In this document: positions 1 through 64,000 of the stretch, one piece after another
Layout: the number at the start of each line of letters is the position of its first letter
How positions within the stretch are numbered: the stretch's first letter is position 1
NCBI GenBank assembly: GCA_016209015.1
Contig: JACQWY010000045.1
Span: forward strand, 1-64,000
DNA from: Gammaproteobacteria bacterium
GTDB lineage: Bacteria > Pseudomonadota > Gammaproteobacteria > Ga0077536
Direction of reading: 5' to 3'
Length of the DNA stretch: 64,000 nucleotides
Position numbers and translations under genes: made by a program
Notes under the pieces: generated by a model
Database searches by the model: none
Seen by the model: only the letters and a program-made list of their open reading frames with translations
Told to the model about the DNA's origin: nothing

Positions 1-36
1 ACCGACGAACAGTCCCACCGTTCGGAGAAGAACCCA
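1..36 (+). repeat. Tail of a dispersed intergenic repeat (copy cut by window edge)
   Basis: The first bases resemble the distal end of the 54-kb repeat copy read in reverse: a GAACAGTCCC block followed by GTTCGGAGAAGAAC. The next, nearly complete copy (about 46-299) lacks this end, so a second tandem unit probably begins left of the window. This is visible by direct comparison; no coding potential was assigned. Confidence 0.6.
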
Positions 37-45
37 GAAAATGGG

Positions 46-299
46 ACTTCTCCAGACTGCGGGGTTTCTCGACGCTTCCCGCCCTGCCTCATCCCTGTCG
101 CCCTCGCGCAGGCGAGGGCCCAGTCGGTGACCCGCGGCACGCACCGTGAACCTCGGACTTTCGAGCGCTCCGTTCCGCACCGCGCTCGCTTTCTGCGCTG
201 GGCCCACGGTTCGACCTCAGCGCCATGGCTGAACGACTGGGCCCTCGCCTGCGCGAGGGCGACAAGGGGGAAATACGCGCCGCGGTGTACCGAGGAAGG
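46..299 (+). repeat. Dispersed intergenic repeat of about 255 bp with 31-bp inverted arms
   Basis: Positions 96-126 and 234-264 are perfect 31-bp inverted copies of each other. Each arm is itself a hairpin, GCCCTCGC/GCGAGGGC around a 4-nt loop. The whole unit recurs in opposite orientation at about 54194-54457, including the 107-bp interior and the flanks (TGCGGGGT on one side, GCGCGCCGCGGTGTACCGAGGA on the other, given here in two parts). No transposase is encoded. Open frames inside it (89-370 and 127-459) are explained by the repeat and are not called as genes. It fills the gap before the O-antigen-ligase-like gene. Confidence 0.85.
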
Positions 300-320
300 A
301 AAATTTCGGGGACACGTAAC

Positions 321-1598
321 TCAATTCGGGCTTGACGTACCCTCAGGGAGTGGCGCACGGGCCGAATCAAGTAACACGTCCCCGGCGGCCCCGGGCCGCC
401 CGCTCGCGAGGGCGAGCGCGAGCGCCGTCCAGGCGAAGCTCGACCAGTACGAGCCGTAGAACGCGAGGTGCATGTTCAACGGCAGCCAGACGACGACGAG
501 CGTGCTCCACCAGCCGCGGGCGATCGCATCCCCTGCGGTCCAGCGCCGCAAGGGTCCGAGCACGCAGGCCCAGAACGCGACATACCCGGCGAGGCCGACG
601 AGACCCGTTTCCGTGACGACTTCGACGAGCATCTGGTGCGGATGCGTCTGACCGTGCCGGTCCTCCTGCAGCCAGAAATCGTCCGGGGCCGCGACCTCGC
701 GATAGGCGTAGCGGAAGCCGCGCGGACCGACTCCGGTCAGCGGATGGGCGGCGACGAGGCGCGCGGCATTGCGCCAGATCGAGATGCGATAGGAGCTCGC
801 GGCATCGAGGCTCTGCATATCGCCGCGCAGGAGCTCGGCGGTGTGTGCGGCCTGGGTGCGGACCATCGGCATCTTCCACCACGCGCCGCCGGCGATCAGC
901 ACGCCGAGCACGAGCAGCACCGCGATCCGGCCGCGGCCCAGCGGCGGGCGGCCATGGCGCTGGAAGGCGAAGTACACGACCGCCGCGTAGACGAGCATCG
1001 TCCAGGCGCTGCGCTTCGCGGAAAGCGCGATCACCGCGAGATAGGGAATCGCCGCGAGCCAGACGTAGCGCCAGCGCGCGGCGGCATCGTCGAGCGCCGC
1101 GGCGACGAAGGGCGCAGCGCCGGCGAGCACGAGGCCGAGGAGCTGCGTCGGATAGAACACGCCGACGAGCCAGCCGTCCTTGTGCCGGTAGCCGAAGAGA
1201 TCGTGGCCGACGAGGTATTCGAAGAGCGCATCGCCGACCCAGAAGCACGCGATCGCGACCGCGGCGGCGCGCACGAGCCGCGCGCTGCCCGGCACGCGCG
1301 GCAGGGCGATCACGAGCGCCGCCGCGGCGAAGTAGAAGTGCAGATAATCGAGCGTCGTGGTGAGCGAGTGATGACGATGGACCGCGCCGGGCAGGCTCGC
1401 GAGCATCGGCAGCCACAACGCGAGGAACGCCGCACCGAGAATTTTGAGGCGCGGATCCGTCCAGGCGAGCCGCGGCGCGCGCGCGAGCCTCACGAGGCCT
1501 ATGAGCGCGAGCGCAATCAGCGGATAATTGATGCCGTTCTTGGTACACAGCAACAACAGAGTCGTCACCGCCAGCACCGGCTCGGCGTATCGGAGCAT
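321..1598 (-). CDS. O-antigen ligase / Wzy-type polymerase family membrane protein
   Basis: The 425-residue product is almost wholly hydrophobic, with about ten predicted membrane segments and one long periplasmic loop in the C-terminal half. That loop carries GVGPRGFRYAY and, further on, THPHQMLVEVVTETGLVGL, the family's H-N/Q-x-hydrophobic-E-x-x-x-E-T-G-L-x-G signature. Members either ligate O-polysaccharide to lipid A-core or polymerise glycans in the inner membrane; sequence alone does not separate the two. The start at 1598 was chosen because the product then begins just before the first membrane segment; an ATG 15 codons upstream is also open. It is divergent from the glycosyltransferase at 1748, so the pair may serve surface-glycan assembly. 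Confidence 0.85.
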   Translation of the reverse strand: MLRYAEPVLAVTTLLLLCTKNGINYPLIALALIGLVRLARAPRLAWTDPRLKILGAAFLALWLPMLASLPGAVHRHHSLTTTLDYLHFYFAAAALVIALPRVPGSARLVRAAAVAIACFWVGDALFEYLVGHDLFGYRHKDGWLVGVFYPTQLLGLVLAGAAPFVAAALDDAAARWRYVWLAAIPYLAVIALSAKRSAWTMLVYAAVVYFAFQRHGRPPLGRGRIAVLLVLGVLIAGGAWWKMPMVRTQAAHTAELLRGDMQSLDAASSYRISIWRNAARLVAAHPLTGVGPRGFRYAYREVAAPDDFWLQEDRHGQTHPHQMLVEVVTETGLVGLAGYVAFWACVLGPLRRWTAGDAIARGWWSTLVVVWLPLNMHLAFYGSYWSSFAWTALALALASGRPGAAGDVLLDSARAPLPEGTSSPN

Positions 1599-1747
1599 GG
1601 TCGTGGGCTCGTCCCGCGGGGCAGAGGCGGTGCACGTTAACACAATTCGGCAAAATCGCGCCGTGTCCGGGCGGACTCGGATCCGGTGAACCCATCAAGT
1701 ACGAATTTCTCGAAGCGCCGTGTCCCATTCCAGAGCAGTCCGCCACC

Positions 1748-3280
1748 GTGAATGCCATCCCCTTTCCGCCGCCGCAGCACCGCGGCGGCCTCGCGTGCGT
1801 GTCCGTGCCGTCCGCTGAAGCGATGGCCTTCCCCGAGCGCGTCGCGCTCGGCGCGCTGCTCGCGCTTGCCGTCGGCATCATCTTCTCGAATGCTTTCACG
1901 CAGGAGCTGCACGTCACGAGCGCGTTCTACGCCGCGCTCGCCCGCGAGATCGTCACGGCCGGCGACCCGCTCGAAATCTTCCGCGGCGCCCGCGCCTATC
2001 TGCTCAAACCCCCGCTCGTGTTGTGGGCGAGCGCAGCCTCGATGACGGTCTTCGGCTTCAACACGTTCGCAGCGACGCTGCCCGTGCGTCTCGCGGGCGT
2101 CGGCTGCGTGTGGCTCACGTATCTCGTCGGCCGGCGGATCTTCGATCGCGCGACCGCCTGGTACGCCGCGTTCATGCTCGTCACGCTCGGGCCGTTCTTC
2201 CAGTTCACCGTCACGTTCCGCATGGATCCGATCCTGACGTTCGGCGTGCTGCTCTCGACCTGGGCTTATCTCGCCGCGGCACATCGCGCCGCACCCTTCG
2301 CGTTCTCGATGGGCATCGTCATCAGCGTGCTCGCGAAAGGCCCGGCCGCGCTGTACCTGCTCGTGATGCTGCCCGTTCACGCGATGGTCGATCCGGGCTG
2401 CCTTGCGCAGGCGCGCCGCTGGCCGCTGCGCTGGTATCTGCTGCTGCTGATTCCGGTCGCGTGGTATGCCTGGCTGTGGACGCAGCACGGCATGCGGCCG
2501 TTCACGGAGGTCTACGAGGACTTCTGGCGCACGAGCACCGCGGTGGGCGTCTCGCGCTACCAATCGGCGCTGGAAGAATACGTGCAGAAGCCGGCCACGC
2601 GCTTCCTGCCGTGGCTGCCGTTCATCCTCGCCGGTTTCGTGCTCGCCTGCCGCGATCTGCGGCGCGCCGCGACACCGCGTGCCGAACGCGCGGCACTGCT
2701 CCTGCTCGTCACCGGCATCGCGGTGACGATCGGCGTCTCGATCACGAAGCCCGATCACGACATCCGCTACTGGTATCCCGAGTTCCCGGCGATGACGCTG
2801 CTCGCAGCCCGCCCGCTCGCGCGCTTCAGCGCCGGTCGGCTGCCGCGCTGGATCGGCCGGCTCGGCGCCGCGCTCGGCATCCTCGCGCTGCTCGTCGCGA
2901 CGGGCATGCAGGTCGGCAACCGGCTGCGCACGAGCGCCCATCTCGACGAGCTCCGGGCGGAAGTCGCGCGCGGCGGGATCAGCCCCGCGCACACGATCGT
3001 GATCGGTGCCGTCGCGAATCCGCCGGAATGGCCGCGGCGCCAGAACAGTGTGCGCGACTGGATCTACTTCTATCTCGGCGTCGAGCTGCCCATGATGAGC
3101 TGGCAGCAGGCCCAGACGGCGGATCTCTCGGGCGCGCGCAACTTTCTCGTGCCGCGCAATCGCAACGACGCGCGCGTCATGCGGGAGTTCGGGCTCGTGG
3201 AAATCATGCACGCGGGCAAGATCGTGCTCGCCGATCTCCCGCCCGGGGCGCCGAAGTCACTGCCTCCGCCGCCGCCCTGA
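1748..3280 (+). CDS. ArnT/PMT-family polyprenyl-phosphate-sugar glycosyltransferase
   Basis: The 510-residue polytopic membrane protein has the layout of the ArnT/PMT (GT-C) superfamily. It has an acidic residue in the first periplasmic loop (TQELHVTSAFY), the KPPLVLW motif at about residues 82-88, the R-x-D turn (RMDPILTF) at about 158, and a smaller soluble C-terminal part. Such enzymes move a sugar from an undecaprenyl-phosphate carrier to lipid A, protein or another acceptor on the periplasmic side. The GTG at 1748 gives the longest frame; an ATG at 1823, just before the first membrane helix, is a realistic alternative. The acceptor cannot be told from sequence. It ends 12 nt from the convergent hydrolase gene. 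Confidence 0.8.
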   Translation: MNAIPFPPPQHRGGLACVSVPSAEAMAFPERVALGALLALAVGIIFSNAFTQELHVTSAFYAALAREIVTAGDPLEIFRGARAYLLKPPLVLWASAASMTVFGFNTFAATLPVRLAGVGCVWLTYLVGRRIFDRATAWYAAFMLVTLGPFFQFTVTFRMDPILTFGVLLSTWAYLAAAHRAAPFAFSMGIVISVLAKGPAALYLLVMLPVHAMVDPGCLAQARRWPLRWYLLLLIPVAWYAWLWTQHGMRPFTEVYEDFWRTSTAVGVSRYQSALEEYVQKPATRFLPWLPFILAGFVLACRDLRRAATPRAERAALLLLVTGIAVTIGVSITKPDHDIRYWYPEFPAMTLLAARPLARFSAGRLPRWIGRLGAALGILALLVATGMQVGNRLRTSAHLDELRAEVARGGISPAHTIVIGAVANPPEWPRRQNSVRDWIYFYLGVELPMMSWQQAQTADLSGARNFLVPRNRNDARVMREFGLVEIMHAGKIVLADLPPGAPKSLPPPPP

Positions 3281-3292
3281 ACGGGCGCGGTC

Positions 3293-4111
3293 TCAGGGCG
3301 AATCGAGGAACGCCAGCACCACGGAATTCACGCGCTCGGGCTGCTCGGCGAACGTGCCGTGGCTCGCGTCGGGCACGATGTAGAGCCGGCCCGCGGGCAG
3401 GGCGTGCACGATCTCGAGCGTGTGATCGCGCTTGATGAGGTCGCGCTCGCCCGCCATCACGAGCACGGGAGTGTGGATCCCCGCGAGCAACGCCGGATTG
3501 AGCTGATCGCGCGTCGGCGATTCGAGCCAGAGATGGACGAGCTTCTCTGCCACGCTCGGGCCGTGGGCCGCGGCCCCGGAGGGTAGCAGCACCGGCCGCT
3601 CCGGCCGATGCAGCGCGGCGAGCGTGTCACGCGTGCGCGCGAGCTCGTCGTCCTCGAGACCATCGGGCGCGAGGTTCGCGCCGCTCACGACGACGCGCCG
3701 CACGAGCTCGGGATGCCGCACCGCGAGCATGAGCGCGACGATGCCACCGTCGCTGAAGCCCACGACATCGACGTGCCTGACGTGCAGGAGCCTGAGCAGC
3801 GCGGCCGTGTCCTCGGTCATCCGGGTATAGGAGAGCGGCCCCGGCAGATCGGGGCTGTGGCCGTGACCGGCCTGCTCGGGCGCGATCACGCGATGGCCGC
3901 TTGCGAACGCCGCGAGCTGCTTGCCGAAGCTGCTCGCCGGCGTCGCGCCGCCGCCGTGGAGAAGCAGCAGTGCCCGGCCGCCGCCGTGGCTCTCGTAGTA
4001 GAGCCGATGGCCGTTGACGTGCGCCCAGTGGCCGGCGGGCGCTGCCGCCGCGACGAGCGGCAGCCAGGCCGCCAGGAGCGCCGTCAGGAACCGCTGCAGT
4101 CTCGTCCGCAT
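3293..4111 (-). CDS. Secreted alpha/beta-fold hydrolase
   Basis: The 272-residue protein starts with a typical signal peptide (MRTRLQRF then a hydrophobic stretch ending in AAAAPA), so it is probably periplasmic. An alpha/beta-hydrolase domain follows. It has an HGGG oxyanion region, nucleophile elbow GFSDGG with the serine at about residue 120, an acid residue in AGERD, and the catalytic histidine in DASHGTF near the C-terminus. The triad is complete, so an active esterase, lipase or peptidase-like enzyme is likely; the substrate is unknown. It is convergent with the glycosyltransferase and 210 nt from the next minus-strand gene, with no shared-operon signal. Confidence 0.8.
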   Translation of the reverse strand: MRTRLQRFLTALLAAWLPLVAAAAPAGHWAHVNGHRLYYESHGGGRALLLLHGGGATPASSFGKQLAAFASGHRVIAPEQAGHGHSPDLPGPLSYTRMTEDTAALLRLLHVRHVDVVGFSDGGIVALMLAVRHPELVRRVVVSGANLAPDGLEDDELARTRDTLAALHRPERPVLLPSGAAAHGPSVAEKLVHLWLESPTRDQLNPALLAGIHTPVLVMAGERDLIKRDHTLEIVHALPAGRLYIVPDASHGTFAEQPERVNSVVLAFLDSP

Positions 4112-4322
4112 TGCATCTCCGGAGATGAACGTCGTCGTGCCACCGTGCCGCCTCGTCCGCGGTCGAGGCGCGCGACGGGTGGAGTCATTAGATCACGGCA
4201 AGCCATGTGCCACCGCGGCGGAGGTCACGTTACGCCGCGCGGAGCCGCGCCTCGATCGCCTTTGCCCTCGGCAGATTCTGCACGAATGCGCACCGGGATG
4301 GGCGTGCCCGCACCGTCACGCT

Positions 4323-4826
4323 TCAGAAGCGATAGCGGAAATCGAGCGAGATGTCCTCCTTCGTCGCGCCCTGCTTGAGCTTCAGGTAGTCGATGTCGTT
4401 CTGGCCGCCGTAAGGCTTGCGGAGACGATAACTCGCGCTGACGCTCGTATCCTCGTTGATGCGGAAGCCGAGGCCGAGTCCGGCACCGAAGATCGTGCCC
4501 TCGTCCGTGACCGCGCCGGCCGTCGCCGCGGCGCGGGTGGCCGCGGGCCCCGCCGCGGCGCCCTCGAACCCCGCGCTGCCGAGTGCGGTGGCGAGCTCGT
4601 CCACACTGCGCGGACGCAGCACGGTGAGGTCGTCGTCGTCCTCGAGCGCACGCGCGAACGTGCGCGCGGCGCGGCCGCCGGCGAGCACGAGACCGAGGTG
4701 ACTGAAATAGCGCGCGATGCCCGGCGCCAGCGCGCGCGACGGGCCCGACAGCAGCTCGGCGGCCGGCGCCGTCGGGATCACGAGCCCGCTCAAGGCGGCG
4801 GTGAGCAGGACGGTCGGGCTGCGCAT
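4323..4826 (-). CDS. Small outer-membrane beta-barrel-like protein
   Basis: The product of 167 residues has a signal peptide (MRSPTVLLTAALSG...PTAPAAE). Its C-terminal half alternates hydrophobic and polar residues (GAGLGLGFRINEDTSVSAS, SLDFRYRF) and ends in phenylalanine, the usual recognition signal for outer-membrane barrel insertion. The middle is Ala/Gly-rich and low in complexity. The C-terminal segments resemble the last strands of opacity- or OmpA-like barrels, but at this length only a few strands are possible, so it may be a shortened paralog or work as an oligomer. The start at 4826 gives the signal peptide. The upstream LOG gene ends 26 nt away on the same strand. Confidence 0.55.
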   Translation of the reverse strand: MRSPTVLLTAALSGLVIPTAPAAELLSGPSRALAPGIARYFSHLGLVLAGGRAARTFARALEDDDDLTVLRPRSVDELATALGSAGFEGAAAGPAATRAAATAGAVTDEGTIFGAGLGLGFRINEDTSVSASYRLRKPYGGQNDIDYLKLKQGATKEDISLDFRYRF

Positions 4827-4852
4827 CGCTGTCAGCTCCGTGCGTTGCGGCG

Positions 4853-5854
4853 TCAGCCCGACGCGGCTTCGGGCTCGGACCGCGCCACGACGAGCGGCTC
4901 GCCGCTCGCCGCGTACCAGTAACGGATGCCGTCCCAGATTTCGTGGGCGGTCTCCGCATACCAGAAGAGCTCGCGATCCTCGGCTTCGATCACGCCCTCC
5001 TCCACCAGGAAGTCGATGTTCACGGCGCGCCGCCAGTATTCCTCGCCGACGAGCACGATCGGCATCGGCTTGATCTCGCGCGTCTGCACGAGCGTGAGCG
5101 CTTCGAACAGTTCGTCGAACGTGCCGAAGCCGCCGGGGAAGGCCACGAGCGCACGGGCCCGCAGCAGGAAATGCAGCTTGCGCAACGCGAAGTAGTGGAA
5201 CTTGAAGCACAGCTCCGGCGTGACGTACGGATTCGGGTACTGCTCGTGCGGGAGATTGATGTTGAGCCCGATCGACTTCGCGCCGACGTCGTGCGCGCCG
5301 CGGTTCGCGGCCTCCATGATGCCCGGCCCGCCGCCCGTCATCACGACGAGGCCGCCCCCGCCGCCGTGATCGCCTGCCGCGCCGACGAGCCGCCCGAACT
5401 CGCGTGCGACCTCGTAGTAGCGGCTCTTCGCGAGCAGGCGCTCGGCGGTGCCGAAGCGGCGGCGCAGTGCCGAGTCCGCGGGCGCGGCCTCGAGCGCGGC
5501 GCGCAGCGTGTCGACCCGCGCCTGCGCCGCGGCCGGCTCCGGAATGCGCGTGCTGCCGAAGACGACGATCGTCTCGCGGATGCCCTCTTCCTCGAGCAGG
5601 ACCTGCGGTTTCAGGTAATCGATCTGCAGGCGGATGCCGCGCGTCTCGGCCCGGTTCAGGAAATCGCCGTCGCGGTCCGCCTCGCGATAGCTCGGGCTCT
5701 GCAGGATGCGCTGGACGCGTGCCGGGGCGAGGGGATCCTCGGCGGCCGGCTTCGGGCGCTGCCAGGGCAGCGGCTCGTTGCGCGCTTCGGGATGCGCGGG
5801 ACGCGGGATCTGCGCCGCGTAGCGTGCATAGGGATGCTTGCGATGATTGGGCAT
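4853..5854 (-). CDS. LOG-family protein (cytokinin-activating / nucleotide phosphoribohydrolase type)
   Basis: The 333-residue protein has both hallmark motifs of the LOG family, once annotated as lysine decarboxylases. They are GGGPGIMEAANRGA at about residues 173-186 and FPGGFGTFDELFEAL at about 240-254. Characterised members cleave the N-glycosidic bond of nucleoside 5'-monophosphates, releasing ribose 5-phosphate. The N-terminal 100 residues are an extension compared with minimal LOG proteins of about 190 residues and are hydrophilic. It lies 26 nt upstream of the small barrel gene, with no obvious functional link. Confidence 0.85.
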   Translation of the reverse strand: MPNHRKHPYARYAAQIPRPAHPEARNEPLPWQRPKPAAEDPLAPARVQRILQSPSYREADRDGDFLNRAETRGIRLQIDYLKPQVLLEEEGIRETIVVFGSTRIPEPAAAQARVDTLRAALEAAPADSALRRRFGTAERLLAKSRYYEVAREFGRLVGAAGDHGGGGGLVVMTGGGPGIMEAANRGAHDVGAKSIGLNINLPHEQYPNPYVTPELCFKFHYFALRKLHFLLRARALVAFPGGFGTFDELFEALTLVQTREIKPMPIVLVGEEYWRRAVNIDFLVEEGVIEAEDRELFWYAETAHEIWDGIRYWYAASGEPLVVARSEPEAASG

Positions 5855-6034
5855 AGGCTCCGGTGGTCCCTGTCTCGACGTTCGATTCCCGGATCGCGCG
5901 GCGCCGGCCTCTCCTCGGCACTGCAGTGCAAAGTATAGGCACGACTATGCTTCGAGAAGATGATCGGGTGCAGTTCCCGCGCATTTCGCGGTAACGGGAT
6001 TGCGGCGACGCGCCGCGGCGGAGACCATAGCCGC

Positions 6035-6598
6035 ATGACGCCGACCCGCCTCACCCCGCTGACCGACGAGCTCGCCGCGGAAGCGCGGCGCTGGCTCGCG
6101 TCCTGGGGCGTGCCCGAGATCGAGGACGCGGTCCACATCCGTTACAGCGCGCGACTGTCGCGGAGCTGGGCGCGCTGTCAGCCGGCGCTCGGCCGGATCA
6201 CGATCCAGCGCGGGCTCGACACGGCGCCCGCGGAATTCCTGCGCGAAGTCCTCGCCCACGAGCTCGCGCACTTCGCCGCGCACGCGCTCTACGGGCCGGC
6301 CATCGCGCCCCACGGCCGCGAATGGCGGGCGCTGATGCGTGCCGTCGCGCTGCCGGCGCGCACCCGGCTCGCGCCGCCGCCGGGCTGGCACGCACCGGCG
6401 CGGCCGCGGCCCGTGGCGCGCTACTATCTGCATCGCTGTCCCGTCTGCCGCGCCGAGCGCGTCGCGAAACGCGTCGTGCGGCGCTGGCGCTGCGGCCGCT
6501 GCCTCGATCGCGGCCGCGACGGCGAGCTCGAGGTGTTCCGCCTCGAGCGCAAGCCGCGGCGCTTCTGGCCGTTCGCGCGCCGCGGCGAGCAGATGTGA
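6035..6598 (+). CDS. SprT-like zinc metalloprotease
   Basis: The 187-residue product has the HExxH motif as HELAHF at about residue 72, followed by a third histidine candidate in APHGREW, the arrangement of SprT/Spartan-type domains. The C-terminal part carries a small zinc ribbon, CPVC at about residue 132 and CGRC about 20 residues later, also typical of SprT. Spartan relatives degrade DNA-protein crosslinks; bacterial SprT proteins are poorly characterised. The ATG at 6035 removes an implausible leader from the longer open frame. The next gene starts 31 nt downstream on the same strand, so the two may be co-transcribed. Confidence 0.8.
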   Translation: MTPTRLTPLTDELAAEARRWLASWGVPEIEDAVHIRYSARLSRSWARCQPALGRITIQRGLDTAPAEFLREVLAHELAHFAAHALYGPAIAPHGREWRALMRAVALPARTRLAPPPGWHAPARPRPVARYYLHRCPVCRAERVAKRVVRRWRCGRCLDRGRDGELEVFRLERKPRRFWPFARRGEQM

Positions 6599-6629
6599 TC
6601 GCATTCGTCCAAGCCCGGGAGCACCGCCC

Positions 6630-7748
6630 ATGAAGAGCCGCCTGTGCGAGATGTTCGGCATCGAAGCCCCCATCTTCGCGTTCTCGCATTGTCGCGACGT
6701 CGTCGTCGAGGTCTCGAAAGCCGGGGGCCTCGGCGTGCTCGGCATGGCGCGCATGAGCCGCGAGCGCCTGCACGAGGAGCTGTCGTGGATCGACGCGCAC
6801 ATCGGCGGCCGGCCGTACGGCATCGACGTGCTGATGCCGACGACCTACGAGGACGCCGGCGCGCTGAAGTTCGATCCCGAACACCTCTTCCCGCCCGCGC
6901 ACCTCGCGTTCGTACGCGATCTGCTGGACGAAGCCGGCGTGCCGCGCCTGCCGGAGGACGAAGCAGAGCGCATCCAGCACGAGCTCGTCGCGAGCGCGAA
7001 CTTCACGCCCGAGGAGAGCGCGATGATGATCGACATCGCGCTCGAGCACCCGATCAAGCTCATCGTCAACGCGCTCGGCACACCGCCGCGCGCGCTCGTC
7101 GAGCGCGCCCATGCCCGCGGCATCAAGGTCGCGGCGCTCGCCGGCAAGCCGAAGCATGCGCTGAAGCATCGCGACGCGGGCTGCGATTTCGTCATCGCCG
7201 TCGGCACCGAGGCCGCGGGCCACACCGGCAACGTCGCCTCGATGGTGCTGTGGCCGAGCATCGTCGACGCCGTGGCGCCGCTGCCCGTGCTCGGCGCGGG
7301 CGGTGTGGGCCGCGGCCGCCAGCTCGCCGCGGCGTTCGCGCTCGGCTGCGAGGGCGTGTGGTGCGGCTCGGCCTGGCTGCCGACGGTGCAGAGCGAGGTG
7401 ATCCCGGAGATCAAGCAGAAGTTCTTCGCCGCGGGCCACGACGACGCGGTGCTGACGAAGAGCGTGACCGGCAAACAATGCCGCACGCTCAGGAGCCGCT
7501 TCACCGAGGCCTGGCAGCGGCCCGGCGCGCCGCAGCCGCTGCCGGCACCGCTGCAGATGCTCTTGTGGTGGGGCCAGGGCCGCACGCGCGTCGAGCGCGT
7601 GCGGGCGAAGGATTTCCTCACCTACCCCGTCGGCCAGCTCGTCGGCGACATGCGCGCGGAGACTTCCGTGCGCCAGGTCGTGCAGGACATGCTGACCGAG
7701 CTCGCGGAGACGAAAGCGCGGCTCGACGATCTGCTCGGCGCGGACTGA
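6630..7748 (+). CDS. Nitronate monooxygenase-like FMN-dependent TIM-barrel protein
   Basis: The 372-residue protein belongs to the nitronate monooxygenase / 2-nitropropane dioxygenase family. It has the N-terminal P-I-x-x-F segment, the AGGLGVLG turn, an FMN-phosphate region (LGAGGVGRGRQLAAAFALGCEGVWCGSA), and the motif EAAGHTGN, whose histidine aligns with the catalytic one. Family members oxidise alkyl nitronates to carbonyl compounds and nitrite using flavin and oxygen; many relatives are actually enoyl-reductase-like. The ATG at 6630 is preceded by GGGAG. It sits 31 nt after the SprT-like gene and is convergent with the SGNH gene at 7755. Confidence 0.75.
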   Translation: MKSRLCEMFGIEAPIFAFSHCRDVVVEVSKAGGLGVLGMARMSRERLHEELSWIDAHIGGRPYGIDVLMPTTYEDAGALKFDPEHLFPPAHLAFVRDLLDEAGVPRLPEDEAERIQHELVASANFTPEESAMMIDIALEHPIKLIVNALGTPPRALVERAHARGIKVAALAGKPKHALKHRDAGCDFVIAVGTEAAGHTGNVASMVLWPSIVDAVAPLPVLGAGGVGRGRQLAAAFALGCEGVWCGSAWLPTVQSEVIPEIKQKFFAAGHDDAVLTKSVTGKQCRTLRSRFTEAWQRPGAPQPLPAPLQMLLWWGQGRTRVERVRAKDFLTYPVGQLVGDMRAETSVRQVVQDMLTELAETKARLDDLLGAD

Positions 7749-7754
7749 GGGGCC

Positions 7755-9005
7755 TCAGCGTCCGGCGCGGATCGCCGCCACGAGCGACGCGATCTCCGCG
7801 ACGTCGGCGGCATGCGTCGCGCGATACGCGGCGGCATCCGCGTCCTGCTTCGCGAGCTCGCGCTCGACGTTCGCGGGCGTGAGCGCGACGCCGAAATCGG
7901 CCGGCACGGGATAGCGCGCACCGCGCGGATCGAAGAGCCGGTAGAGCACGAGATCCCCGGCCGCACGCGTGAAGTGCGAGGACTCCCAGTAGTAGCGCAT
8001 GCGGGATTCCGCGTCGCCCGCGGCCGGCACGTCCTCCGTCGTCACGCTGCTGTACCCCGAGAAGTCCCACAGCGGACAGGCCGCCGCACCGCCGTGCGCC
8101 GCGGCGTCTTCGGCGATCGCGGCGACGAGCGCGCGCTTCCAGGCCGCGATCCCGTCAGCGAGGCCCATCGCCGTGAATACTTCGCGCTGCCGCGCGTGCA
8201 GCGGCGCGATGAAGCACTGGAGCGCGACGCCGTGGCCGCGCGCGAGCGCGAGCACGCGCCGAAATTCCGCGAGACCCGGGCTGCTGCCGTCGCGTTCGCG
8301 CCAGGCGACGTGCCTGACCCCGGTGAAATGCGGCTCGAGATACTGCTTGCGCTCCGACCTCAGGAACACCGCGCGATGCCCGCCGTTCGCGGCGAGCTTG
8401 CGCAGATAGAGCCGATCGACGGTGTGGCCGTCGGGCTCGCGATCCGGCAGCACGTCGGCGGACTTGCGCAGCGTCGCGAACGACGAGCGCAGCGTGTCGA
8501 CCGAAGCGAGCAGCGCGAGCCGGCGCAGCGCGGGGCGCCATACGTCGTCGGCGTCGCGGCGCAGCAGCGCATCGTCGAAATCCGGAGAGTGCGGGCGGTT
8601 GACGTCGAACGCGTAGTAGTCGAGCTCGAAGACGACGACGCGCGGCGGACCGGTCGCAATCGCATGCTCGAGATTGCGGCGCTGCTCGAGGATCGTCGTG
8701 CCGACCTCCGCGAAATTGAACGCGGGCCGTGCGTCCGCCGGCCACGCCTCGTTCGCCGGCGCGAAACCCTGCTCCGAACGCGAGCTGCCGATCACGAGCC
8801 CGCGCGGCTGCAGCGCCGCGACGGCGTGGGGTTTGGAAATCTTAGTGAACTCGCCGACGGCGGGCTTGCTCACGTCCTGACCGCCGCCCGGACCGCCGAC
8901 GCGCGTGTCGTAGGGATCGACCCAGGCGTTGAACGCGACGAGCCCGCCGAGCCCGAGGGCGAGCGTGCTGAAGAAGACGGCGATGAAGCGGCGCGCTGCA
9001 GGCAT
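7755..9005 (-). CDS. Membrane-anchored SGNH-type accessory protein of an MBOAT system
   Basis: The 416-residue protein has an N-terminal anchor (FIAVFFSTLALGLGGLVAF) and a periplasmic domain. The domain contains VIGSSRSEQG at about residue 70, like the SGNH block I serine, and YYWESSHF at about residue 345, placing a histidine where block V would be. It starts 3 nt after the stop of the MBOAT gene, so the two are translationally coupled. In alginate, cellulose and teichoic-acid systems such a partner takes an acyl group exported by the MBOAT protein and transfers it to a glycan. The family assignment is by motif and context only; the catalytic aspartate was not identified. Confidence 0.6.
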   Translation of the reverse strand: MPAARRFIAVFFSTLALGLGGLVAFNAWVDPYDTRVGGPGGGQDVSKPAVGEFTKISKPHAVAALQPRGLVIGSSRSEQGFAPANEAWPADARPAFNFAEVGTTILEQRRNLEHAIATGPPRVVVFELDYYAFDVNRPHSPDFDDALLRRDADDVWRPALRRLALLASVDTLRSSFATLRKSADVLPDREPDGHTVDRLYLRKLAANGGHRAVFLRSERKQYLEPHFTGVRHVAWRERDGSSPGLAEFRRVLALARGHGVALQCFIAPLHARQREVFTAMGLADGIAAWKRALVAAIAEDAAAHGGAAACPLWDFSGYSSVTTEDVPAAGDAESRMRYYWESSHFTRAAGDLVLYRLFDPRGARYPVPADFGVALTPANVERELAKQDADAAAYRATHAADVAEIASLVAAIRAGR

Positions 9006-9008
9006 CGC

Positions 9009-10520
9009 TCAGAACTGGAAGTACAGGAACTCGCTGACGCGGTTCATGCTCGCGATCGCCGCCGCCGCGCCGAGCGCGCAGGCGACGCCCCAGGCGAAGC
9101 CGAGCCGCGGCCGGCGCACGTCGTCCGCGCCGTCGCGGGCGAGACCGGCGGCGATCTCCTGCGAGTTCGGCGCGAGGAACGCGATCGCGAGCAGGCCGGC
9201 GATCCAGGCGAGCGCGCCGAGACCGCCGAAGTGCTCGGGCGTGCCGAACGCGACGGCGTCGGCGAGCGCGGCGGGCAGCGCCGCCTGCCAGGCCGCGGGC
9301 AGCACGATGCCGTTCAGCCCCGCCATGCCTTCGAGGATCCGGAACGCCGCGCCGAAGCTCTCGGCGCGGAAGAACACCCAGCCGACGAGCACGGCGAGAA
9401 ACGTCAGCGCGCGCGCCGCGATGCGCCAGGACCGCGCGCGGCCGTCGCAGCCGAGCCGCGTGCGCAGCACTTCCCAGCCGTGGTTGATGACGAGGTAGGT
9501 GCCGTGCAGACCGCCCCACACCACGAACGTCCAGCCCGCGCCGTGCCACAGCCCGCCGAGCAGCATCGTCGTCATGAGGTTCACGTGGCGGCGCGCCGTG
9601 CCGTGACGGTTGCCGCCGAGCGGAACGTAGAGATAGTCGCGCAGGAAGCGCGAGAGCGTCATGTGCCAGCGCCGCCAGAAATCGACGATGCTCGTCGCCT
9701 TGTACGGCGAATCGAAGTTCAGCGGCAGCACGATGCCGAAGAGCCGCGAGCCGCCGATCGCCATGTCCGAATAGCCGGAGAAATCGAAGTAGAGCTGGAG
9801 CGCATAGGCGAGCGCCCCGCTCCAGGCCTCGAGCAGCGTCGGCGCGTCGCCGTGCGCAGCGGCGGCGAACACCGGCGAGGCGTAGACCGCGACGTTGTCC
9901 GCGAACAGCACTTTCTTCACGAGACCGATCGTGAAGATCGACAGCCCCAGCGCGACGTTCTCCGCAGAGATGCGATACGTCGCCGCGTGTGCGAACTGCG
10001 GCATCATCTCCTTGTGATGCAGGACGGGGCCGGCGATGAGGTGCGGGAAGTAGGTGACGAACAGCGCGTAGTGCACGAAGCGGTATTCCTTCACCTCGCC
10101 GCGATACGTATCGACGAGGAAGGCGATCTGCGTGAACGTGAAGAACGAGATGCCGAGCGGCAGCACGATCCGGCCGACGTCCCAGTGCGCACCCGCGACC
10201 GCGTTCGCGATGTCGAGGAAGAAGTTCGCGTATTTGAAGTAGCCGAGCAGCCCCAGATCGCCCGTTACCGCGAGGGCGAGCAGCCGGCGCCGCCGCTGCG
10301 GCGCCGCACTCTCGCCGATCGCCCGGCCGAACGCGAAATTGAACACTATCGAGCCGACGAGCAGCGGCACGTAGACCGGGTTCCACCAGCCGTAGAAGAA
10401 GATCGAGGCGAGCGCGAGCCAGGCGGCGGCGACGTGCTCGTCGAGACGCGCGAGCAGGAAGAACAGCGCGAACGTCAGCGGCAGGTAGGCGAGCAGGAAT
10501 TCGTAGGAATTGAACAGCAC
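9009..10520 (-). CDS. MBOAT-family membrane O-acyltransferase
   Basis: This 503-residue polytopic protein begins with the family's usual LFNSYEFLLAYLPLT start. It contains LPLGISFFTFTQIAFLVD, FPHLIAGPV and the catalytic-histidine segment LWHGAGWTF followed by GGLHG at about residues 325-340. Homologs such as AlgI and PatA acylate polysaccharides or peptidoglycan across the inner membrane. The GTG at 10520 is preferred: the upstream part of the longer frame (to 10634) is proline- and charge-rich and overlaps another gene's decayed end. It is coupled to the SGNH gene 3 nt downstream. The acetylated polymer is unknown. Confidence 0.88.
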   Translation of the reverse strand: MLFNSYEFLLAYLPLTFALFFLLARLDEHVAAAWLALASIFFYGWWNPVYVPLLVGSIVFNFAFGRAIGESAAPQRRRRLLALAVTGDLGLLGYFKYANFFLDIANAVAGAHWDVGRIVLPLGISFFTFTQIAFLVDTYRGEVKEYRFVHYALFVTYFPHLIAGPVLHHKEMMPQFAHAATYRISAENVALGLSIFTIGLVKKVLFADNVAVYASPVFAAAAHGDAPTLLEAWSGALAYALQLYFDFSGYSDMAIGGSRLFGIVLPLNFDSPYKATSIVDFWRRWHMTLSRFLRDYLYVPLGGNRHGTARRHVNLMTTMLLGGLWHGAGWTFVVWGGLHGTYLVINHGWEVLRTRLGCDGRARSWRIAARALTFLAVLVGWVFFRAESFGAAFRILEGMAGLNGIVLPAAWQAALPAALADAVAFGTPEHFGGLGALAWIAGLLAIAFLAPNSQEIAAGLARDGADDVRRPRLGFAWGVACALGAAAAIASMNRVSEFLYFQF

Positions 10521-10605
10521 GGCGTGGATGGCGGTCAGCGTCGTCCCTGGGTCTCGCGGGCTGGGCGGGTGATCGGACGCGGCGTCCGGCGCAGGTTCGA
10601 GGCCA

Positions 10606-10969
10606 TCATCGCGCGCCCGGCGCGTTGCGATCAACCCGGGCGCGGGATGCCTGCGCCGAAGCGGTGCCCGGGAAGACGACGTCGTCGAAGTTACCGGCGC
10701 CCTCGACGTAGCCCGTCATGACGATCGGCGCCGGGAATGTCGTCATCGTTCACGACCGCGCAGCACGTCGCCGGCGTGTCGACGAGACCCCGGCCCGTCA
10801 CGTTCGTCGCGTATTCGCGCACGGCGCCGTTCGCCGCGGAGACCGCGCCGCCGGCTGGCGTCGTCAGCGGACCGAGCACCGCCTCGTTGGCGTCAGCCGC
10901 GTGACGTGATGCGAACCGACCGCGAGCTCGGGCGGGCTCCTGCCTCGACCTTGCTCGCGCCCCGCGCAT
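10606..10969 (-). pseudogene. Probable frameshifted gene remnant
   Basis: The gap 10521-11014 holds no intact gene, but two abutting minus-strand frames look like pieces of one protein. The first reads ANEAVLGPLTTPAGGAV...NVTGRGLVDTPATCC up to about 10745. In another frame the segment from about 10743 to the stop at 10606 reads TTFPAPIVMTGYVEGAGNFDDVVFP. Both have natural amino-acid composition, unlike the Arg/Pro-rich shadows nearby. No start with a ribosome-binding site and no known family was recognised. It may be a decayed secreted protein; it could also be chance. Confidence 0.3.
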
Positions 10970-11014
10970 CGGAGTCGCCGGGGAGCGCCCTCGATCCCGG
11001 CTGCAGGCAAGCCC

Positions 11015-12247
11015 TCATTGGCCCAGCACGGTCACCACCGCCGAGGCTTCCTCCACACCCCACAGGCCGCCGCCGTTCTCCGCGATCGCGATGCGCGCGT
11101 TCGCGACCTGCCGGGGACCCGCTTCACCGCGGAGTTGCATCACGAGCTCGTGGATCTGCGCGAGGCCCGTCGCGCCGAGCGGATGACCGCGCGATTCGAG
11201 GCCGCCGGAAGGATTGACGGGAATGCGCCCGCCGAGCGTCGTCTCGCCGCGCGCGGCGGCCGGGCCGCCTTCGCCGCGCGGCACGAGGCCGAGATTCTCT
11301 GTGTTCAGCAGCTCGCCGAACGCCGTCGCATCGTGGACCTCGGCGAGGTCGACGTCCTGCGGGCCGAGCCCCGCGGCCGCGTACGCCGCCTCGGCGGTGA
11401 GCTTCGTGATATGCAGATCGAAGAAGCGATCGAGGCCGCGATCGACGCCCGAGCGCAGCTCGCAGGCGAGCAGCCGGATCGCGCGCGAGCGCGGCACGCC
11501 GAGACGCGCGAGCCCCCGCTCCGTGCAGACGATCGCCGCCGCGCAGCCGTCGGAATACGGCGAGCACATCGGCACGGTGAGCGGATAGGCGAGCGCGCGG
11601 CCGGCGAGCACTTCCTCGATGCTGAACTGCTTCTGGAACTGGCAGAGCGGATTCTCCGCGGAGTGGCGATGGTTCTTCGCGGCGATCGCCGCGAGCTGGC
11701 GCTGCGTCGTGCCGTATTCGCGCATGTGGCCGCGCGCCCAGCAGCCGTAGACGTCCATGAAGACGGAGCGCTCGCCCTGGGCCGGCGGTCCGTCGATGCC
11801 CCGGCCGAGCGCGCGCAGACGCTCGAACGTGCCTTCCACGTCCTCGACGTCCATGCCGCCCGCGAACACCTTGTCGCGGAGCGTCGTGTCGACCGTCGAG
11901 AGCTTCTCCGCGCCGACCGCGAGTGCGACGTCGGCCATGCCGGCTTTCAATTGCGCACACGCGAGCCACAGCGCGGACGACGCGGACGCGCAGCCGTTCT
12001 CGACGTTGACGATCGGCAGGCCCTGGAAACCGAGCGGACGCAAGGCGACCTGCCCCGGCACCGCGGTCTGCCCGTCGATGACGCTCTGGCCGAGATTCGA
12101 GAAGTACGCCGCCTGCACGTCGCCCGGCGTCGCGCCCGCGTCGGCGAGACAGGCGGTCACGGCTTCGCGCACCATCGTCTTGACGCTGCGATCGACGTAG
12201 AGCCCGAATTTCGTCATGCCGGTGCCGGCGAGGTAGAGCGTGGTCAT
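11015..12247 (-). CDS. Thiolase-fold protein of the SCP2-thiolase / lipid-transfer type
   Basis: The 410-residue protein has the thiolase fold with the nucleophile cysteine in NVENGCASASSAL at about residue 86 and the histidine in GHPLGATG at about residue 353. The second catalytic cysteine of classical thiolases (C-x-G-G-G) is replaced: the motif reads AENGGGLWG. This is the pattern of SCP2-type thiolases, which act in side-chain or ketone catabolism or as Claisen/retro-aldol components, often with a DUF35/OB partner. No DUF35 gene is seen beside it. It lies 362 nt downstream of the carboxylase-like operon on the same strand and could process its product after CoA activation, but this is inference. 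Confidence 0.8.
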   Translation of the reverse strand: MTTLYLAGTGMTKFGLYVDRSVKTMVREAVTACLADAGATPGDVQAAYFSNLGQSVIDGQTAVPGQVALRPLGFQGLPIVNVENGCASASSALWLACAQLKAGMADVALAVGAEKLSTVDTTLRDKVFAGGMDVEDVEGTFERLRALGRGIDGPPAQGERSVFMDVYGCWARGHMREYGTTQRQLAAIAAKNHRHSAENPLCQFQKQFSIEEVLAGRALAYPLTVPMCSPYSDGCAAAIVCTERGLARLGVPRSRAIRLLACELRSGVDRGLDRFFDLHITKLTAEAAYAAAGLGPQDVDLAEVHDATAFGELLNTENLGLVPRGEGGPAAARGETTLGGRIPVNPSGGLESRGHPLGATGLAQIHELVMQLRGEAGPRQVANARIAIAENGGGLWGVEEASAVVTVLGQ

Positions 12248-12273
12248 AAGCGTCCTCCATTTCGATCTTCATA

Positions 12274-12305
12274 GGATGCGCCGACGAAGGAGGCGCATCG
12301 ATCGC
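12274..12305 (+). repeat. Short dispersed repeat, copy A
   Basis: The core GCCGACGAAGGAGGCGCATC followed by GATCGC recurs at 28117-28153 in the same orientation and at 54081-54120 in the opposite one. All three copies are intergenic and begin with a GGAT block. Confidence 0.75.
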
Positions 12306-12339
12306 GGAGCGGGTCCAGTTCCCAGCCGACGCGCTTCAA

Positions 12340-12609
12340 TTCAAACAACGCCGTCGTCCCGGCGCAGGGACCCTCCCGGCGAAGGCCGGGACCGGGACCC
12401 GGTCATCACTCCGCGGCGCATTCGATCATCCGCGGGTCGACAAGCTGCTTGCAGCTTCACCCGCGCTCTGGATTGCGGTGTTGCCTTTGCTGTGCGCCGG
12501 GATCCCTTCGCTTCTGCGCTCTGGAAGCCGGGGTATGACCCGCGTGGATAACTCGCGATTCGTGCATTGCGTGTCGACCTGACTCGGCGGCGCGAGTTAC
12601 CCACACGCG
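12340..12609. repeat. Composite intergenic hairpin-rich sequence after the hyuB-like gene
   Basis: The 362-nt gap 12248-12609 has no supported gene. It contains a perfect hairpin, TCCCGGC/GCCGGGA with a 4-nt loop, at 12374-12391, of the CCCGGCGAAGGCCGGGA type common as dispersed repeats in related genomes. It also contains a long imperfect inverted repeat, CGCGTGGATAACTCGCG at 12541-12557 against CGCGAGTTACCCACACGCG at 12591-12609. The second lies directly after the hyuB-like stop codon and could stall or terminate transcription, though no T-run follows on the minus strand. Confidence 0.6.
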
Positions 12610-14871
12610 TCAGACCCCGGCGTCACCACCCGCGATCCTCGCCTCCAGCCTCGCGACCTTCGCCTCGAGCTCGCCGATCGCGACGTCTTTCGGATCCGGC
12701 ATCAGCACGAGCGGCAGATCGGCGGGCGTGCCCTTGCGGCCGTTCGCGTAGAGCGTGCCGAGATCTTCGCCCCAGCCGCCGAAATAGGGAATGCCCGGCG
12801 GCGGTGCGGCGCGATTCCACTCGCTGACGAATTCGTCGAACGGCCGGCCGCGCGCGAGGCGGGCGCGGCGTTCGTCCAGGCGCGCTACCGTCGTCGCCCC
12901 GGCGTCTATCGCGAGCGTCGCCGGATCGAGCACGACGCCGAAGATGCGGCGCGCGACCTCGAGCGAAAGGAGCCCCTCCTCCACGTCCTTCACCACGCGC
13001 GCCGGCTCCCGATCGAGCACGTCGCCGTAACCGCCGCCCGCGCCCTGCGAGACCATGTAGAGCTCGCCCTCGGTGCAGAGCTCGAAGGGAATCGCGCCGC
13101 GGTGCGTGCTGTACACCGCGCTTTCGAACGGGCGCCCGTTCATGAGCGTCGCGATGTCGGCGGTGAACAGCGCCGGGTTCTGCGCGACTTCCTCGAAGAC
13201 GTTCACCTGCTTGATCTTGCAGACGGGATACGCCGGCGAGCCGTAGCCGCCGAAGAGGCCCGGCACGGACGAGAACTTCGAGCCCGCCGCGATCGCCGAG
13301 AAGCCCCACAGCGGCGAGCCGCGCATCGCGGCGGAGGTCTGGTAGCCCGCGCCGCTGCGGTATTTGCCGAAGCCGAGGTTGTCGCGCGCGAAGCGCTTCG
13401 AGATGAGCTGCATGAACGGCAGATCGAGCTCCGTGAATTCCGTCTCGCCGACGTCCGTCATCGCCGCGAAGTTCGGCGTGAGACTGTGCTCCCCGTCGTC
13501 GTCCCAGTGCGCGCCGCCCGGCATGCCGTTCAGATCCGCGCAGAGATTGCCCGTCATCTCGAAGTTCTGGGTGATGCCGCCGTAGATGAACGTCACGGGC
13601 TGGTTGAACCAGGGTGCGATCACCTTGCCGAACTTCTCCGGCACCGGGAAGTAGAATTTCGCCGCCGCGATGTGCGTGAGCGTGATCCCTTTGAACAGCA
13701 CCTGCATGTTGAGCGCGGTCGGCACGTGGCGCGTCGCGTCGCAGAGGCTCTGCGGATCGGTGACGAAATCGATGGGCTCGAGCACGGCGTTCAGCCTCGG
13801 CAGATCCGGCCACACGAAGCACAGGAAGCACATCGAGAGCAGCACTTTCATGCTCGTCTGCGGCGCGTTCACGGGCCGGTTGCCGATCTGCGGCGAGCAG
13901 CCGCGGAAGTCGAACGTCATGCGCCCGTCGCGCACCGTCACCGCGAGCGGCATGCGCAGCAGCACGTCCTCGCGCATCGTCGAATCCATGAAAGCCTGGC
14001 CGCGGATCGTGCCCTCGGGCAGCGCGCGGATGCGGCGTTCGACTTCGGCCGCGACGTATTCGATGTTCTGGCGCAGGCTGCCGACGACCGCATCGACGCC
14101 ATAGGTCTCGATCGCGCGCAGCACGGCTTGCTCCAGCCGCTGGCAGGTCGCGTAGCGCGTCTTGATGTCCGCGCCGAGCATGCGCGGATCGCGCGTCGAG
14201 TTCTGCAGGAACGTCAGGAGATCCGTCCGGATCGCGTAGTTCTCCGCGAACTTGAGCGGCGGCATCTTGAGCCCTTCGTCGTAGGGCGATTCCATCGCCG
14301 GGCCCATGCCGCCCGGTTCCTTCGCGCCATCCTCGCCCTGGTGAAGGCCGCAGCACACCCAGGCGATGAGCTCGCCCGCATGGAAGACCGGCATGAAGGT
14401 CGAATGGTCGGGCGGATGCAGCCCGCCGTAGAACGCGTCGTTGAACAGGAACGCATCGCCTGCACCGACGCCGACCCGCGGGTCGTGCTCGTAGTACTTG
14501 CGCACGAAGCGGATCGGGTAGTGCAGGCAACTGCAGAAGCCGATCACGCCTTTCGTGGACGCCATCGCGTGATCGCCGGCGCCGGTGAAAATCGCCGTCG
14601 TCATGTCGCCGAAGCGCGCGGCGGGCGCGACGATCATGTTCTCGGTGATCTCGAAGTTGTCGTCGAGCGCACCCTGCAGGAAGCGGCGGATCTCGTCGTA
14701 GAGATATTCCTGGCCGGCTTCACTCAGCACGCGCGCTTCGCGGGCCGAGCGCGGCTTCATGCGGTGGTCGCGCATGATGCTCTCGTCCGGCGCGAGGAAG
14801 GGGATGTTCGCGGCAACGAAGGCCTCGAGGCGCGCGGCGTCGGCGGTGCGGTTATCTGTTGCGGATGACAT
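12610..14871 (-). CDS. Hydantoinase-B / acetone-acetophenone carboxylase subunit (HyuB-like)
   Basis: The 753-residue protein is a full-length HyuB-family subunit. It has the conserved block with HPPDHSTF, GLHQGEDGAKEPGGMGPAMES and a later glycine-rich RSGAGYQTSA and SQGAGGGYGDVLDREP. These resemble the carboxylase branch (acetone carboxylase alpha, acetophenone carboxylase) more than 5-oxoprolinase. In that branch this subunit joins a carboxyphosphate-type intermediate to the ketone enolate. The start at 14871 was chosen because GGAGGAA lies 8 nt upstream; it overlaps the end of the preceding HyuA-like gene by 20 nt, so the two are translationally linked. A short charged helix closes the C-terminus. 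The substrate is unknown. Confidence 0.85.
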   Translation of the reverse strand: MSSATDNRTADAARLEAFVAANIPFLAPDESIMRDHRMKPRSAREARVLSEAGQEYLYDEIRRFLQGALDDNFEITENMIVAPAARFGDMTTAIFTGAGDHAMASTKGVIGFCSCLHYPIRFVRKYYEHDPRVGVGAGDAFLFNDAFYGGLHPPDHSTFMPVFHAGELIAWVCCGLHQGEDGAKEPGGMGPAMESPYDEGLKMPPLKFAENYAIRTDLLTFLQNSTRDPRMLGADIKTRYATCQRLEQAVLRAIETYGVDAVVGSLRQNIEYVAAEVERRIRALPEGTIRGQAFMDSTMREDVLLRMPLAVTVRDGRMTFDFRGCSPQIGNRPVNAPQTSMKVLLSMCFLCFVWPDLPRLNAVLEPIDFVTDPQSLCDATRHVPTALNMQVLFKGITLTHIAAAKFYFPVPEKFGKVIAPWFNQPVTFIYGGITQNFEMTGNLCADLNGMPGGAHWDDDGEHSLTPNFAAMTDVGETEFTELDLPFMQLISKRFARDNLGFGKYRSGAGYQTSAAMRGSPLWGFSAIAAGSKFSSVPGLFGGYGSPAYPVCKIKQVNVFEEVAQNPALFTADIATLMNGRPFESAVYSTHRGAIPFELCTEGELYMVSQGAGGGYGDVLDREPARVVKDVEEGLLSLEVARRIFGVVLDPATLAIDAGATTVARLDERRARLARGRPFDEFVSEWNRAAPPPGIPYFGGWGEDLGTLYANGRKGTPADLPLVLMPDPKDVAIGELEAKVARLEARIAGGDAGV

Positions 14872-17011
14872 GGCCGTTCCTCCAGGCAATCCGGGTGAGC
14901 CAGGCGCCGCCCTGGGCGACGGCGTCGAGCCGCCAGCCGGGTTCGACGAGGTAAGTCGTCGCGCCGGTGTCGACGATCGCGGGGCCGGCGATCGCCGTGC
15001 CCGGAGTCAGCGCCTCCGGCCCGTAGACGGGCGTCGCGAGCGGCGCGTCGTGGCCGACGTAATGACACTCGCGGCTCGCACGCGGTGCGGGCGGCGGCAG
15101 CGGTTCCGCCTGCGGCTGCAGATCGCCGAACGCGACCGGCGTCGGCTCGACGTAGCTCGCGACGCGGTACGTCGAGATCCAGATGCCGGTCTCGGGCGCG
15201 GGTGCCGCCGCGCCATAGCGGCGTTCGTAGTCCGCGCGGTGCTTCTCGATGACGTCGAGCACGTCCGCACTCGATTCGAGGCGGTTGCGATCGAGCACGA
15301 CGGCGGTGTCGATCTTCTGCGCGCCGTAGCGGATATCGAGCTCGAGACGATGCCGGATGTGCTCCGCGGGCACGCCCTGGCGCAGCAGATCGCGCCGGCC
15401 GCGCTCCTCGAGCATCGCGACGACGTCGTTGAACGCCGCGTAGTCGTCGAAGACGTGCTGGCGGAGCTGGTTGTAGAGCGCGGTCGTGCGCGTGAACTCG
15501 TGGATGTGGAGCTGCGCCATGCCGCCCGCGCCGCACGCCGAGAACACGGACGAGAACGGCGGCACGAGCACGCGCGCGATGCCGGCCGCGTCCGCGATGC
15601 CGCAGCAGTGCAGCGGGCCGTTGCCGCCGTAGGCGAGAATCGTGAAATCCTGCGCGCGATAGCCGCGCGAGCCGAGCTCGGAGCTGATGCCGACCGCCAT
15701 GTCGGCGTCGACGCGCCGCTTCACGCGCTTTGCGACTTCGATCGTCTCGAGCGCGAGCGCGGCGGCGAGCTCGCGGAACGCGTTCGCCGCGCGCCGCGGC
15801 TGGAGCTTGAGCGAGCCGCCGGCATAGCCTTCCGGATCGAGATAGCCGAGCAGGAGATCCGCGTCCGTCACGGTCGGCTTCGCACCGCCGCGGCCGTAGC
15901 AGGCAGGGCCCGGATCCGAGCCCGCGCTGTCCGGCCCGATGCGCAGCGTCCGGTACATCGCGTCGTAACGCGCGATCGAGCCGCCGCCCGCGCCGAGCGA
16001 GGCGAGATGGACCATCGGCACGGTGACGAGCCAGCGATCGATCACGGGGTTGAAGTCGTAGTGCTTGAAGCCGCCCTCGACGACGATGCCGATGTCGAAG
16101 CTCGTGCCGCCCATGTCGGTCGACACGACGTTGCCGATGCCGGTCTGGAGGCCGAGGCTCTCCGCGGCCGCGATCCCGGCGACCGGACCGGAGTGCACGG
16201 TCTGCAGCGCGTCGGTGGAATTCAAGTGCGCCATGCCGCCCGTGTTGTGGACGAGCAGCATCGGCTTCGCATAACCCGAGTCGCGGAGATTGAGCTCGAG
16301 CGCGCTCATGGCGTGGAACATCGTCGCGTGCAGATAGGCGTCGATGACGGCGGACGTCGTGCGCACGTACTCCCCGCGCCGCCCGGAGATCGCCGCGGCC
16401 TCGACGACCGGGATCGCGCCGAGCGTGCTCGAGGGATATTCCTCGCGGAAGATGCGGCGGATGCGCCGCTCGTGCGCCGGATTGACCGTGCCGTTCACGC
16501 AGGAGATGACGAGCGCCTCGACGCCGAGCTCGACGAGCTCGCGGATTTTGAGCCTGAGATCGTCCTCGTCGATCGGCAGCACCACCTGCCCCAGATAGTC
16601 GATGCGCTCGCGCACGCCGCGCACGAGCGTCACCGGCACGAGCGGCGCCGGGCGCTTCGCACGCGTCAGATCCATCTGCGCCGCGACCGGCAGGCCCTCG
16701 CCGTAGCCGCGGCCGCGGCTGACCGCGAGCGTGCCCTCGAAGCCGTGCGTGATGAGCACGCCGACTTTCGGGCCCTTGCGCTCGATCAGCGCGTTCGTGC
16801 CGAGCGTCGTGGCGTAGCGCACGGAGTCGACGGCGGAGAGCACCGCGCCGCGGTCGAGCGCGAGCTGCGCGCAGATCTGGTCGAGCGCGCGATTGAAGCC
16901 GAGGGCCAGATTGCCGTGCGTCGTCAGCGCTTTCGCCTGCAACGCGCGCGCGCCCCAGCTCACGAAGCAGTCCGTGAACGTGCCGCCGATGTCGACCGCG
17001 ATGCGCTTCAC
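14852..17011 (-). CDS. Hydantoinase-A-like ATPase subunit, second paralog (HyuA-2)
   Basis: This 719-residue protein starts with VKRIAVDIGGTFTD, the phosphate-1 loop of the ASKHA ATPase fold. It continues with the phosphate-2 motif TDMGGTSFDIG at about residue 290 and the glycine motif GAGGGSIARYD at about 328. All nucleotide-binding motifs look intact, so it should bind and hydrolyse ATP. The GTG start at 17011 overlaps the stop of the small subunit gene by 4 nt (GTGA). A second, clearly different HyuA-like gene lies two genes upstream. Two ATPase paralogs plus a HyuB and a small zinc subunit match the acetophenone carboxylase core. The 5-oxoprolinase/hydantoinase alternative is less likely because of the small subunit. 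Confidence 0.87.
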   Translation of the reverse strand: MKRIAVDIGGTFTDCFVSWGARALQAKALTTHGNLALGFNRALDQICAQLALDRGAVLSAVDSVRYATTLGTNALIERKGPKVGVLITHGFEGTLAVSRGRGYGEGLPVAAQMDLTRAKRPAPLVPVTLVRGVRERIDYLGQVVLPIDEDDLRLKIRELVELGVEALVISCVNGTVNPAHERRIRRIFREEYPSSTLGAIPVVEAAAISGRRGEYVRTTSAVIDAYLHATMFHAMSALELNLRDSGYAKPMLLVHNTGGMAHLNSTDALQTVHSGPVAGIAAAESLGLQTGIGNVVSTDMGGTSFDIGIVVEGGFKHYDFNPVIDRWLVTVPMVHLASLGAGGGSIARYDAMYRTLRIGPDSAGSDPGPACYGRGGAKPTVTDADLLLGYLDPEGYAGGSLKLQPRRAANAFRELAAALALETIEVAKRVKRRVDADMAVGISSELGSRGYRAQDFTILAYGGNGPLHCCGIADAAGIARVLVPPFSSVFSACGAGGMAQLHIHEFTRTTALYNQLRQHVFDDYAAFNDVVAMLEERGRRDLLRQGVPAEHIRHRLELDIRYGAQKIDTAVVLDRNRLESSADVLDVIEKHRADYERRYGAAAPAPETGIWISTYRVASYVEPTPVAFGDLQPQAEPLPPPAPRASRECHYVGHDAPLATPVYGPEALTPGTAIAGPAIVDTGATTYLVEPGWRLDAVAQGGAWLTRIAWRNGHVIRNR

Positions 17012-17451
17012 GGCTGCACCTCGTGGTCGTGATCGTGACGATGCGCGTGGCCGAAAGCCGCACGCGGATCGGGCACGGTGAGATCCGGCGCCTTCGCGAG
17101 CGCGCCTTCCGCGACGAATTCCGCGGCGCGGCGTTTCAGGGAGTCGATGTCGAACTCGATGTCGTGCAGCGGCGGATGACCCGGCACGGTGTACTCCGCC
17201 TCGACGAGCGAGCCGCAGCACGGGCAGTAGTACTCGAGGATGCGGCACCACGCCGGATCGGGCGCGAACGTATAGGCATAGCGCGCCGGATCGAGCTGCG
17301 GGGCGTGGATCTCGCGCGGATCGCGATCGTAGACCAGGAGCCCGCGCTTGTAGTTCTCGCGCGCCGGACCGAGCACGGCATTGCAGTTGCGGCACTCCCA
17401 GCGCTCGGCGTCGAGATCGATGCGCAGGTATTCCGTGATCACGACTCTCAT
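17008..17451 (-). CDS. Small four-cysteine (zinc) subunit of a ketone carboxylase-like complex
   Basis: The 147-residue product has two cysteine pairs, CRNC at about residue 20 and CPCC at about residue 74, separated by PARENYKRGLLVYDRDP. This layout matches the gamma/small subunits of acetone and acetophenone carboxylases, which bind zinc. The C-terminus ends in a histidine-rich tail (GHAHRHDHDHEVQP), which could bind metal. The ATG at 17451 overlaps the HyuA-1 stop (ATGA) and its stop overlaps the HyuA-2 GTG, so it is embedded in one transcription unit. Its presence is the main argument for carboxylase rather than hydantoinase function. Confidence 0.8.
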   Translation of the reverse strand: MRVVITEYLRIDLDAERWECRNCNAVLGPARENYKRGLLVYDRDPREIHAPQLDPARYAYTFAPDPAWCRILEYYCPCCGSLVEAEYTVPGHPPLHDIEFDIDSLKRRAAEFVAEGALAKAPDLTVPDPRAAFGHAHRHDHDHEVQP

Positions 17452-19358
17452 GCCTCGTCTCCTGCTTCGAGCAACAGATCACCGCCGTCGAGGACGGTGA
17501 ACCGCCAGCCCGCGACGAGATGACACAGAAAGTAATCGGACTGCAGCACGGCCGGCCCCGCCGCGCGCATGCCTGGCGCGAGCGCGGCGTGACGATAGAT
17601 CGGGATGCGCTCGAGGCTGCCGTCCCTGGTGACGACCGTGCGCTCGCCGCACGGCGTCGCGGCTTCCGCCGCGGCGGCCGCGGTGCCGGGTGTCGCGTCG
17701 GACACCGGCCTCCCGGCCGACACGCGGAGCTGGATGGATTCCGCCGCGGCGGGCCAGCTTGCGGGCTCGAGCGGAACGTCGACTGCGGCATCGCCCGTGA
17801 TGGCCCGCGCGGTGATCGCGCAGTCCGCGATCGCGACGCCCTCGCCCGCCAGGTCGCGTGCGGCGGTCGCGAGCGCCGCGGTGAGCACGGCCTCGCGTGC
17901 GGCGGGCGCGAGGCCCGCGAGGGTCAGCTCGTAGTCCTGCCCGAGATGCGCATAGCGCACGCCGTAGGCGCTGAACAGCGCCGCGAGCTTCGGCACGAAC
18001 ACGCGCCGGATGCCGAGCGCGGCCGCGACCTCGCAGATCGCGAGCGGCCCGGCCCCGCCGAACGCCATGAGCACGGTGTCGCGGCGCGGCGGCTCGTGGG
18101 CGCGGATGCCGGCCGCGAGGCTCGCGATCCAGCGCTCGCAGATCAGGTGCGCGGCGGCCGGCGTCGCGAGGCCGAGCGGCGTGCCGATTTCGTTCGCGAC
18201 CGCCGCCTCGGCGCGCGCCCGATCGAGCGGCCGCTCGATGCCGCTGAAGGAATCGGGATCGATGAGACCGCGCGCGACGCAGGCGTCGGTGATCGTCGCG
18301 CGCGTGCCGCCGAGCCCGAAGCACGCGGGGCCCGGTGCCGCACCCACGCTCTCGGGACCGACGTGCACGATGCCCTCGGCGACGCGGACGATCGAGCCGC
18401 CGCCGATGCCGAGGCTCTCGATGCGCGGCAGCTCGAGCGAGGTCGCGACCCCTTCGACGCGCCCGCGGAGCTCGGCCGGCACCGCGCCCGCGGCGACGGT
18501 GCTCACGTCGGAAGTCGTGCCGCCGACGTCGACGGCGATCACGTGCCCGAAACCGCGGCGCAGGGCCGTGGCGCGCACCGCCTCGAGCCCGCCGCGCGGC
18601 CCGGAGCTGTACGTCCTGATCGCGATGGTCTTCGCGACCTTCGCCGCGCCGCCGTCGTTGCGATAGATGCGGAACGCCGCGGGGCTGCGGTAGTTGCGCA
18701 GGCGCTTCTGGGCGTTGAACAGGAAGCGCTCCATCGGCGGATGCAGGAAGGCGTTCAGGAGCGCCGTCCAGATCCGGCGCGGCACTTCGGCGTCGCCGCC
18801 CGTCTCGTGTGCCACCGCGACCGGCACGGTGCCGAGGTTGTGCGGCGGGAAGCGGTTCTCGTAATGCGCGACGAACTCCTGCTCGCGCGCGACGTAGTCC
18901 GGGCCCGCGCAGCAGACGAGGATGCGGCTCACGCCCTGCTCGGCGAGCACGTTCGCGGCCGCGATCACCGCCTCCTCGCCGACTTCGCCGGCCACGTCGA
19001 GCGCGACGCAGCGCGTGCCGACGAGCGCGTCGAAGAGCGCGGCGCGGGCGCCGTCCGGGGCGAGCGTCGCGCGTGGGACGGCCGCATCGAGCACGAGTCC
19101 GAGCCGCGGTCCCTTGCGTTCGACGAGCGCGTTCGTGCCCTGGGTCGTCGAATAACGGATCGTCGCCGTCTCGCGCAGCAGCCGCTCCACGTCGTCCTCG
19201 CCGTAGAGCCCGCGCGCGGCCTTCGCGAGACCGTCGAAGAAGCACTGCGAGAGATCGAAGGGTGTGGTGAGCGTCTTCGCCGCGAACACGTCCGCGCCGT
19301 CGAAGACGCAGACGTCGGTCAGCGTACCGCCGTTGTCGATGCAGATTTCCTTCAGCAA
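17448..19358 (-). CDS. Hydantoinase-A-like ATPase subunit, first paralog (HyuA-1)
   Basis: The 636-residue protein has DNGGTLTDVCVFDG at the N-terminus, VDVGGTTSDVSTV at about residue 285 and GIGGGSIVRVAEG at about 320, the three nucleotide-binding motifs of the HyuA branch of the ASKHA fold. It is about 80 residues shorter than its paralog and diverged from it. A TTG at 19358 is the most likely start: it directly precedes the conserved LKEICIDNGG, and no ATG or GTG lies in frame for over 50 codons upstream. The long open frame to 19727 would run through the probable operator and into tetR. It heads the carboxylase-like operon, about 67 nt downstream of a palindrome at 19425. Confidence 0.83.
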   Translation of the reverse strand: MLKEICIDNGGTLTDVCVFDGADVFAAKTLTTPFDLSQCFFDGLAKAARGLYGEDDVERLLRETATIRYSTTQGTNALVERKGPRLGLVLDAAVPRATLAPDGARAALFDALVGTRCVALDVAGEVGEEAVIAAANVLAEQGVSRILVCCAGPDYVAREQEFVAHYENRFPPHNLGTVPVAVAHETGGDAEVPRRIWTALLNAFLHPPMERFLFNAQKRLRNYRSPAAFRIYRNDGGAAKVAKTIAIRTYSSGPRGGLEAVRATALRRGFGHVIAVDVGGTTSDVSTVAAGAVPAELRGRVEGVATSLELPRIESLGIGGGSIVRVAEGIVHVGPESVGAAPGPACFGLGGTRATITDACVARGLIDPDSFSGIERPLDRARAEAAVANEIGTPLGLATPAAAHLICERWIASLAAGIRAHEPPRRDTVLMAFGGAGPLAICEVAAALGIRRVFVPKLAALFSAYGVRYAHLGQDYELTLAGLAPAAREAVLTAALATAARDLAGEGVAIADCAITARAITGDAAVDVPLEPASWPAAAESIQLRVSAGRPVSDATPGTAAAAAEAATPCGERTVVTRDGSLERIPIYRHAALAPGMRAAGPAVLQSDYFLCHLVAGWRFTVLDGGDLLLEAGDEA

Positions 19359-19424
19359 GGCCGCGCGCCCCCGCCCATCGCCGGGCGCCCCGAGCGTCGG
19401 GCGTGCGATGGAACATAGATTGGT

Positions 19425-19444
19425 ATTTAGATACGAGTCTAAAT
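19425..19444. promoter_or_regulatory. Probable TetR operator and promoter region of the carboxylase-like operon
   Basis: A 20-bp palindrome, ATTTAGA-6 nt-TCTAAAT, stands in an AT-rich island between tetR and HyuA-1; two more symmetric pairs lie inside the spacer. On the minus strand a TTGACT hexamer lies just upstream (near 19455), making a promoter overlapped by the operator plausible. The -10 element is not clear. The site would let the adjacent TetR protein control the operon. Confidence 0.55.
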
Positions 19445-19495
19445 TTGGAACGCGCCGGCAGTCAACCGGAACCGCGCCGGCCGGACCGTCGTGGT

Positions 19496-20284
19496 CTACT
19501 TCGCGGGCTTGCTGCGCGGTGCGCGCGGCGCCGCACGCACGGCGCTCGCGCGGCCTTCCGCCGCGATGCGCAGCGCGGCGCGGGCGGCCCGCGCCCCGGG
19601 CGCGGCGCCGGGTGCGATGAGGCGCAGGAAGCTGTGATGGCGCGGCAACTGGCGGCGCGTGTCCTTGATGCGCGCCTCGAGGCGCTTGCGGCCGGCCTCG
19701 TCGGCGAAGCCGAGCATGATGCGGCACGTGCCGTACACGACCTGGGCCTGGAAGCCGGGATCGTCGAGATCGCCGTGCACCCAGAGATTCACGCAGCCGA
19801 CGAAGTGCAGCATGAGGAGGCGCGCGAGATCGTCACGCTCGCACTCCTCCGCCGGCAGGCGCTTCATCCTCACCGCGGCCTCGAGCGAATGCCGCCAGAA
19901 CGTGAGCGAGCGATGCATGAACCACGGCCGGTGCAGCTCGTCGAGCGTGCCGAGGAAGACGGCGAGCAGCTCGCGGAGCACGACGGAGTCGGCGGCGAAC
20001 ACTTCCGCGCCGAAAGCCGCGGCTTCGACCGGATGCTCGAGGGGATCCGTCGCGCGATACTTGATGACGCCGATGAACAAATCGTCGAGCAGGCGGTTCA
20101 GGAGCGCGTAGAGGACACCGTCGCGCGAACCGAGGAGATTGTAGGGCGTGGCCGGCGCGACACCCGCGCGGCGGGCGACGTCCTTCATCGTGAAGCCGAC
20201 GCCGTTCGATTCGCGGATGAGCGTGCGCGCCGCGTCGAGGATGCGATCGAGCCGGGCCGCGGACTGGCGCTTCACCGTGCTCAT
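19496..20284 (-). CDS. TetR-family transcriptional regulator
   Basis: The 262-residue protein starts with a TetR-type DNA-binding domain. ILDAARTLIRE is followed by the helix-turn-helix FTMKDVARRAGVAPATPYNLL at about residues 32-52 (here slightly longer than other motifs quoted). The C-terminal ligand domain is long and ends in a basic Ala/Arg tail. It lies directly upstream of the carboxylase-like operon on the same strand, with the palindrome at 19425 between them. It is a good candidate repressor of that operon, released by the substrate or a CoA thioester. Family membership is clear; the ligand is unknown. Confidence 0.85.
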   Translation of the reverse strand: MSTVKRQSAARLDRILDAARTLIRESNGVGFTMKDVARRAGVAPATPYNLLGSRDGVLYALLNRLLDDLFIGVIKYRATDPLEHPVEAAAFGAEVFAADSVVLRELLAVFLGTLDELHRPWFMHRSLTFWRHSLEAAVRMKRLPAEECERDDLARLLMLHFVGCVNLWVHGDLDDPGFQAQVVYGTCRIMLGFADEAGRKRLEARIKDTRRQLPRHHSFLRLIAPGAAPGARAARAALRIAAEGRASAVRAAPRAPRSKPAK

Positions 20285-20294
20285 GCGTGCTGCG

Positions 20295-20957
20295 TCAGCG
20301 GGCGATCTCGTCCGCGCCGAGCGGCCCCGCGCCGACGGAATCGACGCCGTCGAAGAACTCCACCTCGCCGGTCTCGAGCGAATACTCCGCGCCGACGATG
20401 CGCAGGCCCTCGCTGCGGATGAGCTGCTCGAGGATCTCCGAGCCGTAACGCAGATGGCTCGCCGCGACGCTCACGTTGAAGCGTACGGCATGACGCACGA
20501 GCGCGGGCATCTCCTTGGCCAGCTCGCTCTTGAGCAGGCCCTCGACCGACGGCCGCACGCGGTCGACGATCGAGCGCAGATTGCGCGACTGGTTCTCCGC
20601 CGGGCGCTGCAGCTCCTCGATCGTCGCGAGGATCGCGCCGCACTGCGAATGACCGAGCACGACCACGAGGCGCGTGCCGAAACGCGAAGCGGCGAACTCG
20701 ACGCTGCCGATCTGCGAAGGCGCGACGATGTTGCCGGCGACGCGGATCACGAACAGATCGCCGAGGCCCTGATCGAACACGAGCTCGGCGGGCACGCGCG
20801 CGTCCGAGCAGCCGAGCACGATGGCGAACGGCTGCTGCTCGCTCACGAGCTCGACGCGGCGCGCGGCGCTCACTGCGGACGGATGATCGCGCGTGCTGGC
20901 GACGAAACGGCGGTTGCCCTCCGTGAGGCGTTCGAGGGCGGCTTGGGCTGAAATCAT
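20295..20957 (-). CDS. Beta-class carbonic anhydrase
   Basis: The 220-residue protein has the zinc-ligand motifs of beta-carbonic anhydrases: CSDARV at about residues 50-55, containing the catalytic Asp-Arg dyad, and GHSQCG at about residues 102-107. It interconverts carbon dioxide and bicarbonate in the cytoplasm. It lies only 10 nt upstream of tetR on the same strand. A bicarbonate supply next to an ATP-dependent carboxylase operon would make sense, because the described carboxylases of this family use bicarbonate; linkage by regulation is inferred. Confidence 0.92.
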   Translation of the reverse strand: MISAQAALERLTEGNRRFVASTRDHPSAVSAARRVELVSEQQPFAIVLGCSDARVPAELVFDQGLGDLFVIRVAGNIVAPSQIGSVEFAASRFGTRLVVVLGHSQCGAILATIEELQRPAENQSRNLRSIVDRVRPSVEGLLKSELAKEMPALVRHAVRFNVSVAASHLRYGSEILEQLIRSEGLRIVGAEYSLETGEVEFFDGVDSVGAGPLGADEIAR

Positions 20958-21430
20958 CGGAATCTCTGCGAGTCTGTCGGTGGAATCTACGGCACCTCGA
21001 CCGGTGTCCGCGGCTGGCGACAGGGTAGCAGCGAATGACGCCGCCGGGGAGCAGCGACCCGCTCAGGGCACGACGGCGACCGGCGCGCGCCCGCCGACGG
21101 TCGTGACGAGACAACCGTGCTGCGCGAGCGCCCGATAGAGCCGGCCCTCGACATCGGCACACGTCGCGAACACGGGTCGCAACGCCACCGGCCGGTCGGC
21201 AAGAAGCGGCGTTGCTGCCGACCTCCGATGAGCGCTGGCCTACGCCGCGGTTCACGGCCGCACGACCCTGTGTCGCGGGAAGCTCTGCATTCGTTCAGAG
21301 CGTCCTCGAACGAAGAGCAAGCTTCGCCGGCCGGACTCGCGCTCCATCGCGCTAGCGGTGGTGAATATCGCCCGGCGAGCGGCTGCAGGCATCGGTGGCG
21401 CCGCTGCCCGACCGGCTCTGAGCGCGCGGA
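20958..21430. other. Intergenic stretch with one weak short frame
   Basis: No complete gene is supported in these 473 nt. A minus-strand frame at 21063-21188 starts with GTG and encodes 41 residues of natural composition (RPVFATCADVEGRLYRALAQ and onward), but it has no ribosome-binding site and no recognised relatives. It may be the end of a decayed gene. Confidence 0.3.
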
Positions 21431-22519
21431 CTACTCCACTTCCGCGAGCACGCCGAACGCGACGAGCTTGCGGACGAGGCCCGGCGCGATGCGCAGGCCG
21501 CGCTCGGCCTCGAGGGCGGCGAGGACTTCCGTGGTCGGCCGGCCATCGAAGCGATGCAGTACGTCCATGAGCGTCCGCGGCACGCTCAGCGGATCGAGCG
21601 GGCTGTAGCTCACGACCTGCATGGCGTCCCCCGAGTGGCCGACGATCGACACGGGGCGCGTGACGACGCGTGCGGGGATGTGCGGAGAGCGCATGGCGGA
21701 TTGCGCGTCCGTGAGCAGCGTGAGCCTGATCTCGAGCTCCGGCCCGCCGAGCGCACGCACGCGCGCGGCGTCGAGGCCGTCGACGACCGCGGAAGCCGCG
21801 CGATAGAACTCGAATTCACGATCCACCCAGTCGCCCCACAGCCCGGCATACGCCGCCGGCGCGACACGCTCGTCGAGATCCGCGTCGTCGATCGCGCTCA
21901 CGCCGGACGACGGGCGCGGTGCGAACAAGGCGGCGAGCGTGCGCGGCGGCAGCCCGAGCGCATGCACGACATGCCGCGCCAGGGCCGTTTCGACGGTGAG
22001 CAGCGCGTCCTGCACGCGGCGCCAGAACGCATAGCCGAGCGCGCCGCGCTCGTACTTGCAGAACCACGTGACGCACGTCGATTCGCGATGACGCCAGATG
22101 CCGCAGCGGCCGTCGTCGAGATGATGGGGACAGCGCATGCTCTCGGCGCGGCCGAAGCCGTCCCGCCCCTGCACGTAGAGCAGCTCGTAGCGGCGCGATC
22201 GCGTGAGGCCGAGCGGCGTCACGCCGACGCGCGCGCGGATCCGCGCCTCGAGCGTCGCGCGGCCCGCCGCCGCGTCGGACGCCGTGTCGCAGAGCACGTC
22301 GCCGACGAGGAAGTTCGACAGGACCGGCACGTAGGTGCAGCACTTCGTCACCGGCGAATACGTACCCATGCCGGGCGCGACCGCCGTCGGGTCGCGCGGA
22401 CACATCGCGCAGTCGTCGCAGGTCGCGCGCGGCTCGCTGCCGGGCAGCGTGTCGAGCCAGGCACCGAGCCATCCGGCGAAACGGCGCGGCAGGGCAATCG
22501 GGGCGGCGGAAGTGTCCAT
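21431..22519 (-). CDS. Cysteine-rich protein of unknown function
   Basis: The 362-residue product was not assigned to a named family. Its N-terminal half holds a striking cysteine set: CDDCAMC at about residue 39, KCC at about 62, a single C at about 81, CPHHLDDGRCGIWRHRESTC at about 132-151 and WFCKYERG next to it. Such spacing suggests an iron-sulfur cluster or zinc site, loosely like YkgJ-type proteins. The C-terminal half is cysteine-free and helical, ending in a PqqD-like-sized segment (TTEVLAALEAERGLRI) whose relationship is uncertain. The ATG at 22519 was chosen over an upstream one because AAGGGA precedes it. It stands alone, divergent from a small membrane protein. Confidence 0.7.
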   Translation of the reverse strand: MDTSAAPIALPRRFAGWLGAWLDTLPGSEPRATCDDCAMCPRDPTAVAPGMGTYSPVTKCCTYVPVLSNFLVGDVLCDTASDAAAGRATLEARIRARVGVTPLGLTRSRRYELLYVQGRDGFGRAESMRCPHHLDDGRCGIWRHRESTCVTWFCKYERGALGYAFWRRVQDALLTVETALARHVVHALGLPPRTLAALFAPRPSSGVSAIDDADLDERVAPAAYAGLWGDWVDREFEFYRAASAVVDGLDAARVRALGGPELEIRLTLLTDAQSAMRSPHIPARVVTRPVSIVGHSGDAMQVVSYSPLDPLSVPRTLMDVLHRFDGRPTTEVLAALEAERGLRIAPGLVRKLVAFGVLAEVE

Positions 22520-22707
22520 GCAATCGATCCCTTCGATGATGGGCGCAGTATCGCACCGCGGCCGGAGAAACGCTGCGGCCATTTACCTCATGTGCGCCAT
22601 GGTTTACGCGCAGCGCCGCTTGTCACGTGCCGCAGCGGCCAGCATGCTGGCACCGACGCCGCCGGGACGAGCCCATTGCTGCCATCCGTTCCGGCGAGAG
22701 GACTCCC

Positions 22708-22905
22708 ATGCGCTATCGCCTCGATCAGGTGCCCTCGGCGGCAACGCCGTATCCCGATGCCCACTACGTGACGTTCACGGTGTGGCTCACGCTCGTCATC
22801 GCCATCGTGCTGCTCATAGTCGCGGCGCGCGCGGGCCAGCGCTGGCTGGTACTGTGGAGCGGGCTGACAATCGTCGCGTGCGGGGTCTATTTCCTCTATG
22901 CGTGA
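22708..22905 (+). CDS. Small two-helix membrane protein
   Basis: The 65-residue product has two hydrophobic segments (about residues 22-42 and 46-64), separated by a short basic turn, ARAGQRW. The ATG at 22708 follows GAGAGGA, a fair ribosome-binding site; a longer frame from 22627 lacks one. No family was recognised. It is divergent from the cysteine-rich gene. Confidence 0.55.
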   Translation: MRYRLDQVPSAATPYPDAHYVTFTVWLTLVIAIVLLIVAARAGQRWLVLWSGLTIVACGVYFLYA

Positions 22906-23003
22906 TAGCGGGCCGGGTCGCGCGCACTGCGCTGCGAATGCCGTGAGGGCGACGTCTCGCGTGTCGACACGTGCCTGAGGATCGCCGCGGCGCCGTGAGC
23001 CGG

Positions 23004-23096
<93 letters not shown>

Positions 23097-23177
23097 GGAG
23101 CGGGCCGGCATCTTAGCAAGAAGCGCCGGAGGCTCGCGAGCCGGGCCCGCCGCCACGGCGGACGGCGGGCCGGCGAA

Positions 23178-23480
23178 TCACGGACAGGTCGCGGCGAGAT
23201 GCTTCATCGCGGTGACTTTCATGGTGTGGGTCTTCTCGTCCTTGCCGGGAACGGTGGTGCCGGTGATTTCGACTTTGTGGCCGACGTGGCCGGCGAGATC
23301 GGCGGACGGATCGGCGATCGCGACGTGCTTCACGGCGCCCTCGACGTCGGTGAGCGCGTAGCCTTCACCCTCCTTCGCGAGACATCCCGTCATCGCGTGT
23401 TCCCCGGCGGCGAGGGCCGGGGGCGTGGCGAACGAAGCAGTAATCAGGAAGACGGCGGACAGCAGAATGCGGCGTTTCAT
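23178..23480 (-). CDS. Small secreted OB-fold-like protein
   Basis: The 100-residue protein has a clear signal peptide (MKRRILLSAVFLITASFATPPALAAG). Its mature domain of about 75 residues contains MTGCLAKEGEGYALTDVEG and HVGHKVEITGTTVPG, the pattern of small DUF5818-like beta-barrel proteins. Two cysteines (positions 32 and 99) could form a disulfide in the periplasm. Function unknown. It is a single gene just downstream of tRNA-Ser on the same strand. Confidence 0.7.
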   Translation of the reverse strand: MKRRILLSAVFLITASFATPPALAAGEHAMTGCLAKEGEGYALTDVEGAVKHVAIADPSADLAGHVGHKVEITGTTVPGKDEKTHTMKVTAMKHLAATCP

Positions 23481-23746
23481 GATGGACTCCTCAGGCTGGG
23501 CTGGATGTCATCCGTACGAAGCGAGCGGGCCGGCGCGCGGCACCACATCGTCTCCGCATCGCTCGGCGAAAGCTGCGCGCCGTCGCCGAGAACCAAGATT
23601 AACCGAAGGATCCCGCAGGTAAAAGGGAAGCTGTGTGCATTGCTTTTCGGGGTCCCGCCCATATCATTGACCTCGAACCATTGCCGGACCGCGCGGTCGA
23701 TCCATGCAGAGCCGGCACATCAGTCGCATTGGAGGACATTACAGAC

Positions 23747-24412
23747 ATGGCTACCCCTTATGTGTTGAGCCGTTCCGGACAGTCGGTCCTGGCAACGAAC
23801 AAGCTCATTCGCAATACGTACACGTTGCTCTCGATGACGCTCCTGTTCAGCGCGCTGATGGCGGGCCTGTCGATGGCGGTCCGCGTCGGGCCCGGTGCGT
23901 ATCTCGCGTGCACGATCGGCGCGTTCGCCCTCATCTGGCTCGTGCTGCCGCGCACCGCGAACTCGGCTTCGGGCATCGGCGTCGTGTTCGCAATCACGGG
24001 TCTGCTCGGCTTCAGCCTGGGCCCCATCCTCACGATGTTCCTAAAGATGCCGGGCGGCGCGCAGACGATCATGATGGCGCTCGGCGGGACGGGCGTGATC
24101 TTCCTCGGGCTGTCGGGCTACGCGTTGACGACGAAACGCGACTTCAGCTTCATGGGCGGATTCCTGTTCGTCGGCATGCTCGTGGTGCTGGGCGCGTCGC
24201 TGCTCAACATCTTCTTCGCGATGCCCGCGGCTTCGCTCGCGATCTCCGCGGCGGTGGTGATGCTGATGAGCGGCTTCATCCTGTTCGACACGGGACGCAT
24301 CGTGAACGGCGGCGAGACGAACTACGTGCTCGCGACCGTCAGCCTCTACATGAGCATCTTCAACATCTTCATCAGTCTGCTGAACCTGCTCGGCGCGGCG
24401 CGCGACGAGTAA
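23747..24412 (+). CDS. Bax inhibitor-1 / YccA-family membrane protein
   Basis: The 221-residue inner-membrane protein has seven hydrophobic segments and the family features: the N-terminal NKLIRNTYTLLSMTLLFSA, SLGPIL in the middle, FILFDTGRIVNGGETNYV late, and SLYMSIFNIFISLLNLLG at the end. YccA of E. coli interacts with the FtsH protease, and relatives act as pH-sensitive calcium leak channels. The ATG at 23747 is preceded by GGAGG 12 nt upstream; the longer frame from 23633 is unsupported. A terminator follows at 24425. Confidence 0.9.
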   Translation: MATPYVLSRSGQSVLATNKLIRNTYTLLSMTLLFSALMAGLSMAVRVGPGAYLACTIGAFALIWLVLPRTANSASGIGVVFAITGLLGFSLGPILTMFLKMPGGAQTIMMALGGTGVIFLGLSGYALTTKRDFSFMGGFLFVGMLVVLGASLLNIFFAMPAASLAISAAVVMLMSGFILFDTGRIVNGGETNYVLATVSLYMSIFNIFISLLNLLGAARDE

Positions 24413-24424
24413 TGGGACGAGCGG

Positions 24425-24460
24425 GCCGGCGGTCCCTCGGGCCGCCGGCTCCTTATTTTT
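24425..24460 (+). terminator. Rho-independent terminator
   Basis: The stem GCCGGCGG/CCGCCGGC with a 9-nt loop is followed by TCCTTATTTTT. It closes the Bax-inhibitor gene and separates it from the small gene at 24485. Confidence 0.8.
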
Positions 24461-24484
24461 CCGTCGACCGCTCAGGACTTCCGT

Positions 24485-24667
24485 ATGGACTGGATGAAAA
24501 TCAGCTCCGCGATCTTCCTCGGGATGATGATCGTGCTGCTCCTGCCGCGTGCCAAGGCGATCATGAGCAATACGCCTGAAGCGAAGCCCGGTGATTGGAA
24601 CTCGGCGATCCTGCCGCTGCTCGCGGTCGCGGGCCTCATCGCACTGTTGATGGCGTTCGCGCGCTGA
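24485..24667 (+). CDS. Small two-helix membrane protein
   Basis: The 60-residue product has two hydrophobic segments (ISSAIFLGMMIVLLLP and AILPLLAVAGLIALLMAFA) joined by a polar loop with MSNTPEAKPGDWN. AGGAC precedes the ATG. Similar small proteins occur in gammaproteobacteria, but no function was recognised. It is convergent with serS. Confidence 0.65.
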   Translation: MDWMKISSAIFLGMMIVLLLPRAKAIMSNTPEAKPGDWNSAILPLLAVAGLIALLMAFAR

Positions 24668-24680
24668 GCGCGCGCTGCGT

Positions 24681-26008
<1,328 letters not shown>

Positions 26009-26038
26009 ACCGCAGGCCCGCGGCCGCGGCACGCGGCC

Positions 26039-26356
26039 TCAGCCGGCCGTCGTGCCGAACTCGCAGGGCAGGCGGACGTAGGACACCGCGACGCCTTCGC
26101 GGGCGATTTCGGCGAGCAGGCGCTCGGCGTCGGCGGCTTCGAGCGCGAAGCCCACTTCGACCGGCAGATCGCCCGCCAGCTCGAAGAAGTGATCCTCGTG
26201 CAGCACTCCGTGGCGGCCGAAGCCCGCGATAGCGCGGAACGCCGTGCCGCCGTGGCAGCCGAGGCTGCGCGCCTTCTCGAGCAGCCATTCGTAGCCGAGG
26301 ATGCCGTGCAGGCGGCGATTCTCGTGGACGTAGAACTTCAGAAACACGCCGTTCAT
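26039..26356 (-). CDS. DUF190-family protein linked to CrcB
   Basis: The 105-residue protein has the DUF190 pattern: an early YVHENRRLHG, then SLGCHGGTAFRAIAGFGRHG and a final PVEVGFALEAADAERL. DUF190 proteins resemble PII-like regulators and are frequently next to crcB. Here it lies 20 nt downstream of crcB on the same strand, so it probably takes part in the fluoride response, though this has not been shown biochemically to my knowledge. Confidence 0.85.
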   Translation of the reverse strand: MNGVFLKFYVHENRRLHGILGYEWLLEKARSLGCHGGTAFRAIAGFGRHGVLHEDHFFELAGDLPVEVGFALEAADAERLLAEIAREGVAVSYVRLPCEFGTTAG

Positions 26357-26376
26357 GTGCGCCTCCCGGATGCGGC

Positions 26377-26763
26377 TCAGGATGCCGCGACGAGCCTGAC
26401 CGTGAGCATGCCGAGCGCCGTCAGCGCGAGCGAGCCCATGAGATGGGCGCCGCCGGTCGCGAACGCCCAGCCGTATTCCTCGCGCGACACCAGCGTGACT
26501 ACTTCGGCGGAATAAGTCGAAAACGTCGTCAGTCCCCCGAGGAAACCGGTGATGACGAACAGCCGTGCCTCGGGCGGCAGGTTCGCGTGCTGCGCGAACC
26601 AGGCGACGGCGACACCGACGAGATAGCCGCCGATCAGATTCGCCGCGAGCGTGCCGAACGGCAGCGTGGGAAAAACCGGATTGAGCTTCGCGCCGAGCCA
26701 CCAGCGGAGCCATGCACCGACCGCCGCGCCGCAGCCGACCGCGAGGAACCCGAGCGGATTCAT
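26377..26763 (-). CDS. crcB: Fluoride ion channel CrcB (Fluc)
   Basis: The 128-residue, four-helix membrane protein has the Fluc signatures GAWLRWWLG near the N-terminus, [13 protein letters not shown] in helix 2 and [15 protein letters not shown] in helix 3, whose polar track lines the pore. It works as an antiparallel dimer that exports fluoride. Its ATG overlaps the rarA stop by 4 nt, so it is read from the rarA transcript, and no fluoride riboswitch can precede it directly. Confidence 0.95.
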
Positions 26764-28073
26764 GTGCCGCCCTCCCCGCCCGGCCGCGTACCGCCGCGCA
26801 GGCGCCTGAGCTTCTCCGCGATTTTCATTTCGAGGCCGCGCTCGACCGGCGCGTAGTACACCGGAGTGCCCATGCCCTCGGGAAAGTAGCGCTGGCCGCC
26901 GGCGTGTGCGCCGGCTTCGTCATGGTCGTAGCGGTAGCCGCGACCGTGCCCGAGAGATTTGGCGAGGCGGGTCGGCGCATTCCGGATGTGCGCCGGCACG
27001 TCGAGCGTGCCGTGGCGTTCAACGTCGGCGCGCGCTGCATCGAGCGCGACGTAGACGGCGTTGCTCTTCGCCGCGCAGGCGAGATAGATGATGGCCTGGG
27101 CGAGCGCGAGCTCGCCTTCGGGAGATCCCAGGCGCTCGAAAGTCTCACAGGCATCGAGGGCGAGCCGCAGCGCGCGCGGGTCCGCATTGCCGATGTCCTC
27201 GCTCGCCATGCGCACCGCTCGGCGGCCGATGTAGAGCGGATCGCAGCCGCCGCCGAGCATGCGCGCGAACCAGTAGAGCGCGGCGTCCGGATCCGAGCCG
27301 CGCACGGATTTGTGGAGCGCCGACATCTGGTCGTAGAAGTAATCGCCGTCCTTGTCGAAGCGCCGGGTGCTGCCGCCCGAGGCGAGCGTCGCGAGCGTCT
27401 CGACGGTGACGGGCTCGCCGCCGGCGAATCCCGCCGCGATCTCGAGCAGATTCAGCGCGCGCCGTGCATCGCCGTCCGCGATGCGCGCGAGCATTTCGCG
27501 CGCCGCCTCCTCGATGACGAGCGGTGAGTCGGCGGACAGGATTTCCACCGCGCGCTCGATGAGCTTGCGGATCGCCGCGTCGTCGATCGAGCGCAGCACG
27601 TAGACACGCAGCCGCGACAGCAAGGCGTTGTTGAGCTCGAACGCGGGATTCTCCGTCGTCGCGCCGACGAAGATGATCGTACCGTCCTCGATGTGCGGCA
27701 GGAAGGCATCCTGCTGCGCCTTGTTGAAGCGATGCACCTCGTCGACGAAGACGACGGTGCGCCGGCCACCCGCGGCGAGCGTCGCGCGCGCGGCCTCGAC
27801 GGCGGCGCGGATGTCCTTCACGCCGGACAGCACCGCCGAGAGCGCCGAGAACTCCGCGTCCGCAGTGCGCGCGATGAGCTGGGCGATCGTGGTCTTGCCC
27901 GTGCCCGGAGGACCCCACAGCACCATGGAGTGCAGCGGTCCCTCGTCGAGCGCACGCCGGAGCGGCTTGCCCGGCGCGAGCAGGTGATCCTGGCCGACGA
28001 CTTCGCTCACGCGCTGCGGGCGCAGGCGATCGGCGAGCGGACGGGAATCGAGACTGGCAGGCGAGGTGCTCAT
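26760..28073 (-). CDS. rarA: Replication-associated recombination protein A (AAA+ ATPase)
   Basis: The 437-residue AAA+ protein has Walker [10 protein letters not shown] at about residue 53, Walker [12 protein letters not shown] at about 107, sensor 1 [11 protein letters not shown] and a C-terminal tetramerisation part with [18 protein letters not shown]. RarA/MgsA acts at stalled replication forks with SSB. Two ATGs (28082 and 28073) are possible; the second gives the usual MSTSP-like start. It is the first gene of rarA-crcB-DUF190. Confidence 0.95.
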
Positions 28074-28116
28074 GGCGCGCATGATAGCGCGCGGGGCCGG
28101 GAGCCCGCATTTCGAA

Positions 28117-28153
28117 GGATCTGCCGACGAAGGAGGCGCATCGATCGCATCTT
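28117..28153 (+). repeat. Short dispersed repeat, copy B
   Basis: Same core as copy A (GCCGACGAAGGAGGCGCATC then GATCGC), in the gap between lolA and rarA. A GGGCCGGGAGCCCG palindrome-like block precedes it; the same block adjoins copy C. Confidence 0.75.
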
Positions 28154-28205
28154 TGCGGCGCTCGTCCCGGCGCTGAGGCTCGACGGCTCGACGAGCTGCC
28201 GGCGC

Positions 28206-28841
28206 CTAATGCTGCCCGTGTACGACGTCCACGCCCGCCGGCGGCGTGAACGTGAAGAGCGTGGAATCGAGCGTGCCGTTGCGCACGAGATCGTGGAACG
28301 TAATGACCGTGGTCTGGCCGAGATTGTCCTTCAGGCGCATGCCGTGCACGCCGTCCGCGCCGAGGCCGATTTCGATCGTCGTGTATTGCGAGCCTTCGGC
28401 TTTCGGCGTCAGGGCGACCCAGGCGACTCCGTCTTTCGTGGGCTCCTCGGCGACGGTGTAGATCGTATCCAGGTCGACGTCGTCGCCGAGGATCCTGGCC
28501 GGCGCGCCGGGCCCGGTCTTCGCGACCTCGTTGACGGTGACCTGGGCGAGATCCTTGTCGTAGACCCAGAGTTGTTTGCCATCGGAGATGATCGACTGCG
28601 CGTAGGGCTGCAGGTATTCCCAGCGGAAGTGCCCGGGCTTCGCTATTGCGACCGTGCCCTTCGAGCTCTCGAGCGGCGCACCGGTCTCGTCGAACTGCTG
28701 CTGCTCGAATGCACCGCTCAGGCTCTTGAAGCCGTGCAGGAAAGCATCGAGGCGCGTGCGGCCTTCACCCGCCTGCGCCGCGCCGGCGCATGCGGCGAGC
28801 ACGGACACGAGCGCCCATCGCGACCAGGCCGGGGCACGCAC
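28206..28841 (-). CDS. lolA: Outer-membrane lipoprotein carrier protein LolA
   Basis: The 211-residue product has a signal peptide (LVSVLAACAGAAQAG) and the LolA fold, with LSGAFEQQQFDETG, KPGHFRWEYLQPY, SDGKQLWVYDKDLAQV and a late TLFTFTPPAGVDV. It ferries lipoproteins across the periplasm from LolCDE to LolB. The GTG at 28841 lies 5 nt after the ftsK stop, the usual ftsK-lolA arrangement. lolC and lolD are 13 kb away in this window. Confidence 0.93.
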   Translation of the reverse strand: MRAPAWSRWALVSVLAACAGAAQAGEGRTRLDAFLHGFKSLSGAFEQQQFDETGAPLESSKGTVAIAKPGHFRWEYLQPYAQSIISDGKQLWVYDKDLAQVTVNEVAKTGPGAPARILGDDVDLDTIYTVAEEPTKDGVAWVALTPKAEGSQYTTIEIGLGADGVHGMRLKDNLGQTTVITFHDLVRNGTLDSTLFTFTPPAGVDVVHGQH

Positions 28842-28846
28842 CGCGC

Positions 28847-31153
28847 TCAGCCCTTCGGCGGCGGCGGCGCGAGCACTTCGCGCATGCCGTTCGATTGCAG
28901 CTCGCCGACGACGCCTGCGCGTTCCATCTCCTCGACCATGCGGGCGGCCCGGTTGTAGCCGATCTTGAGGCGGCGCTGGATGCCGGACACCGAGGCGCGT
29001 CGCGTCTCGGTGACGATCTTCACGGCCTGATCGTAGAGCTCGTCCGCTTCGCCGCCGCCCTCTTCGCCGTCGAAGCCCGCACCACCGACGTCGTCGCCTT
29101 CGACGCAGCCGGCGACGATCTCGTCGATGTATTCCGGCGCGCCGCTCGCCTTGAGCTGCTCGACGACCTTGTGGACTTCCTGATCGGAGACGAACGCGCC
29201 GTGGATGCGCCGGGGAATACCCGTGCCGGGCGGGAGGTAGAGCATGTCGCCGTTGCCGAGCAGGCTCTCGGCGCCCATCTGATCGAGGATCGTGCGCGAA
29301 TCGACGCGCGAGGACACCTGGAAGGCGATGCGCGAGGGGATGTTCGCCTTGATCAGACCGGTGATGACGTCGACCGACGGCCGCTGCGTGGCGAGGATGA
29401 GATGAATGCCGGCGGCGCGGGCCTTCTGTGCGAGCCGCGCGATGAGCTCTTCCACCTTCTTGCCGACCGTCATCATCATGTCGGCGAGCTCGTCGACGAC
29501 GACCACGATGTGCGGCAGCGAGTTCAGCGTCGGACGTTCCGCGCCTTCGAGCTCGCCCTTGTAGAACGGATCCGCGAGCGGCGTGCCGTTCTCGATCGCC
29601 TCTTCCGCCTTGCGGTTGTAGCCGCTGATGTTGCGCACGCCGAGCGTCGCCATCAGACGATACCGGCGCTCCATCTCCGCGACACACCAGCGCAGCGCGT
29701 TCGCCGCTTCTTTCATGTCGGTGACGACCGGCGCGAGCAGGCTCGGGATGCCTTCGTAGACCGAGAGCTCGAGCATCTTCGGATCGATCATGATCATGCG
29801 CACGTCCGCGGCCGAGGCCTTGTAGAGCAGGCTCAGGATCATGGCGTTGAGCGCCACGGACTTGCCCGAGCCGGTGGTGCCGGCGACGAGCAGATGCGGC
29901 ATGCGTGCGAGATCGACGACGGCGGGCTGACCCGCGATGTCCTTGCCGAGCGCCATCGTGAGCAGCGAGTTGCTGTGCTCGTATTCCTTCGACTTCAGGA
30001 TTTCACTCAACGAGACGATCTCGCGGCGCTCGTTCGGGATCTCGAGACCGACGACCGACTTGCCCGGAATGACTTCGACGACACGCACGCTCACCGTCGA
30101 CAGCGAACGCGCGAGATCCTTCGCGAGTCCGGTGATGCGGCTCGCCTTGATGCCGGGCGCGGGCAGCAGCTCGAAACGCGTGATGACCGGACCGGGCAGC
30201 ACGGCGACGACGGTCGCTTCGATACCGAAGTCCTTGAGCTTGAGCTCGACGAGCCGCGACATCGCCTCGAGCGCCTCGGTGGAATAGCCGGCGCTGTTGC
30301 GGGCCGGCGTGTCGAGCAGGTTCAGGGCCGGCAGCGCGTTGCGCGGCGCCTCCTCGAACAGGATGACCTGCTTCTCCTTCTCGACCCGCGCGCTCGGTTC
30401 GATGGTGACGATCTTCGGCTCGATGCGGATCGGCACGCGCTGTTCCTGCTTGATGACGTCTTCCTTCACGACCTGCGCGCGCTCGCGCCGCGCCTGGAAG
30501 CCGCGCCAGTAATCGAGGCCGACCAGAAAGCCGGCGACGCACCAGCCGGACAGCATGAGCGTGTACTTGCCGATGACGTCCATCGCCCACAGCCAGGACA
30601 GGCCGGTGAGCACCGTGATGCCGGTGCAGAACAACGCGACCATCAGCAAGGTTCCGCCGACCTGCCCGAAGCCCGCGAAGAGTCCCCGGCCGACGACGTC
30701 CCCGAAAATGCCGCCGGCCTCGTGGGGCAGTTCTATGAAGCCGCCGTGCGAGCGCACCCAGAACAGGCCGCAGCCCATCGCGAGCGTCAGCAGGAAGCCG
30801 CTCGCCCGGATACTGAACTGCAGGTAGCCCGGCCAGAGCTGATCGCGCGGTCCGCGCAAGGGCAGCCAGCCGCAATACGCGACCATCAGCGGCGAGAGAT
30901 AAGCGAAGCGTCCAAAGAGGTATAGAAGTATGTCGGCGAGGAACGCGCCGAAGACGCCGCCGTGATTGTGGATCGTGCCGCCGACCCCGGTGTGCGACCA
31001 GCCCGGGTCATCCGGATGGTGCGACCACAATGCGACGAGCACGAACAGCGCGATGCCGCCGGTGGCGATGAAGACCCCTTCCTTGACCCGCTGCCACACC
31101 TGCAACGAGACGCGGTCTGCGAAATTGGACTGCCTGCGGATAGCCTGGGCCAT
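28847..31153 (-). CDS. ftsK: DNA translocase FtsK
   Basis: The 768-residue protein has an N-terminal domain with about four membrane helices (to about residue 190) and a short linker. The RecA-like motor has Walker [14 protein letters not shown] at about residue 427 and Walker [14 protein letters not shown] at about 540. The C-terminal winged-helix gamma domain ([21 protein letters not shown]) reads KOPS sites. It moves chromosome ends through the septum and activates XerCD at dif. The linker is short compared with the 1,300-residue E. coli protein, as in many other bacteria. It is co-transcribed with lolA. Confidence 0.96.
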
Positions 31154-31428
31154 TGCTTAAACTCAATTCTTCATTGATCGAATAACGATCTAATAAGTAA
31201 GCAGAAGTTTATGATACCTCTTCTCGATCCTCAGCGCCACCAAAGCGCGTGGCGCGCGCCGCCCCGGCCGCTCGGCGACCGCCCCGATGCAAACAACTGA
31301 TTCCTCGCGGCATTTCCGTTGGACCGGGCAGGCCGGGCGCGCTTCAATGCGGTTCGCACGTGTTGACCCGCGTTTGCGGCGTGTGCGAGATTGCTGTGTG
31401 TCCGTCCTGAAAATGATCGTTCAGCCGC

Positions 31429-32160
31429 TTGAAAATCCAATTTTTTTCAGATCTGCACCTCGAATTCGGCGGGCTGGAGCTCGCGCGGAGCGACGCGGAC
31501 GTGATCGTCGCGGCCGGCGACATCGGCGTCGGACTCGAGGGCGTGCAGTGGCTGCGCGAGCTCGGCAAGCCGGTGATCTACGTCACGGGCAACCACGAGT
31601 ACTACGGCGGCGACCTCGCGGCGCTCGACGCCCGCATCGACGAGGCGACGCGCGGGACGGCCGTCCACTTCCTGAACAACCGGACCGTGATCTACTGCGG
31701 CGTGCGCTTTCTCGGCACGACGCTGTGGTCGGACTTCCATAGCGGTGACCCGGACTCGCTCGCGTTCGCCGCGGAGCACATGAACGACTACTACTGCATC
31801 GAGCACGACGAGGGCGACCTCGCCCCGGAAATCCTGCTCGACCTGCATCGCGCCTCGCGGCGCTGGCTCGAGGCCGAGCTCGCGGTGCCGTTCGACGGCC
31901 GGACGGTGATCGTCAGTCACCACGCCCCGACGTACCGGAGCTGGTTCCGGCCGGATCGCCTGTTGCTGCGGGGCGCGTATTGCAGCGATCTGAGCGAGCT
32001 GACCCGCCGCTACCACATCGACCTCTGGATCCACGGCCACATCCATGCCGTCGCGGACTATTGCATCGGAGGTGCCCGGGTGGTCAGCAATCCGCGCGGC
32101 TATACGGGCCTCCAGGAAGTGCGCGGCTTCGACGCGGCGCGCGCGATCGCGTTCGACTGA
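31429..32160 (+). CDS. Metallophosphoesterase
   Basis: The 243-residue calcineurin-like protein has all metal-site blocks: FSDLHLE, AGDIGVG, GNHEYYGG, SHHAPT and HGHIHA. It probably hydrolyses a phosphomonoester or diester with two metal ions; the substrate is unknown. The start is TTG at 31429, immediately before the conserved KIQFFSDLH; no other start fits. It is divergent from ftsK across 275 nt of partly AT-rich DNA that probably holds both promoters. Confidence 0.87.
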   Translation: MKIQFFSDLHLEFGGLELARSDADVIVAAGDIGVGLEGVQWLRELGKPVIYVTGNHEYYGGDLAALDARIDEATRGTAVHFLNNRTVIYCGVRFLGTTLWSDFHSGDPDSLAFAAEHMNDYYCIEHDEGDLAPEILLDLHRASRRWLEAELAVPFDGRTVIVSHHAPTYRSWFRPDRLLLRGAYCSDLSELTRRYHIDLWIHGHIHAVADYCIGGARVVSNPRGYTGLQEVRGFDAARAIAFD

Positions 32161-32235
32161 GCGCGGCCCGCGCTAGGCCGCGGCGTCTGGCCCCTGTTAT
32201 CATCCCGCGACGTTCAGAGCTGTCCCAGACAAACG

Positions 32236-32574
32236 ATGGTCAAAAAGAAAAGCACTTATCGGGTGACCTTCCACAACCACGGCAAGGTCTACGAAATCTA
32301 CGCGCGCAGCGTGAATCAGGGCGGGCTGATGGGCTTCATCGAGGTCGCCGAAATCGTGTTCGGCGAGCGCACGACGGTCGTCGTCGATCCCTCCGAGGAG
32401 AGTCTGAAGTCCGAGTTCGCCGGCGTCTCGCGAACCTATCTGCCGATGCACGCGGTGATCCGCATCGACGAAGTCGAGAAAACCGGACCGAGCAAGATCA
32501 TGGACGGTGGGCGCGGCGAGAAGATCACGCCTTTCCCCGTGTTCACACCCGGTCACGAGACGCACAAGCCTTGA
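32236..32574 (+). CDS. DUF1820-family protein
   Basis: The 112-residue protein matches the DUF1820 pattern of gammaproteobacteria: YRVTFHNHGKVYEIYARSV, a GGLMGFIEVAEIVFGE segment, VDPSEE and PMHAVIRIDEV. It is soluble, with no membrane segment. Function is unknown. It starts 75 nt after the phosphoesterase on the same strand. Confidence 0.85.
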   Translation: MVKKKSTYRVTFHNHGKVYEIYARSVNQGGLMGFIEVAEIVFGERTTVVVDPSEESLKSEFAGVSRTYLPMHAVIRIDEVEKTGPSKIMDGGRGEKITPFPVFTPGHETHKP

Positions 32575-32711
32575 CGCGCCGTGCCGCGCCCGGCAAGGTC
32601 GGGTGACGGTGCAGTACCGATACCGGCAATCCGGACGCCGCGCACCGACGTCGCCGTGAGGGCGGCCTGCGCCGCCGCTCACGAGCCCTCGAGCCACGCC
32701 CGGTGCAGAAC

Positions 32712-33878
32712 ATGCGGATCTCTGTCCACGCCAGCCTCGATGCCATCGACCCCGCCGCTTGGAACGCACTGGCCGGCGCGGACCCGTTTCTGTCGCACGC
32801 CTTCCTGCACGGCCTCGAACGCCACGATTGCCTTGCTCCTCACGGCTGGTATCCCTGTCACCTCGTGGCCTGGGACGCGGAGCGCCCGTGCGCCGCGCTG
32901 CCGCTCTACGTGCGCGACAACTCCTACGGCGAATTCGTCTTCGACTGGAGCTGGGCCGAGGCCTACGAACGCGCGGGGGGACGTTACTATCCGAAGCTCG
33001 TGACGGCGGTCCCGTTCACGCCGGTGAGCGGCCCGCGTCTGCTCACGGCGCCGGGACACGAGGCCGCCGCGCAGGCGCTGCTCGGCCGCGTCCGCGAGCT
33101 CGCCGCCGAGCTCGAATGTTCGTCCTGGCACGCACTCTTTCCGGAGGAATCCGCGCTGCCGGAATTCGACGGCCCCGAGCTCATGCGCCGGCAGGGCTGT
33201 CAGTACCACTGGTTCGATCACGGCTATGGCGATTTCGACGGCTTCCTCGGTTCGCTGAACTCGAAACGGCGCAAGGAGATCAAGCGCGAGCGCCGCGAAA
33301 TCGCGGCGGGCGCTCTGACGATCGAGGTACTGCGCGGCGCGGAGATCACGCCCGCGCACTGGCGGATCTTCCATCGCTTCTACTGCCTGACGTTCGCGCG
33401 CAAATGGGGATCGCCGCGGCTCACGCTGCCGTTCCTCGAAACCCTGAACGACGGGCTGCCCGACGTGCCGGTGCTGTTCCTCGCGCGCGACGGGGCGGAG
33501 TACGTGGCGGGCGCGTTCGCGCTGCACGGCAAGGACACGCTGTACGGGCGGCACTGGGGCTGTACCCGTCAGGTGCGGCAATTGCATTTTGAGTTATGCT
33601 ACTACCAGACCATCGACTACTGTCTGCGCAACGGCCTCTCGCATCTCGACGCCGGAGCGCAGGGCGAGCACAAGATCCCGCGCGGATTCGAACCGATCAA
33701 AACCTGGTCGGTCCACTGGATCAGGGATCCGCGTCTGCGGGCCGCGGTGCGGCAGTTCCTGGCCCGTGAAGCGACGGTCGTCGACCGCTTTGTCGAAGAC
33801 CTGGGTCAGCACACCGCGTTCAGGCGGGATCCGGACCACGCCGCACCGAGCACGGAACACCAAGATGTCGACGAATAG
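32712..33878 (+). CDS. FemAB/GNAT-like acyltransferase (COG3146 type)
   Basis: The 388-residue protein belongs to the peptidogalycan/FemAB-like family. It has an N-terminal DPFLSHAFLHGLE, a middle NSKRRKEIKRERREI and a C-terminal ATEG-like acyl-CoA-fold region with LSHLDAGAQGEHKIPRGFEP. The family is predicted to transfer an acyl or aminoacyl group, but no reaction is established. A GTG three codons upstream is also possible. The last 14 nt overlap the aat start; co-location with the aminoacyl-tRNA transferases aat and bpt is seen in many proteobacteria. Confidence 0.78.
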   Translation: MRISVHASLDAIDPAAWNALAGADPFLSHAFLHGLERHDCLAPHGWYPCHLVAWDAERPCAALPLYVRDNSYGEFVFDWSWAEAYERAGGRYYPKLVTAVPFTPVSGPRLLTAPGHEAAAQALLGRVRELAAELECSSWHALFPEESALPEFDGPELMRRQGCQYHWFDHGYGDFDGFLGSLNSKRRKEIKRERREIAAGALTIEVLRGAEITPAHWRIFHRFYCLTFARKWGSPRLTLPFLETLNDGLPDVPVLFLARDGAEYVAGAFALHGKDTLYGRHWGCTRQVRQLHFELCYYQTIDYCLRNGLSHLDAGAQGEHKIPRGFEPIKTWSVHWIRDPRLRAAVRQFLAREATVVDRFVEDLGQHTAFRRDPDHAAPSTEHQDVDE

Positions 33879-34596
33879 CGCGCCACAGCCTCTGTACTGG
33901 GTCGCCGCGCAGCGGTTCGCGGAAGACTTTCCCGCGGCCGCGACCGCGCTGCGCGAACCGGACGGTCTGCTCGCCGTCGGCGGCGATCTCCATCCCGTGC
34001 GCCTGCTCGCGGCCTATCGGCGCGGCATCTTTCCCTGGTTCTCCGCAGGCCAGCCCATCCTCTGGTGGAGTCCCGATCCGCGTGCCGTGCTGTGGCCGCG
34101 CGCCGTGCATGTCTCGCGCAGCCTCGTCCGCAGCGCGCGGCGCGCACCGGTCGAGATCACGATCGATCGCGCATTCGAGGAAGTCGTGGAAGCCTGCGCC
34201 CTACCGCGGCGCGGCGAGACGGGCACATGGATCACCCCCGACATGAAGCGCGGGTATCTCGCCTTGCACGAGCTCGGCCACGCGCACTCGATCGAATGCC
34301 GCGACGGCGACGCGCTCGTCGGCGGCCTGTACGGCGTCGCGGTCGGTCGCATGTTCTTCGGTGAATCGATGTTCAGCAGGCGCACCGACGGATCGAAGCA
34401 CGCGCTCGTCGCCGCCGCCCGCATGCTGGAGGCCTGGGACTACGTGCTGCTCGACTGTCAGATCATGAATCCGCATCTCGCGTCGATGGGCGCGACGTTC
34501 ATGCCGCGCCGCGAATTCCTCGGTCACGTCGCGACCGCCTGCGAGCAGGCGCCCGCTGCGGCGGCCTGGCGCCTGCTCCCGGAAGTGCTGTCGTGA
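33865..34596 (+). CDS. aat: Leucyl/phenylalanyl-tRNA--protein transferase
   Basis: The 243-residue protein has the Aat signatures [40 protein letters not shown] and [19 protein letters not shown]. It transfers Leu or Phe to proteins with N-terminal Arg or Lys, marking them for ClpAP (bacterial N-end rule). The ATG lies inside the end of the previous gene; its stop overlaps the bpt GTG by 4 nt. Confidence 0.96.
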
Positions 34597-35351
34597 CGAA
34601 ACCGCCACGCCGCCAGCAACTCGGCTTCTTCCTGACGCCGCCGCACCGTTGCGGCTATATTCCCGGCCGCAACGCGGTCACGGTATTCGTCGATCCGCGC
34701 CTGCGACCGACGCTCGCGACGTATTCGCTGCTGTCCCAGCACGGCTTCAGGCGCAGCGGCGATCACGTCTATCGCCCGAAGTGTCCGGAGTGCGCAGCCT
34801 GCGTGCCGGTGCGCATTCCGGTCCGCGATTTCGAGGCGCGCCGCATGCACCGGCGCACGCTCCGCCGCAACGAGGACATCTCGATTTCGATCCGGGAGCC
34901 GGTGTTCCAGCAGGAGCACTTCCGGCTCTACGAGCGCTATCTCGCCGCGCGGCACGCCGGCGGCAGCATGGAGAATCCCGATCCGGACGGTTATCTCGAA
35001 TTCCTCACCTCGTCGTGGTCGGAGACGCAGTTCTGCGAATTCCGCGCCGGGACCCGGCTGATGGCGGTCGCCGTGATCGACCGCCTCGAGGACGGCTTGT
35101 CCGCGGTCTACACGTTCTTCGATCCCGAGCTGCCCGAGCGCAGCCTCGGCCGCTACGCAATCCTCCGTCAGATCGCGCTCGCGCGCGCCGAGGGCCTGGA
35201 CTGGCTCTATCTCGGCTACTGGATCGAGGAATGCCGCAAGATGGCGTACAAGACGGAATTCGAGCCGCTCGAGTACTACGTCGACGGCCAATGGCTCGGG
35301 ATGCGGCCGCTCACGTCCTCGGCGCTGGAGGAGCCGGATCCTGCGATCTGA
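34593..35351 (+). CDS. bpt: Aspartate/glutamate leucyltransferase (Bpt/Ate)
   Basis: The 252-residue protein contains the ATE N-terminal cysteine block (CGYIPGR, then [14 protein letters not shown]) and the C-terminal [15 protein letters not shown]. Bpt attaches Leu to proteins with N-terminal Asp or Glu. The GTG start overlaps the aat stop (GTGA), so both N-end-rule transferases come from one message. Confidence 0.95.
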
Positions 35352-35470
35352 GGCCCCCGTCACCGCCCGCCTTTACCCGGATCCGGCGATTGAGGCACAA
35401 TTCCGGGTCAATCGGCGCCCGCGGCGCCGTCATCCAGCTCCGGATTCCGTCAAAACACACCAGAGGTCGC

Positions 35471-35689
35471 ATGGCGAAAGAGGATCACATCGAAATGCAG
35501 GGCAGGGTGATCGAAACCTTGCCGAATACCATGTTCCGCGTCGAGCTCGAGAACGGGCACATCGTGACCGCACATATCTCCGGCAAGATGCGCAAGAACT
35601 ACATCCGCATTCTCACCGGCGACAATGTCGTCGTCGAGCTCACCCCCTACGATCTCACCAAGGGTCGCATCACGTTCCGCGAGCGGTGA
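35471..35689 (+). CDS. infA: Translation initiation factor IF-1
   Basis: The 72-residue OB-fold protein is the typical IF-1 in length and sequence ([49 protein letters not shown]). It binds the A site of the 30S subunit during initiation. AGAGG precedes the ATG. The aat-bpt-infA order is conserved in many gammaproteobacteria. Confidence 0.98.
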
Positions 35690-35698
35690 TCGCCGCGT

Positions 35699-36181
35699 TC
35701 ACCGCGCGGCCACATCCCACTCGGCCAGCCACGCCCGGACTCCGAGCTCGATGAGCCGGGCCACCCGTTCGTAAACCCTCGCCGACTTCCCGTACGGATC
35801 GGGTACTTCGTGTGCCGGTCTGCGCGCGTGCGCCGCGAGCAGGAGCCGCAATTCGCAGCGCGCGTCCGCCGGTCGCATGAAGCGCAGCCAGTCGAGGTGT
35901 CCGAAGTCGAGCGCGACGAGCGTGTCGAAGCGCGTGAAATCCGCCGGCACGACCGACCGCGACCGATGAGCGCCGAGATCTACCCCGCGACGTGCCGCGA
36001 CCTCGAGCGTGTACGGCGTCGGCGGCAGGCCTTCGCGAGCCGCCGTCCCCGCGGCGTCGATCGTGAACGCGGCGGCGTCGGGGCGCAGCGCGAGATGCTT
36101 TGCGAGCAGACCGCGCGCGAGCGGCGAGCGGCAGAGATTACCCGTGCAGACGAAGAGGATGCGGCGCGGCGGCGCGCTCAC
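35699..36181 (-). CDS. Low-molecular-weight protein-tyrosine phosphatase
   Basis: The 160-residue protein has the P-loop VCTGNLCRSP (C-x5-R-S) near the N-terminus and the general-acid motif as DPYGKS, with the aspartate present. It probably dephosphorylates protein tyrosine, as Wzb does for capsule export kinases. Its ATG overlaps the kdsB stop by 4 nt, so it is expressed with LPS genes; no BY-kinase is visible here. Confidence 0.9.
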   Translation of the reverse strand: MSAPPRRILFVCTGNLCRSPLARGLLAKHLALRPDAAAFTIDAAGTAAREGLPPTPYTLEVAARRGVDLGAHRSRSVVPADFTRFDTLVALDFGHLDWLRFMRPADARCELRLLLAAHARRPAHEVPDPYGKSARVYERVARLIELGVRAWLAEWDVAAR

Positions 36182-36936
36182 GCCTTGCGCTGGTGCCAGT
36201 GCTGATTGAGGCGGGCGAGATCGGCCGCGGTGTCGACGCCCATGCCGCAGGCCGCGACGGCGTCGGGCACCATGATGCAGGCGCCGTCGACGAGCGCACG
36301 GAGCTGCTCGAGCCGCTCCGTCGTCTCGAGCGCCGCGGGCGGCAGCGCGACGAAACGCTGCAGGTAGCCCACGGTATAGGCATACACGCCGACGTGCCGC
36401 CGCACGAGGGACTTGTCGCGCTGGGGATAGGGCGTGTTGTCGCGATCGTGCGGAATCGGCGCGCGGCTGAAGTAGAGCGCCCGGTTGCGCGCGTCGCGCA
36501 CGACCTTCACGACGTTAGGATCGTTGAAGTCGGTCGCCTGCGGCAGCGGCTCGCACACCGTGCCGATGTCGACGCTCTTGCCGTCACCGACGATTTCCGC
36601 GACCTGCCTGATCACGGCCGAGGGCATGAGCGGCTCGTCGCCCTGCACGTTCACGATCACGGTCTGCCTCTTCTCGCCGCGGATGCGCACCGCTTCGGCG
36701 ATGCGATCCGTGCCCGAAACATGCGTCGAGGCCGTCATGCAGACTTCGGCGCCGAAAGCCGCGGCGGCCGCCGCGATGCGTTCGTCGTCCGTCGCGATCA
36801 CGACCTCCTCGGCGCCACTCTCGAGCGCGCGCTCGTGCACGTGCTGGATCATCGGTTTGCCGGCGATCTGCAGGAGCGGCTTGCCGGGCAGGCGAGACGC
36901 GCCGAAGCGCGCCGGTATGTAGACCTTGAAGCTCAC
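36178..36936 (-). CDS. kdsB: 3-deoxy-manno-octulosonate cytidylyltransferase
   Basis: The 252-residue enzyme begins [20 protein letters not shown], the CTP-binding start of KdsB, and has [20 protein letters not shown] and [13 protein letters not shown]. It makes CMP-Kdo for the lipid A inner core. The stop and start overlap Trm112 by 4 nt. It lies downstream of lpxK in the usual lipid A block. Confidence 0.96.
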
Positions 36937-37124
36937 TTGTTGAGGCGCTCCAGTTCCTCTTCGCCGAGCTCGCGGGCTTCGTCCTCGAGCATGATCGGAA
37001 TGTCGTCGCGGATCGGATAGGCGAGCCGCGCCGATCTGGAGATCAGTTCCTTCCGATCCTTGTCGTAGATGAGCGGGCCCTTGGTCACGGGGCAGACCAG
37101 GAGGTCAAGCAGTCTCTTGTCCAT
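36933..37124 (-). CDS. Trm112-family protein
   Basis: The 63-residue protein has the YcaR/Trm112 start [14 protein letters not shown] and [16 protein letters not shown]. One cysteine of the zinc knuckle remains, as in most bacterial members. It is usually located between lpxK and kdsB, as here; it may act as a small activator of methyltransferases. It overlaps the lpxK end by 20 nt. Confidence 0.92.
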
Positions 37125-38115
37125 CGCGTCCTCGTTGCAGCAACTGGAGCAGGCGCTGTCCGAACAGTTCGGGCAGCTCTGCGGTGATCGGCAGGAACCA
37201 ATGGCGATCGGATGCGAAGGTCTCGCATTTCACCGCGTCCTTTTCGGTCATGATGATGGGGAAATCATCCGCGAATGCCAAGTCCCGGGCCGTGAAGGGA
37301 TGGTGATCCGGAAACGCGTGCGGCGTCACGCGCAGGCCTTTGCTCCGGAGCATCGTGAAATAACGGTCGGGGTTAGCGATGCCGGCAACCGCGTGCACGG
37401 CCTGACCGGAGAACGTCTCCAGCGGCTGGCTCCGCGCGCGGTCGGCGACACCGTAGAGCGTCGTACCGACGTACTTCATCGAAAACTCGCTGCGCCCGGC
37501 GATGCCGTTCGTGACCACGAAATCGGCTTCGGCGAGCCGCGACACCGGCTCGCGCAACGGCCCCGCAGGCAGACACAGGCCGTTGCCGAAACGGCGCACG
37601 CCATCTACGACGACGATCTCGACCGCGCGCGCGATGCCGTAGTGCTGCAGACCGTCGTCGCTGATCGCGATGTCGCAGCCGGCGTGCGCGACGAGCGCGC
37701 CGACGCTCGCCGCGCGGTCCGGCCCCGCGGCGACGGGACAGCGCGAGCGGCGCGCGAGCACGATCGCCTCATCGCCGACGGTATGCGGATCGCTGTCCGC
37801 GCGCACCTGCTGCGGCCAGTGCTTTGCCTGTCCGCCATAGCCGCGCGTGATGATGCCGGGCTTGAATCCCGCCTCGCGCAGGAAGGCGGCGATCCAGATC
37901 ACGAGCGGCGTCTTGCCCGTGCCGCCGACCGTGAGATTGCCGACCACGAGCACCGGGATTGTCGGTTGCGCGATGTTCAACAGGCCCGAGGTGTAGGCGA
38001 AGCGGCGCACGCCGATCGCCGCCTGGTAACCGAGACTCAGGGGCAGCAGGACGAGGGCCGACGGATGCCGGCCGTACCAGAGCTCGTCGAGCAGGCGGCT
38101 GAGCGCTGCTTTCAT
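37105..38115 (-). CDS. lpxK: Tetraacyldisaccharide 4'-kinase
   Basis: The 336-residue membrane-associated kinase has the P-loop [19 protein letters not shown] at about residue 57, then ITRGYGG, VGDEA and [11 protein letters not shown]. It phosphorylates the lipid A disaccharide to lipid IVA. The N-terminal hydrophobic helix matches the family. It lies 36 nt after exbD; in several relatives msbA stands here, but no msbA is present. Confidence 0.96.
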
Positions 38116-38151
38116 GCCGGCCTCAGGCGGATTCGCGCGGCGAGCGGCGGA

Positions 38152-38571
38152 TCATTCCTCGTCCCGGGCCGTCGTGGGGAACGTGACGTGATAGAGGCCG
38201 ACGCGGCGCGCGGCGTCCATCACGTCGATGACGGACTGGTGCGTCGCCTCGCGGTCCGCGCTGATGACGACGAGCGGTTCGCCGTCGGCGGGCTTCGCGT
38301 CGCGCAAGGCCTGCTCGATCGTCGCGAGCTGGGAGTTCACGAGCGCCTGGCCCTTCACGAAGACCTGGCCCTTGCGGTCGATGGAGATGTCGATCTGTGC
38401 GGGCGGTGCGCTCTTCACCTCTGCGCTGGCCTGCGGCAGCGTGAGCTGGATCTCCGACTCCTTCACGAAGCGCGTCGAGACCATGAAGAAGATGACGAGC
38501 AACAGGATGACGTCGATGAGCGGCACCATCTCGATGCCCACGTCGTCGTCGTGTTTCGGACGGAAATTCAT
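38152..38571 (-). CDS. exbD: Biopolymer transport protein ExbD/TolR
   Basis: The 139-residue protein has one N-terminal membrane helix (DDVGIEMVPLIDVILLLVIFF-like, with the conserved pore aspartate in PLIDV) and a periplasmic domain with QVFVKGQALV. With ExbB it uses the proton gradient to drive TonB-type transport or related surface work. It stands 37 nt after exbB. Confidence 0.92.
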   Translation of the reverse strand: MNFRPKHDDDVGIEMVPLIDVILLLVIFFMVSTRFVKESEIQLTLPQASAEVKSAPPAQIDISIDRKGQVFVKGQALVNSQLATIEQALRDAKPADGEPLVVISADREATHQSVIDVMDAARRVGLYHVTFPTTARDEE

Positions 38572-38608
38572 GCGCGGTGTACCGACTCGTGCGCCCCGTG
38601 ACGGCGGC

Positions 38609-39247
38609 TCATGCCTGCGCCTCCTCCATCTCGGGATCGCGGCTGCGCTCGCCCTTCATCACTTCGACGAGCTTGAGCGCCTCCTGTTCCATGGTCATCA
38701 CGATGTCGTCGACCCGCGAGCGGAAGTAGCGATAGAAGAGCAGCGTCGGGATCGCGACCATGAGGCCGCCGGCGGTGCTGACGAGCGCCGTCGCGATGCC
38801 GCCCGCGAGCGCCGTGGGATCGCCGACGCCGTGCGAGCTCGCCGCGCTGAACATCTTGATCATGCCGATGACGGTGCCGAACAGGCCCAGCAGCGGCGCG
38901 ATCGAGGCGATCGTGCCGAGCATGTTCAGATGCCGGCCGAGCTCGTGCACGACGTGGCGGCCGACCTCCTCGATGCCCTCCTTCATCACCTCGCGGCTGA
39001 AACCGCGGTTCGCGAGCCCCGCCGCGAGCACGCGGCCGAGCGGCGAGCCGTCGCGCAAGGCCTGGACGCGGCGTTCGTCGAGCACGCCGGCGCGCGACCA
39101 CTGCCAGACCTGGGCGACGAGATTCGCGGGAGTGACGCGCTTGCGCTGGAGGGACCAGAAGCGCTCGATCACGATCGCCATGGAGGTGATCGAGCAGAGA
39201 ATGAGCGGCAGCATCGACCAGCCGCCGGCCTTGATCAATTCAAACAC
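38609..39247 (-). CDS. exbB: MotA/TolQ/ExbB proton channel protein
   Basis: The 212-residue protein has three membrane segments, GTIASIAPLLGLFGTVIGMI in the second, and IATALVSTAGGLMVAIPTLL in the third, the MotA/TolQ/ExbB pattern. It forms the channel around ExbD. It heads exbB-exbD-lpxK-Trm112-kdsB-phosphatase, a run with short gaps or overlaps that is probably one operon. Confidence 0.93.
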   Translation of the reverse strand: MFELIKAGGWSMLPLILCSITSMAIVIERFWSLQRKRVTPANLVAQVWQWSRAGVLDERRVQALRDGSPLGRVLAAGLANRGFSREVMKEGIEEVGRHVVHELGRHLNMLGTIASIAPLLGLFGTVIGMIKMFSAASSHGVGDPTALAGGIATALVSTAGGLMVAIPTLLFYRYFRSRVDDIVMTMEQEALKLVEVMKGERSRDPEMEEAQA

Positions 39248-39391
39248 TAATTTATCGACTCCTGCGGTACGGCCGCGCGCGTTGCCGCGTCGGCTCTCGA
39301 CGCCGCGATTTCTGGAGATCCCGGCCCACTCCCGCGCAATTCGGACGGCCCGGGCCGCCGGGCGCTGCAGACCTTACCAAACGCGGGGATC

Positions 39392-41686
39392 TTAGTGAAG
39401 GCCGGACAGGGCTTCCGGGCGCGGCGCGTCCTGCCAGTAATGCCGGTGCTCCAGGCGATGGGCGCGCACGCGCGTGCCGCGCGCCGTGAGCTCGAGATCG
39501 AGCGCCCCGAGCGCGCTCGTCTCGAGGATCGCCGCGCCGACCGCCCGGTAGTTCGCGACGACGCCGGGCGCCGGGAAGCCGAAACGGTTGCGATGTCCGG
39601 CCGCGACGAGCGCATAGCGCGGACGCACGGCCGCGACGAAGCCGGGATGCGAGGATGTCGCGCTGCCGTGATGCGGGACGACGATGATCGCCGAGCGCAG
39701 GGACGGCAGGGCCTGCAGCGCCTCCTCCGTCGCCGTTTCGCCGTCGCCGGGCAGGAGGATCGAGCCGCCCGCGGTCGTCACGCGCAATACGCACGAGCCG
39801 TCGTTGTCCGTCGCCGCGGGTGCTGCGGGATGGAGCACCGTGAACTGCACGCCGTCCCAGATCCAGCGTTCGCCGGCGGCACAGCGCTGCGCCGCCGGGA
39901 GCCGCGTCTCGCGCGGACTGACGAGGATGCGGCGCACCGGCAGCGCCTCGATCAGCGCCGGCGCACCGCCGACGTGATCGCTGTCGGGATGGCTCAGGAC
40001 GAGCGCGTCGATCGTGCGCACGCCACGCGCCCGCAGGAACGGCAGCACGACGCGCTCGCCGGCATTGCCGCCCGGATAGCGCGGCCCCGCATCGTAGACG
40101 AGCGTGTGGTGCGCCGTGCGCAGCACCGTCGCGAGTCCCTGTCCGACATCGAGCACCGTGAGCTGGAGCTCGCCCGGCGCGGGCCGCGCGCCGGCGCCGG
40201 CGGCCAGCGCGCAGAGCAGGAGCGGTGCCAGCCAGCGCCGCGCGGGCAAGAGCGGGATCCACCACACGAAGACCGCGAGTCCCGCGAGCAGCGCCGTCGC
40301 GGCGCCGGGCGCTGCCGGCAACGCGAGCACCGGCACGGCGCGATCGAGCCAGACGAGGTACTGCCACGCGAGCTCCCAGGACCACGCCGCGATCCGCCAC
40401 ATCATGGCTGCCGCGTCGGCCTGCAGCGGCGCGAGTGCGACACCGAGCAGGGCAAGCGGTGTCACGACGAACGTCGTCCACGGCACCGCGAGCAGGTTCG
40501 CCGCCGGCGCGCTCACGGCAATCGACTGGAACACGATGCCGATCAGCGGCGCGAGCCAGAGCGTGAAGCCGACGTGCTGCGCGATCTCCCGACGCATACG
40601 CCCCGCGGGCTGGCGCGTCGCGCTCATCAGGATGAGCAGACCGACGGCGCCGAACGACAACCAGAGACTCACCGAGAGGCTCGCCGCAGGATCGATCACG
40701 AGGATCACGGCGAGCGCGGCGAGCAGCGCGTCGGTCCCGAGCACGCGCTGACCGAACTGGCCGCAGAGCAGGCCTGCACTCACCATCAGCAGGGAACGCA
40801 CGGCAGGCACCTGCGCGCCGGCGAGCAGCGTGTACGCAGCGGCGGCGAGTATCGCGACCCACGGTGCGACGCGGGCCGCCGCGGCGAGCCGCAGCAGGCC
40901 GACGCTCCGGCTCCACAGCCAGCGCGTCGCGACGAACGCGAGGCCCGCGACGAGTGCGATGTGCAGGCCCGAAACGGACACGAGATGTGCAGTGCCGGTG
41001 TTGCGCAGGACGCGCCACGCCGGCACGTCGATGCCGCTCTCGTCACCGACCGCGAGCGCCACGATCACGTCACCGGCCGGGCCCGGCGCGGCAGCGCGGA
41101 TGGCCGCCGCGACCCGGGCGCGGGCGCGCTCCACGACGGCGGCCCCCGGCTGCGGATCGCAGCCGTTGCGGGGATGCGGCACGACGTAGCCGACGGCGTC
41201 GATGCCGCGCGCGAACTGCCAGCCCTCGCTGTCGAAACCGCCGGGATTCGCCGTGCCGTGCGGGCGCCGCAGCCGCACGGCGAAACGGCACACGGCACCC
41301 GGCTCGGGCAGGCTGCCGCGCGGCTCGTACCACGCGAGCTCGACCGTCCGCGGCCCGGTCACGGCGCGCGCTCCCTGTGCGAGAGCGTCGAGATCGACCT
41401 GCAGCCGCAGGCCGCGTGCGGCCGCCCGCGGCGCGCCGGCGAGCCGGCCGCTCGCGATCAGCGTCGCACCTTCGAACGCGGGCTCGAGACGGGCCGCGAG
41501 ATCGAGCCCGGCGCGCGCGACGGCCCAGGTGAAACCGAGCACGAGGACGATCGCGCCGCGCGGCAGGCGAGCGCGCAACGCCCAGCAGGTCGCAGGGAGC
41601 AAGAGCAGCAGCGGTAGCGGAGGCAGGGCGGGCAGGAGCTGGCACAGCAGCAGGCCCGCGCAGAGGCAGCACAGCGTCGCACGCAT
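39392..41686 (-). CDS. comEC: DNA uptake channel ComEC/Rec2
   Basis: The 764-residue protein has an N-terminal OB-like region, a competence domain of about ten membrane helices (TGTAHLVSVSGLHIALVAGL, the ComEC core) and a C-terminal metallo-beta-lactamase-like domain with VLDVGQGLAT, SHPDSDHVGGAPAL and PHHGSATS. ComEC carries single-stranded DNA into the cytoplasm during transformation. The ATG at 41686 was chosen because AAGGACG lies upstream and the signal-like start follows; a longer frame to 41767 is unlikely. Confidence 0.93.
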   Translation of the reverse strand: MRATLCCLCAGLLLCQLLPALPPLPLLLLLPATCWALRARLPRGAIVLVLGFTWAVARAGLDLAARLEPAFEGATLIASGRLAGAPRAAARGLRLQVDLDALAQGARAVTGPRTVELAWYEPRGSLPEPGAVCRFAVRLRRPHGTANPGGFDSEGWQFARGIDAVGYVVPHPRNGCDPQPGAAVVERARARVAAAIRAAAPGPAGDVIVALAVGDESGIDVPAWRVLRNTGTAHLVSVSGLHIALVAGLAFVATRWLWSRSVGLLRLAAAARVAPWVAILAAAAYTLLAGAQVPAVRSLLMVSAGLLCGQFGQRVLGTDALLAALAVILVIDPAASLSVSLWLSFGAVGLLILMSATRQPAGRMRREIAQHVGFTLWLAPLIGIVFQSIAVSAPAANLLAVPWTTFVVTPLALLGVALAPLQADAAAMMWRIAAWSWELAWQYLVWLDRAVPVLALPAAPGAATALLAGLAVFVWWIPLLPARRWLAPLLLCALAAGAGARPAPGELQLTVLDVGQGLATVLRTAHHTLVYDAGPRYPGGNAGERVVLPFLRARGVRTIDALVLSHPDSDHVGGAPALIEALPVRRILVSPRETRLPAAQRCAAGERWIWDGVQFTVLHPAAPAATDNDGSCVLRVTTAGGSILLPGDGETATEEALQALPSLRSAIIVVPHHGSATSSHPGFVAAVRPRYALVAAGHRNRFGFPAPGVVANYRAVGAAILETSALGALDLELTARGTRVRAHRLEHRHYWQDAPRPEALSGLH

Positions 41687-41827
41687 CGCAAATCGTCCTT
41701 GATTCGGGTCGGCGCCGCGCCCCGGCGCCTCGAGCGCGCGCCGTCCTGGCGCGCGAGCCGGCATCATAGCGCCGCGCCCGGCACGGCGTGAAGCGGCGTC
41801 CCGGCGCTGCGCAGCGCCGGGCCAGGC

Positions 41828-42517
41828 TCAGGCGGGCATGCCCGCCGCGAGCCGGCCGTCGTGAAGGTGCACGATGCGATCCATGCGCGCGGCGATGCCG
41901 CGATCGTGCGTGACGAGCACGAGGCCCGTGCGGAACTCCTGCTTCAGCGCGAGCATCGTCTCGAGCGTCACCTGCGCGGTGCGTTCGTCGAGGTTGCCCG
42001 TCGGCTCGTCAGCGAGCACGCACTGCGGCGCGGTGACGAGCGCGCGGGCAATCGCCGCACGCTGACGCTCGCCGCCCGAGAGCTCGGCGGGACGATGACC
42101 GAGGCGCGTCGCGAGCCCGACTTTCGCGAGCATGTCCGACGCGCGCCCGCGCGCTTCCGTGACCGCGACGCCGCCGATCAGCAGCGGCATCGCGACGTTC
42201 TCCAGCGCCGTGAATTCCGGCAGCAGATGATGGAACTGATAGACGAAGCCGAGCGCGCGGTTGCGCAGGAGTCCGCGTTCGACCTCGTTGAGCCGCGCGA
42301 TGTCGCGCCCGGCGATCGTCACGCTGCCGGTGGTCGGCACGTCGAGCCCGCCGAGGAGGTGCAGCAGCGTGCTCTTGCCGGAGCCCGAAGCACCGACGAT
42401 CGCGACGCTCTCGCCCGCCGCGAGCGTGAAGTCGACGCCGTTCAGCACCGCGACGTTCAACACGCCGTCGTGGAAGGTCTTCGTCAGCTCGCGCGCGACG
42501 ATTACGGAGTCACTCAT
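41828..42517 (-). CDS. lolD: Lipoprotein-releasing ABC transporter ATPase LolD
   Basis: The 229-residue ABC ATPase has Walker [19 protein letters not shown], signature [15 protein letters not shown], Walker [13 protein letters not shown] and the H-loop VTHD. With its membrane partner it extracts outer-membrane lipoproteins and hands them to LolA. It overlaps the lolC gene by 8 nt. Confidence 0.95.
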
Positions 42518-43772
42518 GACGCAGGACCTCGGCCGGACGGGTGCGGCTCGCGACCCACGCGGGGTAGAGCGGCGCGGAGAGGCACAGCACGATCGAAATC
42601 GCGATCGCGATCACGACGTCCTGCGGCCGGAGCTCCGCCGGGATTTCGCTGATGTAGTACACGTCGGGCGGCAGGATCTTGAAATGGAACCAGCGTTCGA
42701 GCGCGCCGACGATCGTCTCGACGTTCGCGGCGAGCAGCACGCCGACGGCGACGCCCGCGACGATGCCCGCCGCACCGATCAGCGCGCCCTGGTAGAGGAA
42801 GATGCCGAGCACGCGGCGCGGCGTCATGCCGAGCGTGCGCAGGATTGCGATCTCGGCGATCTTCTCGGCGACGACCATGACGAGCGTCGAGACGAGGTTG
42901 AAGGCCGCCACGCCGATGCTCAGCATCAGGATCACGAACATCACGATCTTCTCGGTCTTGAGCGCGCGGAAGAGATTCACGTGCGTCTCCGTCCAGTTCG
43001 TCGCGTGCACCGCGCCCGGCAGCGCGCGCAGGGCCGGGCCCGCGTTCAGCGCCGCGCCGAGCTCGCTCGCCGTGAACGGATCGCCGAGGCGCGCGCGCAC
43101 GCCGCTCACGCCGCTGCCGAGGCGGAACACCTTCGCCGCGTCCTCGAGGTGCATGAACGCCACCGAGCTGTCGTAGTCCTGCACGCCGGCCTCGAAGATG
43201 CCGGTGACGCGGCAGCGCTTCAGGCGCGGCAGCATGCCGGTCGCGGTGCGGATCGGCTCCGGCAGGACGAGCGTGACCTCGTCGCCGACGCCGAGGCCGA
43301 GCGCGTCGGCGAGCCCGCGCCCGAGCACGATGTTGAACGCCCCGCCCGTGAGACTGTCGAGCGTCCCGGCCTTCATGCGCGCGGCGACGACCGACACACC
43401 CGCCTCCTCCGCCGGCAGCACGCCGCGCACGAGCGCGCCCTGCACGGCGTTGTAGTGCGTCAGCATCGCCTCGCCCTCGACGTAGGGTGCGGTGGCCGCG
43501 ACGCGCCGATCGGCACGCAGCACGGCCGCGGCCGCGCGCCAGTCGCCGAGTGCGCCCTGCTCCGGTTTGACGCTAAGATGCGCGGCCATGCCGAGGATGC
43601 GCTCGCGGAGCTCGCGCTCGAATCCGTTCATGATCGAGAGGATCGTGATGAGCGAGGCGATGCCGAGCGCGACGCCCGCGATGGAAATCGAGGAAATCAG
43701 CGAAACGAACCGGGTGCGGCGTCGGGCGCGCGTGTAGCGCCAGCCGATGAACGCTTCGACGGGAGTAAACAT
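42510..43772 (-). CDS. lolC: Lipoprotein-releasing system permease LolC/LolE
   Basis: The 420-residue membrane protein starts [21 protein letters not shown] (quoted to 21 only as a landmark) and has four helices with a large periplasmic domain and the late FIGWRYTRA/FtsX-type core. A single permease gene may form a homodimer (LolF type) with LolD. A TATAAT on the minus strand at 43781-43786 sits about 10 nt before the ATG, suggesting a very short or absent leader. Confidence 0.93.
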
Positions 43773-43780
43773 TGGGCGCG

Positions 43781-43786
43781 ATTATA
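43781..43786 (-). promoter_or_regulatory. Candidate -10 element right before lolC
   Basis: A perfect TATAAT on the minus strand is followed by CGCGCCCA and then the lolC ATG at 43772. If it is used, transcription would start within a few bases of the start codon. No good -35 is visible. Confidence 0.35.
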
Positions 43787-43830
43787 GCGAATGCCCGCGC
43801 GGGGACGACAGGCGCGCCCGGGGTGCGACG

Positions 43831-44499
43831 GTGAAGCTGCTGGCATTGGAGACGGCGACGGACGCCTGCTCGGCGGCGCTGTTCATCGGCGGCGCGATCC
43901 GCGAGCGCTTCGAGCTCGCGCCCCAGCGCCACACGAAGCTCCTGTTGCCGATGGTCGGCGCGCTCTGCGCGGAAGCAGGCATCACACCGGCGGAGCTCGA
44001 AGCGATCGCGGTGAGCGTCGGCCCGGGGGCGTTCACGGGCGTGCGCATCGCCGCCTCGATCGCCCAGGGCCTCGCGATCGCGCATGAGCTGCCGATCGCG
44101 CCCGTGTCCACGCTCGCCGCGCTCGCGCAGGGAACTTTCAGACGCACCGGCCGCCGCTGCGTGCTGGCGACGCTCGATGCGCGACGCGGCGAGATCTACG
44201 TCGGCCGCTATGCCGTGCCGCCGGACTGCAGCAGCGTGACGGCACTCGCTCCCGATGCACTGTGTGCCCCCGACGCGCTCGATCCCGCCCTGCCCGCCCC
44301 GGACTGGATCGCGACCGGCCCGGGCTGGCAGGCCTATCGCGATACGCTCGAGCCGCGCTGCGGCGCGCGCGCCGAGCCCGGCGAACTCCAGCATCCGCGG
44401 GCGCTGGACGTCGCGACCCTCGGTCTCGCGATCCTGCAGGCCGGCGGCGGCGTGGCGCCGGAGCTGTTGCAGCCGGTCTATCTGCGCGGCGCGATCTGA
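43831..44499 (+). CDS. tsaB: tRNA t6A-modification protein TsaB
   Basis: The 222-residue protein has the TsaB N-terminus VKLLALETATDACSAAL and the SVGPGAFTGVRI motif at about residue 66. With TsaD and TsaE it makes the threonylcarbamoyladenosine at position 37 of ANN-decoding tRNAs. GTG at 43831 is the start because conserved sequence begins there. It is divergent from lolC and convergent with the phosphodiesterase. Confidence 0.93.
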   Translation: MKLLALETATDACSAALFIGGAIRERFELAPQRHTKLLLPMVGALCAEAGITPAELEAIAVSVGPGAFTGVRIAASIAQGLAIAHELPIAPVSTLAALAQGTFRRTGRRCVLATLDARRGEIYVGRYAVPPDCSSVTALAPDALCAPDALDPALPAPDWIATGPGWQAYRDTLEPRCGARAEPGELQHPRALDVATLGLAILQAGGGVAPELLQPVYLRGAI

Positions 44500-44517
44500 G
44501 CCTCGATCAGCCTCTTC

Positions 44518-45270
44518 TCATACCGGCACGCGCACGACGCGCGTGACGATTCTGCCGTCCGCGCGGAGCTCCAGCCGTCGATAAGCCGGCGGGCGCTCGT
44601 CGCGCTGGAACCGTATTGCGTGCGGCGCGAACTGCACGCAGGTGGACGGCGCGCCGAGCACGCGCACGGCGCCGCGCCGCTGCGCGACACTCTGGTGAAC
44701 GTGTCCGAACACGACGCCGCGCACGCGCCGGGCGCCGTCGAGCGCGGCCCAGAAACCACTCGCGTCGGCCAGACCCATCGCATCCATCCAGGGGCTCGCG
44801 ATCGGGACCGGCGGATGGTGGATCGCGACGAGCAGCGGACGTTCCGTCGCCGCGTGCGCGACGGCGGCGAGACGCTCGAGCTCGGACGGCGCGAGCGCAC
44901 CCCGGTCGAAGCCCGGCAGGTGACTGTCGAAGAGCTCGCAGCACCAGGCACCGAGCTCGAGTGAGCCGCCGCATTGTCCGCGCGCGCCCCAGTCCGTCGC
45001 GCGCATCGCGGCGGGATCGTCGTGATTGCCGGGGAGCACCGCGAATCGCAGCCCGGTTTCGCCGAGTCTTGCGGCGAGCCACGCATACGCCTCCGCTTCG
45101 CCGAGCTCGGCGAGATCGCCCGTCACGAGCAAGGCGCCCGGCCGCACGCGCTCGCGCGAAACGGCGGCGAGCACGGCGCCGAGCGTCTCGCGCGTCGCGC
45201 AGCCGCCGAGGCGACGCGCGGGATCTGCGAAGACATGGGTGTCGCTGATTTGAATGACGATGTCGGTCAT
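44518..45270 (-). CDS. CpdA-like metallophosphodiesterase
   Basis: The 250-residue calcineurin-like enzyme has QISDTHVF, VTGDLAELG, LPGNHDDP, IHHPP and FGHVHQ, the block set of 3',5'-cyclic-nucleotide phosphodiesterases such as CpdA. It probably degrades cAMP, but the substrate is not proved. GGGAGG sits 7 nt before the ATG at 45270; the ATG two codons upstream is too close to it. Confidence 0.82.
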   Translation of the reverse strand: MTDIVIQISDTHVFADPARRLGGCATRETLGAVLAAVSRERVRPGALLVTGDLAELGEAEAYAWLAARLGETGLRFAVLPGNHDDPAAMRATDWGARGQCGGSLELGAWCCELFDSHLPGFDRGALAPSELERLAAVAHAATERPLLVAIHHPPVPIASPWMDAMGLADASGFWAALDGARRVRGVVFGHVHQSVAQRRGAVRVLGAPSTCVQFAPHAIRFQRDERPPAYRRLELRADGRIVTRVVRVPV

Positions 45271-45533
45271 GGCCATGCCTCCCGGGGGGCCGGGATCTTG
45301 CCGCCCTCCGGCGCCGGGGGCCAGCGCGCGACGTCGGCCGGAGCCGCGATCTTGCGTCGGCCACACCACTACGACGCGTCCGTCCGCCCGGCGCGCGGCC
45401 CCGCGCGCCGGCGTTCCGGCCACCACTCCGGCCGCGGCTCGTAAACGCCTGATCGGCCACGGGATCGCCGGGTTGTCCCCAGCTTGCCCCCAGTTTCCGC
45501 ACTGCTTTCGCCCTCGGCAGCGCACAATACTGT

Positions 45534-45591
45534 CCACAGGATGCTGTGGTACGAAAGCACCTTGACCACACGATATTGTGGTGCCTACAAT
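45534..45591 (+). promoter_or_regulatory. nrdAB promoter with a pair of NrdR boxes
   Basis: Two 16-bp palindromes, CCACAGGATGCTGTGG (45534-45549) and CCACACGATATTGTGG (45566-45581), start 32 bp apart. That is three helical turns, the standard NrdR spacing. TTGACC (45562-45567) and TACAAT (45586-45591) form a -35/-10 pair 18 bp apart, and box 2 covers the spacer. This predicts repression of nrdAB by NrdR when (d)ATP is high. The rest of the 402-nt gap 45271-45672 shows no gene. Confidence 0.85.
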
Positions 45592-45672
45592 CTTTAACGC
45601 TCGACAAGAACAGCCTCCCGGAACGCCCGTTCCCGGACCGGTCCCGACCCAGACTCGCATTGAGGGAGATGC

Positions 45673-48555
45673 ATGGAACTCGAGAATTCCACCGCTTTCG
45701 TCACCGCTCGCGCGCCGAAGAGCAGCGTGTCGACCGGCTCCCTGCAGGCGGACGTCGCCGCGACCGCGCCCGGCGAATATCGCGTAATCCGTCGCAACGG
45801 CAAGGTCACGGCCTTCGACGGCAACAAGATCAAGATTGCGCTCACGAAGGCCTTTCTCGCCGTCGAGGGCGGCAATGCCGCGGCCTCCACGCGCATCCAC
45901 AAGACCGTGGATCTGCTGACGGATGCCGTGGTCACCGCCATCACGCGTCGCATGCCGACCGGCGGCGCGATTCACATCGAGGACATCCAGGACCAGGTCG
46001 AGCTCGCCCTGATGCGCGCCGGCGAGCACAAAGTCGCGCGCTCCTACGTGCTCTATCGCGAAGAGCGTTCCCGTGAGCGCCAACGCAAGCTCGAGCAGAA
46101 CGCCTCCGCCCCGGCGCCGGTGAAGTCGACGTTGAGCGTGACCCGTGCCGACGGCACGCGCGTGCCGCTCGACGAGAACCGCCTGCGCCGCATCGTCACC
46201 GAAGCCTGCGCCGACAGCGCGAACACGGTCCCGGAGGCGGTCCTCGCCGAGGCGATGCGCTCGCTGTTCGACGGCGTCGCCGAGGACGACGTCTCGAAGG
46301 CGCTGACCATGAGCGCGCGGACGTTCATCGAGCGCGAGCCGAACTACACCTACGTTGCGGCGCGCATGCTGCTCGACGCCATGCGCCACGAAGCGCTCTC
46401 CTACGTCGGCAGCCACTACGACAGCGCGACCCAGCACGAGATGGCCGAGCGCTATCCGCGCTACTTCGAGGCCTACCTCAAGAAGGCCGTCGATCTCGAG
46501 CTCATGGATCCGCGCCTCGGCAATTTCGATCTGCGCCGGCTCGGCGGCGCGATCAAGCCGGAGCGGGACTTCCAGTTCACCTACCTCGGCCTGCAGACGC
46601 TCTACGACCGCTATTTCCTCCAGTACGACGACACGCGTTTCGAGCTGCCGCAGGCGTTCTTCATGCGCGTCGCGATGGGCCTGGCGATCAACGAGATCGA
46701 GCCCGAGGAATGGGCGATCAGATTCTACGATCTGCTCTCGACCTTCGATTTCATGAGCAGCACGCCGACGCTGTTCAATTCGGGCACGCTGCGCCCGCAG
46801 CTCTCGTCCTGCTACCTGACTTCGGTGCCGGACGATCTCGACGGCATCTTCGGCGCCATCAAGGACAACGCGCTGCTGTCGAAATTCGCGGGCGGCCTCG
46901 GCAACGACTGGACGATGGTCCGCGGCATGGGTGCCCACATCAAGGGCACGAACGGCAAGTCGCAGGGCATCGTGCCGTTCCTCAAAGTCGCGAACGACAC
47001 CGCAGTCGCCGTGAATCAGGGCGGGAAGCGCAAGGGTGCGGTGTGCGCCTATCTCGAGACCTGGCACATCGACATCGAGGAGTTCCTCGATCTACGCAAG
47101 AACACCGGCGACGACCGCCGCCGCACCCACGACATGAACACCGCGAACTGGGTGCCGGATCTGTTCATGAAGCGCGTCGTCGAGGACGGCGACTGGACGC
47201 TGTTCTCGCCGGACGACGTGCCGGATCTGCACGACAGCGTCGGCCAGGACTTCGAGAAGCGCTACGTCATTCACGAGCAGCGCGCGAAGCGCGGCGAGAT
47301 CCGGAACTGCAAGACCCTGCGCGCCGTCGACCTCTGGCGCAAGATGCTCGGCATGCTCTACGAGACGGGCCACCCCTGGATCGCGTTCAAGGATCCGGCG
47401 AATCTGCGCTCGCCGCAGCAGCACGTCGGCGTCGTCCACAGCTCGAATCTCTGCACGGAGATCACGCTGAACACCTCGGCCGGCAACGAGATTGCCGTGT
47501 GCAACCTCGGCTCCGTGAACCTCGCGCAGCACGTCACGCCGTCGGGCCTCGACATGCAGAAGCTCGAGCACACGGTCAGTATCGCGATGCGCATGCTCGA
47601 CAACGTGATCGACTACAACTTCTACAGCGTGCCGACCGCGCGTTCGTCGAACCTGCGCCACCGCCCGGTCGGGCTCGGCATCATGGGTTTCCACGACTGC
47701 CTGTACAAGCTGCGCATGCCGTACAGCTCGGAAGCGGCCATCGAGTTCGCGGATCGGTCCATGGAGGCCGTGGCCTATTTCGCCATCAAGGCCTCGACGG
47801 ACCTCGCGGCCGAGCGCGGCAGCTACCAGAGCTTCGACGGTTCGCTATGGAGCCGCGGCATCCTGCCGCTCGACTCCGTCGATCTGCTCGAGCGCGGTCG
47901 CAACGGCTATCTCGACATGAACCGCAGCGCGACGCTCGACTGGGACGCTCTGCGTGAGCGCGTGACGACCGTCGGCATGCGCAACTCGAACACGATGGCC
48001 ATCGCCCCGACGGCGACGATCTCGAACATCTGCGGCGTGAGCCAGTCGATCGAGCCGACCTACCAGAACCTCTACGTGAAATCGAACCTCTCGGGCGAGT
48101 TCACGGTGGTCAACATGTTCCTGGTCGACGAGCTGAAGCAGCGCGGCCTGTGGGACGAGGTGATGGTCAACGATCTGAAGTACTACGACGGCAGCGTCGC
48201 GAACATCGATCGCATCCCGCCGGAGCTCAAGACGCTCTACGCGACGTCGTTCGAAATCGACGCGCGCTGGCTCGTCGAGGCCGGATCGCGCCGCCAGAAG
48301 TGGCTCGACCAGGCGCAGTCGCTGAATCTCTACATGGCCGAGCCGAGCGGCGCGAAGCTCGACAACCTCTACAAGCTCGCGTGGATCCGCGGCCTGAAGA
48401 CGACTTATTACCTGCGCACGATGGGCGCGACCCACGTCGAGAAGAGCACGCTCGCCGACGGCAAGCTGAACGCCGTGCAGCAGCCGGTGACGGCGGCGGC
48501 GGAAACCCCGAAGGTGTGCTCGATCCTCGATCCGGATTGCGAAGCGTGCCAGTGA
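45673..48555 (+). CDS. nrdA: Ribonucleoside-diphosphate reductase, alpha subunit (class I)
   Basis: The 960-residue protein is longer than E. coli NrdA because of two N-terminal ATP-cone regions (about residues 37-130 and 153-235), the allosteric activity switch. The catalytic barrel has the redox cysteine in [11 protein letters not shown] at about 379, the radical cysteine in [11 protein letters not shown] at about 594, and the C-terminal redox pair in [11 protein letters not shown]. It reduces ribonucleoside diphosphates with radical transfer from NrdB. GAGGGAG precedes the ATG. It is under NrdR control (see the promoter) and followed by nrdB. Confidence 0.97.
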
Positions 48556-48592
48556 GCGCGATGAGCGAACAGAACATGAATCCGGGGGACAA

Positions 48593-49843
48593 ATGCTGAA
48601 TTGGGACGATCCGTTGGCAAAGTTCAAGCAGCCGGTCCGCGAGGAGCGGCAGCCGGTCGGCCTGCTCGCGAGCGAAGCGCTGGCCGCGGTCGAACGCCTG
48701 GAACGCGCAGAAGAGCGGCCGGAGTTCGCGTTGCAGGCGGCCGTGCCCGCCATCGAACTGGCGCCGGCGATCGCCGACGAGGATCATGCCGGCGTCACCG
48801 GCCTCGAGCACATCGAGTTCGGCGCGCGCCGTCTCGCCGTCGACGACAAGAAGATGATCAACTGCCGGGCGGATCTCAATCAGCTCGTCCCATTCAAGTA
48901 CAAATGGGCCTGGCAGAAATATCTGAACGCCTGCGCGAATCACTGGATGCCGCAGGAAATAAACATGACCGCGGACATCGCGCTCTGGAAGAGCCAGACG
49001 GGACTGACCGACGACGAGCGCACGATCATCAAGCGCAACCTCGGCTTCTTCTCGACCGCCGACTCGCTCGTCGCGAACAATCTCGTGCTCGCGGTGTACA
49101 GACACATCACGAATCCCGAATGCCGGCAGTACCTGCTGCGCCAGGCTTTCGAGGAAGCGCTGCACACGCACGCCTACCAGTACTGCGTGGAGAGTCTCGG
49201 TCTCGACGAGGCCGAGGTCTTCAACATGTACCGTGAAGTGCCGTCAGTGCACGACAAGGCCTCGTGGGCGATGCGCTTCACGGAGAGCCTGGGCGATCCC
49301 ACGTTCAAGACCGGCACGCCGGCGGCGGATCAACGCCTGCTGCGCGACCTCATCGCGTTCTACGTGGTGTTCGAGGGCATCTTCTTCTACGTCGGCTTCG
49401 TGCAGATCCTTTCGATGGGCCGGCGCAACAAGATGACGGGCGTCGCGGAGCAGTTCCAGTACATCCTGCGCGACGAATCGATGCACATGAATTTCGGCAT
49501 CGACGTCGTCAACCAGATCAAGGTCGAGAACCCGCATCTCTGGACCGAGGCCTTCCAGCACGAAATCGTGGCACTGATCCGCCAGGCCGTCGGTCTCGAA
49601 ATCGCCTACGCGCACGACACCATGCCGCGCGGGGTGCTGGGCCTCAACGCGAACATGTTCGAAGAGTATCTGCAGTACATCGCAAACCGTCGCTGTGCGC
49701 AGATCGGTCTGCCCGAGCAATATCCCGGAGCGACGAATCCGTTCCCGTGGATGAGCGAGGTGATCGATCTGAAGAAGGAGAAGAATTTCTTCGAGACGCG
49801 GGTGACGGAATATCAGACTGGCGGCGCGCTTAGCTGGGACTAA
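48593..49843 (+). CDS. nrdB: Ribonucleoside-diphosphate reductase, beta subunit
   Basis: The 416-residue ferritin-like subunit has the metal ligands in [20 protein letters not shown] (Glu, His and a tyrosine at the radical position) and [10 protein letters not shown]. The tyrosine means a class Ia-type tyrosyl radical is possible. An N-terminal stretch of about 85 residues precedes the core. It starts 37 nt after nrdA and its transcript ends in two terminators. Confidence 0.96.
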
Positions 49844-49893
49844 TTGGGCATTAGACCAGACCTCCTCGCATGGAGCTATGTCGCGCTGCATTG

Positions 49894-49928
49894 ACCGGTG
49901 GCCCCTGAAAGGTCACCGGTTTTTTTTA
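49894..49928 (+). terminator. nrdAB terminator
   Basis: The stem ACCGGTG/CACCGGT is followed by an uninterrupted run of eight T. It is a strong intrinsic terminator about 50 nt after nrdB. Confidence 0.92.
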
Positions 49929-49935
49929 TTCGACG

Positions 49936-49958
49936 AAGGGCCGCACTGCGGCCCTTTT
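49936..49958. terminator. Second terminator-like hairpin after nrdB
   Basis: A perfect hairpin AAGGGCCGC/GCGGCCCTT with a 3-nt loop and a short T run, directly after the first terminator. It may act as a backup or stop minus-strand transcription. Confidence 0.6.
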
Positions 49959-50022
49959 CTCTGGTTCACCGCCCGACCGCGGGGCGCGGCTCATCCGCAG
50001 ACAGATATGGATCGTCTGCACA

Positions 50023-50050
50023 CGTCGCCCACGCGCCGGCGAGGGCGACG
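50023..50050 (+). repeat. Solo, diverged arm of the 31-bp inverted-repeat family
   Basis: GTCGCCC-ACGCGCC-GGCGAGGGC differs from the arm of the 255-bp repeat (96-126) at about two positions. It folds as CGTCGCCC/GGGCGACG. The rest of the gap 49959-50168 shows no gene, and the second arm is absent. Confidence 0.5.
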
Positions 50051-50168
50051 AGAATCGGCACTGGCGCACCGTTTCGAGCGAGCCGCCTCTCAATCGGGAG
50101 ATCAAGCCGCTCCTTAACGCCACGCGAGGCGCGGGGACCCGTGGGCCGGATGCCGCGCGCCGTCTGCT

Positions 50169-50774
50169 TCAGACGATGAGTCGTGACGTTTCCGGCGCCG
50201 CGGCGAGTTCGCGCAGCGCGCCGGCTTCCTCGCGCGCGAACCAGCAGGCCCGCAGCGCACTCGCGCGCAGCAGATCCGCGAAACAGCGATCGACATAGCC
50301 CTCCGCGGCGAGCGTCGCAGCGTCCCGCGCTTCGCCGCGCGGCACGACGGATTTCACGAGCGCAACCCCCGCCGCGCCGATCTCCGCCGCGAGCCAGAGC
50401 GCGAGGCTGTCCGAGGTGAGATCCCAGGACTGCGGGAGCACGGCGTTGCACGCCTCGTCGGCCTGCGGCAGCCACAGCACGCGCCGCCCCGCGCGCAGCT
50501 CGGTACGCACCGCTGCCAGTCCGCTCGCCGGCACGAGTCGGGGCTCCAGCGCGTGCAGCATCCAGCCGTACTGCGCCATCGCGAGCAGGGCCATGCGATG
50601 CGCGATGCGATCCACGAAACCCGTTTCGCGCTGCGCCTCGCGCACCGCGTCAGCGAACGGACCGCCGCCCGGCACGACGACGCCGATCGGGATCCCGGGA
50701 TCGCAACACGCGGCGAGCCAGGCACGCAGCTCCGAGGCGTGCGCGAGACTGCCGCCGAGCTTCAGGACCCACAT
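50169..50774 (-). CDS. Amino-acid-kinase-fold protein, MfnE-like candidate for methanofuran synthesis
   Basis: The 201-residue protein has the amino-acid kinase fold: WVLKLGGSLA at the start, VVPGGGPFADAVREAQ at about residues 33-48 and WDLTSDSLALWLA at about 117. It resembles the small kinase MfnE, which in methanogens phosphorylates 5-(aminomethyl)-3-furanmethanol phosphate during methanofuran synthesis. It is the last gene of a run with the MfnF-like gene and pabB (start and stop overlap by 1 nt with pabB). The role is inferred from family and context. Confidence 0.75.
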   Translation of the reverse strand: MWVLKLGGSLAHASELRAWLAACCDPGIPIGVVVPGGGPFADAVREAQRETGFVDRIAHRMALLAMAQYGWMLHALEPRLVPASGLAAVRTELRAGRRVLWLPQADEACNAVLPQSWDLTSDSLALWLAAEIGAAGVALVKSVVPRGEARDAATLAAEGYVDRCFADLLRASALRACWFAREEAGALRELAAAPETSRLIV

Positions 50775-52165
50775 CAGTGTTCGACGCGCGGTGCTTCGGC
50801 GTCCGCGAACACTTCGAGCATCGCTGCGGCCTTGTCGAGGCTCTCCTGGTACTCGGCCTCGAGCTCCGAATCCATCACGATGCCGCCCCCCGCCCAGCAG
50901 AACATGCGCCCGCCCTGGCACACGAGCGTGCGGATCGCGATGTTCACGTCCATGCCGCCGCCGAAATCGAGATAGCCGATCGCGCCGCAGTAGACGGTGC
51001 GGCGATACGGCTCGAGCTCCTCGATGATCTGCATCGCGCGCAGCTTCGGCGCGCCGGTGATCGACCCCCCGGGGAAGCAGCCGCGCAGCGCATCGACAGC
51101 GGTCGTGTCGCCCTTCAGGCGGCCGCGCACGGTGCTGACGAGGTGATGGACCTTCGCGAAGCTCTCGATGCGGAACAGCGCCGGCACCTCGACGCTGCCG
51201 ATGGCGCAGGTCTTGCCGAGATCGTTACGCAGCAGATCGACGATCATGAGGTTCTCGGCGCGGTCCTTGAGGCTCGACCGGAGCTCGGCGGCGAGCGCGG
51301 CGTCGCGTGCGGGATCTGCGTCGCGCGGCCGCGTGCCCTTGATCGGTTTCGTTTCGACGACGCCGCCGCTCACTTTCAGGAACCGCTCGGGCGACGAGCT
51401 GAGGACCGCCGCGCCGGGATAGGCGAGATACGCCGAGAACGGCGCGGGATTGCGATTGCGCAGACGTTGATACGCGTCCCAGGGATCGCCGCGCGCGGCT
51501 GCCGAGAAACGCTGCGTGAAATTCACCTGATAGCAATCACCCTCGACGATGTAGCGCTTGATGCGTGCGAAGCCGCGCGCATAGTCCGCGAAAGTGATTT
51601 CGGCCTGCACCGCGGACGTGACCTGGAAACACGAGGCGAAGACCGCGGGCGTCACCGCATCCTGCGCGTTCCACGCCGCCGTGATCGCGGCGAGATCCGC
51701 ACGGCAGTCCGCATCGACGGCGAGCCAGGTACGGCGCGTCTCGTGATCGACGACGATCGCCCAGAGATAGATGCCGACCGCGAGATCCGGGATGTCGATG
51801 TCGCGGCGCGCGCGCGGCGCGAGACGCTCGATGCGCCGCCCGAGATCGTAGGCGAAATAGCCGAGCGCGCCGCCGGCGAACGGCAGCTCGCAAGGCGCAC
51901 GCGCGCGTTCGCCGAGCAGACCCGCGAGGAGCGTGAAGGGATCTTCCGGGCTCGTCGATCGGCGGCCGTCGCGCGTGATGACCGTCGTCTCGCCCACGGT
52001 CTCCAGCGTCATGACGGGATCGGCCGCGACGACGTCGTAGCGTCCCGCGCTGCGCACGTCGGCGCAACTGTCGAGGAACACGAACCAGGGCCGCTCGGCG
52101 AAGCGCGCCGCACGGCGCGCGCTGTCGCGGCCATAGTCGAGCGGCAGCAGCCGCGGCGCGCTCAT
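50774..52165 (-). CDS. pabB: Aminodeoxychorismate synthase component I
   Basis: The 463-residue chorismate-binding enzyme has KPIKGTRPRD. The lysine in PIKGT separates PabB from anthranilate synthase, which has PIAGT. GGSITGAPK and CWAGGGIVMDSE follow. It makes 4-amino-4-deoxychorismate, the precursor of p-aminobenzoate, which goes into folate and also into H4MPT. No pabA or pabC lies nearby. The ATG at 52165 overlaps the stop of the upstream gene by 4 nt, tying it to the C1-cofactor genes. Confidence 0.92.
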   Translation of the reverse strand: MSAPRLLPLDYGRDSARRAARFAERPWFVFLDSCADVRSAGRYDVVAADPVMTLETVGETTVITRDGRRSTSPEDPFTLLAGLLGERARAPCELPFAGGALGYFAYDLGRRIERLAPRARRDIDIPDLAVGIYLWAIVVDHETRRTWLAVDADCRADLAAITAAWNAQDAVTPAVFASCFQVTSAVQAEITFADYARGFARIKRYIVEGDCYQVNFTQRFSAAARGDPWDAYQRLRNRNPAPFSAYLAYPGAAVLSSSPERFLKVSGGVVETKPIKGTRPRDADPARDAALAAELRSSLKDRAENLMIVDLLRNDLGKTCAIGSVEVPALFRIESFAKVHHLVSTVRGRLKGDTTAVDALRGCFPGGSITGAPKLRAMQIIEELEPYRRTVYCGAIGYLDFGGGMDVNIAIRTLVCQGGRMFCWAGGGIVMDSELEAEYQESLDKAAAMLEVFADAEAPRVEH

Positions 52166-53208
52166 GACCGCTGCGCGGCGAGCCGCGCGAGCGCCACGGC
52201 CGGGGCGCACACCGCGGCGGCGTGCGCGAGCGCGGGCGGCGCGTCGGCGAGCGCCGCGAACGGACGATACGGCGTCCCGTTGAATGCGGCGAGACGCTGC
52301 ACCAGGAACTCACCGACCCCGGCCCCGACGAGCAGTGGGAAATCCGGGCCCGCGGACGCACGGGCGACGACGGCCGACAAAGCCTGTTGCAGCTTTCCGA
52401 ACTGCACCGTGGCGAGATAGCGTGCGAGACGCTCGAGCGCGTGCACGCTCTCATCGTCCGCATCCCGTCCGACCATGCGGGCGAGACGCCGCGCGCTCGC
52501 CGCGAGATCGCGTGGGCCGCCGTCGGCGGTCGGATGCAGATCGGCATCGGGCGGCAACTCGCCCGTCAGACGGTAGACGTCCGCCGTGTTCGCGAAATAC
52601 TCCGCGGCCAGCCCCTGCCAGCCGTCGACATAAGGCACGCGATCGCAGAGCGCCATGACGGGCGTGCGGCACACGCCGGTGTAGACGAGTTCGTCCGCGG
52701 CGAGGCGGTCGGCATCGGTCAGGGCGCGGCTGCGTACTTCGCCGCTGCCGTAAGGCACGAGATCGGTCGTCGTGCTGCCGACATCGACGAGCACGCCCTC
52801 GCTGTCCGTGAGTGCGACACACGCCGCGGTCGCATGCCAGTTCGCGGAGGCGATGGCGCGCCATGCCGGCGCGGCGTCCGCGGGTGTGAGCCAGCCGGCT
52901 CGTCCGCCGTAGACCGTGATCGGAACCGGGCCCGCGAGCGCGGTGAAGGTCTCGAGTATGCGTGCGACGCCCTGCTGGCGATCCCGGAAGCAATCGCAGA
53001 GCTCGCCGGTCATCGTCACGGCGTGCAGGCGCGCCGTGCTGCCGCCGAGCGCGGCGAACGCGACGCGCAACCTGTCGGTGAGCCGATCGAGTCCCTGCCA
53101 CAGAGGGCAGGCGAGCTGGCGAATCGCCGTGAGCTCGCCGCGCGCGTCGACGACCGCGTACTTGAGGTGTGCGCCGCCGAGATCCCAGGCGACGATCCGG
53201 TGCCGCAT
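52162..53208 (-). CDS. Hydantoinase-like H4MPT-linked C1 pathway protein, MfnF-like candidate
   Basis: The 348-residue protein has an ASKHA-type start (IVAWDLGGAHLKYAVVDARG) and VLVDVGSTTTDLVPYG at about residue 138. It fits the uncharacterised H4MPT-linked C1-transfer pathway family related to archaeal MfnF, which joins the furan and tyramine parts of methanofuran. It is divergent from the HisA-like gene (102 nt) and overlaps pabB by 4 nt. Its size, half that of the HyuA genes at 15-19 kb, shows it is a separate branch. Confidence 0.8.
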   Translation of the reverse strand: MRHRIVAWDLGGAHLKYAVVDARGELTAIRQLACPLWQGLDRLTDRLRVAFAALGGSTARLHAVTMTGELCDCFRDRQQGVARILETFTALAGPVPITVYGGRAGWLTPADAAPAWRAIASANWHATAACVALTDSEGVLVDVGSTTTDLVPYGSGEVRSRALTDADRLAADELVYTGVCRTPVMALCDRVPYVDGWQGLAAEYFANTADVYRLTGELPPDADLHPTADGGPRDLAASARRLARMVGRDADDESVHALERLARYLATVQFGKLQQALSAVVARASAGPDFPLLVGAGVGEFLVQRLAAFNGTPYRPFAALADAPPALAHAAAVCAPAVALARLAAQRS

Positions 53209-53310
53209 CACGCACGCTCCGGCGATTTCGTCTCGTCGCTGCCACGAGGTGCGCGGGAATCGTTAGAATGGCCGCCCGGAAGCCCGCGGCCCCCTGAAGC
53301 GAAAGCGACT

Positions 53311-54039
53311 ATGCAAGTCATCCCCGTGCTCGATTTGTTGAAGTCCCAGGTCGTCCACGCCGTGCGCGGCGACCGCGCGAATTACCGGCCGCTGCGTTCC
53401 GATCTCACCACCGCGACGACTGCGCGGGAGGTCTGCGCGGCCCTGCTCACGCTCCACCCGTTCCGGAAGATCTACATCGCGGACCTCGATGCGATCCGCG
53501 GCCAGGGCTCGTGCCATCATGAGATATGCCTGCTGACGGCGCAATATCCAGACCTCGAGATCTGGCTCGATGCGGGCTTCGCGACGCGAACGGATCTGGA
53601 ACCCTATGCCGCCTGCCCGCGCATCACGTTCGTGCTCGGTACGGAATCCCAGCACTCCTTCGCGTCCTACGAGGCGCTCCGCGCGACCCTTGCGCCGACG
53701 CGCTGCGTGCTCTCGCTCGATCGGCGCGGCGCGGCGCTGCTCGGTCCCCCGGAAATATTCGAGCGCCCCGCGAGCTGGCCCGCGACAGTCGTCGCGATGA
53801 ATCTCGCTTACGTGGGCGCGGGCGACGGACCGGACTGGCAGACGCTGGAGGAGACGCGCCTGCGCGCGGGAGCTCGGCGCATCGCCGCGGCCGGCGGATT
53901 GCGCGACATCGTCGATGCGCGCGCGCTCGCTGCGGCAGGCATCGACTTCGCGCTCGTCGCGACGGCGCTGCACGACGGAAGGCTCGGCGCCGGGGATCTG
54001 CTCGAACTCGAGTCGGTTCGTGCGTCTGGCCGGGGTTAG
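53311..54039 (+). CDS. HisA-like TIM-barrel protein in the C1 cofactor cluster
   Basis: The 242-residue barrel starts MQVIPVLDLLKSQVVHAVRG, like HisA, with the first catalytic aspartate position kept. The second aspartate is present in CVLSLDRRG at about residue 131. Phosphate-binding glycines occur in AAGGLRD and late ALHDG. It is not in a histidine operon. HisA-like proteins are recurrent in H4MPT gene clusters, so it may act in methanofuran or H4MPT assembly on a phosphoribosyl-type intermediate; this is inferred. It is the only plus-strand gene between 50 and 61 kb. Confidence 0.75.
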   Translation: MQVIPVLDLLKSQVVHAVRGDRANYRPLRSDLTTATTAREVCAALLTLHPFRKIYIADLDAIRGQGSCHHEICLLTAQYPDLEIWLDAGFATRTDLEPYAACPRITFVLGTESQHSFASYEALRATLAPTRCVLSLDRRGAALLGPPEIFERPASWPATVVAMNLAYVGAGDGPDWQTLEETRLRAGARRIAAAGGLRDIVDARALAAAGIDFALVATALHDGRLGAGDLLELESVRASGRG

Positions 54040-54080
54040 CAGCGCGAATCGCATTCCGGGCCGGGAGCCCGGACGCTCCT

Positions 54081-54120
54081 GCGAAGACGCGGTCGATGCG
54101 CCTCCGTCGTCGGCACATCC
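54081..54120 (-). repeat. Short dispersed repeat, copy C
   Basis: The reverse complement reads GGATGTGCCGACGACGGAGG then CGCATCGACCGCGTCTTCGC, the same core as copies A and B. It lies next to the large repeat in the gap 54040-54510, which has no supported gene. Confidence 0.75.
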
Positions 54121-54193
54121 GATGACGAGATCCGCATCGTCCCGGCGATGGCACCCGTCGACAAGATCCGTCGCGTGCCCATTGCCAAGAAAT

Positions 54194-54457
54194 CGTTCTT
54201 CTCCGAACCGCGGGACTGTTCCTCGGTACACCGCGGCGCGCATGTCCCACGTGTCGCCCTCGCGCAGGCGAGGGCCCGGTCGTTCGGCCTCGGCGCCGAG
54301 GTCGAACCGAGGGCCCAGCGCCGAAAACGAGCGCGGTGCGGAACGGCGCTCTCGAAAGTCCGAGGTTTTCTGCGCGAGCCGTGGGTCACCGACTGGGCCC
54401 TCGCCTGCGCGAGCGCGACGAAAATATGCGTCGAATGACCCCGCAGCTCGGAGAAGA
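54194..54457 (-). repeat. Dispersed repeat of about 260 bp, opposite-orientation copy
   Basis: This is the reverse-complement counterpart of 46-299 plus the end seen at 1-36. Its arms at 54252-54282 and 54390-54420 carry the same 31-bp palindromic sequence with one to three changes. The interior shares long blocks such as CGCTCTCGAAAGTCCGAGG (54350 region) with position 155-180. No protein-coding role is supported. Confidence 0.85.
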
Positions 54458-54460
54458 ACC

Positions 54461-54490
54461 AAAAAAAACGCCCCGCATGCGGGGCGTTTT
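54461..54490 (-). terminator. fae terminator
   Basis: On the minus strand, ACGCCCCGC/GCGGGGCGT with a 2-nt loop is followed by a run of eight T, 21 nt after the fae stop. The symmetrical T side also allows plus-strand use. Confidence 0.93.
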
Positions 54491-54510
54491 CGTATCCGTC
54501 GGATCCGAAC

Positions 54511-55023
54511 TCAGCTATGCGCCTGGAACGGATGGTCGACTTTGCTCTTCTGGGCGACGACGGTCGCGGCCTTCGGCTCACGGGCCACGGCGCGCTTGAT
54601 CGATTCCTTCGTCGCCTGGTAGTTGAAGTCCTGGATCTTCTTGTCGTCCTGGGCGAGCCAGTGGATGAACACACCTACGCAGATGAAGATGTCATCGGCC
54701 TCGTTCGCCGGGATCGTGCCGTCCTCGACGCAATCGGCAACGGCCATCGCGACACCGCGCTGGGCCGGTCCGAACATCTGGACCGCCTGCTTGGAGCCCT
54801 TGATGGTCACCTTGTTGAACATCACGGTGCTGGGCTTCGCGGCGAGGTTCGGCGCGACGACGGCCAGCAGGCTGCTGAAACCGTCCTTGTTGTTCGTGAC
54901 GGCATTGCAGAACGCCGCTTCGGCAGCGCTGCCGCGGGGCCCCATGATCAGGTCGATGTGGGCAACTTCGTTGCCATCTCCAACCAGCGATTCACCAACG
55001 AGTACTCGATCAACTACGGCCAT
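54511..55023 (-). CDS. fae: Formaldehyde-activating enzyme
   Basis: The 170-residue enzyme has [19 protein letters not shown] with the catalytic histidine, [22 protein letters not shown] and [17 protein letters not shown], the Fae signature. It condenses formaldehyde with H4MPT to methylene-H4MPT. The start at 55023 has AAGGAG 8 nt upstream and fits the family; the same frame stays open 24 codons further and could give a longer form. It ends in a strong terminator and is separated from the next upstream gene by about 150 nt of AT-rich DNA, so it probably has its own promoter. Confidence 0.97.
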
Positions 55024-55175
55024 GGCTTTTTCTCCTTCTCTTGATCCGGATTCCACGGATTGGCTACCAAACAATGCTTTGAAAATCGACATAATCAAAC
55101 ACCACCTTGATTGATTTTTTAGTGGGCTGATGTGCTGTCACGCTGTGCCGCCGCAAGGTACTGCGACGATCGTTG

Positions 55176-56042
55176 TTACGATTGCTCCGCCTGCAACGCC
55201 GTTTCGAGGAACAACGCTGCGAGGCTGGCGACCGTGAGATCCGCGCTCGTCCCCGGATTCACGCCCCCTAGCTTCAACTCGCCGTCGAGCGCCACCAGGG
55301 CCGGCAGCAAGTCCGCTGGATTCTCGCATGCTTTCATGGCGCTTTCCACTTCCCGGAAGCGGGTAATCAGCGCCGCGGCACGCGCCTCGCCATACTTGCG
55401 CACGATGTGGGAATCGGGGATTTCCGCGGCAAAACGCACGAAACAGGCGACCGCGGCCCAGGCCATCGAGCCCCAGCGCTCCCGCGCGGTGCGAAGCGTC
55501 GGCAGACCGCGTTCGAAGACATCGTCGAATACGGTGGCGTATTGTCGGGCGACGAAATCGCGCGGCGCAGCAATCTCCATCACGCGAGTCAGGTTCGCCG
55601 TCGGTTCGTCGCGAACGTCCTGATCCTCGCTCGCGCCGAGGCCGGCCGGCGCGGCGAGACAGATCGCGCGATAGACGAGCCGCGCATCCTCGACCGACGT
55701 CGTGCCGAGCAGCGCCGCGAGGCGCGCGCGCAGATTGCGCTCTGCCGACGGATGCAGCGCGGCGAGCGCGAGCGGCGCGGTGAGCAGCACGATGCCGAGA
55801 TTCGTATTGCAGCCGACGGCCGCGTGCGTCGCGGCGATCGCGGCGAGGACGCGTTCGCCGAGTCCGCCCGCCGGTGCGGCGAGCGCATCGACCGCGACGG
55901 CGGCACTCTTCAGGAAGTCGCACGCGCTCATCTCGTGGCCCGGAGCGTCGAGGCTCACGTTGCCGGGCTTGAACGCGATCACGTCGAGGCGGCAGGCGTC
56001 ACGCAGCGCCCCGGCGACGCGGCGCGGGGTGAGCGCGATCAC
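55176..56042 (-). CDS. CitG/MdcB-like triphosphoribosyl-dephospho-CoA synthase homolog
   Basis: The 288-residue protein has CRLDVIAFKPGNVSLD at the start, NTNLGIVLLTAPLALAA and LKLGGVNPGTSADLTVAS at the end, as in CitG-family enzymes. Citrate or malonate lyase genes are absent. A homolog lies between mch and fae in the best-studied methylotroph clusters (orf7 type), so a role in H4MPT or methanofuran assembly is likelier than lyase maturation. GTG at 56042 overlaps the ATP-grasp stop (GTGA). Confidence 0.82.
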   Translation of the reverse strand: MIALTPRRVAGALRDACRLDVIAFKPGNVSLDAPGHEMSACDFLKSAAVAVDALAAPAGGLGERVLAAIAATHAAVGCNTNLGIVLLTAPLALAALHPSAERNLRARLAALLGTTSVEDARLVYRAICLAAPAGLGASEDQDVRDEPTANLTRVMEIAAPRDFVARQYATVFDDVFERGLPTLRTARERWGSMAWAAVACFVRFAAEIPDSHIVRKYGEARAAALITRFREVESAMKACENPADLLPALVALDGELKLGGVNPGTSADLTVASLAALFLETALQAEQS

Positions 56043-56950
56043 TGCGCGGCGTCGATGCGTGCGAGCAACGCACCGGCGAGCAGCGGCGCGATGTCGACGT
56101 CGGTCACGCGCTGCAGGCCCTGCCACGCCGGGATGCCGTTCACTTCGCCGACCCACCAGCGGCCGTCGCGATCGCGCATCAGATCGACGCCCGTGTAATC
56201 GATGTCGACGGCCGCGGCCGCGGCTTCGGCGAGACGCGCCAGTTCGGGATCGAGCGTCGTCGGCTCGCAACGCGCACCCTGCGCGCGGTTCGTGATCCAG
56301 TGCTCGCTCACGCGTTGCATCGCGGCGCGTGCCCTGCCCTGCACGACGAGCACGCGCCAGTCGCGATAATCGCCGACGCCGCGCTCGATGAATTCCTGCA
56401 GATACCACACGCCCGTCAGGGGAGCCGCCGCAGCGAGCTCGGCCGCGGTCGCGACGCGCACGATGCCTTCGCCCTGCGAACCGAACAGCGGCTTCAGCAC
56501 GAGCGTCCGTCCGTCGGCGAACACCCGCGCCGCGACCGCCGCTGCCGCCTCGCGGGACTCAGTGACCCAGGTGCGCGGCGTGGGGATGTCCGCGCGGGCG
56601 AGCAGGAAACTCGTCATCGCCTTGTCGACGGTGCGTTCGATGGCGCGGCCAGAATTGACGACGGGAACGCCGAGCAGCGGCAAGGCGTGCAGGACGTCGA
56701 GCCGGAGTACGACTTCCTCGAGCGTACCGCCCGCCACGCCGCGCACGAGCGCGCCAGCGGGAAGTCCGTCTTCGAAACCTGGGATGACGACTGACGGCGT
56801 GCCGCCATCGACGTCGATACGGCACTCCTTGAGGGACACGTAGCGCGCGGCGTAACCGGCTGCCGCGAACGCCTCGGACAGCACCCGGCCGTGCCAGCCG
56901 GGTTCGTCGGTGAAGATCGCGATCCGCGGCGCGCGCGGCGTTGCCGTCAT
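56039..56950 (-). CDS. RimK-like ATP-grasp ligase of the C1 cofactor cluster
   Basis: The 303-residue ATP-grasp protein has [33 protein letters not shown] at about 150, QEFI and [14 protein letters not shown]. RimK relatives add glutamate; the archaeal MptN adds a glutamate to H4MPT. Here it could form the glutamate tail of H4MPT or methanofuran (orf5 type). ATG at 56950 overlaps the mch stop and the end overlaps the CitG-like gene. Confidence 0.82.
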
Positions 56951-57930
56951 GGACCGAAGGACAGATCGAGCAGGTCTTCGCGCAGTTCCCCGGCGTGATA
57001 GGTCTTGCCGCTCTTCACGGACGTCACGCTGCAGCGCGCCGGCGAGAACAGCAGGGGATCAATCTGGTAGAAGTCGTAGTTGTATTCCTTGAAGACCTTC
57101 GCGAAGGGCTTGCCGAAATCCTTCGACGCATTGCTCGGCAGCTTCCCGACGAGGGCCTGCGCGGCCTCGTCGTCGGCATCGACATAGAGATGCACCTGAC
57201 CTCCGAAGAGGATCGAGTCGTTCGTGCGGCCCATCGCCTTGATGAAGTCCGGATGCGGCGGCGGCACCGGCGCGCTGCCCGCGCCGTCGACGACGGCCTC
57301 GAGCGGGAACTTGAGCTCGTGCACCTTGTGGAGCGCGACTTCGAGCACGCGCGCCACGACCTGCACGCCTCCGGCGAGGCTCGAGGTCGGCGTCAGCACG
57401 AACGTGAGCTGCGCAGGCGTGATGCCGCAGTAGGACGTCACCTTCTCGACGATTTCGACGGGCGGGATCTTGTCGACCTCGAGCACCATGACGGTGTCGC
57501 CGGCCGGCGTGCGATAGCCGAGCTCCTTGAAGAGCTCTTCCTTGCTGCCCATCGCGCGCGCCGGCCCCGAGCCGAGCGCCATGAAGCCGTCCTTGCCCTT
57601 GCCGTGGCTCAGACTCCAGCCCGCGTACTGCGAGCCCAGGCAGGCCGTGACGGGATCGCCGGTGTGGACGTCGACGTTCCACTGCCAGCGCTTGAAATCG
57701 TTCGTCGCACGCAGCGTCACGGTGCCGAGGCCGCCGAGACAAATCTCGCTGATGATGCGCCCCGCTTCGAGGCCGCCGGGCACGGCGATGCCGGCGTCGA
57801 TGATCGTCGCGCCCGAGGCGTGGGTGCTGACGCCGACGCGATAACGATCCGGATTGGCTTTGAGACGATCGACGAGCGACTTGGCTGCGACGTTGACGTC
57901 GGCCCGGCGCGCTGACTCGTGTGCGGTCAT
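56947..57930 (-). CDS. mch: Methenyl-H4MPT cyclohydrolase
   Basis: The 327-residue enzyme has [12 protein letters not shown]-like [46 protein letters not shown] and [10 protein letters not shown], the Mch family features. It hydrolyses methenyl-H4MPT to N5-formyl-H4MPT after MtdB. Start ATG 57930 is supported by the family N-terminus. It is followed without gap by the RimK-like gene. Confidence 0.96.
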
Positions 57931-57974
57931 GACTTTCTCCCGATGAAGGTGTTTCTCGGAGCCACGTGACGGGC

Positions 57975-59132
57975 TCACGCTTTGAATGCATGCATGGTCC
58001 GGTGCAGCGACGTGAAGCGTTCCAGCAGCAAGTGCCGCACCGTCCGGGCCTCCGTGCCGCGGGCCGCGAGCGAGCACACGGGTGCGCCCGTCGGGATCGG
58101 CGTTCCCGCGCGAGGGCGGTCGGAAACCCAGGGCGGCCAGTCTATATCCTTTGGGATGCGAATGGGATGTTCGGCATAGAGCACCGCATGGCCGCGCACC
58201 TCGGGCGGAACCGGCAGTGGCGGACAGGGCAGACCACGGCACGCGGCGAGATGCGCGCGCAGCGCGGCGCCGGGCTCGGTGAGCAGATCGAACGTCGCTG
58301 TCGGGCGCGGGTTCACTTCGAGGAATACGAGTCTGCCGGCGTCGTCGAGGATGAAGTCGATGCCGCACAAACCGACGAGGCCGAAGGCGCGACACATGCC
58401 ATGGATCGCGGCGGCGAGCTGCACCTCGCTCGTTCCGTCGAGCACGACGCCGCCGAGCGCGCCGCCGTACCGGAACGGCGCTGCGTCCTCCGGCTGTGGC
58501 CGGAGGTGTTCCGAGCACCCGAGCAGCGTCGCGCCGTCACGCGTCGCGACGAACGCCGCCGACAGCGAGCGGCCCGCGACGTGACGCTGGAAATAGCGCC
58601 CGGCCACGGGTCGCGTGCCGGGCGCTGCCTCGCGCACGTGCGCGCCGCCTGCCGCGCCCTGCTGCTTCGACAGCCAGCGCCCGGAATCGTCCGGCCGTTC
58701 GCGTGCGATCGGCGGATGTTCGATGCCGAGCGCAGCGAGCGTCGTGGCGAAGGTTTCCGGATCGGCGATCGCGACCCGCGCAGCCGCGGGACTGCCGAGC
58801 ACGTCGAACGTCGCTTCGAGGGCGCGCAGAAGCCCGGCATCGCCTTCGAAGCCGCTGCCCCACACGAGCGGCAGAGCGCCGAATTCGGCCTGAATTCCGG
58901 CGAGCGCCGCCTGCAACGCGGCCGGCGGGAAACGCAAATCGGGAGCGGCTTCGAGCACCACCGTGCGCTCGGCACACGCGCGGGTATCGTCGTCGCCGAA
59001 CAGATCTATCGCGACCGGCCGCAGTCCTGCGGCACAGGCCGCGCTCGCGAGCTGGCGCGCGGAGCGCGCGACGACGATCAGATCAGCAGCGGCGACGGAC
59101 GATTTCCTGGGCGAGCTCGAACGCTTCCGCAT
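57975..59132 (-). CDS. ATP-grasp protein of the C1 cofactor cluster
   Basis: The 385-residue protein has an N-terminal pre-ATP domain, [14 protein letters not shown] in the ATP-grasp lid and [18 protein letters not shown]...VFLEVNPRP with the metal-binding acidic residues. It is probably a carboxylate-amine ligase, of the orf17 type seen in methylotrophs, and could be the tyrosine/tyramine-glutamate ligase of methanofuran synthesis (MfnD role). The substrate is inferred. The ATG at 59132 overlaps the mtdB end by 50 nt; no later start has better support. Confidence 0.78.
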
Positions 59133-59994
59133 ACGCGAGATAGAGCGCTTCGGTGGAGTAATACATCTGCTGCAGGAGTCCGGTGTGGACGCGATACTTG
59201 ATGTCGCCGACGGCGAGTGCGCCGAGGCCTATCGCTTTGCCGGTCGGCGTGGCGAGGACGACACCCGCGTCGCGCGAACCGATGCCGTCGATGCCGCTCG
59301 GCGGCACGGCGTTCGCATCGGCGGCTGCGAGCAGCTCGTGTGCGCCCGCGAGCGCTTCGCCGTCGATGACGCGCACGCCCGCCTTCGCGGTGTTGAAGAC
59401 GACGTGCGCACGCGCGAGGATTTCGCGGACTGCCGCGGGCGTGCTGCCGTCCACGCCGCGGAACGACACGTCGTAGCGATCCTGGCAGGCCTGGGCGATT
59501 TGCTGGGCGTGCGTGACGCCGGTGTGGCTGACGAGCGAGACGTTCGCGCCGCAGCGCGCCGCGAGCAGCGCGACGCAGGTCCCGACCGGTCCGGTGCCCC
59601 CGAAGATGTAGACGTCCTTGCCGAGCAAATCCGTTTCGTGCGTCTTCTGCAGCCAGCGCTCGACGAGCGCGACCATCGAGGCGGCGGTGGTGATCGCGCC
59701 GCTCGGGTCCACGAGCACGGACACCTCGAACGGCGGCACCATCGCATCGCGGGCCGCTTTCAGCATTTCGAGCGCGAGATGGAAATCACGCCCGCCGATG
59801 AAGATGCCCGTGCGGCGTACGCCTTCCGGACGCCGCGAGAAGATCGTGTCCTGCGTGAGGCCGTAGACTTCGTCGAGCGTGATGTTGCAATAGGGCACGA
59901 CCGCGTCGTAGTGCGCTTCGTAGGCCATGTTGATGTCGAAGGGGCTGACATACTTCGTGGGACTGAAGACGTGCAGGAGATGAGGATCTTTCAT
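59083..59994 (-). CDS. mtdB: NAD(P)-dependent methylene-H4MPT dehydrogenase
   Basis: The 303-residue dehydrogenase has LLHVFSPTKYVSPFDINMAY, GIFIGGRDFHLALEML and the nucleotide-binding FGGTGPVGTCVALLAA at about residues 130-145. It fits MtdB, which oxidises methylene-H4MPT to methenyl-H4MPT with NAD+ or NADP+, not the related MtdA. It lies between mptG and the ATP-grasp gene. Confidence 0.95.
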   Translation of the reverse strand: MKDPHLLHVFSPTKYVSPFDINMAYEAHYDAVVPYCNITLDEVYGLTQDTIFSRRPEGVRRTGIFIGGRDFHLALEMLKAARDAMVPPFEVSVLVDPSGAITTAASMVALVERWLQKTHETDLLGKDVYIFGGTGPVGTCVALLAARCGANVSLVSHTGVTHAQQIAQACQDRYDVSFRGVDGSTPAAVREILARAHVVFNTAKAGVRVIDGEALAGAHELLAAADANAVPPSGIDGIGSRDAGVVLATPTGKAIGLGALAVGDIKYRVHTGLLQQMYYSTEALYLAYAEAFELAQEIVRRRC

Positions 59995-60056
59995 GGCTGC
60001 GGCGTGCTCTCGCGTGAAGGTGAATCGCCGTTAGGCGTGGGCGCCGGCGTGCTGTA

Positions 60057-61058
60057 TCACTCGAGCTCGCCGACGGTCCGCGCCTGCTTGGTGCGCGCGA
60101 CACGCAGCGTCCCGGCGCCGTGATTGCGCGCGGAGCAGATTTCAAAACCCAGGCCGCTTTCCGCCGCGTAACGCGCGACGAGTGCCTGACGCAGCGCGGC
60201 CGCCTGCTCGCCGTCCGGCGTGAACACGAAACCGGTGGGCCCCCAGGAGCTCTGCCCCACACCCTCAAGACCGAATTCGCGCGCGGCCCAGCCGACGGCC
60301 TCGGCAACGCGCCGGCTCGTATAGCCGCTGCCGCCCTGCGCCGGCGCGAAGTAATCGCCGATCAGCGCCTGGACGCGTCCGAGGCTCCGGCCGAACAACG
60401 CGAAGTCGCGCTCCGCGAGCGCGGGCAGGATGCCGACGAGCGTGAGCCGTGCGAGCTCACCCGCCGCGTCCGCGGTCATGGGCGGCAAGGCGCGGAAAGC
60501 CGCGGACTCGGCCGCGCCATTGAGGCCGTCGGCGACGTAATCGAAAACGAGCACGACGCGCCAGGTCTCGGGAAACGGCAGTCGCGCGAGCACCGGGGGT
60601 GCGACGGTATGCGGACCGCGACCGCCGTCGACGATGAAACCGCCCTGCTCGAACGCGGCGATACCGATGCCGGAACGCGCGCCGCGGCCAGTGATCGCGG
60701 CGAGTTCAGCGGCCGGCAGATCGAGGCCGGCGTAAGCTGCGATCGCGGCCGCGACGGCGAGCGCGAGTTGCGTGCCGGAGCCGAGGCCGGCATGCGCGGG
60801 GACGGTCTGCTCGATGGTCAGACGCAGCCGCGCCGACAGATCCAGCGCCGAGAGGACGGCCCGGGCATGGCGCTCGGCGCGCGCGGCGTCGAGCCCGGTG
60901 ACCACGAGTTCGCCCGACGACTCCGCGAGCACCGTGGTGCCGAGCCCGGAGATCGCGAGACCGAGACTGCCGAAGCGGCGGCCGAGGTCGCCGTTCAAAT
61001 CGACGAAGCCGAGATGCAGGCGCGCCGGAGATTCGACCCTGATGACCGCGCCGGCCAT
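60057..61058 (-). CDS. mptG: Beta-ribofuranosylaminobenzene 5'-phosphate synthase
   Basis: The 333-residue protein has the GHMP-kinase-like fold: SPARLHLGFVDLNG at the start, VPAHAGLGSGTQLALAVA at about 81-98 and RGARSGIGIAAFEQGG. It joins PRPP with p-hydroxybenzoate or p-aminobenzoate, the first committed step of H4MPT. The ATG at 61058 has AGGA upstream; a longer frame starts 13 codons earlier. It heads the minus-strand C1 run. Confidence 0.93.
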   Translation of the reverse strand: MAGAVIRVESPARLHLGFVDLNGDLGRRFGSLGLAISGLGTTVLAESSGELVVTGLDAARAERHARAVLSALDLSARLRLTIEQTVPAHAGLGSGTQLALAVAAAIAAYAGLDLPAAELAAITGRGARSGIGIAAFEQGGFIVDGGRGPHTVAPPVLARLPFPETWRVVLVFDYVADGLNGAAESAAFRALPPMTADAAGELARLTLVGILPALAERDFALFGRSLGRVQALIGDYFAPAQGGSGYTSRRVAEAVGWAAREFGLEGVGQSSWGPTGFVFTPDGEQAAALRQALVARYAAESGLGFEICSARNHGAGTLRVARTKQARTVGELE

Positions 61059-61406
61059 CACCGGTCCTGCATCGCGAAGTCGTGCGTCACGTTCCATACG
61101 TCATAGTATGGTTGCTCGCGTACGCTCGCGGAACGCTGCGGTACGGAAAATTGCGCGCCGCGCGCTACGGTGCGGAATACGGGAACGCGGTCGTCGTCTA
61201 GCATCGTCACAGCAACGGGTCCGGTATCGGTATGAAGCGCATTATAGGGCCGCGTAGCACGTTGTGGGCATCGGCCGGCACGCCTGCCGCAGGCACCGCC
61301 CGTCGCATAGTGCACGGCGCGGCAAGTGTGTTACCGTAGCCCCGGCCGCGACCGCAGCGGCGCAGGGCTTACGCGATAAAAAACAAACTCACGTGCAGCG
61401 AACACC
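61059..61406. promoter_or_regulatory. Divergent promoter region between mptG and fhcB
   Basis: This 348-nt gap contains no gene. A perfect minus-strand TATAAT stands at 61241-61246, with a weak -35. It could start the mptG-mtdB-mch message; the plus-strand fhcB promoter is not obvious. The locally AT-richer sequence fits a two-way control region. Confidence 0.5.
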
Positions 61407-62669
61407 GTGCCCGAAAAATCCATCACCGACATCCCGCAGGACACGACGCATCGCGACGTGGTCTGCCCGTTCTGTGCACTGCTCTGCGACGATCTCGTGG
61501 TGCGCACGCGCGACGGACGCACGCAGATTCTCGAGAATGCCTGCCCGCGCAGCGCCGCCGGTTTCGAACGCGCGCCGCTCGCCGTGCAACCGACTGTCGC
61601 CGGCAGAGCCGCGAGCCTCGAAGACGCCGCGAAACGTGCCGCGCAGATACTCGCACGCAGCAAGCGCCCGCTCATCGGCGGACTCGGTACGGACGTCGAC
61701 GGGGTGCGCGAGGCACTCGCGCTCGCGGAGCGCTGCGGCGGCATCGTCGATCACATGCACGCGAATGCCATGGCGAACAACGTCCGCGTGCTGCAGAGCC
61801 GCGGCTGGATCACAACGACGCTCTCGGAGTTGCGCAATCGCGCCGACCTCGTCGTGCTCGTCGGTGTCAGCTTCGCGGATCGTTATCAGCATTTCTTCCG
61901 CCGCTTCATCGATCCGACGACGACGCTCGACGGCGCGCGTCGCAGCAATCGCCGCGTGTATTTCATGGGCCCGCAGAAAGCCGCACCGACCTCCGATGCC
62001 GTACCGGTCGAGACGCTGAATTGTCGCCCCGACCAGCTCGACGCGATGCTCGGCGCGCTGCGCGCCACGCTCGCCGGGCGGCCGGTTCACCTGCGTGGCG
62101 TACAGCAGAAGCAGGTCGCCGCGCTCGCCGCAGCGATCAGGCTCGCCCGCTATCCGGTCTTCGTCTGGGCGCCGGGCCAGCTCGATCGCCAGAACGGCGA
62201 TGTCGCCATCGGCCAGATTTGCGGCCTCGTCGACGCCCTGAACGTGGACGGCCGTGCCGCGGGGCTCTTCCTCGGCGGCGACGACGGCGGCCAGTCGGCG
62301 ATGAGTGCCTGCGCCTGGCTCACCGGCTTTCCGCTGCGCATCTCCTACGGCGGAGAGACGATTGCCTACGACCCGATCAATTTTCGCAGCGACCGCCTGC
62401 TCGCGACGAATGCCGTCGATGCGCTGCTCTGGATCAGCAGCTTCGGAGTCAGCGCTCCGCCGCCCGCAGGCGCGACCATCCCGACTATCGCGATCGGCTG
62501 GCCGGTGGACGGCGCGGCGGTGCACATTCCGGCGGGCACGCCCGGCGTCGATCATGCGGGCCGCCTCGTGCGGACGGACACCGTCGTCTCGCTGCACCTG
62601 AAACCCGTGCGCGCGACCGCGCTGCCGAGCGCCGCCGACGTGCTCCGCGCGATCGCCGCGGCGTTGTGA
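61407..62669 (+). CDS. fhcB: Formyltransferase/hydrolase complex subunit B
   Basis: The 420-residue protein is the FwdB-like subunit of Fhc. An N-terminal CPFCALLCDD and a later ACPRSAAGF keep a four-cysteine pattern of the molybdopterin-oxidoreductase type, but the segment where FwdB has its metal cysteine reads HMHANAMANN, with no cysteine. This fits Fhc, which does not do the redox reaction and only moves formyl groups. The GTG at 61407 has no strong ribosome-binding site. It starts the divergent fhcBA run. Confidence 0.92.
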   Translation: MPEKSITDIPQDTTHRDVVCPFCALLCDDLVVRTRDGRTQILENACPRSAAGFERAPLAVQPTVAGRAASLEDAAKRAAQILARSKRPLIGGLGTDVDGVREALALAERCGGIVDHMHANAMANNVRVLQSRGWITTTLSELRNRADLVVLVGVSFADRYQHFFRRFIDPTTTLDGARRSNRRVYFMGPQKAAPTSDAVPVETLNCRPDQLDAMLGALRATLAGRPVHLRGVQQKQVAALAAAIRLARYPVFVWAPGQLDRQNGDVAIGQICGLVDALNVDGRAAGLFLGGDDGGQSAMSACAWLTGFPLRISYGGETIAYDPINFRSDRLLATNAVDALLWISSFGVSAPPPAGATIPTIAIGWPVDGAAVHIPAGTPGVDHAGRLVRTDTVVSLHLKPVRATALPSAADVLRAIAAAL

Positions 62670-62685
62670 ACGGAGGTTTCGCGAA

Positions 62686-64000
62686 GTGTCGATAATCGAA
62701 TTGCGCGGCGGCACGGTCTACGACCCGGCGAACGGCGTGGACGGCGAACGCCGCGACCTCTATCTCAGCAGCGAAGGGATCGTCGCGAAGCCGGACGATC
62801 CGAAGCGCGTCACGGAATCCATCGACGTCAGCGGCTGCGTCGTGATGGCGGGCGCGATCGACATCCACACCCACATCGGCGGCGGCAAGGTCACGATCGC
62901 CCGCATGATGCTGCCCGAGGATCATCTGCGCGATCTGACGACGCGCGGCCAGCACCCGCGGCTCGGCTGCGGGCACGCCGCGCCCTCCACGCTGACGACC
63001 GGCTACCGCTATGCCGAGCTCGGCTACACGGCGTGCTTCGAGCCTGCGATGCTGCCCGCGAACGCGCGTCAGGCACACATGGAAATGGCCGACACGCCGA
63101 TCGTCGACAAAGGCGCATATGCCCTCCTCGGCAACGACGATTTCCTGCTGCGCATGCTCGCGAAGAAGGCCGACAAGGCGCTGATTCGCGACTACGTCGC
63201 CTGGACGCTCAAGGCCACGCAGGCGCTGGCCATCAAGGTGGTGAACCCCGGCGGCATCAACGCCTTCAAGTTCAATCAGCGCAAGCTCGACCTCGACGAG
63301 GAGAATTCCGCTTACGGCGTGACGCCGCGCGAGATCCTGATCGCGCTCGCCGAGGGCATACAGGCGCTAGGCCTCTCGCATCCGCTGCACATCCACGGCT
63401 GCAACCTGGGCGTGCCGGGCAACGCGGAGACGACGCTCGCGACGATCGCGGCGCTCGACGGACGTCCCGCGCATCTCACGCACATTCAGTTCCACAGCTA
63501 CGGCACGGAGGGCGACAAGCACTTCTCGTCGGGCGCTGCGGCCATTGCCGAGCTCGTGAACGCGCATCGGAATATTTCGGTGGACGTCGGCCAGGTCATG
63601 TTCGGGCAGACGGTGACGGAGTCGGGCGACAGCATGCGACAGTACGCGGGCAGCGCATTCGCCGATCCGAAGAAGCGCGTCGTGATGGACATCGAATGCG
63701 ACGCGGGCTGCGGCGTGGTGCCGTTCAAGTACAAGGATCAGAATTTCGTCAATGCCCTGCAGTGGACGATCGGCCTCGAGATGTTCCTCTCCGTGCGCGA
63801 CCCATGGCGCATTTTTCTCACGACGGATCATCCGAACGGCGCGCCGTTCACGAGCTATCCGCATCTCATCAAGCTGCTCATGGATCGCTCCTTCCGCAAC
63901 GACATGCTCGGCACGATCAGCAAGGATGCCGCCGCCGCGACCACGCTCGGTTCGCTCGATCGCGAATACAGCCTCTACGAGATCGCCATCATGACGCGCG
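62686..64000 (+). CDS. fhcA: Formyltransferase/hydrolase complex subunit A (truncated by window end)
   Basis: The frame is open to the last base (438 codons). It has the amidohydrolase start IDVSGCVVMAGAIDIHTHIGGG with the metal-binding H-T-H, then GHAAPSTLTTGY, KVVNPGGINAFKF, HPLHIHGCNLG, THIQFHSYG and TTDHPNGAPF. FhcA hydrolyses formylmethanofuran to formate and methanofuran. The GTG at 62686 follows GGAGG. fhcD and fhcC are expected just beyond the window. The C-terminus is not seen. Confidence 0.95.
   Translation, partial: MSIIELRGGTVYDPANGVDGERRDLYLSSEGIVAKPDDPKRVTESIDVSGCVVMAGAIDIHTHIGGGKVTIARMMLPEDHLRDLTTRGQHPRLGCGHAAPSTLTTGYRYAELGYTACFEPAMLPANARQAHMEMADTPIVDKGAYALLGNDDFLLRMLAKKADKALIRDYVAWTLKATQALAIKVVNPGGINAFKFNQRKLDLDEENSAYGVTPREILIALAEGIQALGLSHPLHIHGCNLGVPGNAETTLATIAALDGRPAHLTHIQFHSYGTEGDKHFSSGAAAIAELVNAHRNISVDVGQVMFGQTVTESGDSMRQYAGSAFADPKKRVVMDIECDAGCGVVPFKYKDQNFVNALQWTIGLEMFLSVRDPWRIFLTTDHPNGAPFTSYPHLIKLLMDRSFRNDMLGTISKDAAAATTLGSLDREYSLYEIAIMTR

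Follow-up and report, generated by a model that had tools for sequence, protein, structure and literature searches.

The four overlapping genes at positions 12610-19358 of the window (by which we mean the whole 64,000-nucleotide stretch of DNA analysed) encode, to judge from their sequences, an Apc-type core that belongs to the little-studied acetophenone carboxylase branch and is not acetophenone carboxylase itself, and the enzyme probably attaches CO2 to a ketone in an ATP-driven reaction. The genes belong to a coherent sub-branch, defined here by sequence comparison through a distinctive signature in its predicted ketone pocket, a fifth subunit of its own and frequent neighbours that would activate beta-keto acids; the fifth gene, which usually follows beta, is new here. 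We know of no member of this sub-branch with demonstrated activity, and a search of the literature likewise showed none. On balance we think it likely that the operon supplies the core of a biotin-free, ATP-dependent ketone carboxylase other than acetophenone carboxylase, with an epsilon subunit that would be provided in trans from contig 24 of the same genome. The Apc branch has been described as having a single characterised enzyme, and its epsilon subunit has been called elusive (PMC5214803).

The features discussed here are the following; genes were called with a GC-frame script, and not all starts are certain.

11015-12247, minus strand: SCP2/lipid-transfer-type thiolase, 410 aa (PF22691, PF00108), 362 nt after beta
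12610-14871, minus strand: beta (HyuB type, ApcD-like), 753 aa (PF02538)
14852-17011, minus strand: alpha (HyuA type, ApcC-like), 719 aa, GTG start, fingerprint RERIDYLG
17008-17451, minus strand: gamma (ApcB counterpart, zinc-finger-like), 147 aa (PF08882), four family-conserved Cys
17448-19358, minus strand: alpha' (HyuA type, ApcA-like), 636 aa, TTG start (PF01968 and PF05378)
19425-19444, no strand assigned: candidate TetR operator in the tetR-alpha' gap, perfect inverted repeat ATTTAGA-6-TCTAAAT
19496-20284, minus strand: TetR-family regulator, 262 aa (PF00440, 24.1 bits, cut-off 24)
20295-20957, minus strand: beta-class carbonic anhydrase, 220 aa (PF00484, 126 bits; CSDAR, HSQCGA)

The two HyuA-type proteins, the four-cysteine small subunit and the HyuB-type subunit of the original prediction are all present on the minus strand, with overlaps of 4, 4 and 20 nt between neighbours. 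The Apc-type composition it proposed stands, and the order is corrected to alpha', gamma, alpha, beta, which is the published apcABCD order (PMC5214803). The nucleotide motifs that it described as kept in both ATPase paralogs are indeed intact, with PHOSPHATE1 reading DNGGTLTD and DIGGTFTD in the two HyuA proteins, PHOSPHATE2 reading DVGGT and DMGGT, and ADENOSINE reading GAAPGP and GSDPGP. The published alpha fingerprint (PMC5214803), searched as [RK]ERxDxxG, is present in 70 of the 76 alpha proteins and in none of the 83 alpha' proteins, and the window alpha' lacks it; by analogy with Apc, we propose that alpha' is the bicarbonate kinase subunit and alpha the ketone kinase subunit. In gamma, Cys 20, 23, 76 and 79 are each kept in at least 82 of 83 aligned gammas, and there are two further cysteines, Cys 69 (49/83) and Cys 78 (2/83). 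Beta carries GGLHPPD at 149 and AWVCCGLH at 170, an H..D plus downstream H arrangement that aligns with acetone carboxylase beta, in which, according to the available text of PMC5543143, His150, Asp153 and His175 bind Mn.

Each subunit finds its top solved-structure match in the corresponding chain of 5L9W, the acetophenone carboxylase core from Aromatoleum. Specifically, alpha' matches 5l9w_b (Apc alpha') at 245 bits (Apc alpha 203, acetone carboxylase 115); gamma matches 5l9w_C at 117.5 bits (acetone carboxylase gamma 39); alpha matches 5l9w_B (Apc alpha) at 493 bits (acetone carboxylase 286, 6yra_A 273); and beta matches 5l9w_A at 229 bits (acetone carboxylase 134). The tree that had been proposed as a check (51 rows, quick mode, SH-aLRT support only, long branches) agrees with the Apc-type assignment of the original prediction: window-type alpha' groups with ApcA (support 94), and window-type alpha falls apart from both the acetone carboxylase clade and the hydantoinase/caprolactamase clade, its tie to ApcC not being settled by the tree. 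Membership of the acetone carboxylases was rejected on the separate clade and on a composition other than acxABC, and membership of the 5-oxoprolinases, hydantoinases and caprolactamases on a position outside the Hyd clade and a gene set other than the two-gene hydAB that lacks gamma. The window beta fits the published approximate size rule poorly; its 753 aa are nearer to the acetone carboxylase chain (776) than to the Apc chain (684), and related betas span 675-774 aa with a median of 758.

Members of the sub-branch occur across Pseudomonadota and Actinomycetota and in one MAG each with the labels Cytophagaceae and Stygiobacter. Two predicted ketone-pocket positions are histidine in its alpha proteins (76/76 and 75/76), and the window alpha has these histidines at 282 and 344 in Apc alpha numbering. 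The bicarbonate-pocket residues E248 and K281 of Apc alpha' are not kept in the sub-branch, where they are replaced by S or G and by D (79/79), respectively.

The fifth gene lies within the locus in 52 of the 57 complete loci among the best 80 of 322 relatives (complete meaning that all four core genes were called and that over 2.5 kb lay to the right; the other 23 were dropped), a figure that gives its frequency in the locus and is not an independent discovery, because the fifth-gene profile (42 members, one of them, L027, from the window's genome) was built from 41 of the counted loci. Its predicted fold is that of ApcE and uroporphyrinogen decarboxylase (UROD), and by both TM-score and VIA Z the model resembles UROD slightly more than ApcE. 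Similarity to ApcE at the profile level is marginal (hhalign E 2.7e-4, probability 41%); the ApcE model matches 1 of 29 fifth-gene members, and a PDB profile search with the fifth gene did not recover ApcE. At least one epsilon was found in all 47 genomes searched, a count conditional on their having been selected for carrying a sub-branch alpha', and in 6 of 10 multi-core genomes the epsilon copies are fewer than the cores. Panacagrimonas perspica, a multi-core relative available in culture, has two cores and a single epsilon. The line for counting alpha' was 700 bits, which omits a split pair on contig 37 of genome G144 (441 and 349 bits), possibly an additional copy that is broken or mis-assembled. 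Within the window's family, 12 genomes have both alpha' and the fifth gene, 2 have alpha' only, 2 the fifth gene only and 20 neither (Fisher p 5.6e-6), where partial alpha' above 500 bits (G002, G034) were scored as present and two imperfect epsilons were included, a partial one in G009 (85 bits) and one with a single internal stop in G011. The two with alpha' and no detected fifth gene are G002 and G030; in these draft genomes an epsilon of greater divergence could escape detection.

The observation that no epsilon is visible nearby extends to the whole 64-kb window, where hmmsearch --max over open stretches of at least 25 aa gave a best E of 1.1, on which a broken epsilon within the window was likewise rejected; yet the genome has one sub-branch epsilon, on contig 24, for four sub-branch cores. 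Other candidates were set aside: the 312-aa gene at 21431-22369 is without a Pfam match and gave an hhalign E of 0.58; a weak genome-wide hit on contig 55 (15 bits, E 0.03) was taken as chance because it is a 320-aa ORF without a Pfam match, opposite called genes; and an internal 265-aa gene of the C39 operon, which matches ApcE weakly (20 bits; 35.8 bits in another search), gave no alignment with the fifth-gene profile. The fifth subunit is not present in every operon of this type (PMC5214803). Given one epsilon for four cores, its retention in all 47 genomes and its deficit relative to cores in 6 of 10, epsilon may therefore act in trans, and perhaps it is so supplied to the window core.

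An alternative that we regard as unlikely but serious is that the window core works without epsilon, either as an epsilon-independent carboxylase or with another protein in that role. Acetone carboxylase does without epsilon (PMC5214803), none was detected in the window, nor next to cores C1 and C40 of its genome, and G002 and G030 carry a sub-branch alpha' with none detected. Against this, at least one epsilon is kept in every one of the selected genomes and in 12 of the 14 family genomes with a sub-branch alpha', and the closest relative, locus L040, keeps it two further genes beyond beta. Returning to supply in trans, we put forward tentatively, as somewhat less probable than its converse, the broader idea that the UROD-fold epsilon is an interchangeable component on which several ketone carboxylase cores of a cell draw, such that one gene would serve different ketone specificities and the window would hold one of four cores depending on a single epsilon gene. 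With the sub-branch it can be tested directly whether epsilon works in trans and can be exchanged among cores; should both be true, a small UROD-related fold would be a reusable component in the biotin-free fixation of CO2 onto ketones.

It is also informative to examine the genes around the core. The TetR regulator, carbonic anhydrase and thiolase that had been reported to flank it are all found, and of these the thiolase holds up as a pathway neighbour, similar thiolases lying downstream of two other such operons in the window's genome and of the L040 operon. It scores 310 bits against NCBIfam PRK08256, below the cut-off of 436, its NGCASASS and GHPLGATG motifs, which we take to be catalytic, are readable, and it is likely to be the beta-ketoacyl-CoA thiolase of the pathway. 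Counterparts of the carbonic anhydrase and the TetR gene were found in none of the best 80 of 322 related loci (E 1e-15, 60% coverage; many loci end at contig ends), so that conservation does not support the carbonic anhydrase as a pathway partner; another TetR-family gene adjoins the C24 operon. The view of the locus as a self-contained pathway fares poorly on these counts and also because neither a CoA ligase nor epsilon was found near the operon. Elsewhere, acetoacetate-CoA ligases near related operons score above curated cut-offs in both examples scanned, homologues occur in 19 of the 57 complete loci, and the L040 row runs core, thiolase, CoA ligase, epsilon; these neighbours support production of a beta-keto acid. 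The candidate operator overlaps the only promoter-like site found in 10500-22700 and is the only match in the window allowing up to 3 mismatches. In mononucleotide shuffles of the tetR-alpha' gap, an AT-rich repeat arose in 0 of 20,000, by a criterion fixed after the repeat was seen, and any 7-bp repeat in 1,934 of 20,000.

By analogy with Apc, alpha would phosphorylate the ketone enolate and alpha' bicarbonate, and the activated substrates would be joined in the complex, perhaps at a metal site in beta as in acetone carboxylase, to give a beta-keto acid. This product would be converted to its thioester by a CoA ligase from another locus and then cleaved by the downstream thiolase, and the UROD-fold epsilon needed for turnover would come from the sole sub-branch epsilon gene, on contig 24. 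Counted against this explanation are the unconserved E248 and K281, the beta length, the failure of the tree to settle whether window-type alpha is nearest to ApcC, the marginal similarity of the fifth gene to ApcE, and genomes G002 and G030.

Three further readings are much less probable. An ATP-dependent amidohydrolase of the lactamase or hydantoinase type that incidentally carries gamma and alpha' would share the HyuA/HyuB superfamily, the NCBIfam CapA model scores 389 on alpha, and binding-site consensus sequences do not tell the substrate class (PMC5214803); ApcC scores higher on the same protein, at 515, and the ketone carboxylase branch is favoured by the tree, by gamma, by gene order and by the neighbouring CoA ligase and thiolase genes, which makes this reading very improbable. 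Marginally less probable still is that the operon copies another carboxylase of its genome, being redundant or in decay and without a function of its own, a notion encouraged by six tandem alpha'-gamma-alpha-beta loci and 36 HyuA matches in the genome and by the want of a local epsilon or CoA ligase; the four frames and their motifs are intact, alpha' is only 39-48% identical to its three sub-branch paralogues, and a candidate operator lies upstream. The genome's HyuB matches number 33 and its gamma matches 14, and the three sets include a few fragments and one gamma present as a fused domain. A second acetophenone carboxylase, suggested by the shared architecture, is the least probable of all, since an Apc relative that is much closer, accompanied by ApcE (301 bits), lies on contig 11, the window's subunits score far below the NCBIfam equivalog cut-offs (ApcA on alpha' 287/1250, ApcB on gamma 141/250, ApcC on alpha 515/1500, beta 250/1500), and 5 of 7 predicted pocket positions differ (T, V, H, P, I, H, L in the window and L, F, N, P, I, Q, T in Apc).

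The preferred ketone carboxylase reading can be set beside the closest known systems. The Aromatoleum aromaticum core with ApcE (5L9W, 9FOU; apcABCDE) shares the gene order, nucleotide-binding paralogues, Cys4 gamma and alpha fingerprint, and the likeness of the fifth-subunit fold to ApcE holds for the sub-branch, not for the window; the window differs in its pocket, in D281 replacing K in alpha', in its longer beta and in having no local epsilon. Acetone carboxylase AcxABC (5M45, 5SVB) has HyuA, HyuB and gamma homologues in common with the window but lacks alpha', has another gene order and forms a separate clade, whereas caprolactamase and N-methylhydantoinase (6YRA, 7HK5) share the HyuA/HyuB homologues and nucleotide motifs, have no gamma or alpha' (as a family, per PMC5214803) and likewise fall in a separate clade. 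The putative "acetophenone carboxylase" cluster of Rhodococcus ruber Chol-4 comprises four genes, apc1-4, and the Fis-family regulator fisR, and the available text of PMC6498646 reports no activity for it. The R. ruber NBRC 15591 locus (L106), which we liken to the Chol-4 cluster from its description, belongs to the same sub-branch as the window, has a Fis-type regulator and carries the fifth gene.

The four-gene, acetophenone-carboxylase-like alpha-alpha'-beta-gamma core that the original prediction placed in this window is present in full, with its motifs kept, in the following surroundings.

11015-12247: thiolase, 362 nt downstream of the core genes
12610-14871, minus strand: beta (HyuB type), 753 aa
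14852-17011, minus strand: alpha (HyuA type)
17008-17451, minus strand: gamma
17448-19358, minus strand: alpha' (HyuA type)
19425-19444: perfect inverted repeat ATTTAGA-6-TCTAAAT, in the tetR-alpha' gap
19496-20284, minus strand: TetR gene, upstream of the core
20295-20957, minus strand: beta carbonic anhydrase, upstream of the core

The four core genes overlap one another, both HyuA proteins retain all three nucleotide motifs that the structure paper on acetophenone carboxylase (Apc) of Aromatoleum aromaticum names, and gamma has the four family cysteines. The inverted repeat, within the 137 nt that separate tetR from alpha', overlaps the sole promoter-like site in 10500-22700, where one site found against 0.9 expected is no above-chance signal. 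Upstream of the carbonic anhydrase, a 312-aa protein (21431-22369, minus strand) has a Cys-rich N-terminal stretch and matches no Pfam family. A third HyuA-fold protein (52162-53208, minus strand) was rejected as a carboxylase part; it is an H4MPT-linked C1 transfer protein (TIGR03123, 314 bits, cut-off 244).

When solved structures were searched with phmmer, one query per window subunit, each subunit paired with its own counterpart in the Apc core (5L9W): alpha' at 245 bits (next Apc alpha, 203, and acetone carboxylase, 115), gamma at 117.5 (acetone carboxylase 39), alpha at 493 (286) and beta at 229 (134). The rule published for the Apc branch combines the gene order alpha', gamma, alpha, beta with an R/KERiDsxG fingerprint restricted to alpha (PMC5214803, seen in part); the window shows both, and across the related loci and the window 70 of 76 alpha proteins carry the fingerprint, against none of 83 alpha' proteins. 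The branch's beta length rule fits poorly, at 753 aa against 684 in Apc and 776 in acetone carboxylase. A 51-row tree groups the window alpha' with ApcA (SH-aLRT 94) and leaves alpha outside the acetone carboxylase and caprolactamase/hydantoinase clades, both on long branches; the tree gives no resolved fork that would tie window-type alpha to ApcC. That the core is acetophenone carboxylase itself we reject, because it scores below all four NCBIfam Apc equivalog cut-offs (287/1250, 141/250, 515/1500 and 250/1500) and a much closer Apc relative, adjoining 5L9W in the tree, lies on contig 11 of the same genome. The window core is a variant within the known Apc kind, and its added interest is in a pocket signature, a fifth subunit of its own, and the apparent keeping of that subunit per genome and not per operon.

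The window's genome holds 36 HyuA, 33 HyuB and 14 gamma matches (a few of them fragments; one of the gammas is a HyuB-fused domain), the highest gamma number among 144 genomes, the next being 7. Gamma matches are present in 34 of the window family's 36 genomes and absent from 108 others, drawn, as far as the listing shows, from elsewhere in the class. Six loci there carry the alpha'-gamma-alpha-beta set: the window (C18) and loci on contigs 1, 11, 24, 39 and 40 (C1, C11, C24, C39 and C40), with an additional gene between gamma and alpha in C39. C1, C18, C24 and C40 form one sub-branch: their alpha' score 1052 to 1108 bits against a model built from these four, compared with 410 for C11 and 460 for C39. 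The contig 11 locus has, consecutively, apcABCD-like genes, a homologue of the fifth Apc subunit, ApcE (301 bits, under its cut-off of 450), a CobW GTPase and a thiolase. In the contig 39 locus the additional position holds a 265-aa weak ApcE homologue, and the core is followed by genes for a CoA ligase and a thiolase, so that a single locus holds nearly the whole pathway. On contig 65 (L030:6720-9002, minus strand), a HyuB-type protein with a C-terminal gamma-like domain (PF08882, 31 bits) adjoins a HyuA gene; many family relatives likewise show weak gamma matches inside ORFs of ~750-815 aa, and this type is possibly a beta-gamma fusion variant. Contigs 23 and 54 each have a HyuB gene on its own (757 and 763 aa, 45% identity to the window beta), next to which no alpha, alpha' or gamma was called, and short adjoining partial matches to PF01968 and PF02538 on contig 44 (58603-59848) are apparent HyuA/HyuB remnants.

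A scan of named genomes gave 322 relatives of the window alpha', and the best 80 of them were used; by title these are mostly Pseudomonadota (Solimonas, Nevskia, Burkholderia, Xanthobacter, Zoogloea and others), with Rhodococcus, Gordonia and single MAGs labelled Cytophagaceae and Stygiobacter. Seven residues of alpha line the predicted ketone pocket of Apc (PMC5214803); they are present as named in 5l9w_B, with residue 345 given as Leu in the figure legend and Thr in the text. Where Apc has L, F, N, P, I, Q and T, the sub-branch has T (76/76), V/I/M, H (76/76), P (76/76), I/V, H (75/76) and L (76/76), the sole exception at the second His being Tyr in the contig 24 paralogue. In alpha', the position of Apc E248 is Ser in 78 of 79 and Gly in one, and that of K281 is Asp in all 79, so alpha' of the sub-branch has the common Asp where Apc has lysine. 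All 76 HyuB proteins nearest the window beta, a few of them of acetone-carboxylase type or from lone HyuB genes, contain a loose G..H..D pattern at some position; the stricter GG.H..D is found in 37, the others having mostly GN.H..D in the examples shown. The window's G..H..D aligns with the corresponding stretch of acetone carboxylase, whose Mn ligands are His150, Asp153, His175 and Glu89 (PMC5543143), and by analogy its His and Asp may bind metal.

Most relatives have a gene of ~270 aa downstream of beta, overlapping it by 4 nt in 18 of the 42 first found and coming after a short-chain dehydrogenase gene in others. Of the 57 complete loci that extend far enough to the right, 52 have it; the five loci without it (L042, L043, L048, L066 and L073) belong to four genomes, each carrying a copy elsewhere. 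Nine members scanned gave no Pfam match over cut-off. For an AlphaFold model of the contig 24 sequence (mean pLDDT 92.2), the top Foldseek match by E-value is ApcE (9FOU; 1e-7, 17% identity); uroporphyrinogen decarboxylases rank after it with slightly higher TM-scores, and VIA-align gives them a Z of 20.8 against 18.5 for ApcE. At sequence level the connection to ApcE is weak (a match for one of 29 members, E 3.8e-5; hhalign E 2.7e-4, probability 41%; no match in one further profile comparison), and it is predicted fold, position and co-occurrence that suggest this gene is the epsilon subunit of the sub-branch.

No epsilon-like sequence was found in the window, and its genome has one sub-branch epsilon, adjoining the contig 24 core, for four cores. 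All 47 genomes with window-type alpha' (the window's own included, locus L118 left out) have an epsilon; with alpha' above 700 bits counted as cores, they hold 63 cores and 53 epsilons in total (split matches in G165 and G181 taken as one each). One core is present in 37 of them and two to four in ten; among these ten, epsilons are fewer in six (the window's genome 4:1, G144 3:1, G145, G173 and G178 2:1, G189 4:2) and equal in number in four. Two adjoining partial alpha' matches in G144 (contig 37:77259-79069; 441 and 349 bits) look like a single frameshifted or split gene. In G146 and G147, each with a single core, core and epsilon share a contig and are ~240 and ~420 kb apart. Among the 36 family genomes, 12 have both alpha' and epsilon, two alpha' only (G002, G030), two epsilon only (G009, G011) and 20 neither (Fisher p 5.6e-6; 5.5e-4 for the 23 listed as at least 90% complete; kinship ignored in both). 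These counts are evidence that epsilon is retained by the genome and not by each operon. ApcE itself parts from the core in purification and has to be added back for activity (PMC4729919, seen in part), which agrees with supply in trans.

The original interpretation, which also proposed a self-contained ketone or related carboxylation pathway around the core, is supported in part: the Apc-branch core stands, and of pathway genes only the thiolase was found among the window neighbours scanned. In Aromatoleum the apc genes occur with a benzoylacetate-CoA ligase gene, the pathway being completed by a thiolase as yet unknown (PMC4729919). Acetoacetate-CoA ligase homologues occur in 19 of the 57 complete loci (counted in related loci only), the two scanned both exceeding curated cut-offs (910/639 and 794/521; 891/639 and 808/521), and L040, the closest relative among the best 80 of 322 (identity to the window alpha' 53%, gamma 67%, alpha 69%, beta 67%), has its core followed directly in line by a thiolase, an AMP-forming CoA ligase and a diverged epsilon. 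From such neighbours, with those on contig 39, the product of a window-type core is expected to be a beta-keto acid, then activated and cleaved. CobW-type GTPases, in 11 of the 57 complete loci, are possibly metal chaperones. The literature searched, with subscription journals mostly outside its coverage, gave neither a substrate for the sub-branch nor epsilon sharing; one paper (PMC6498646, seen in part) gives a cluster of Rhodococcus ruber, apc1-4 with fisR, the annotation acetophenone carboxylase. In L044 and similar Solimonas/Nevskia loci, the Apc-type operon lies amid DUF1329, DUF1302, SDR, DUF3237 and acetoacetate-CoA ligase genes, surroundings that suggest breakdown of a hydrophobic compound.
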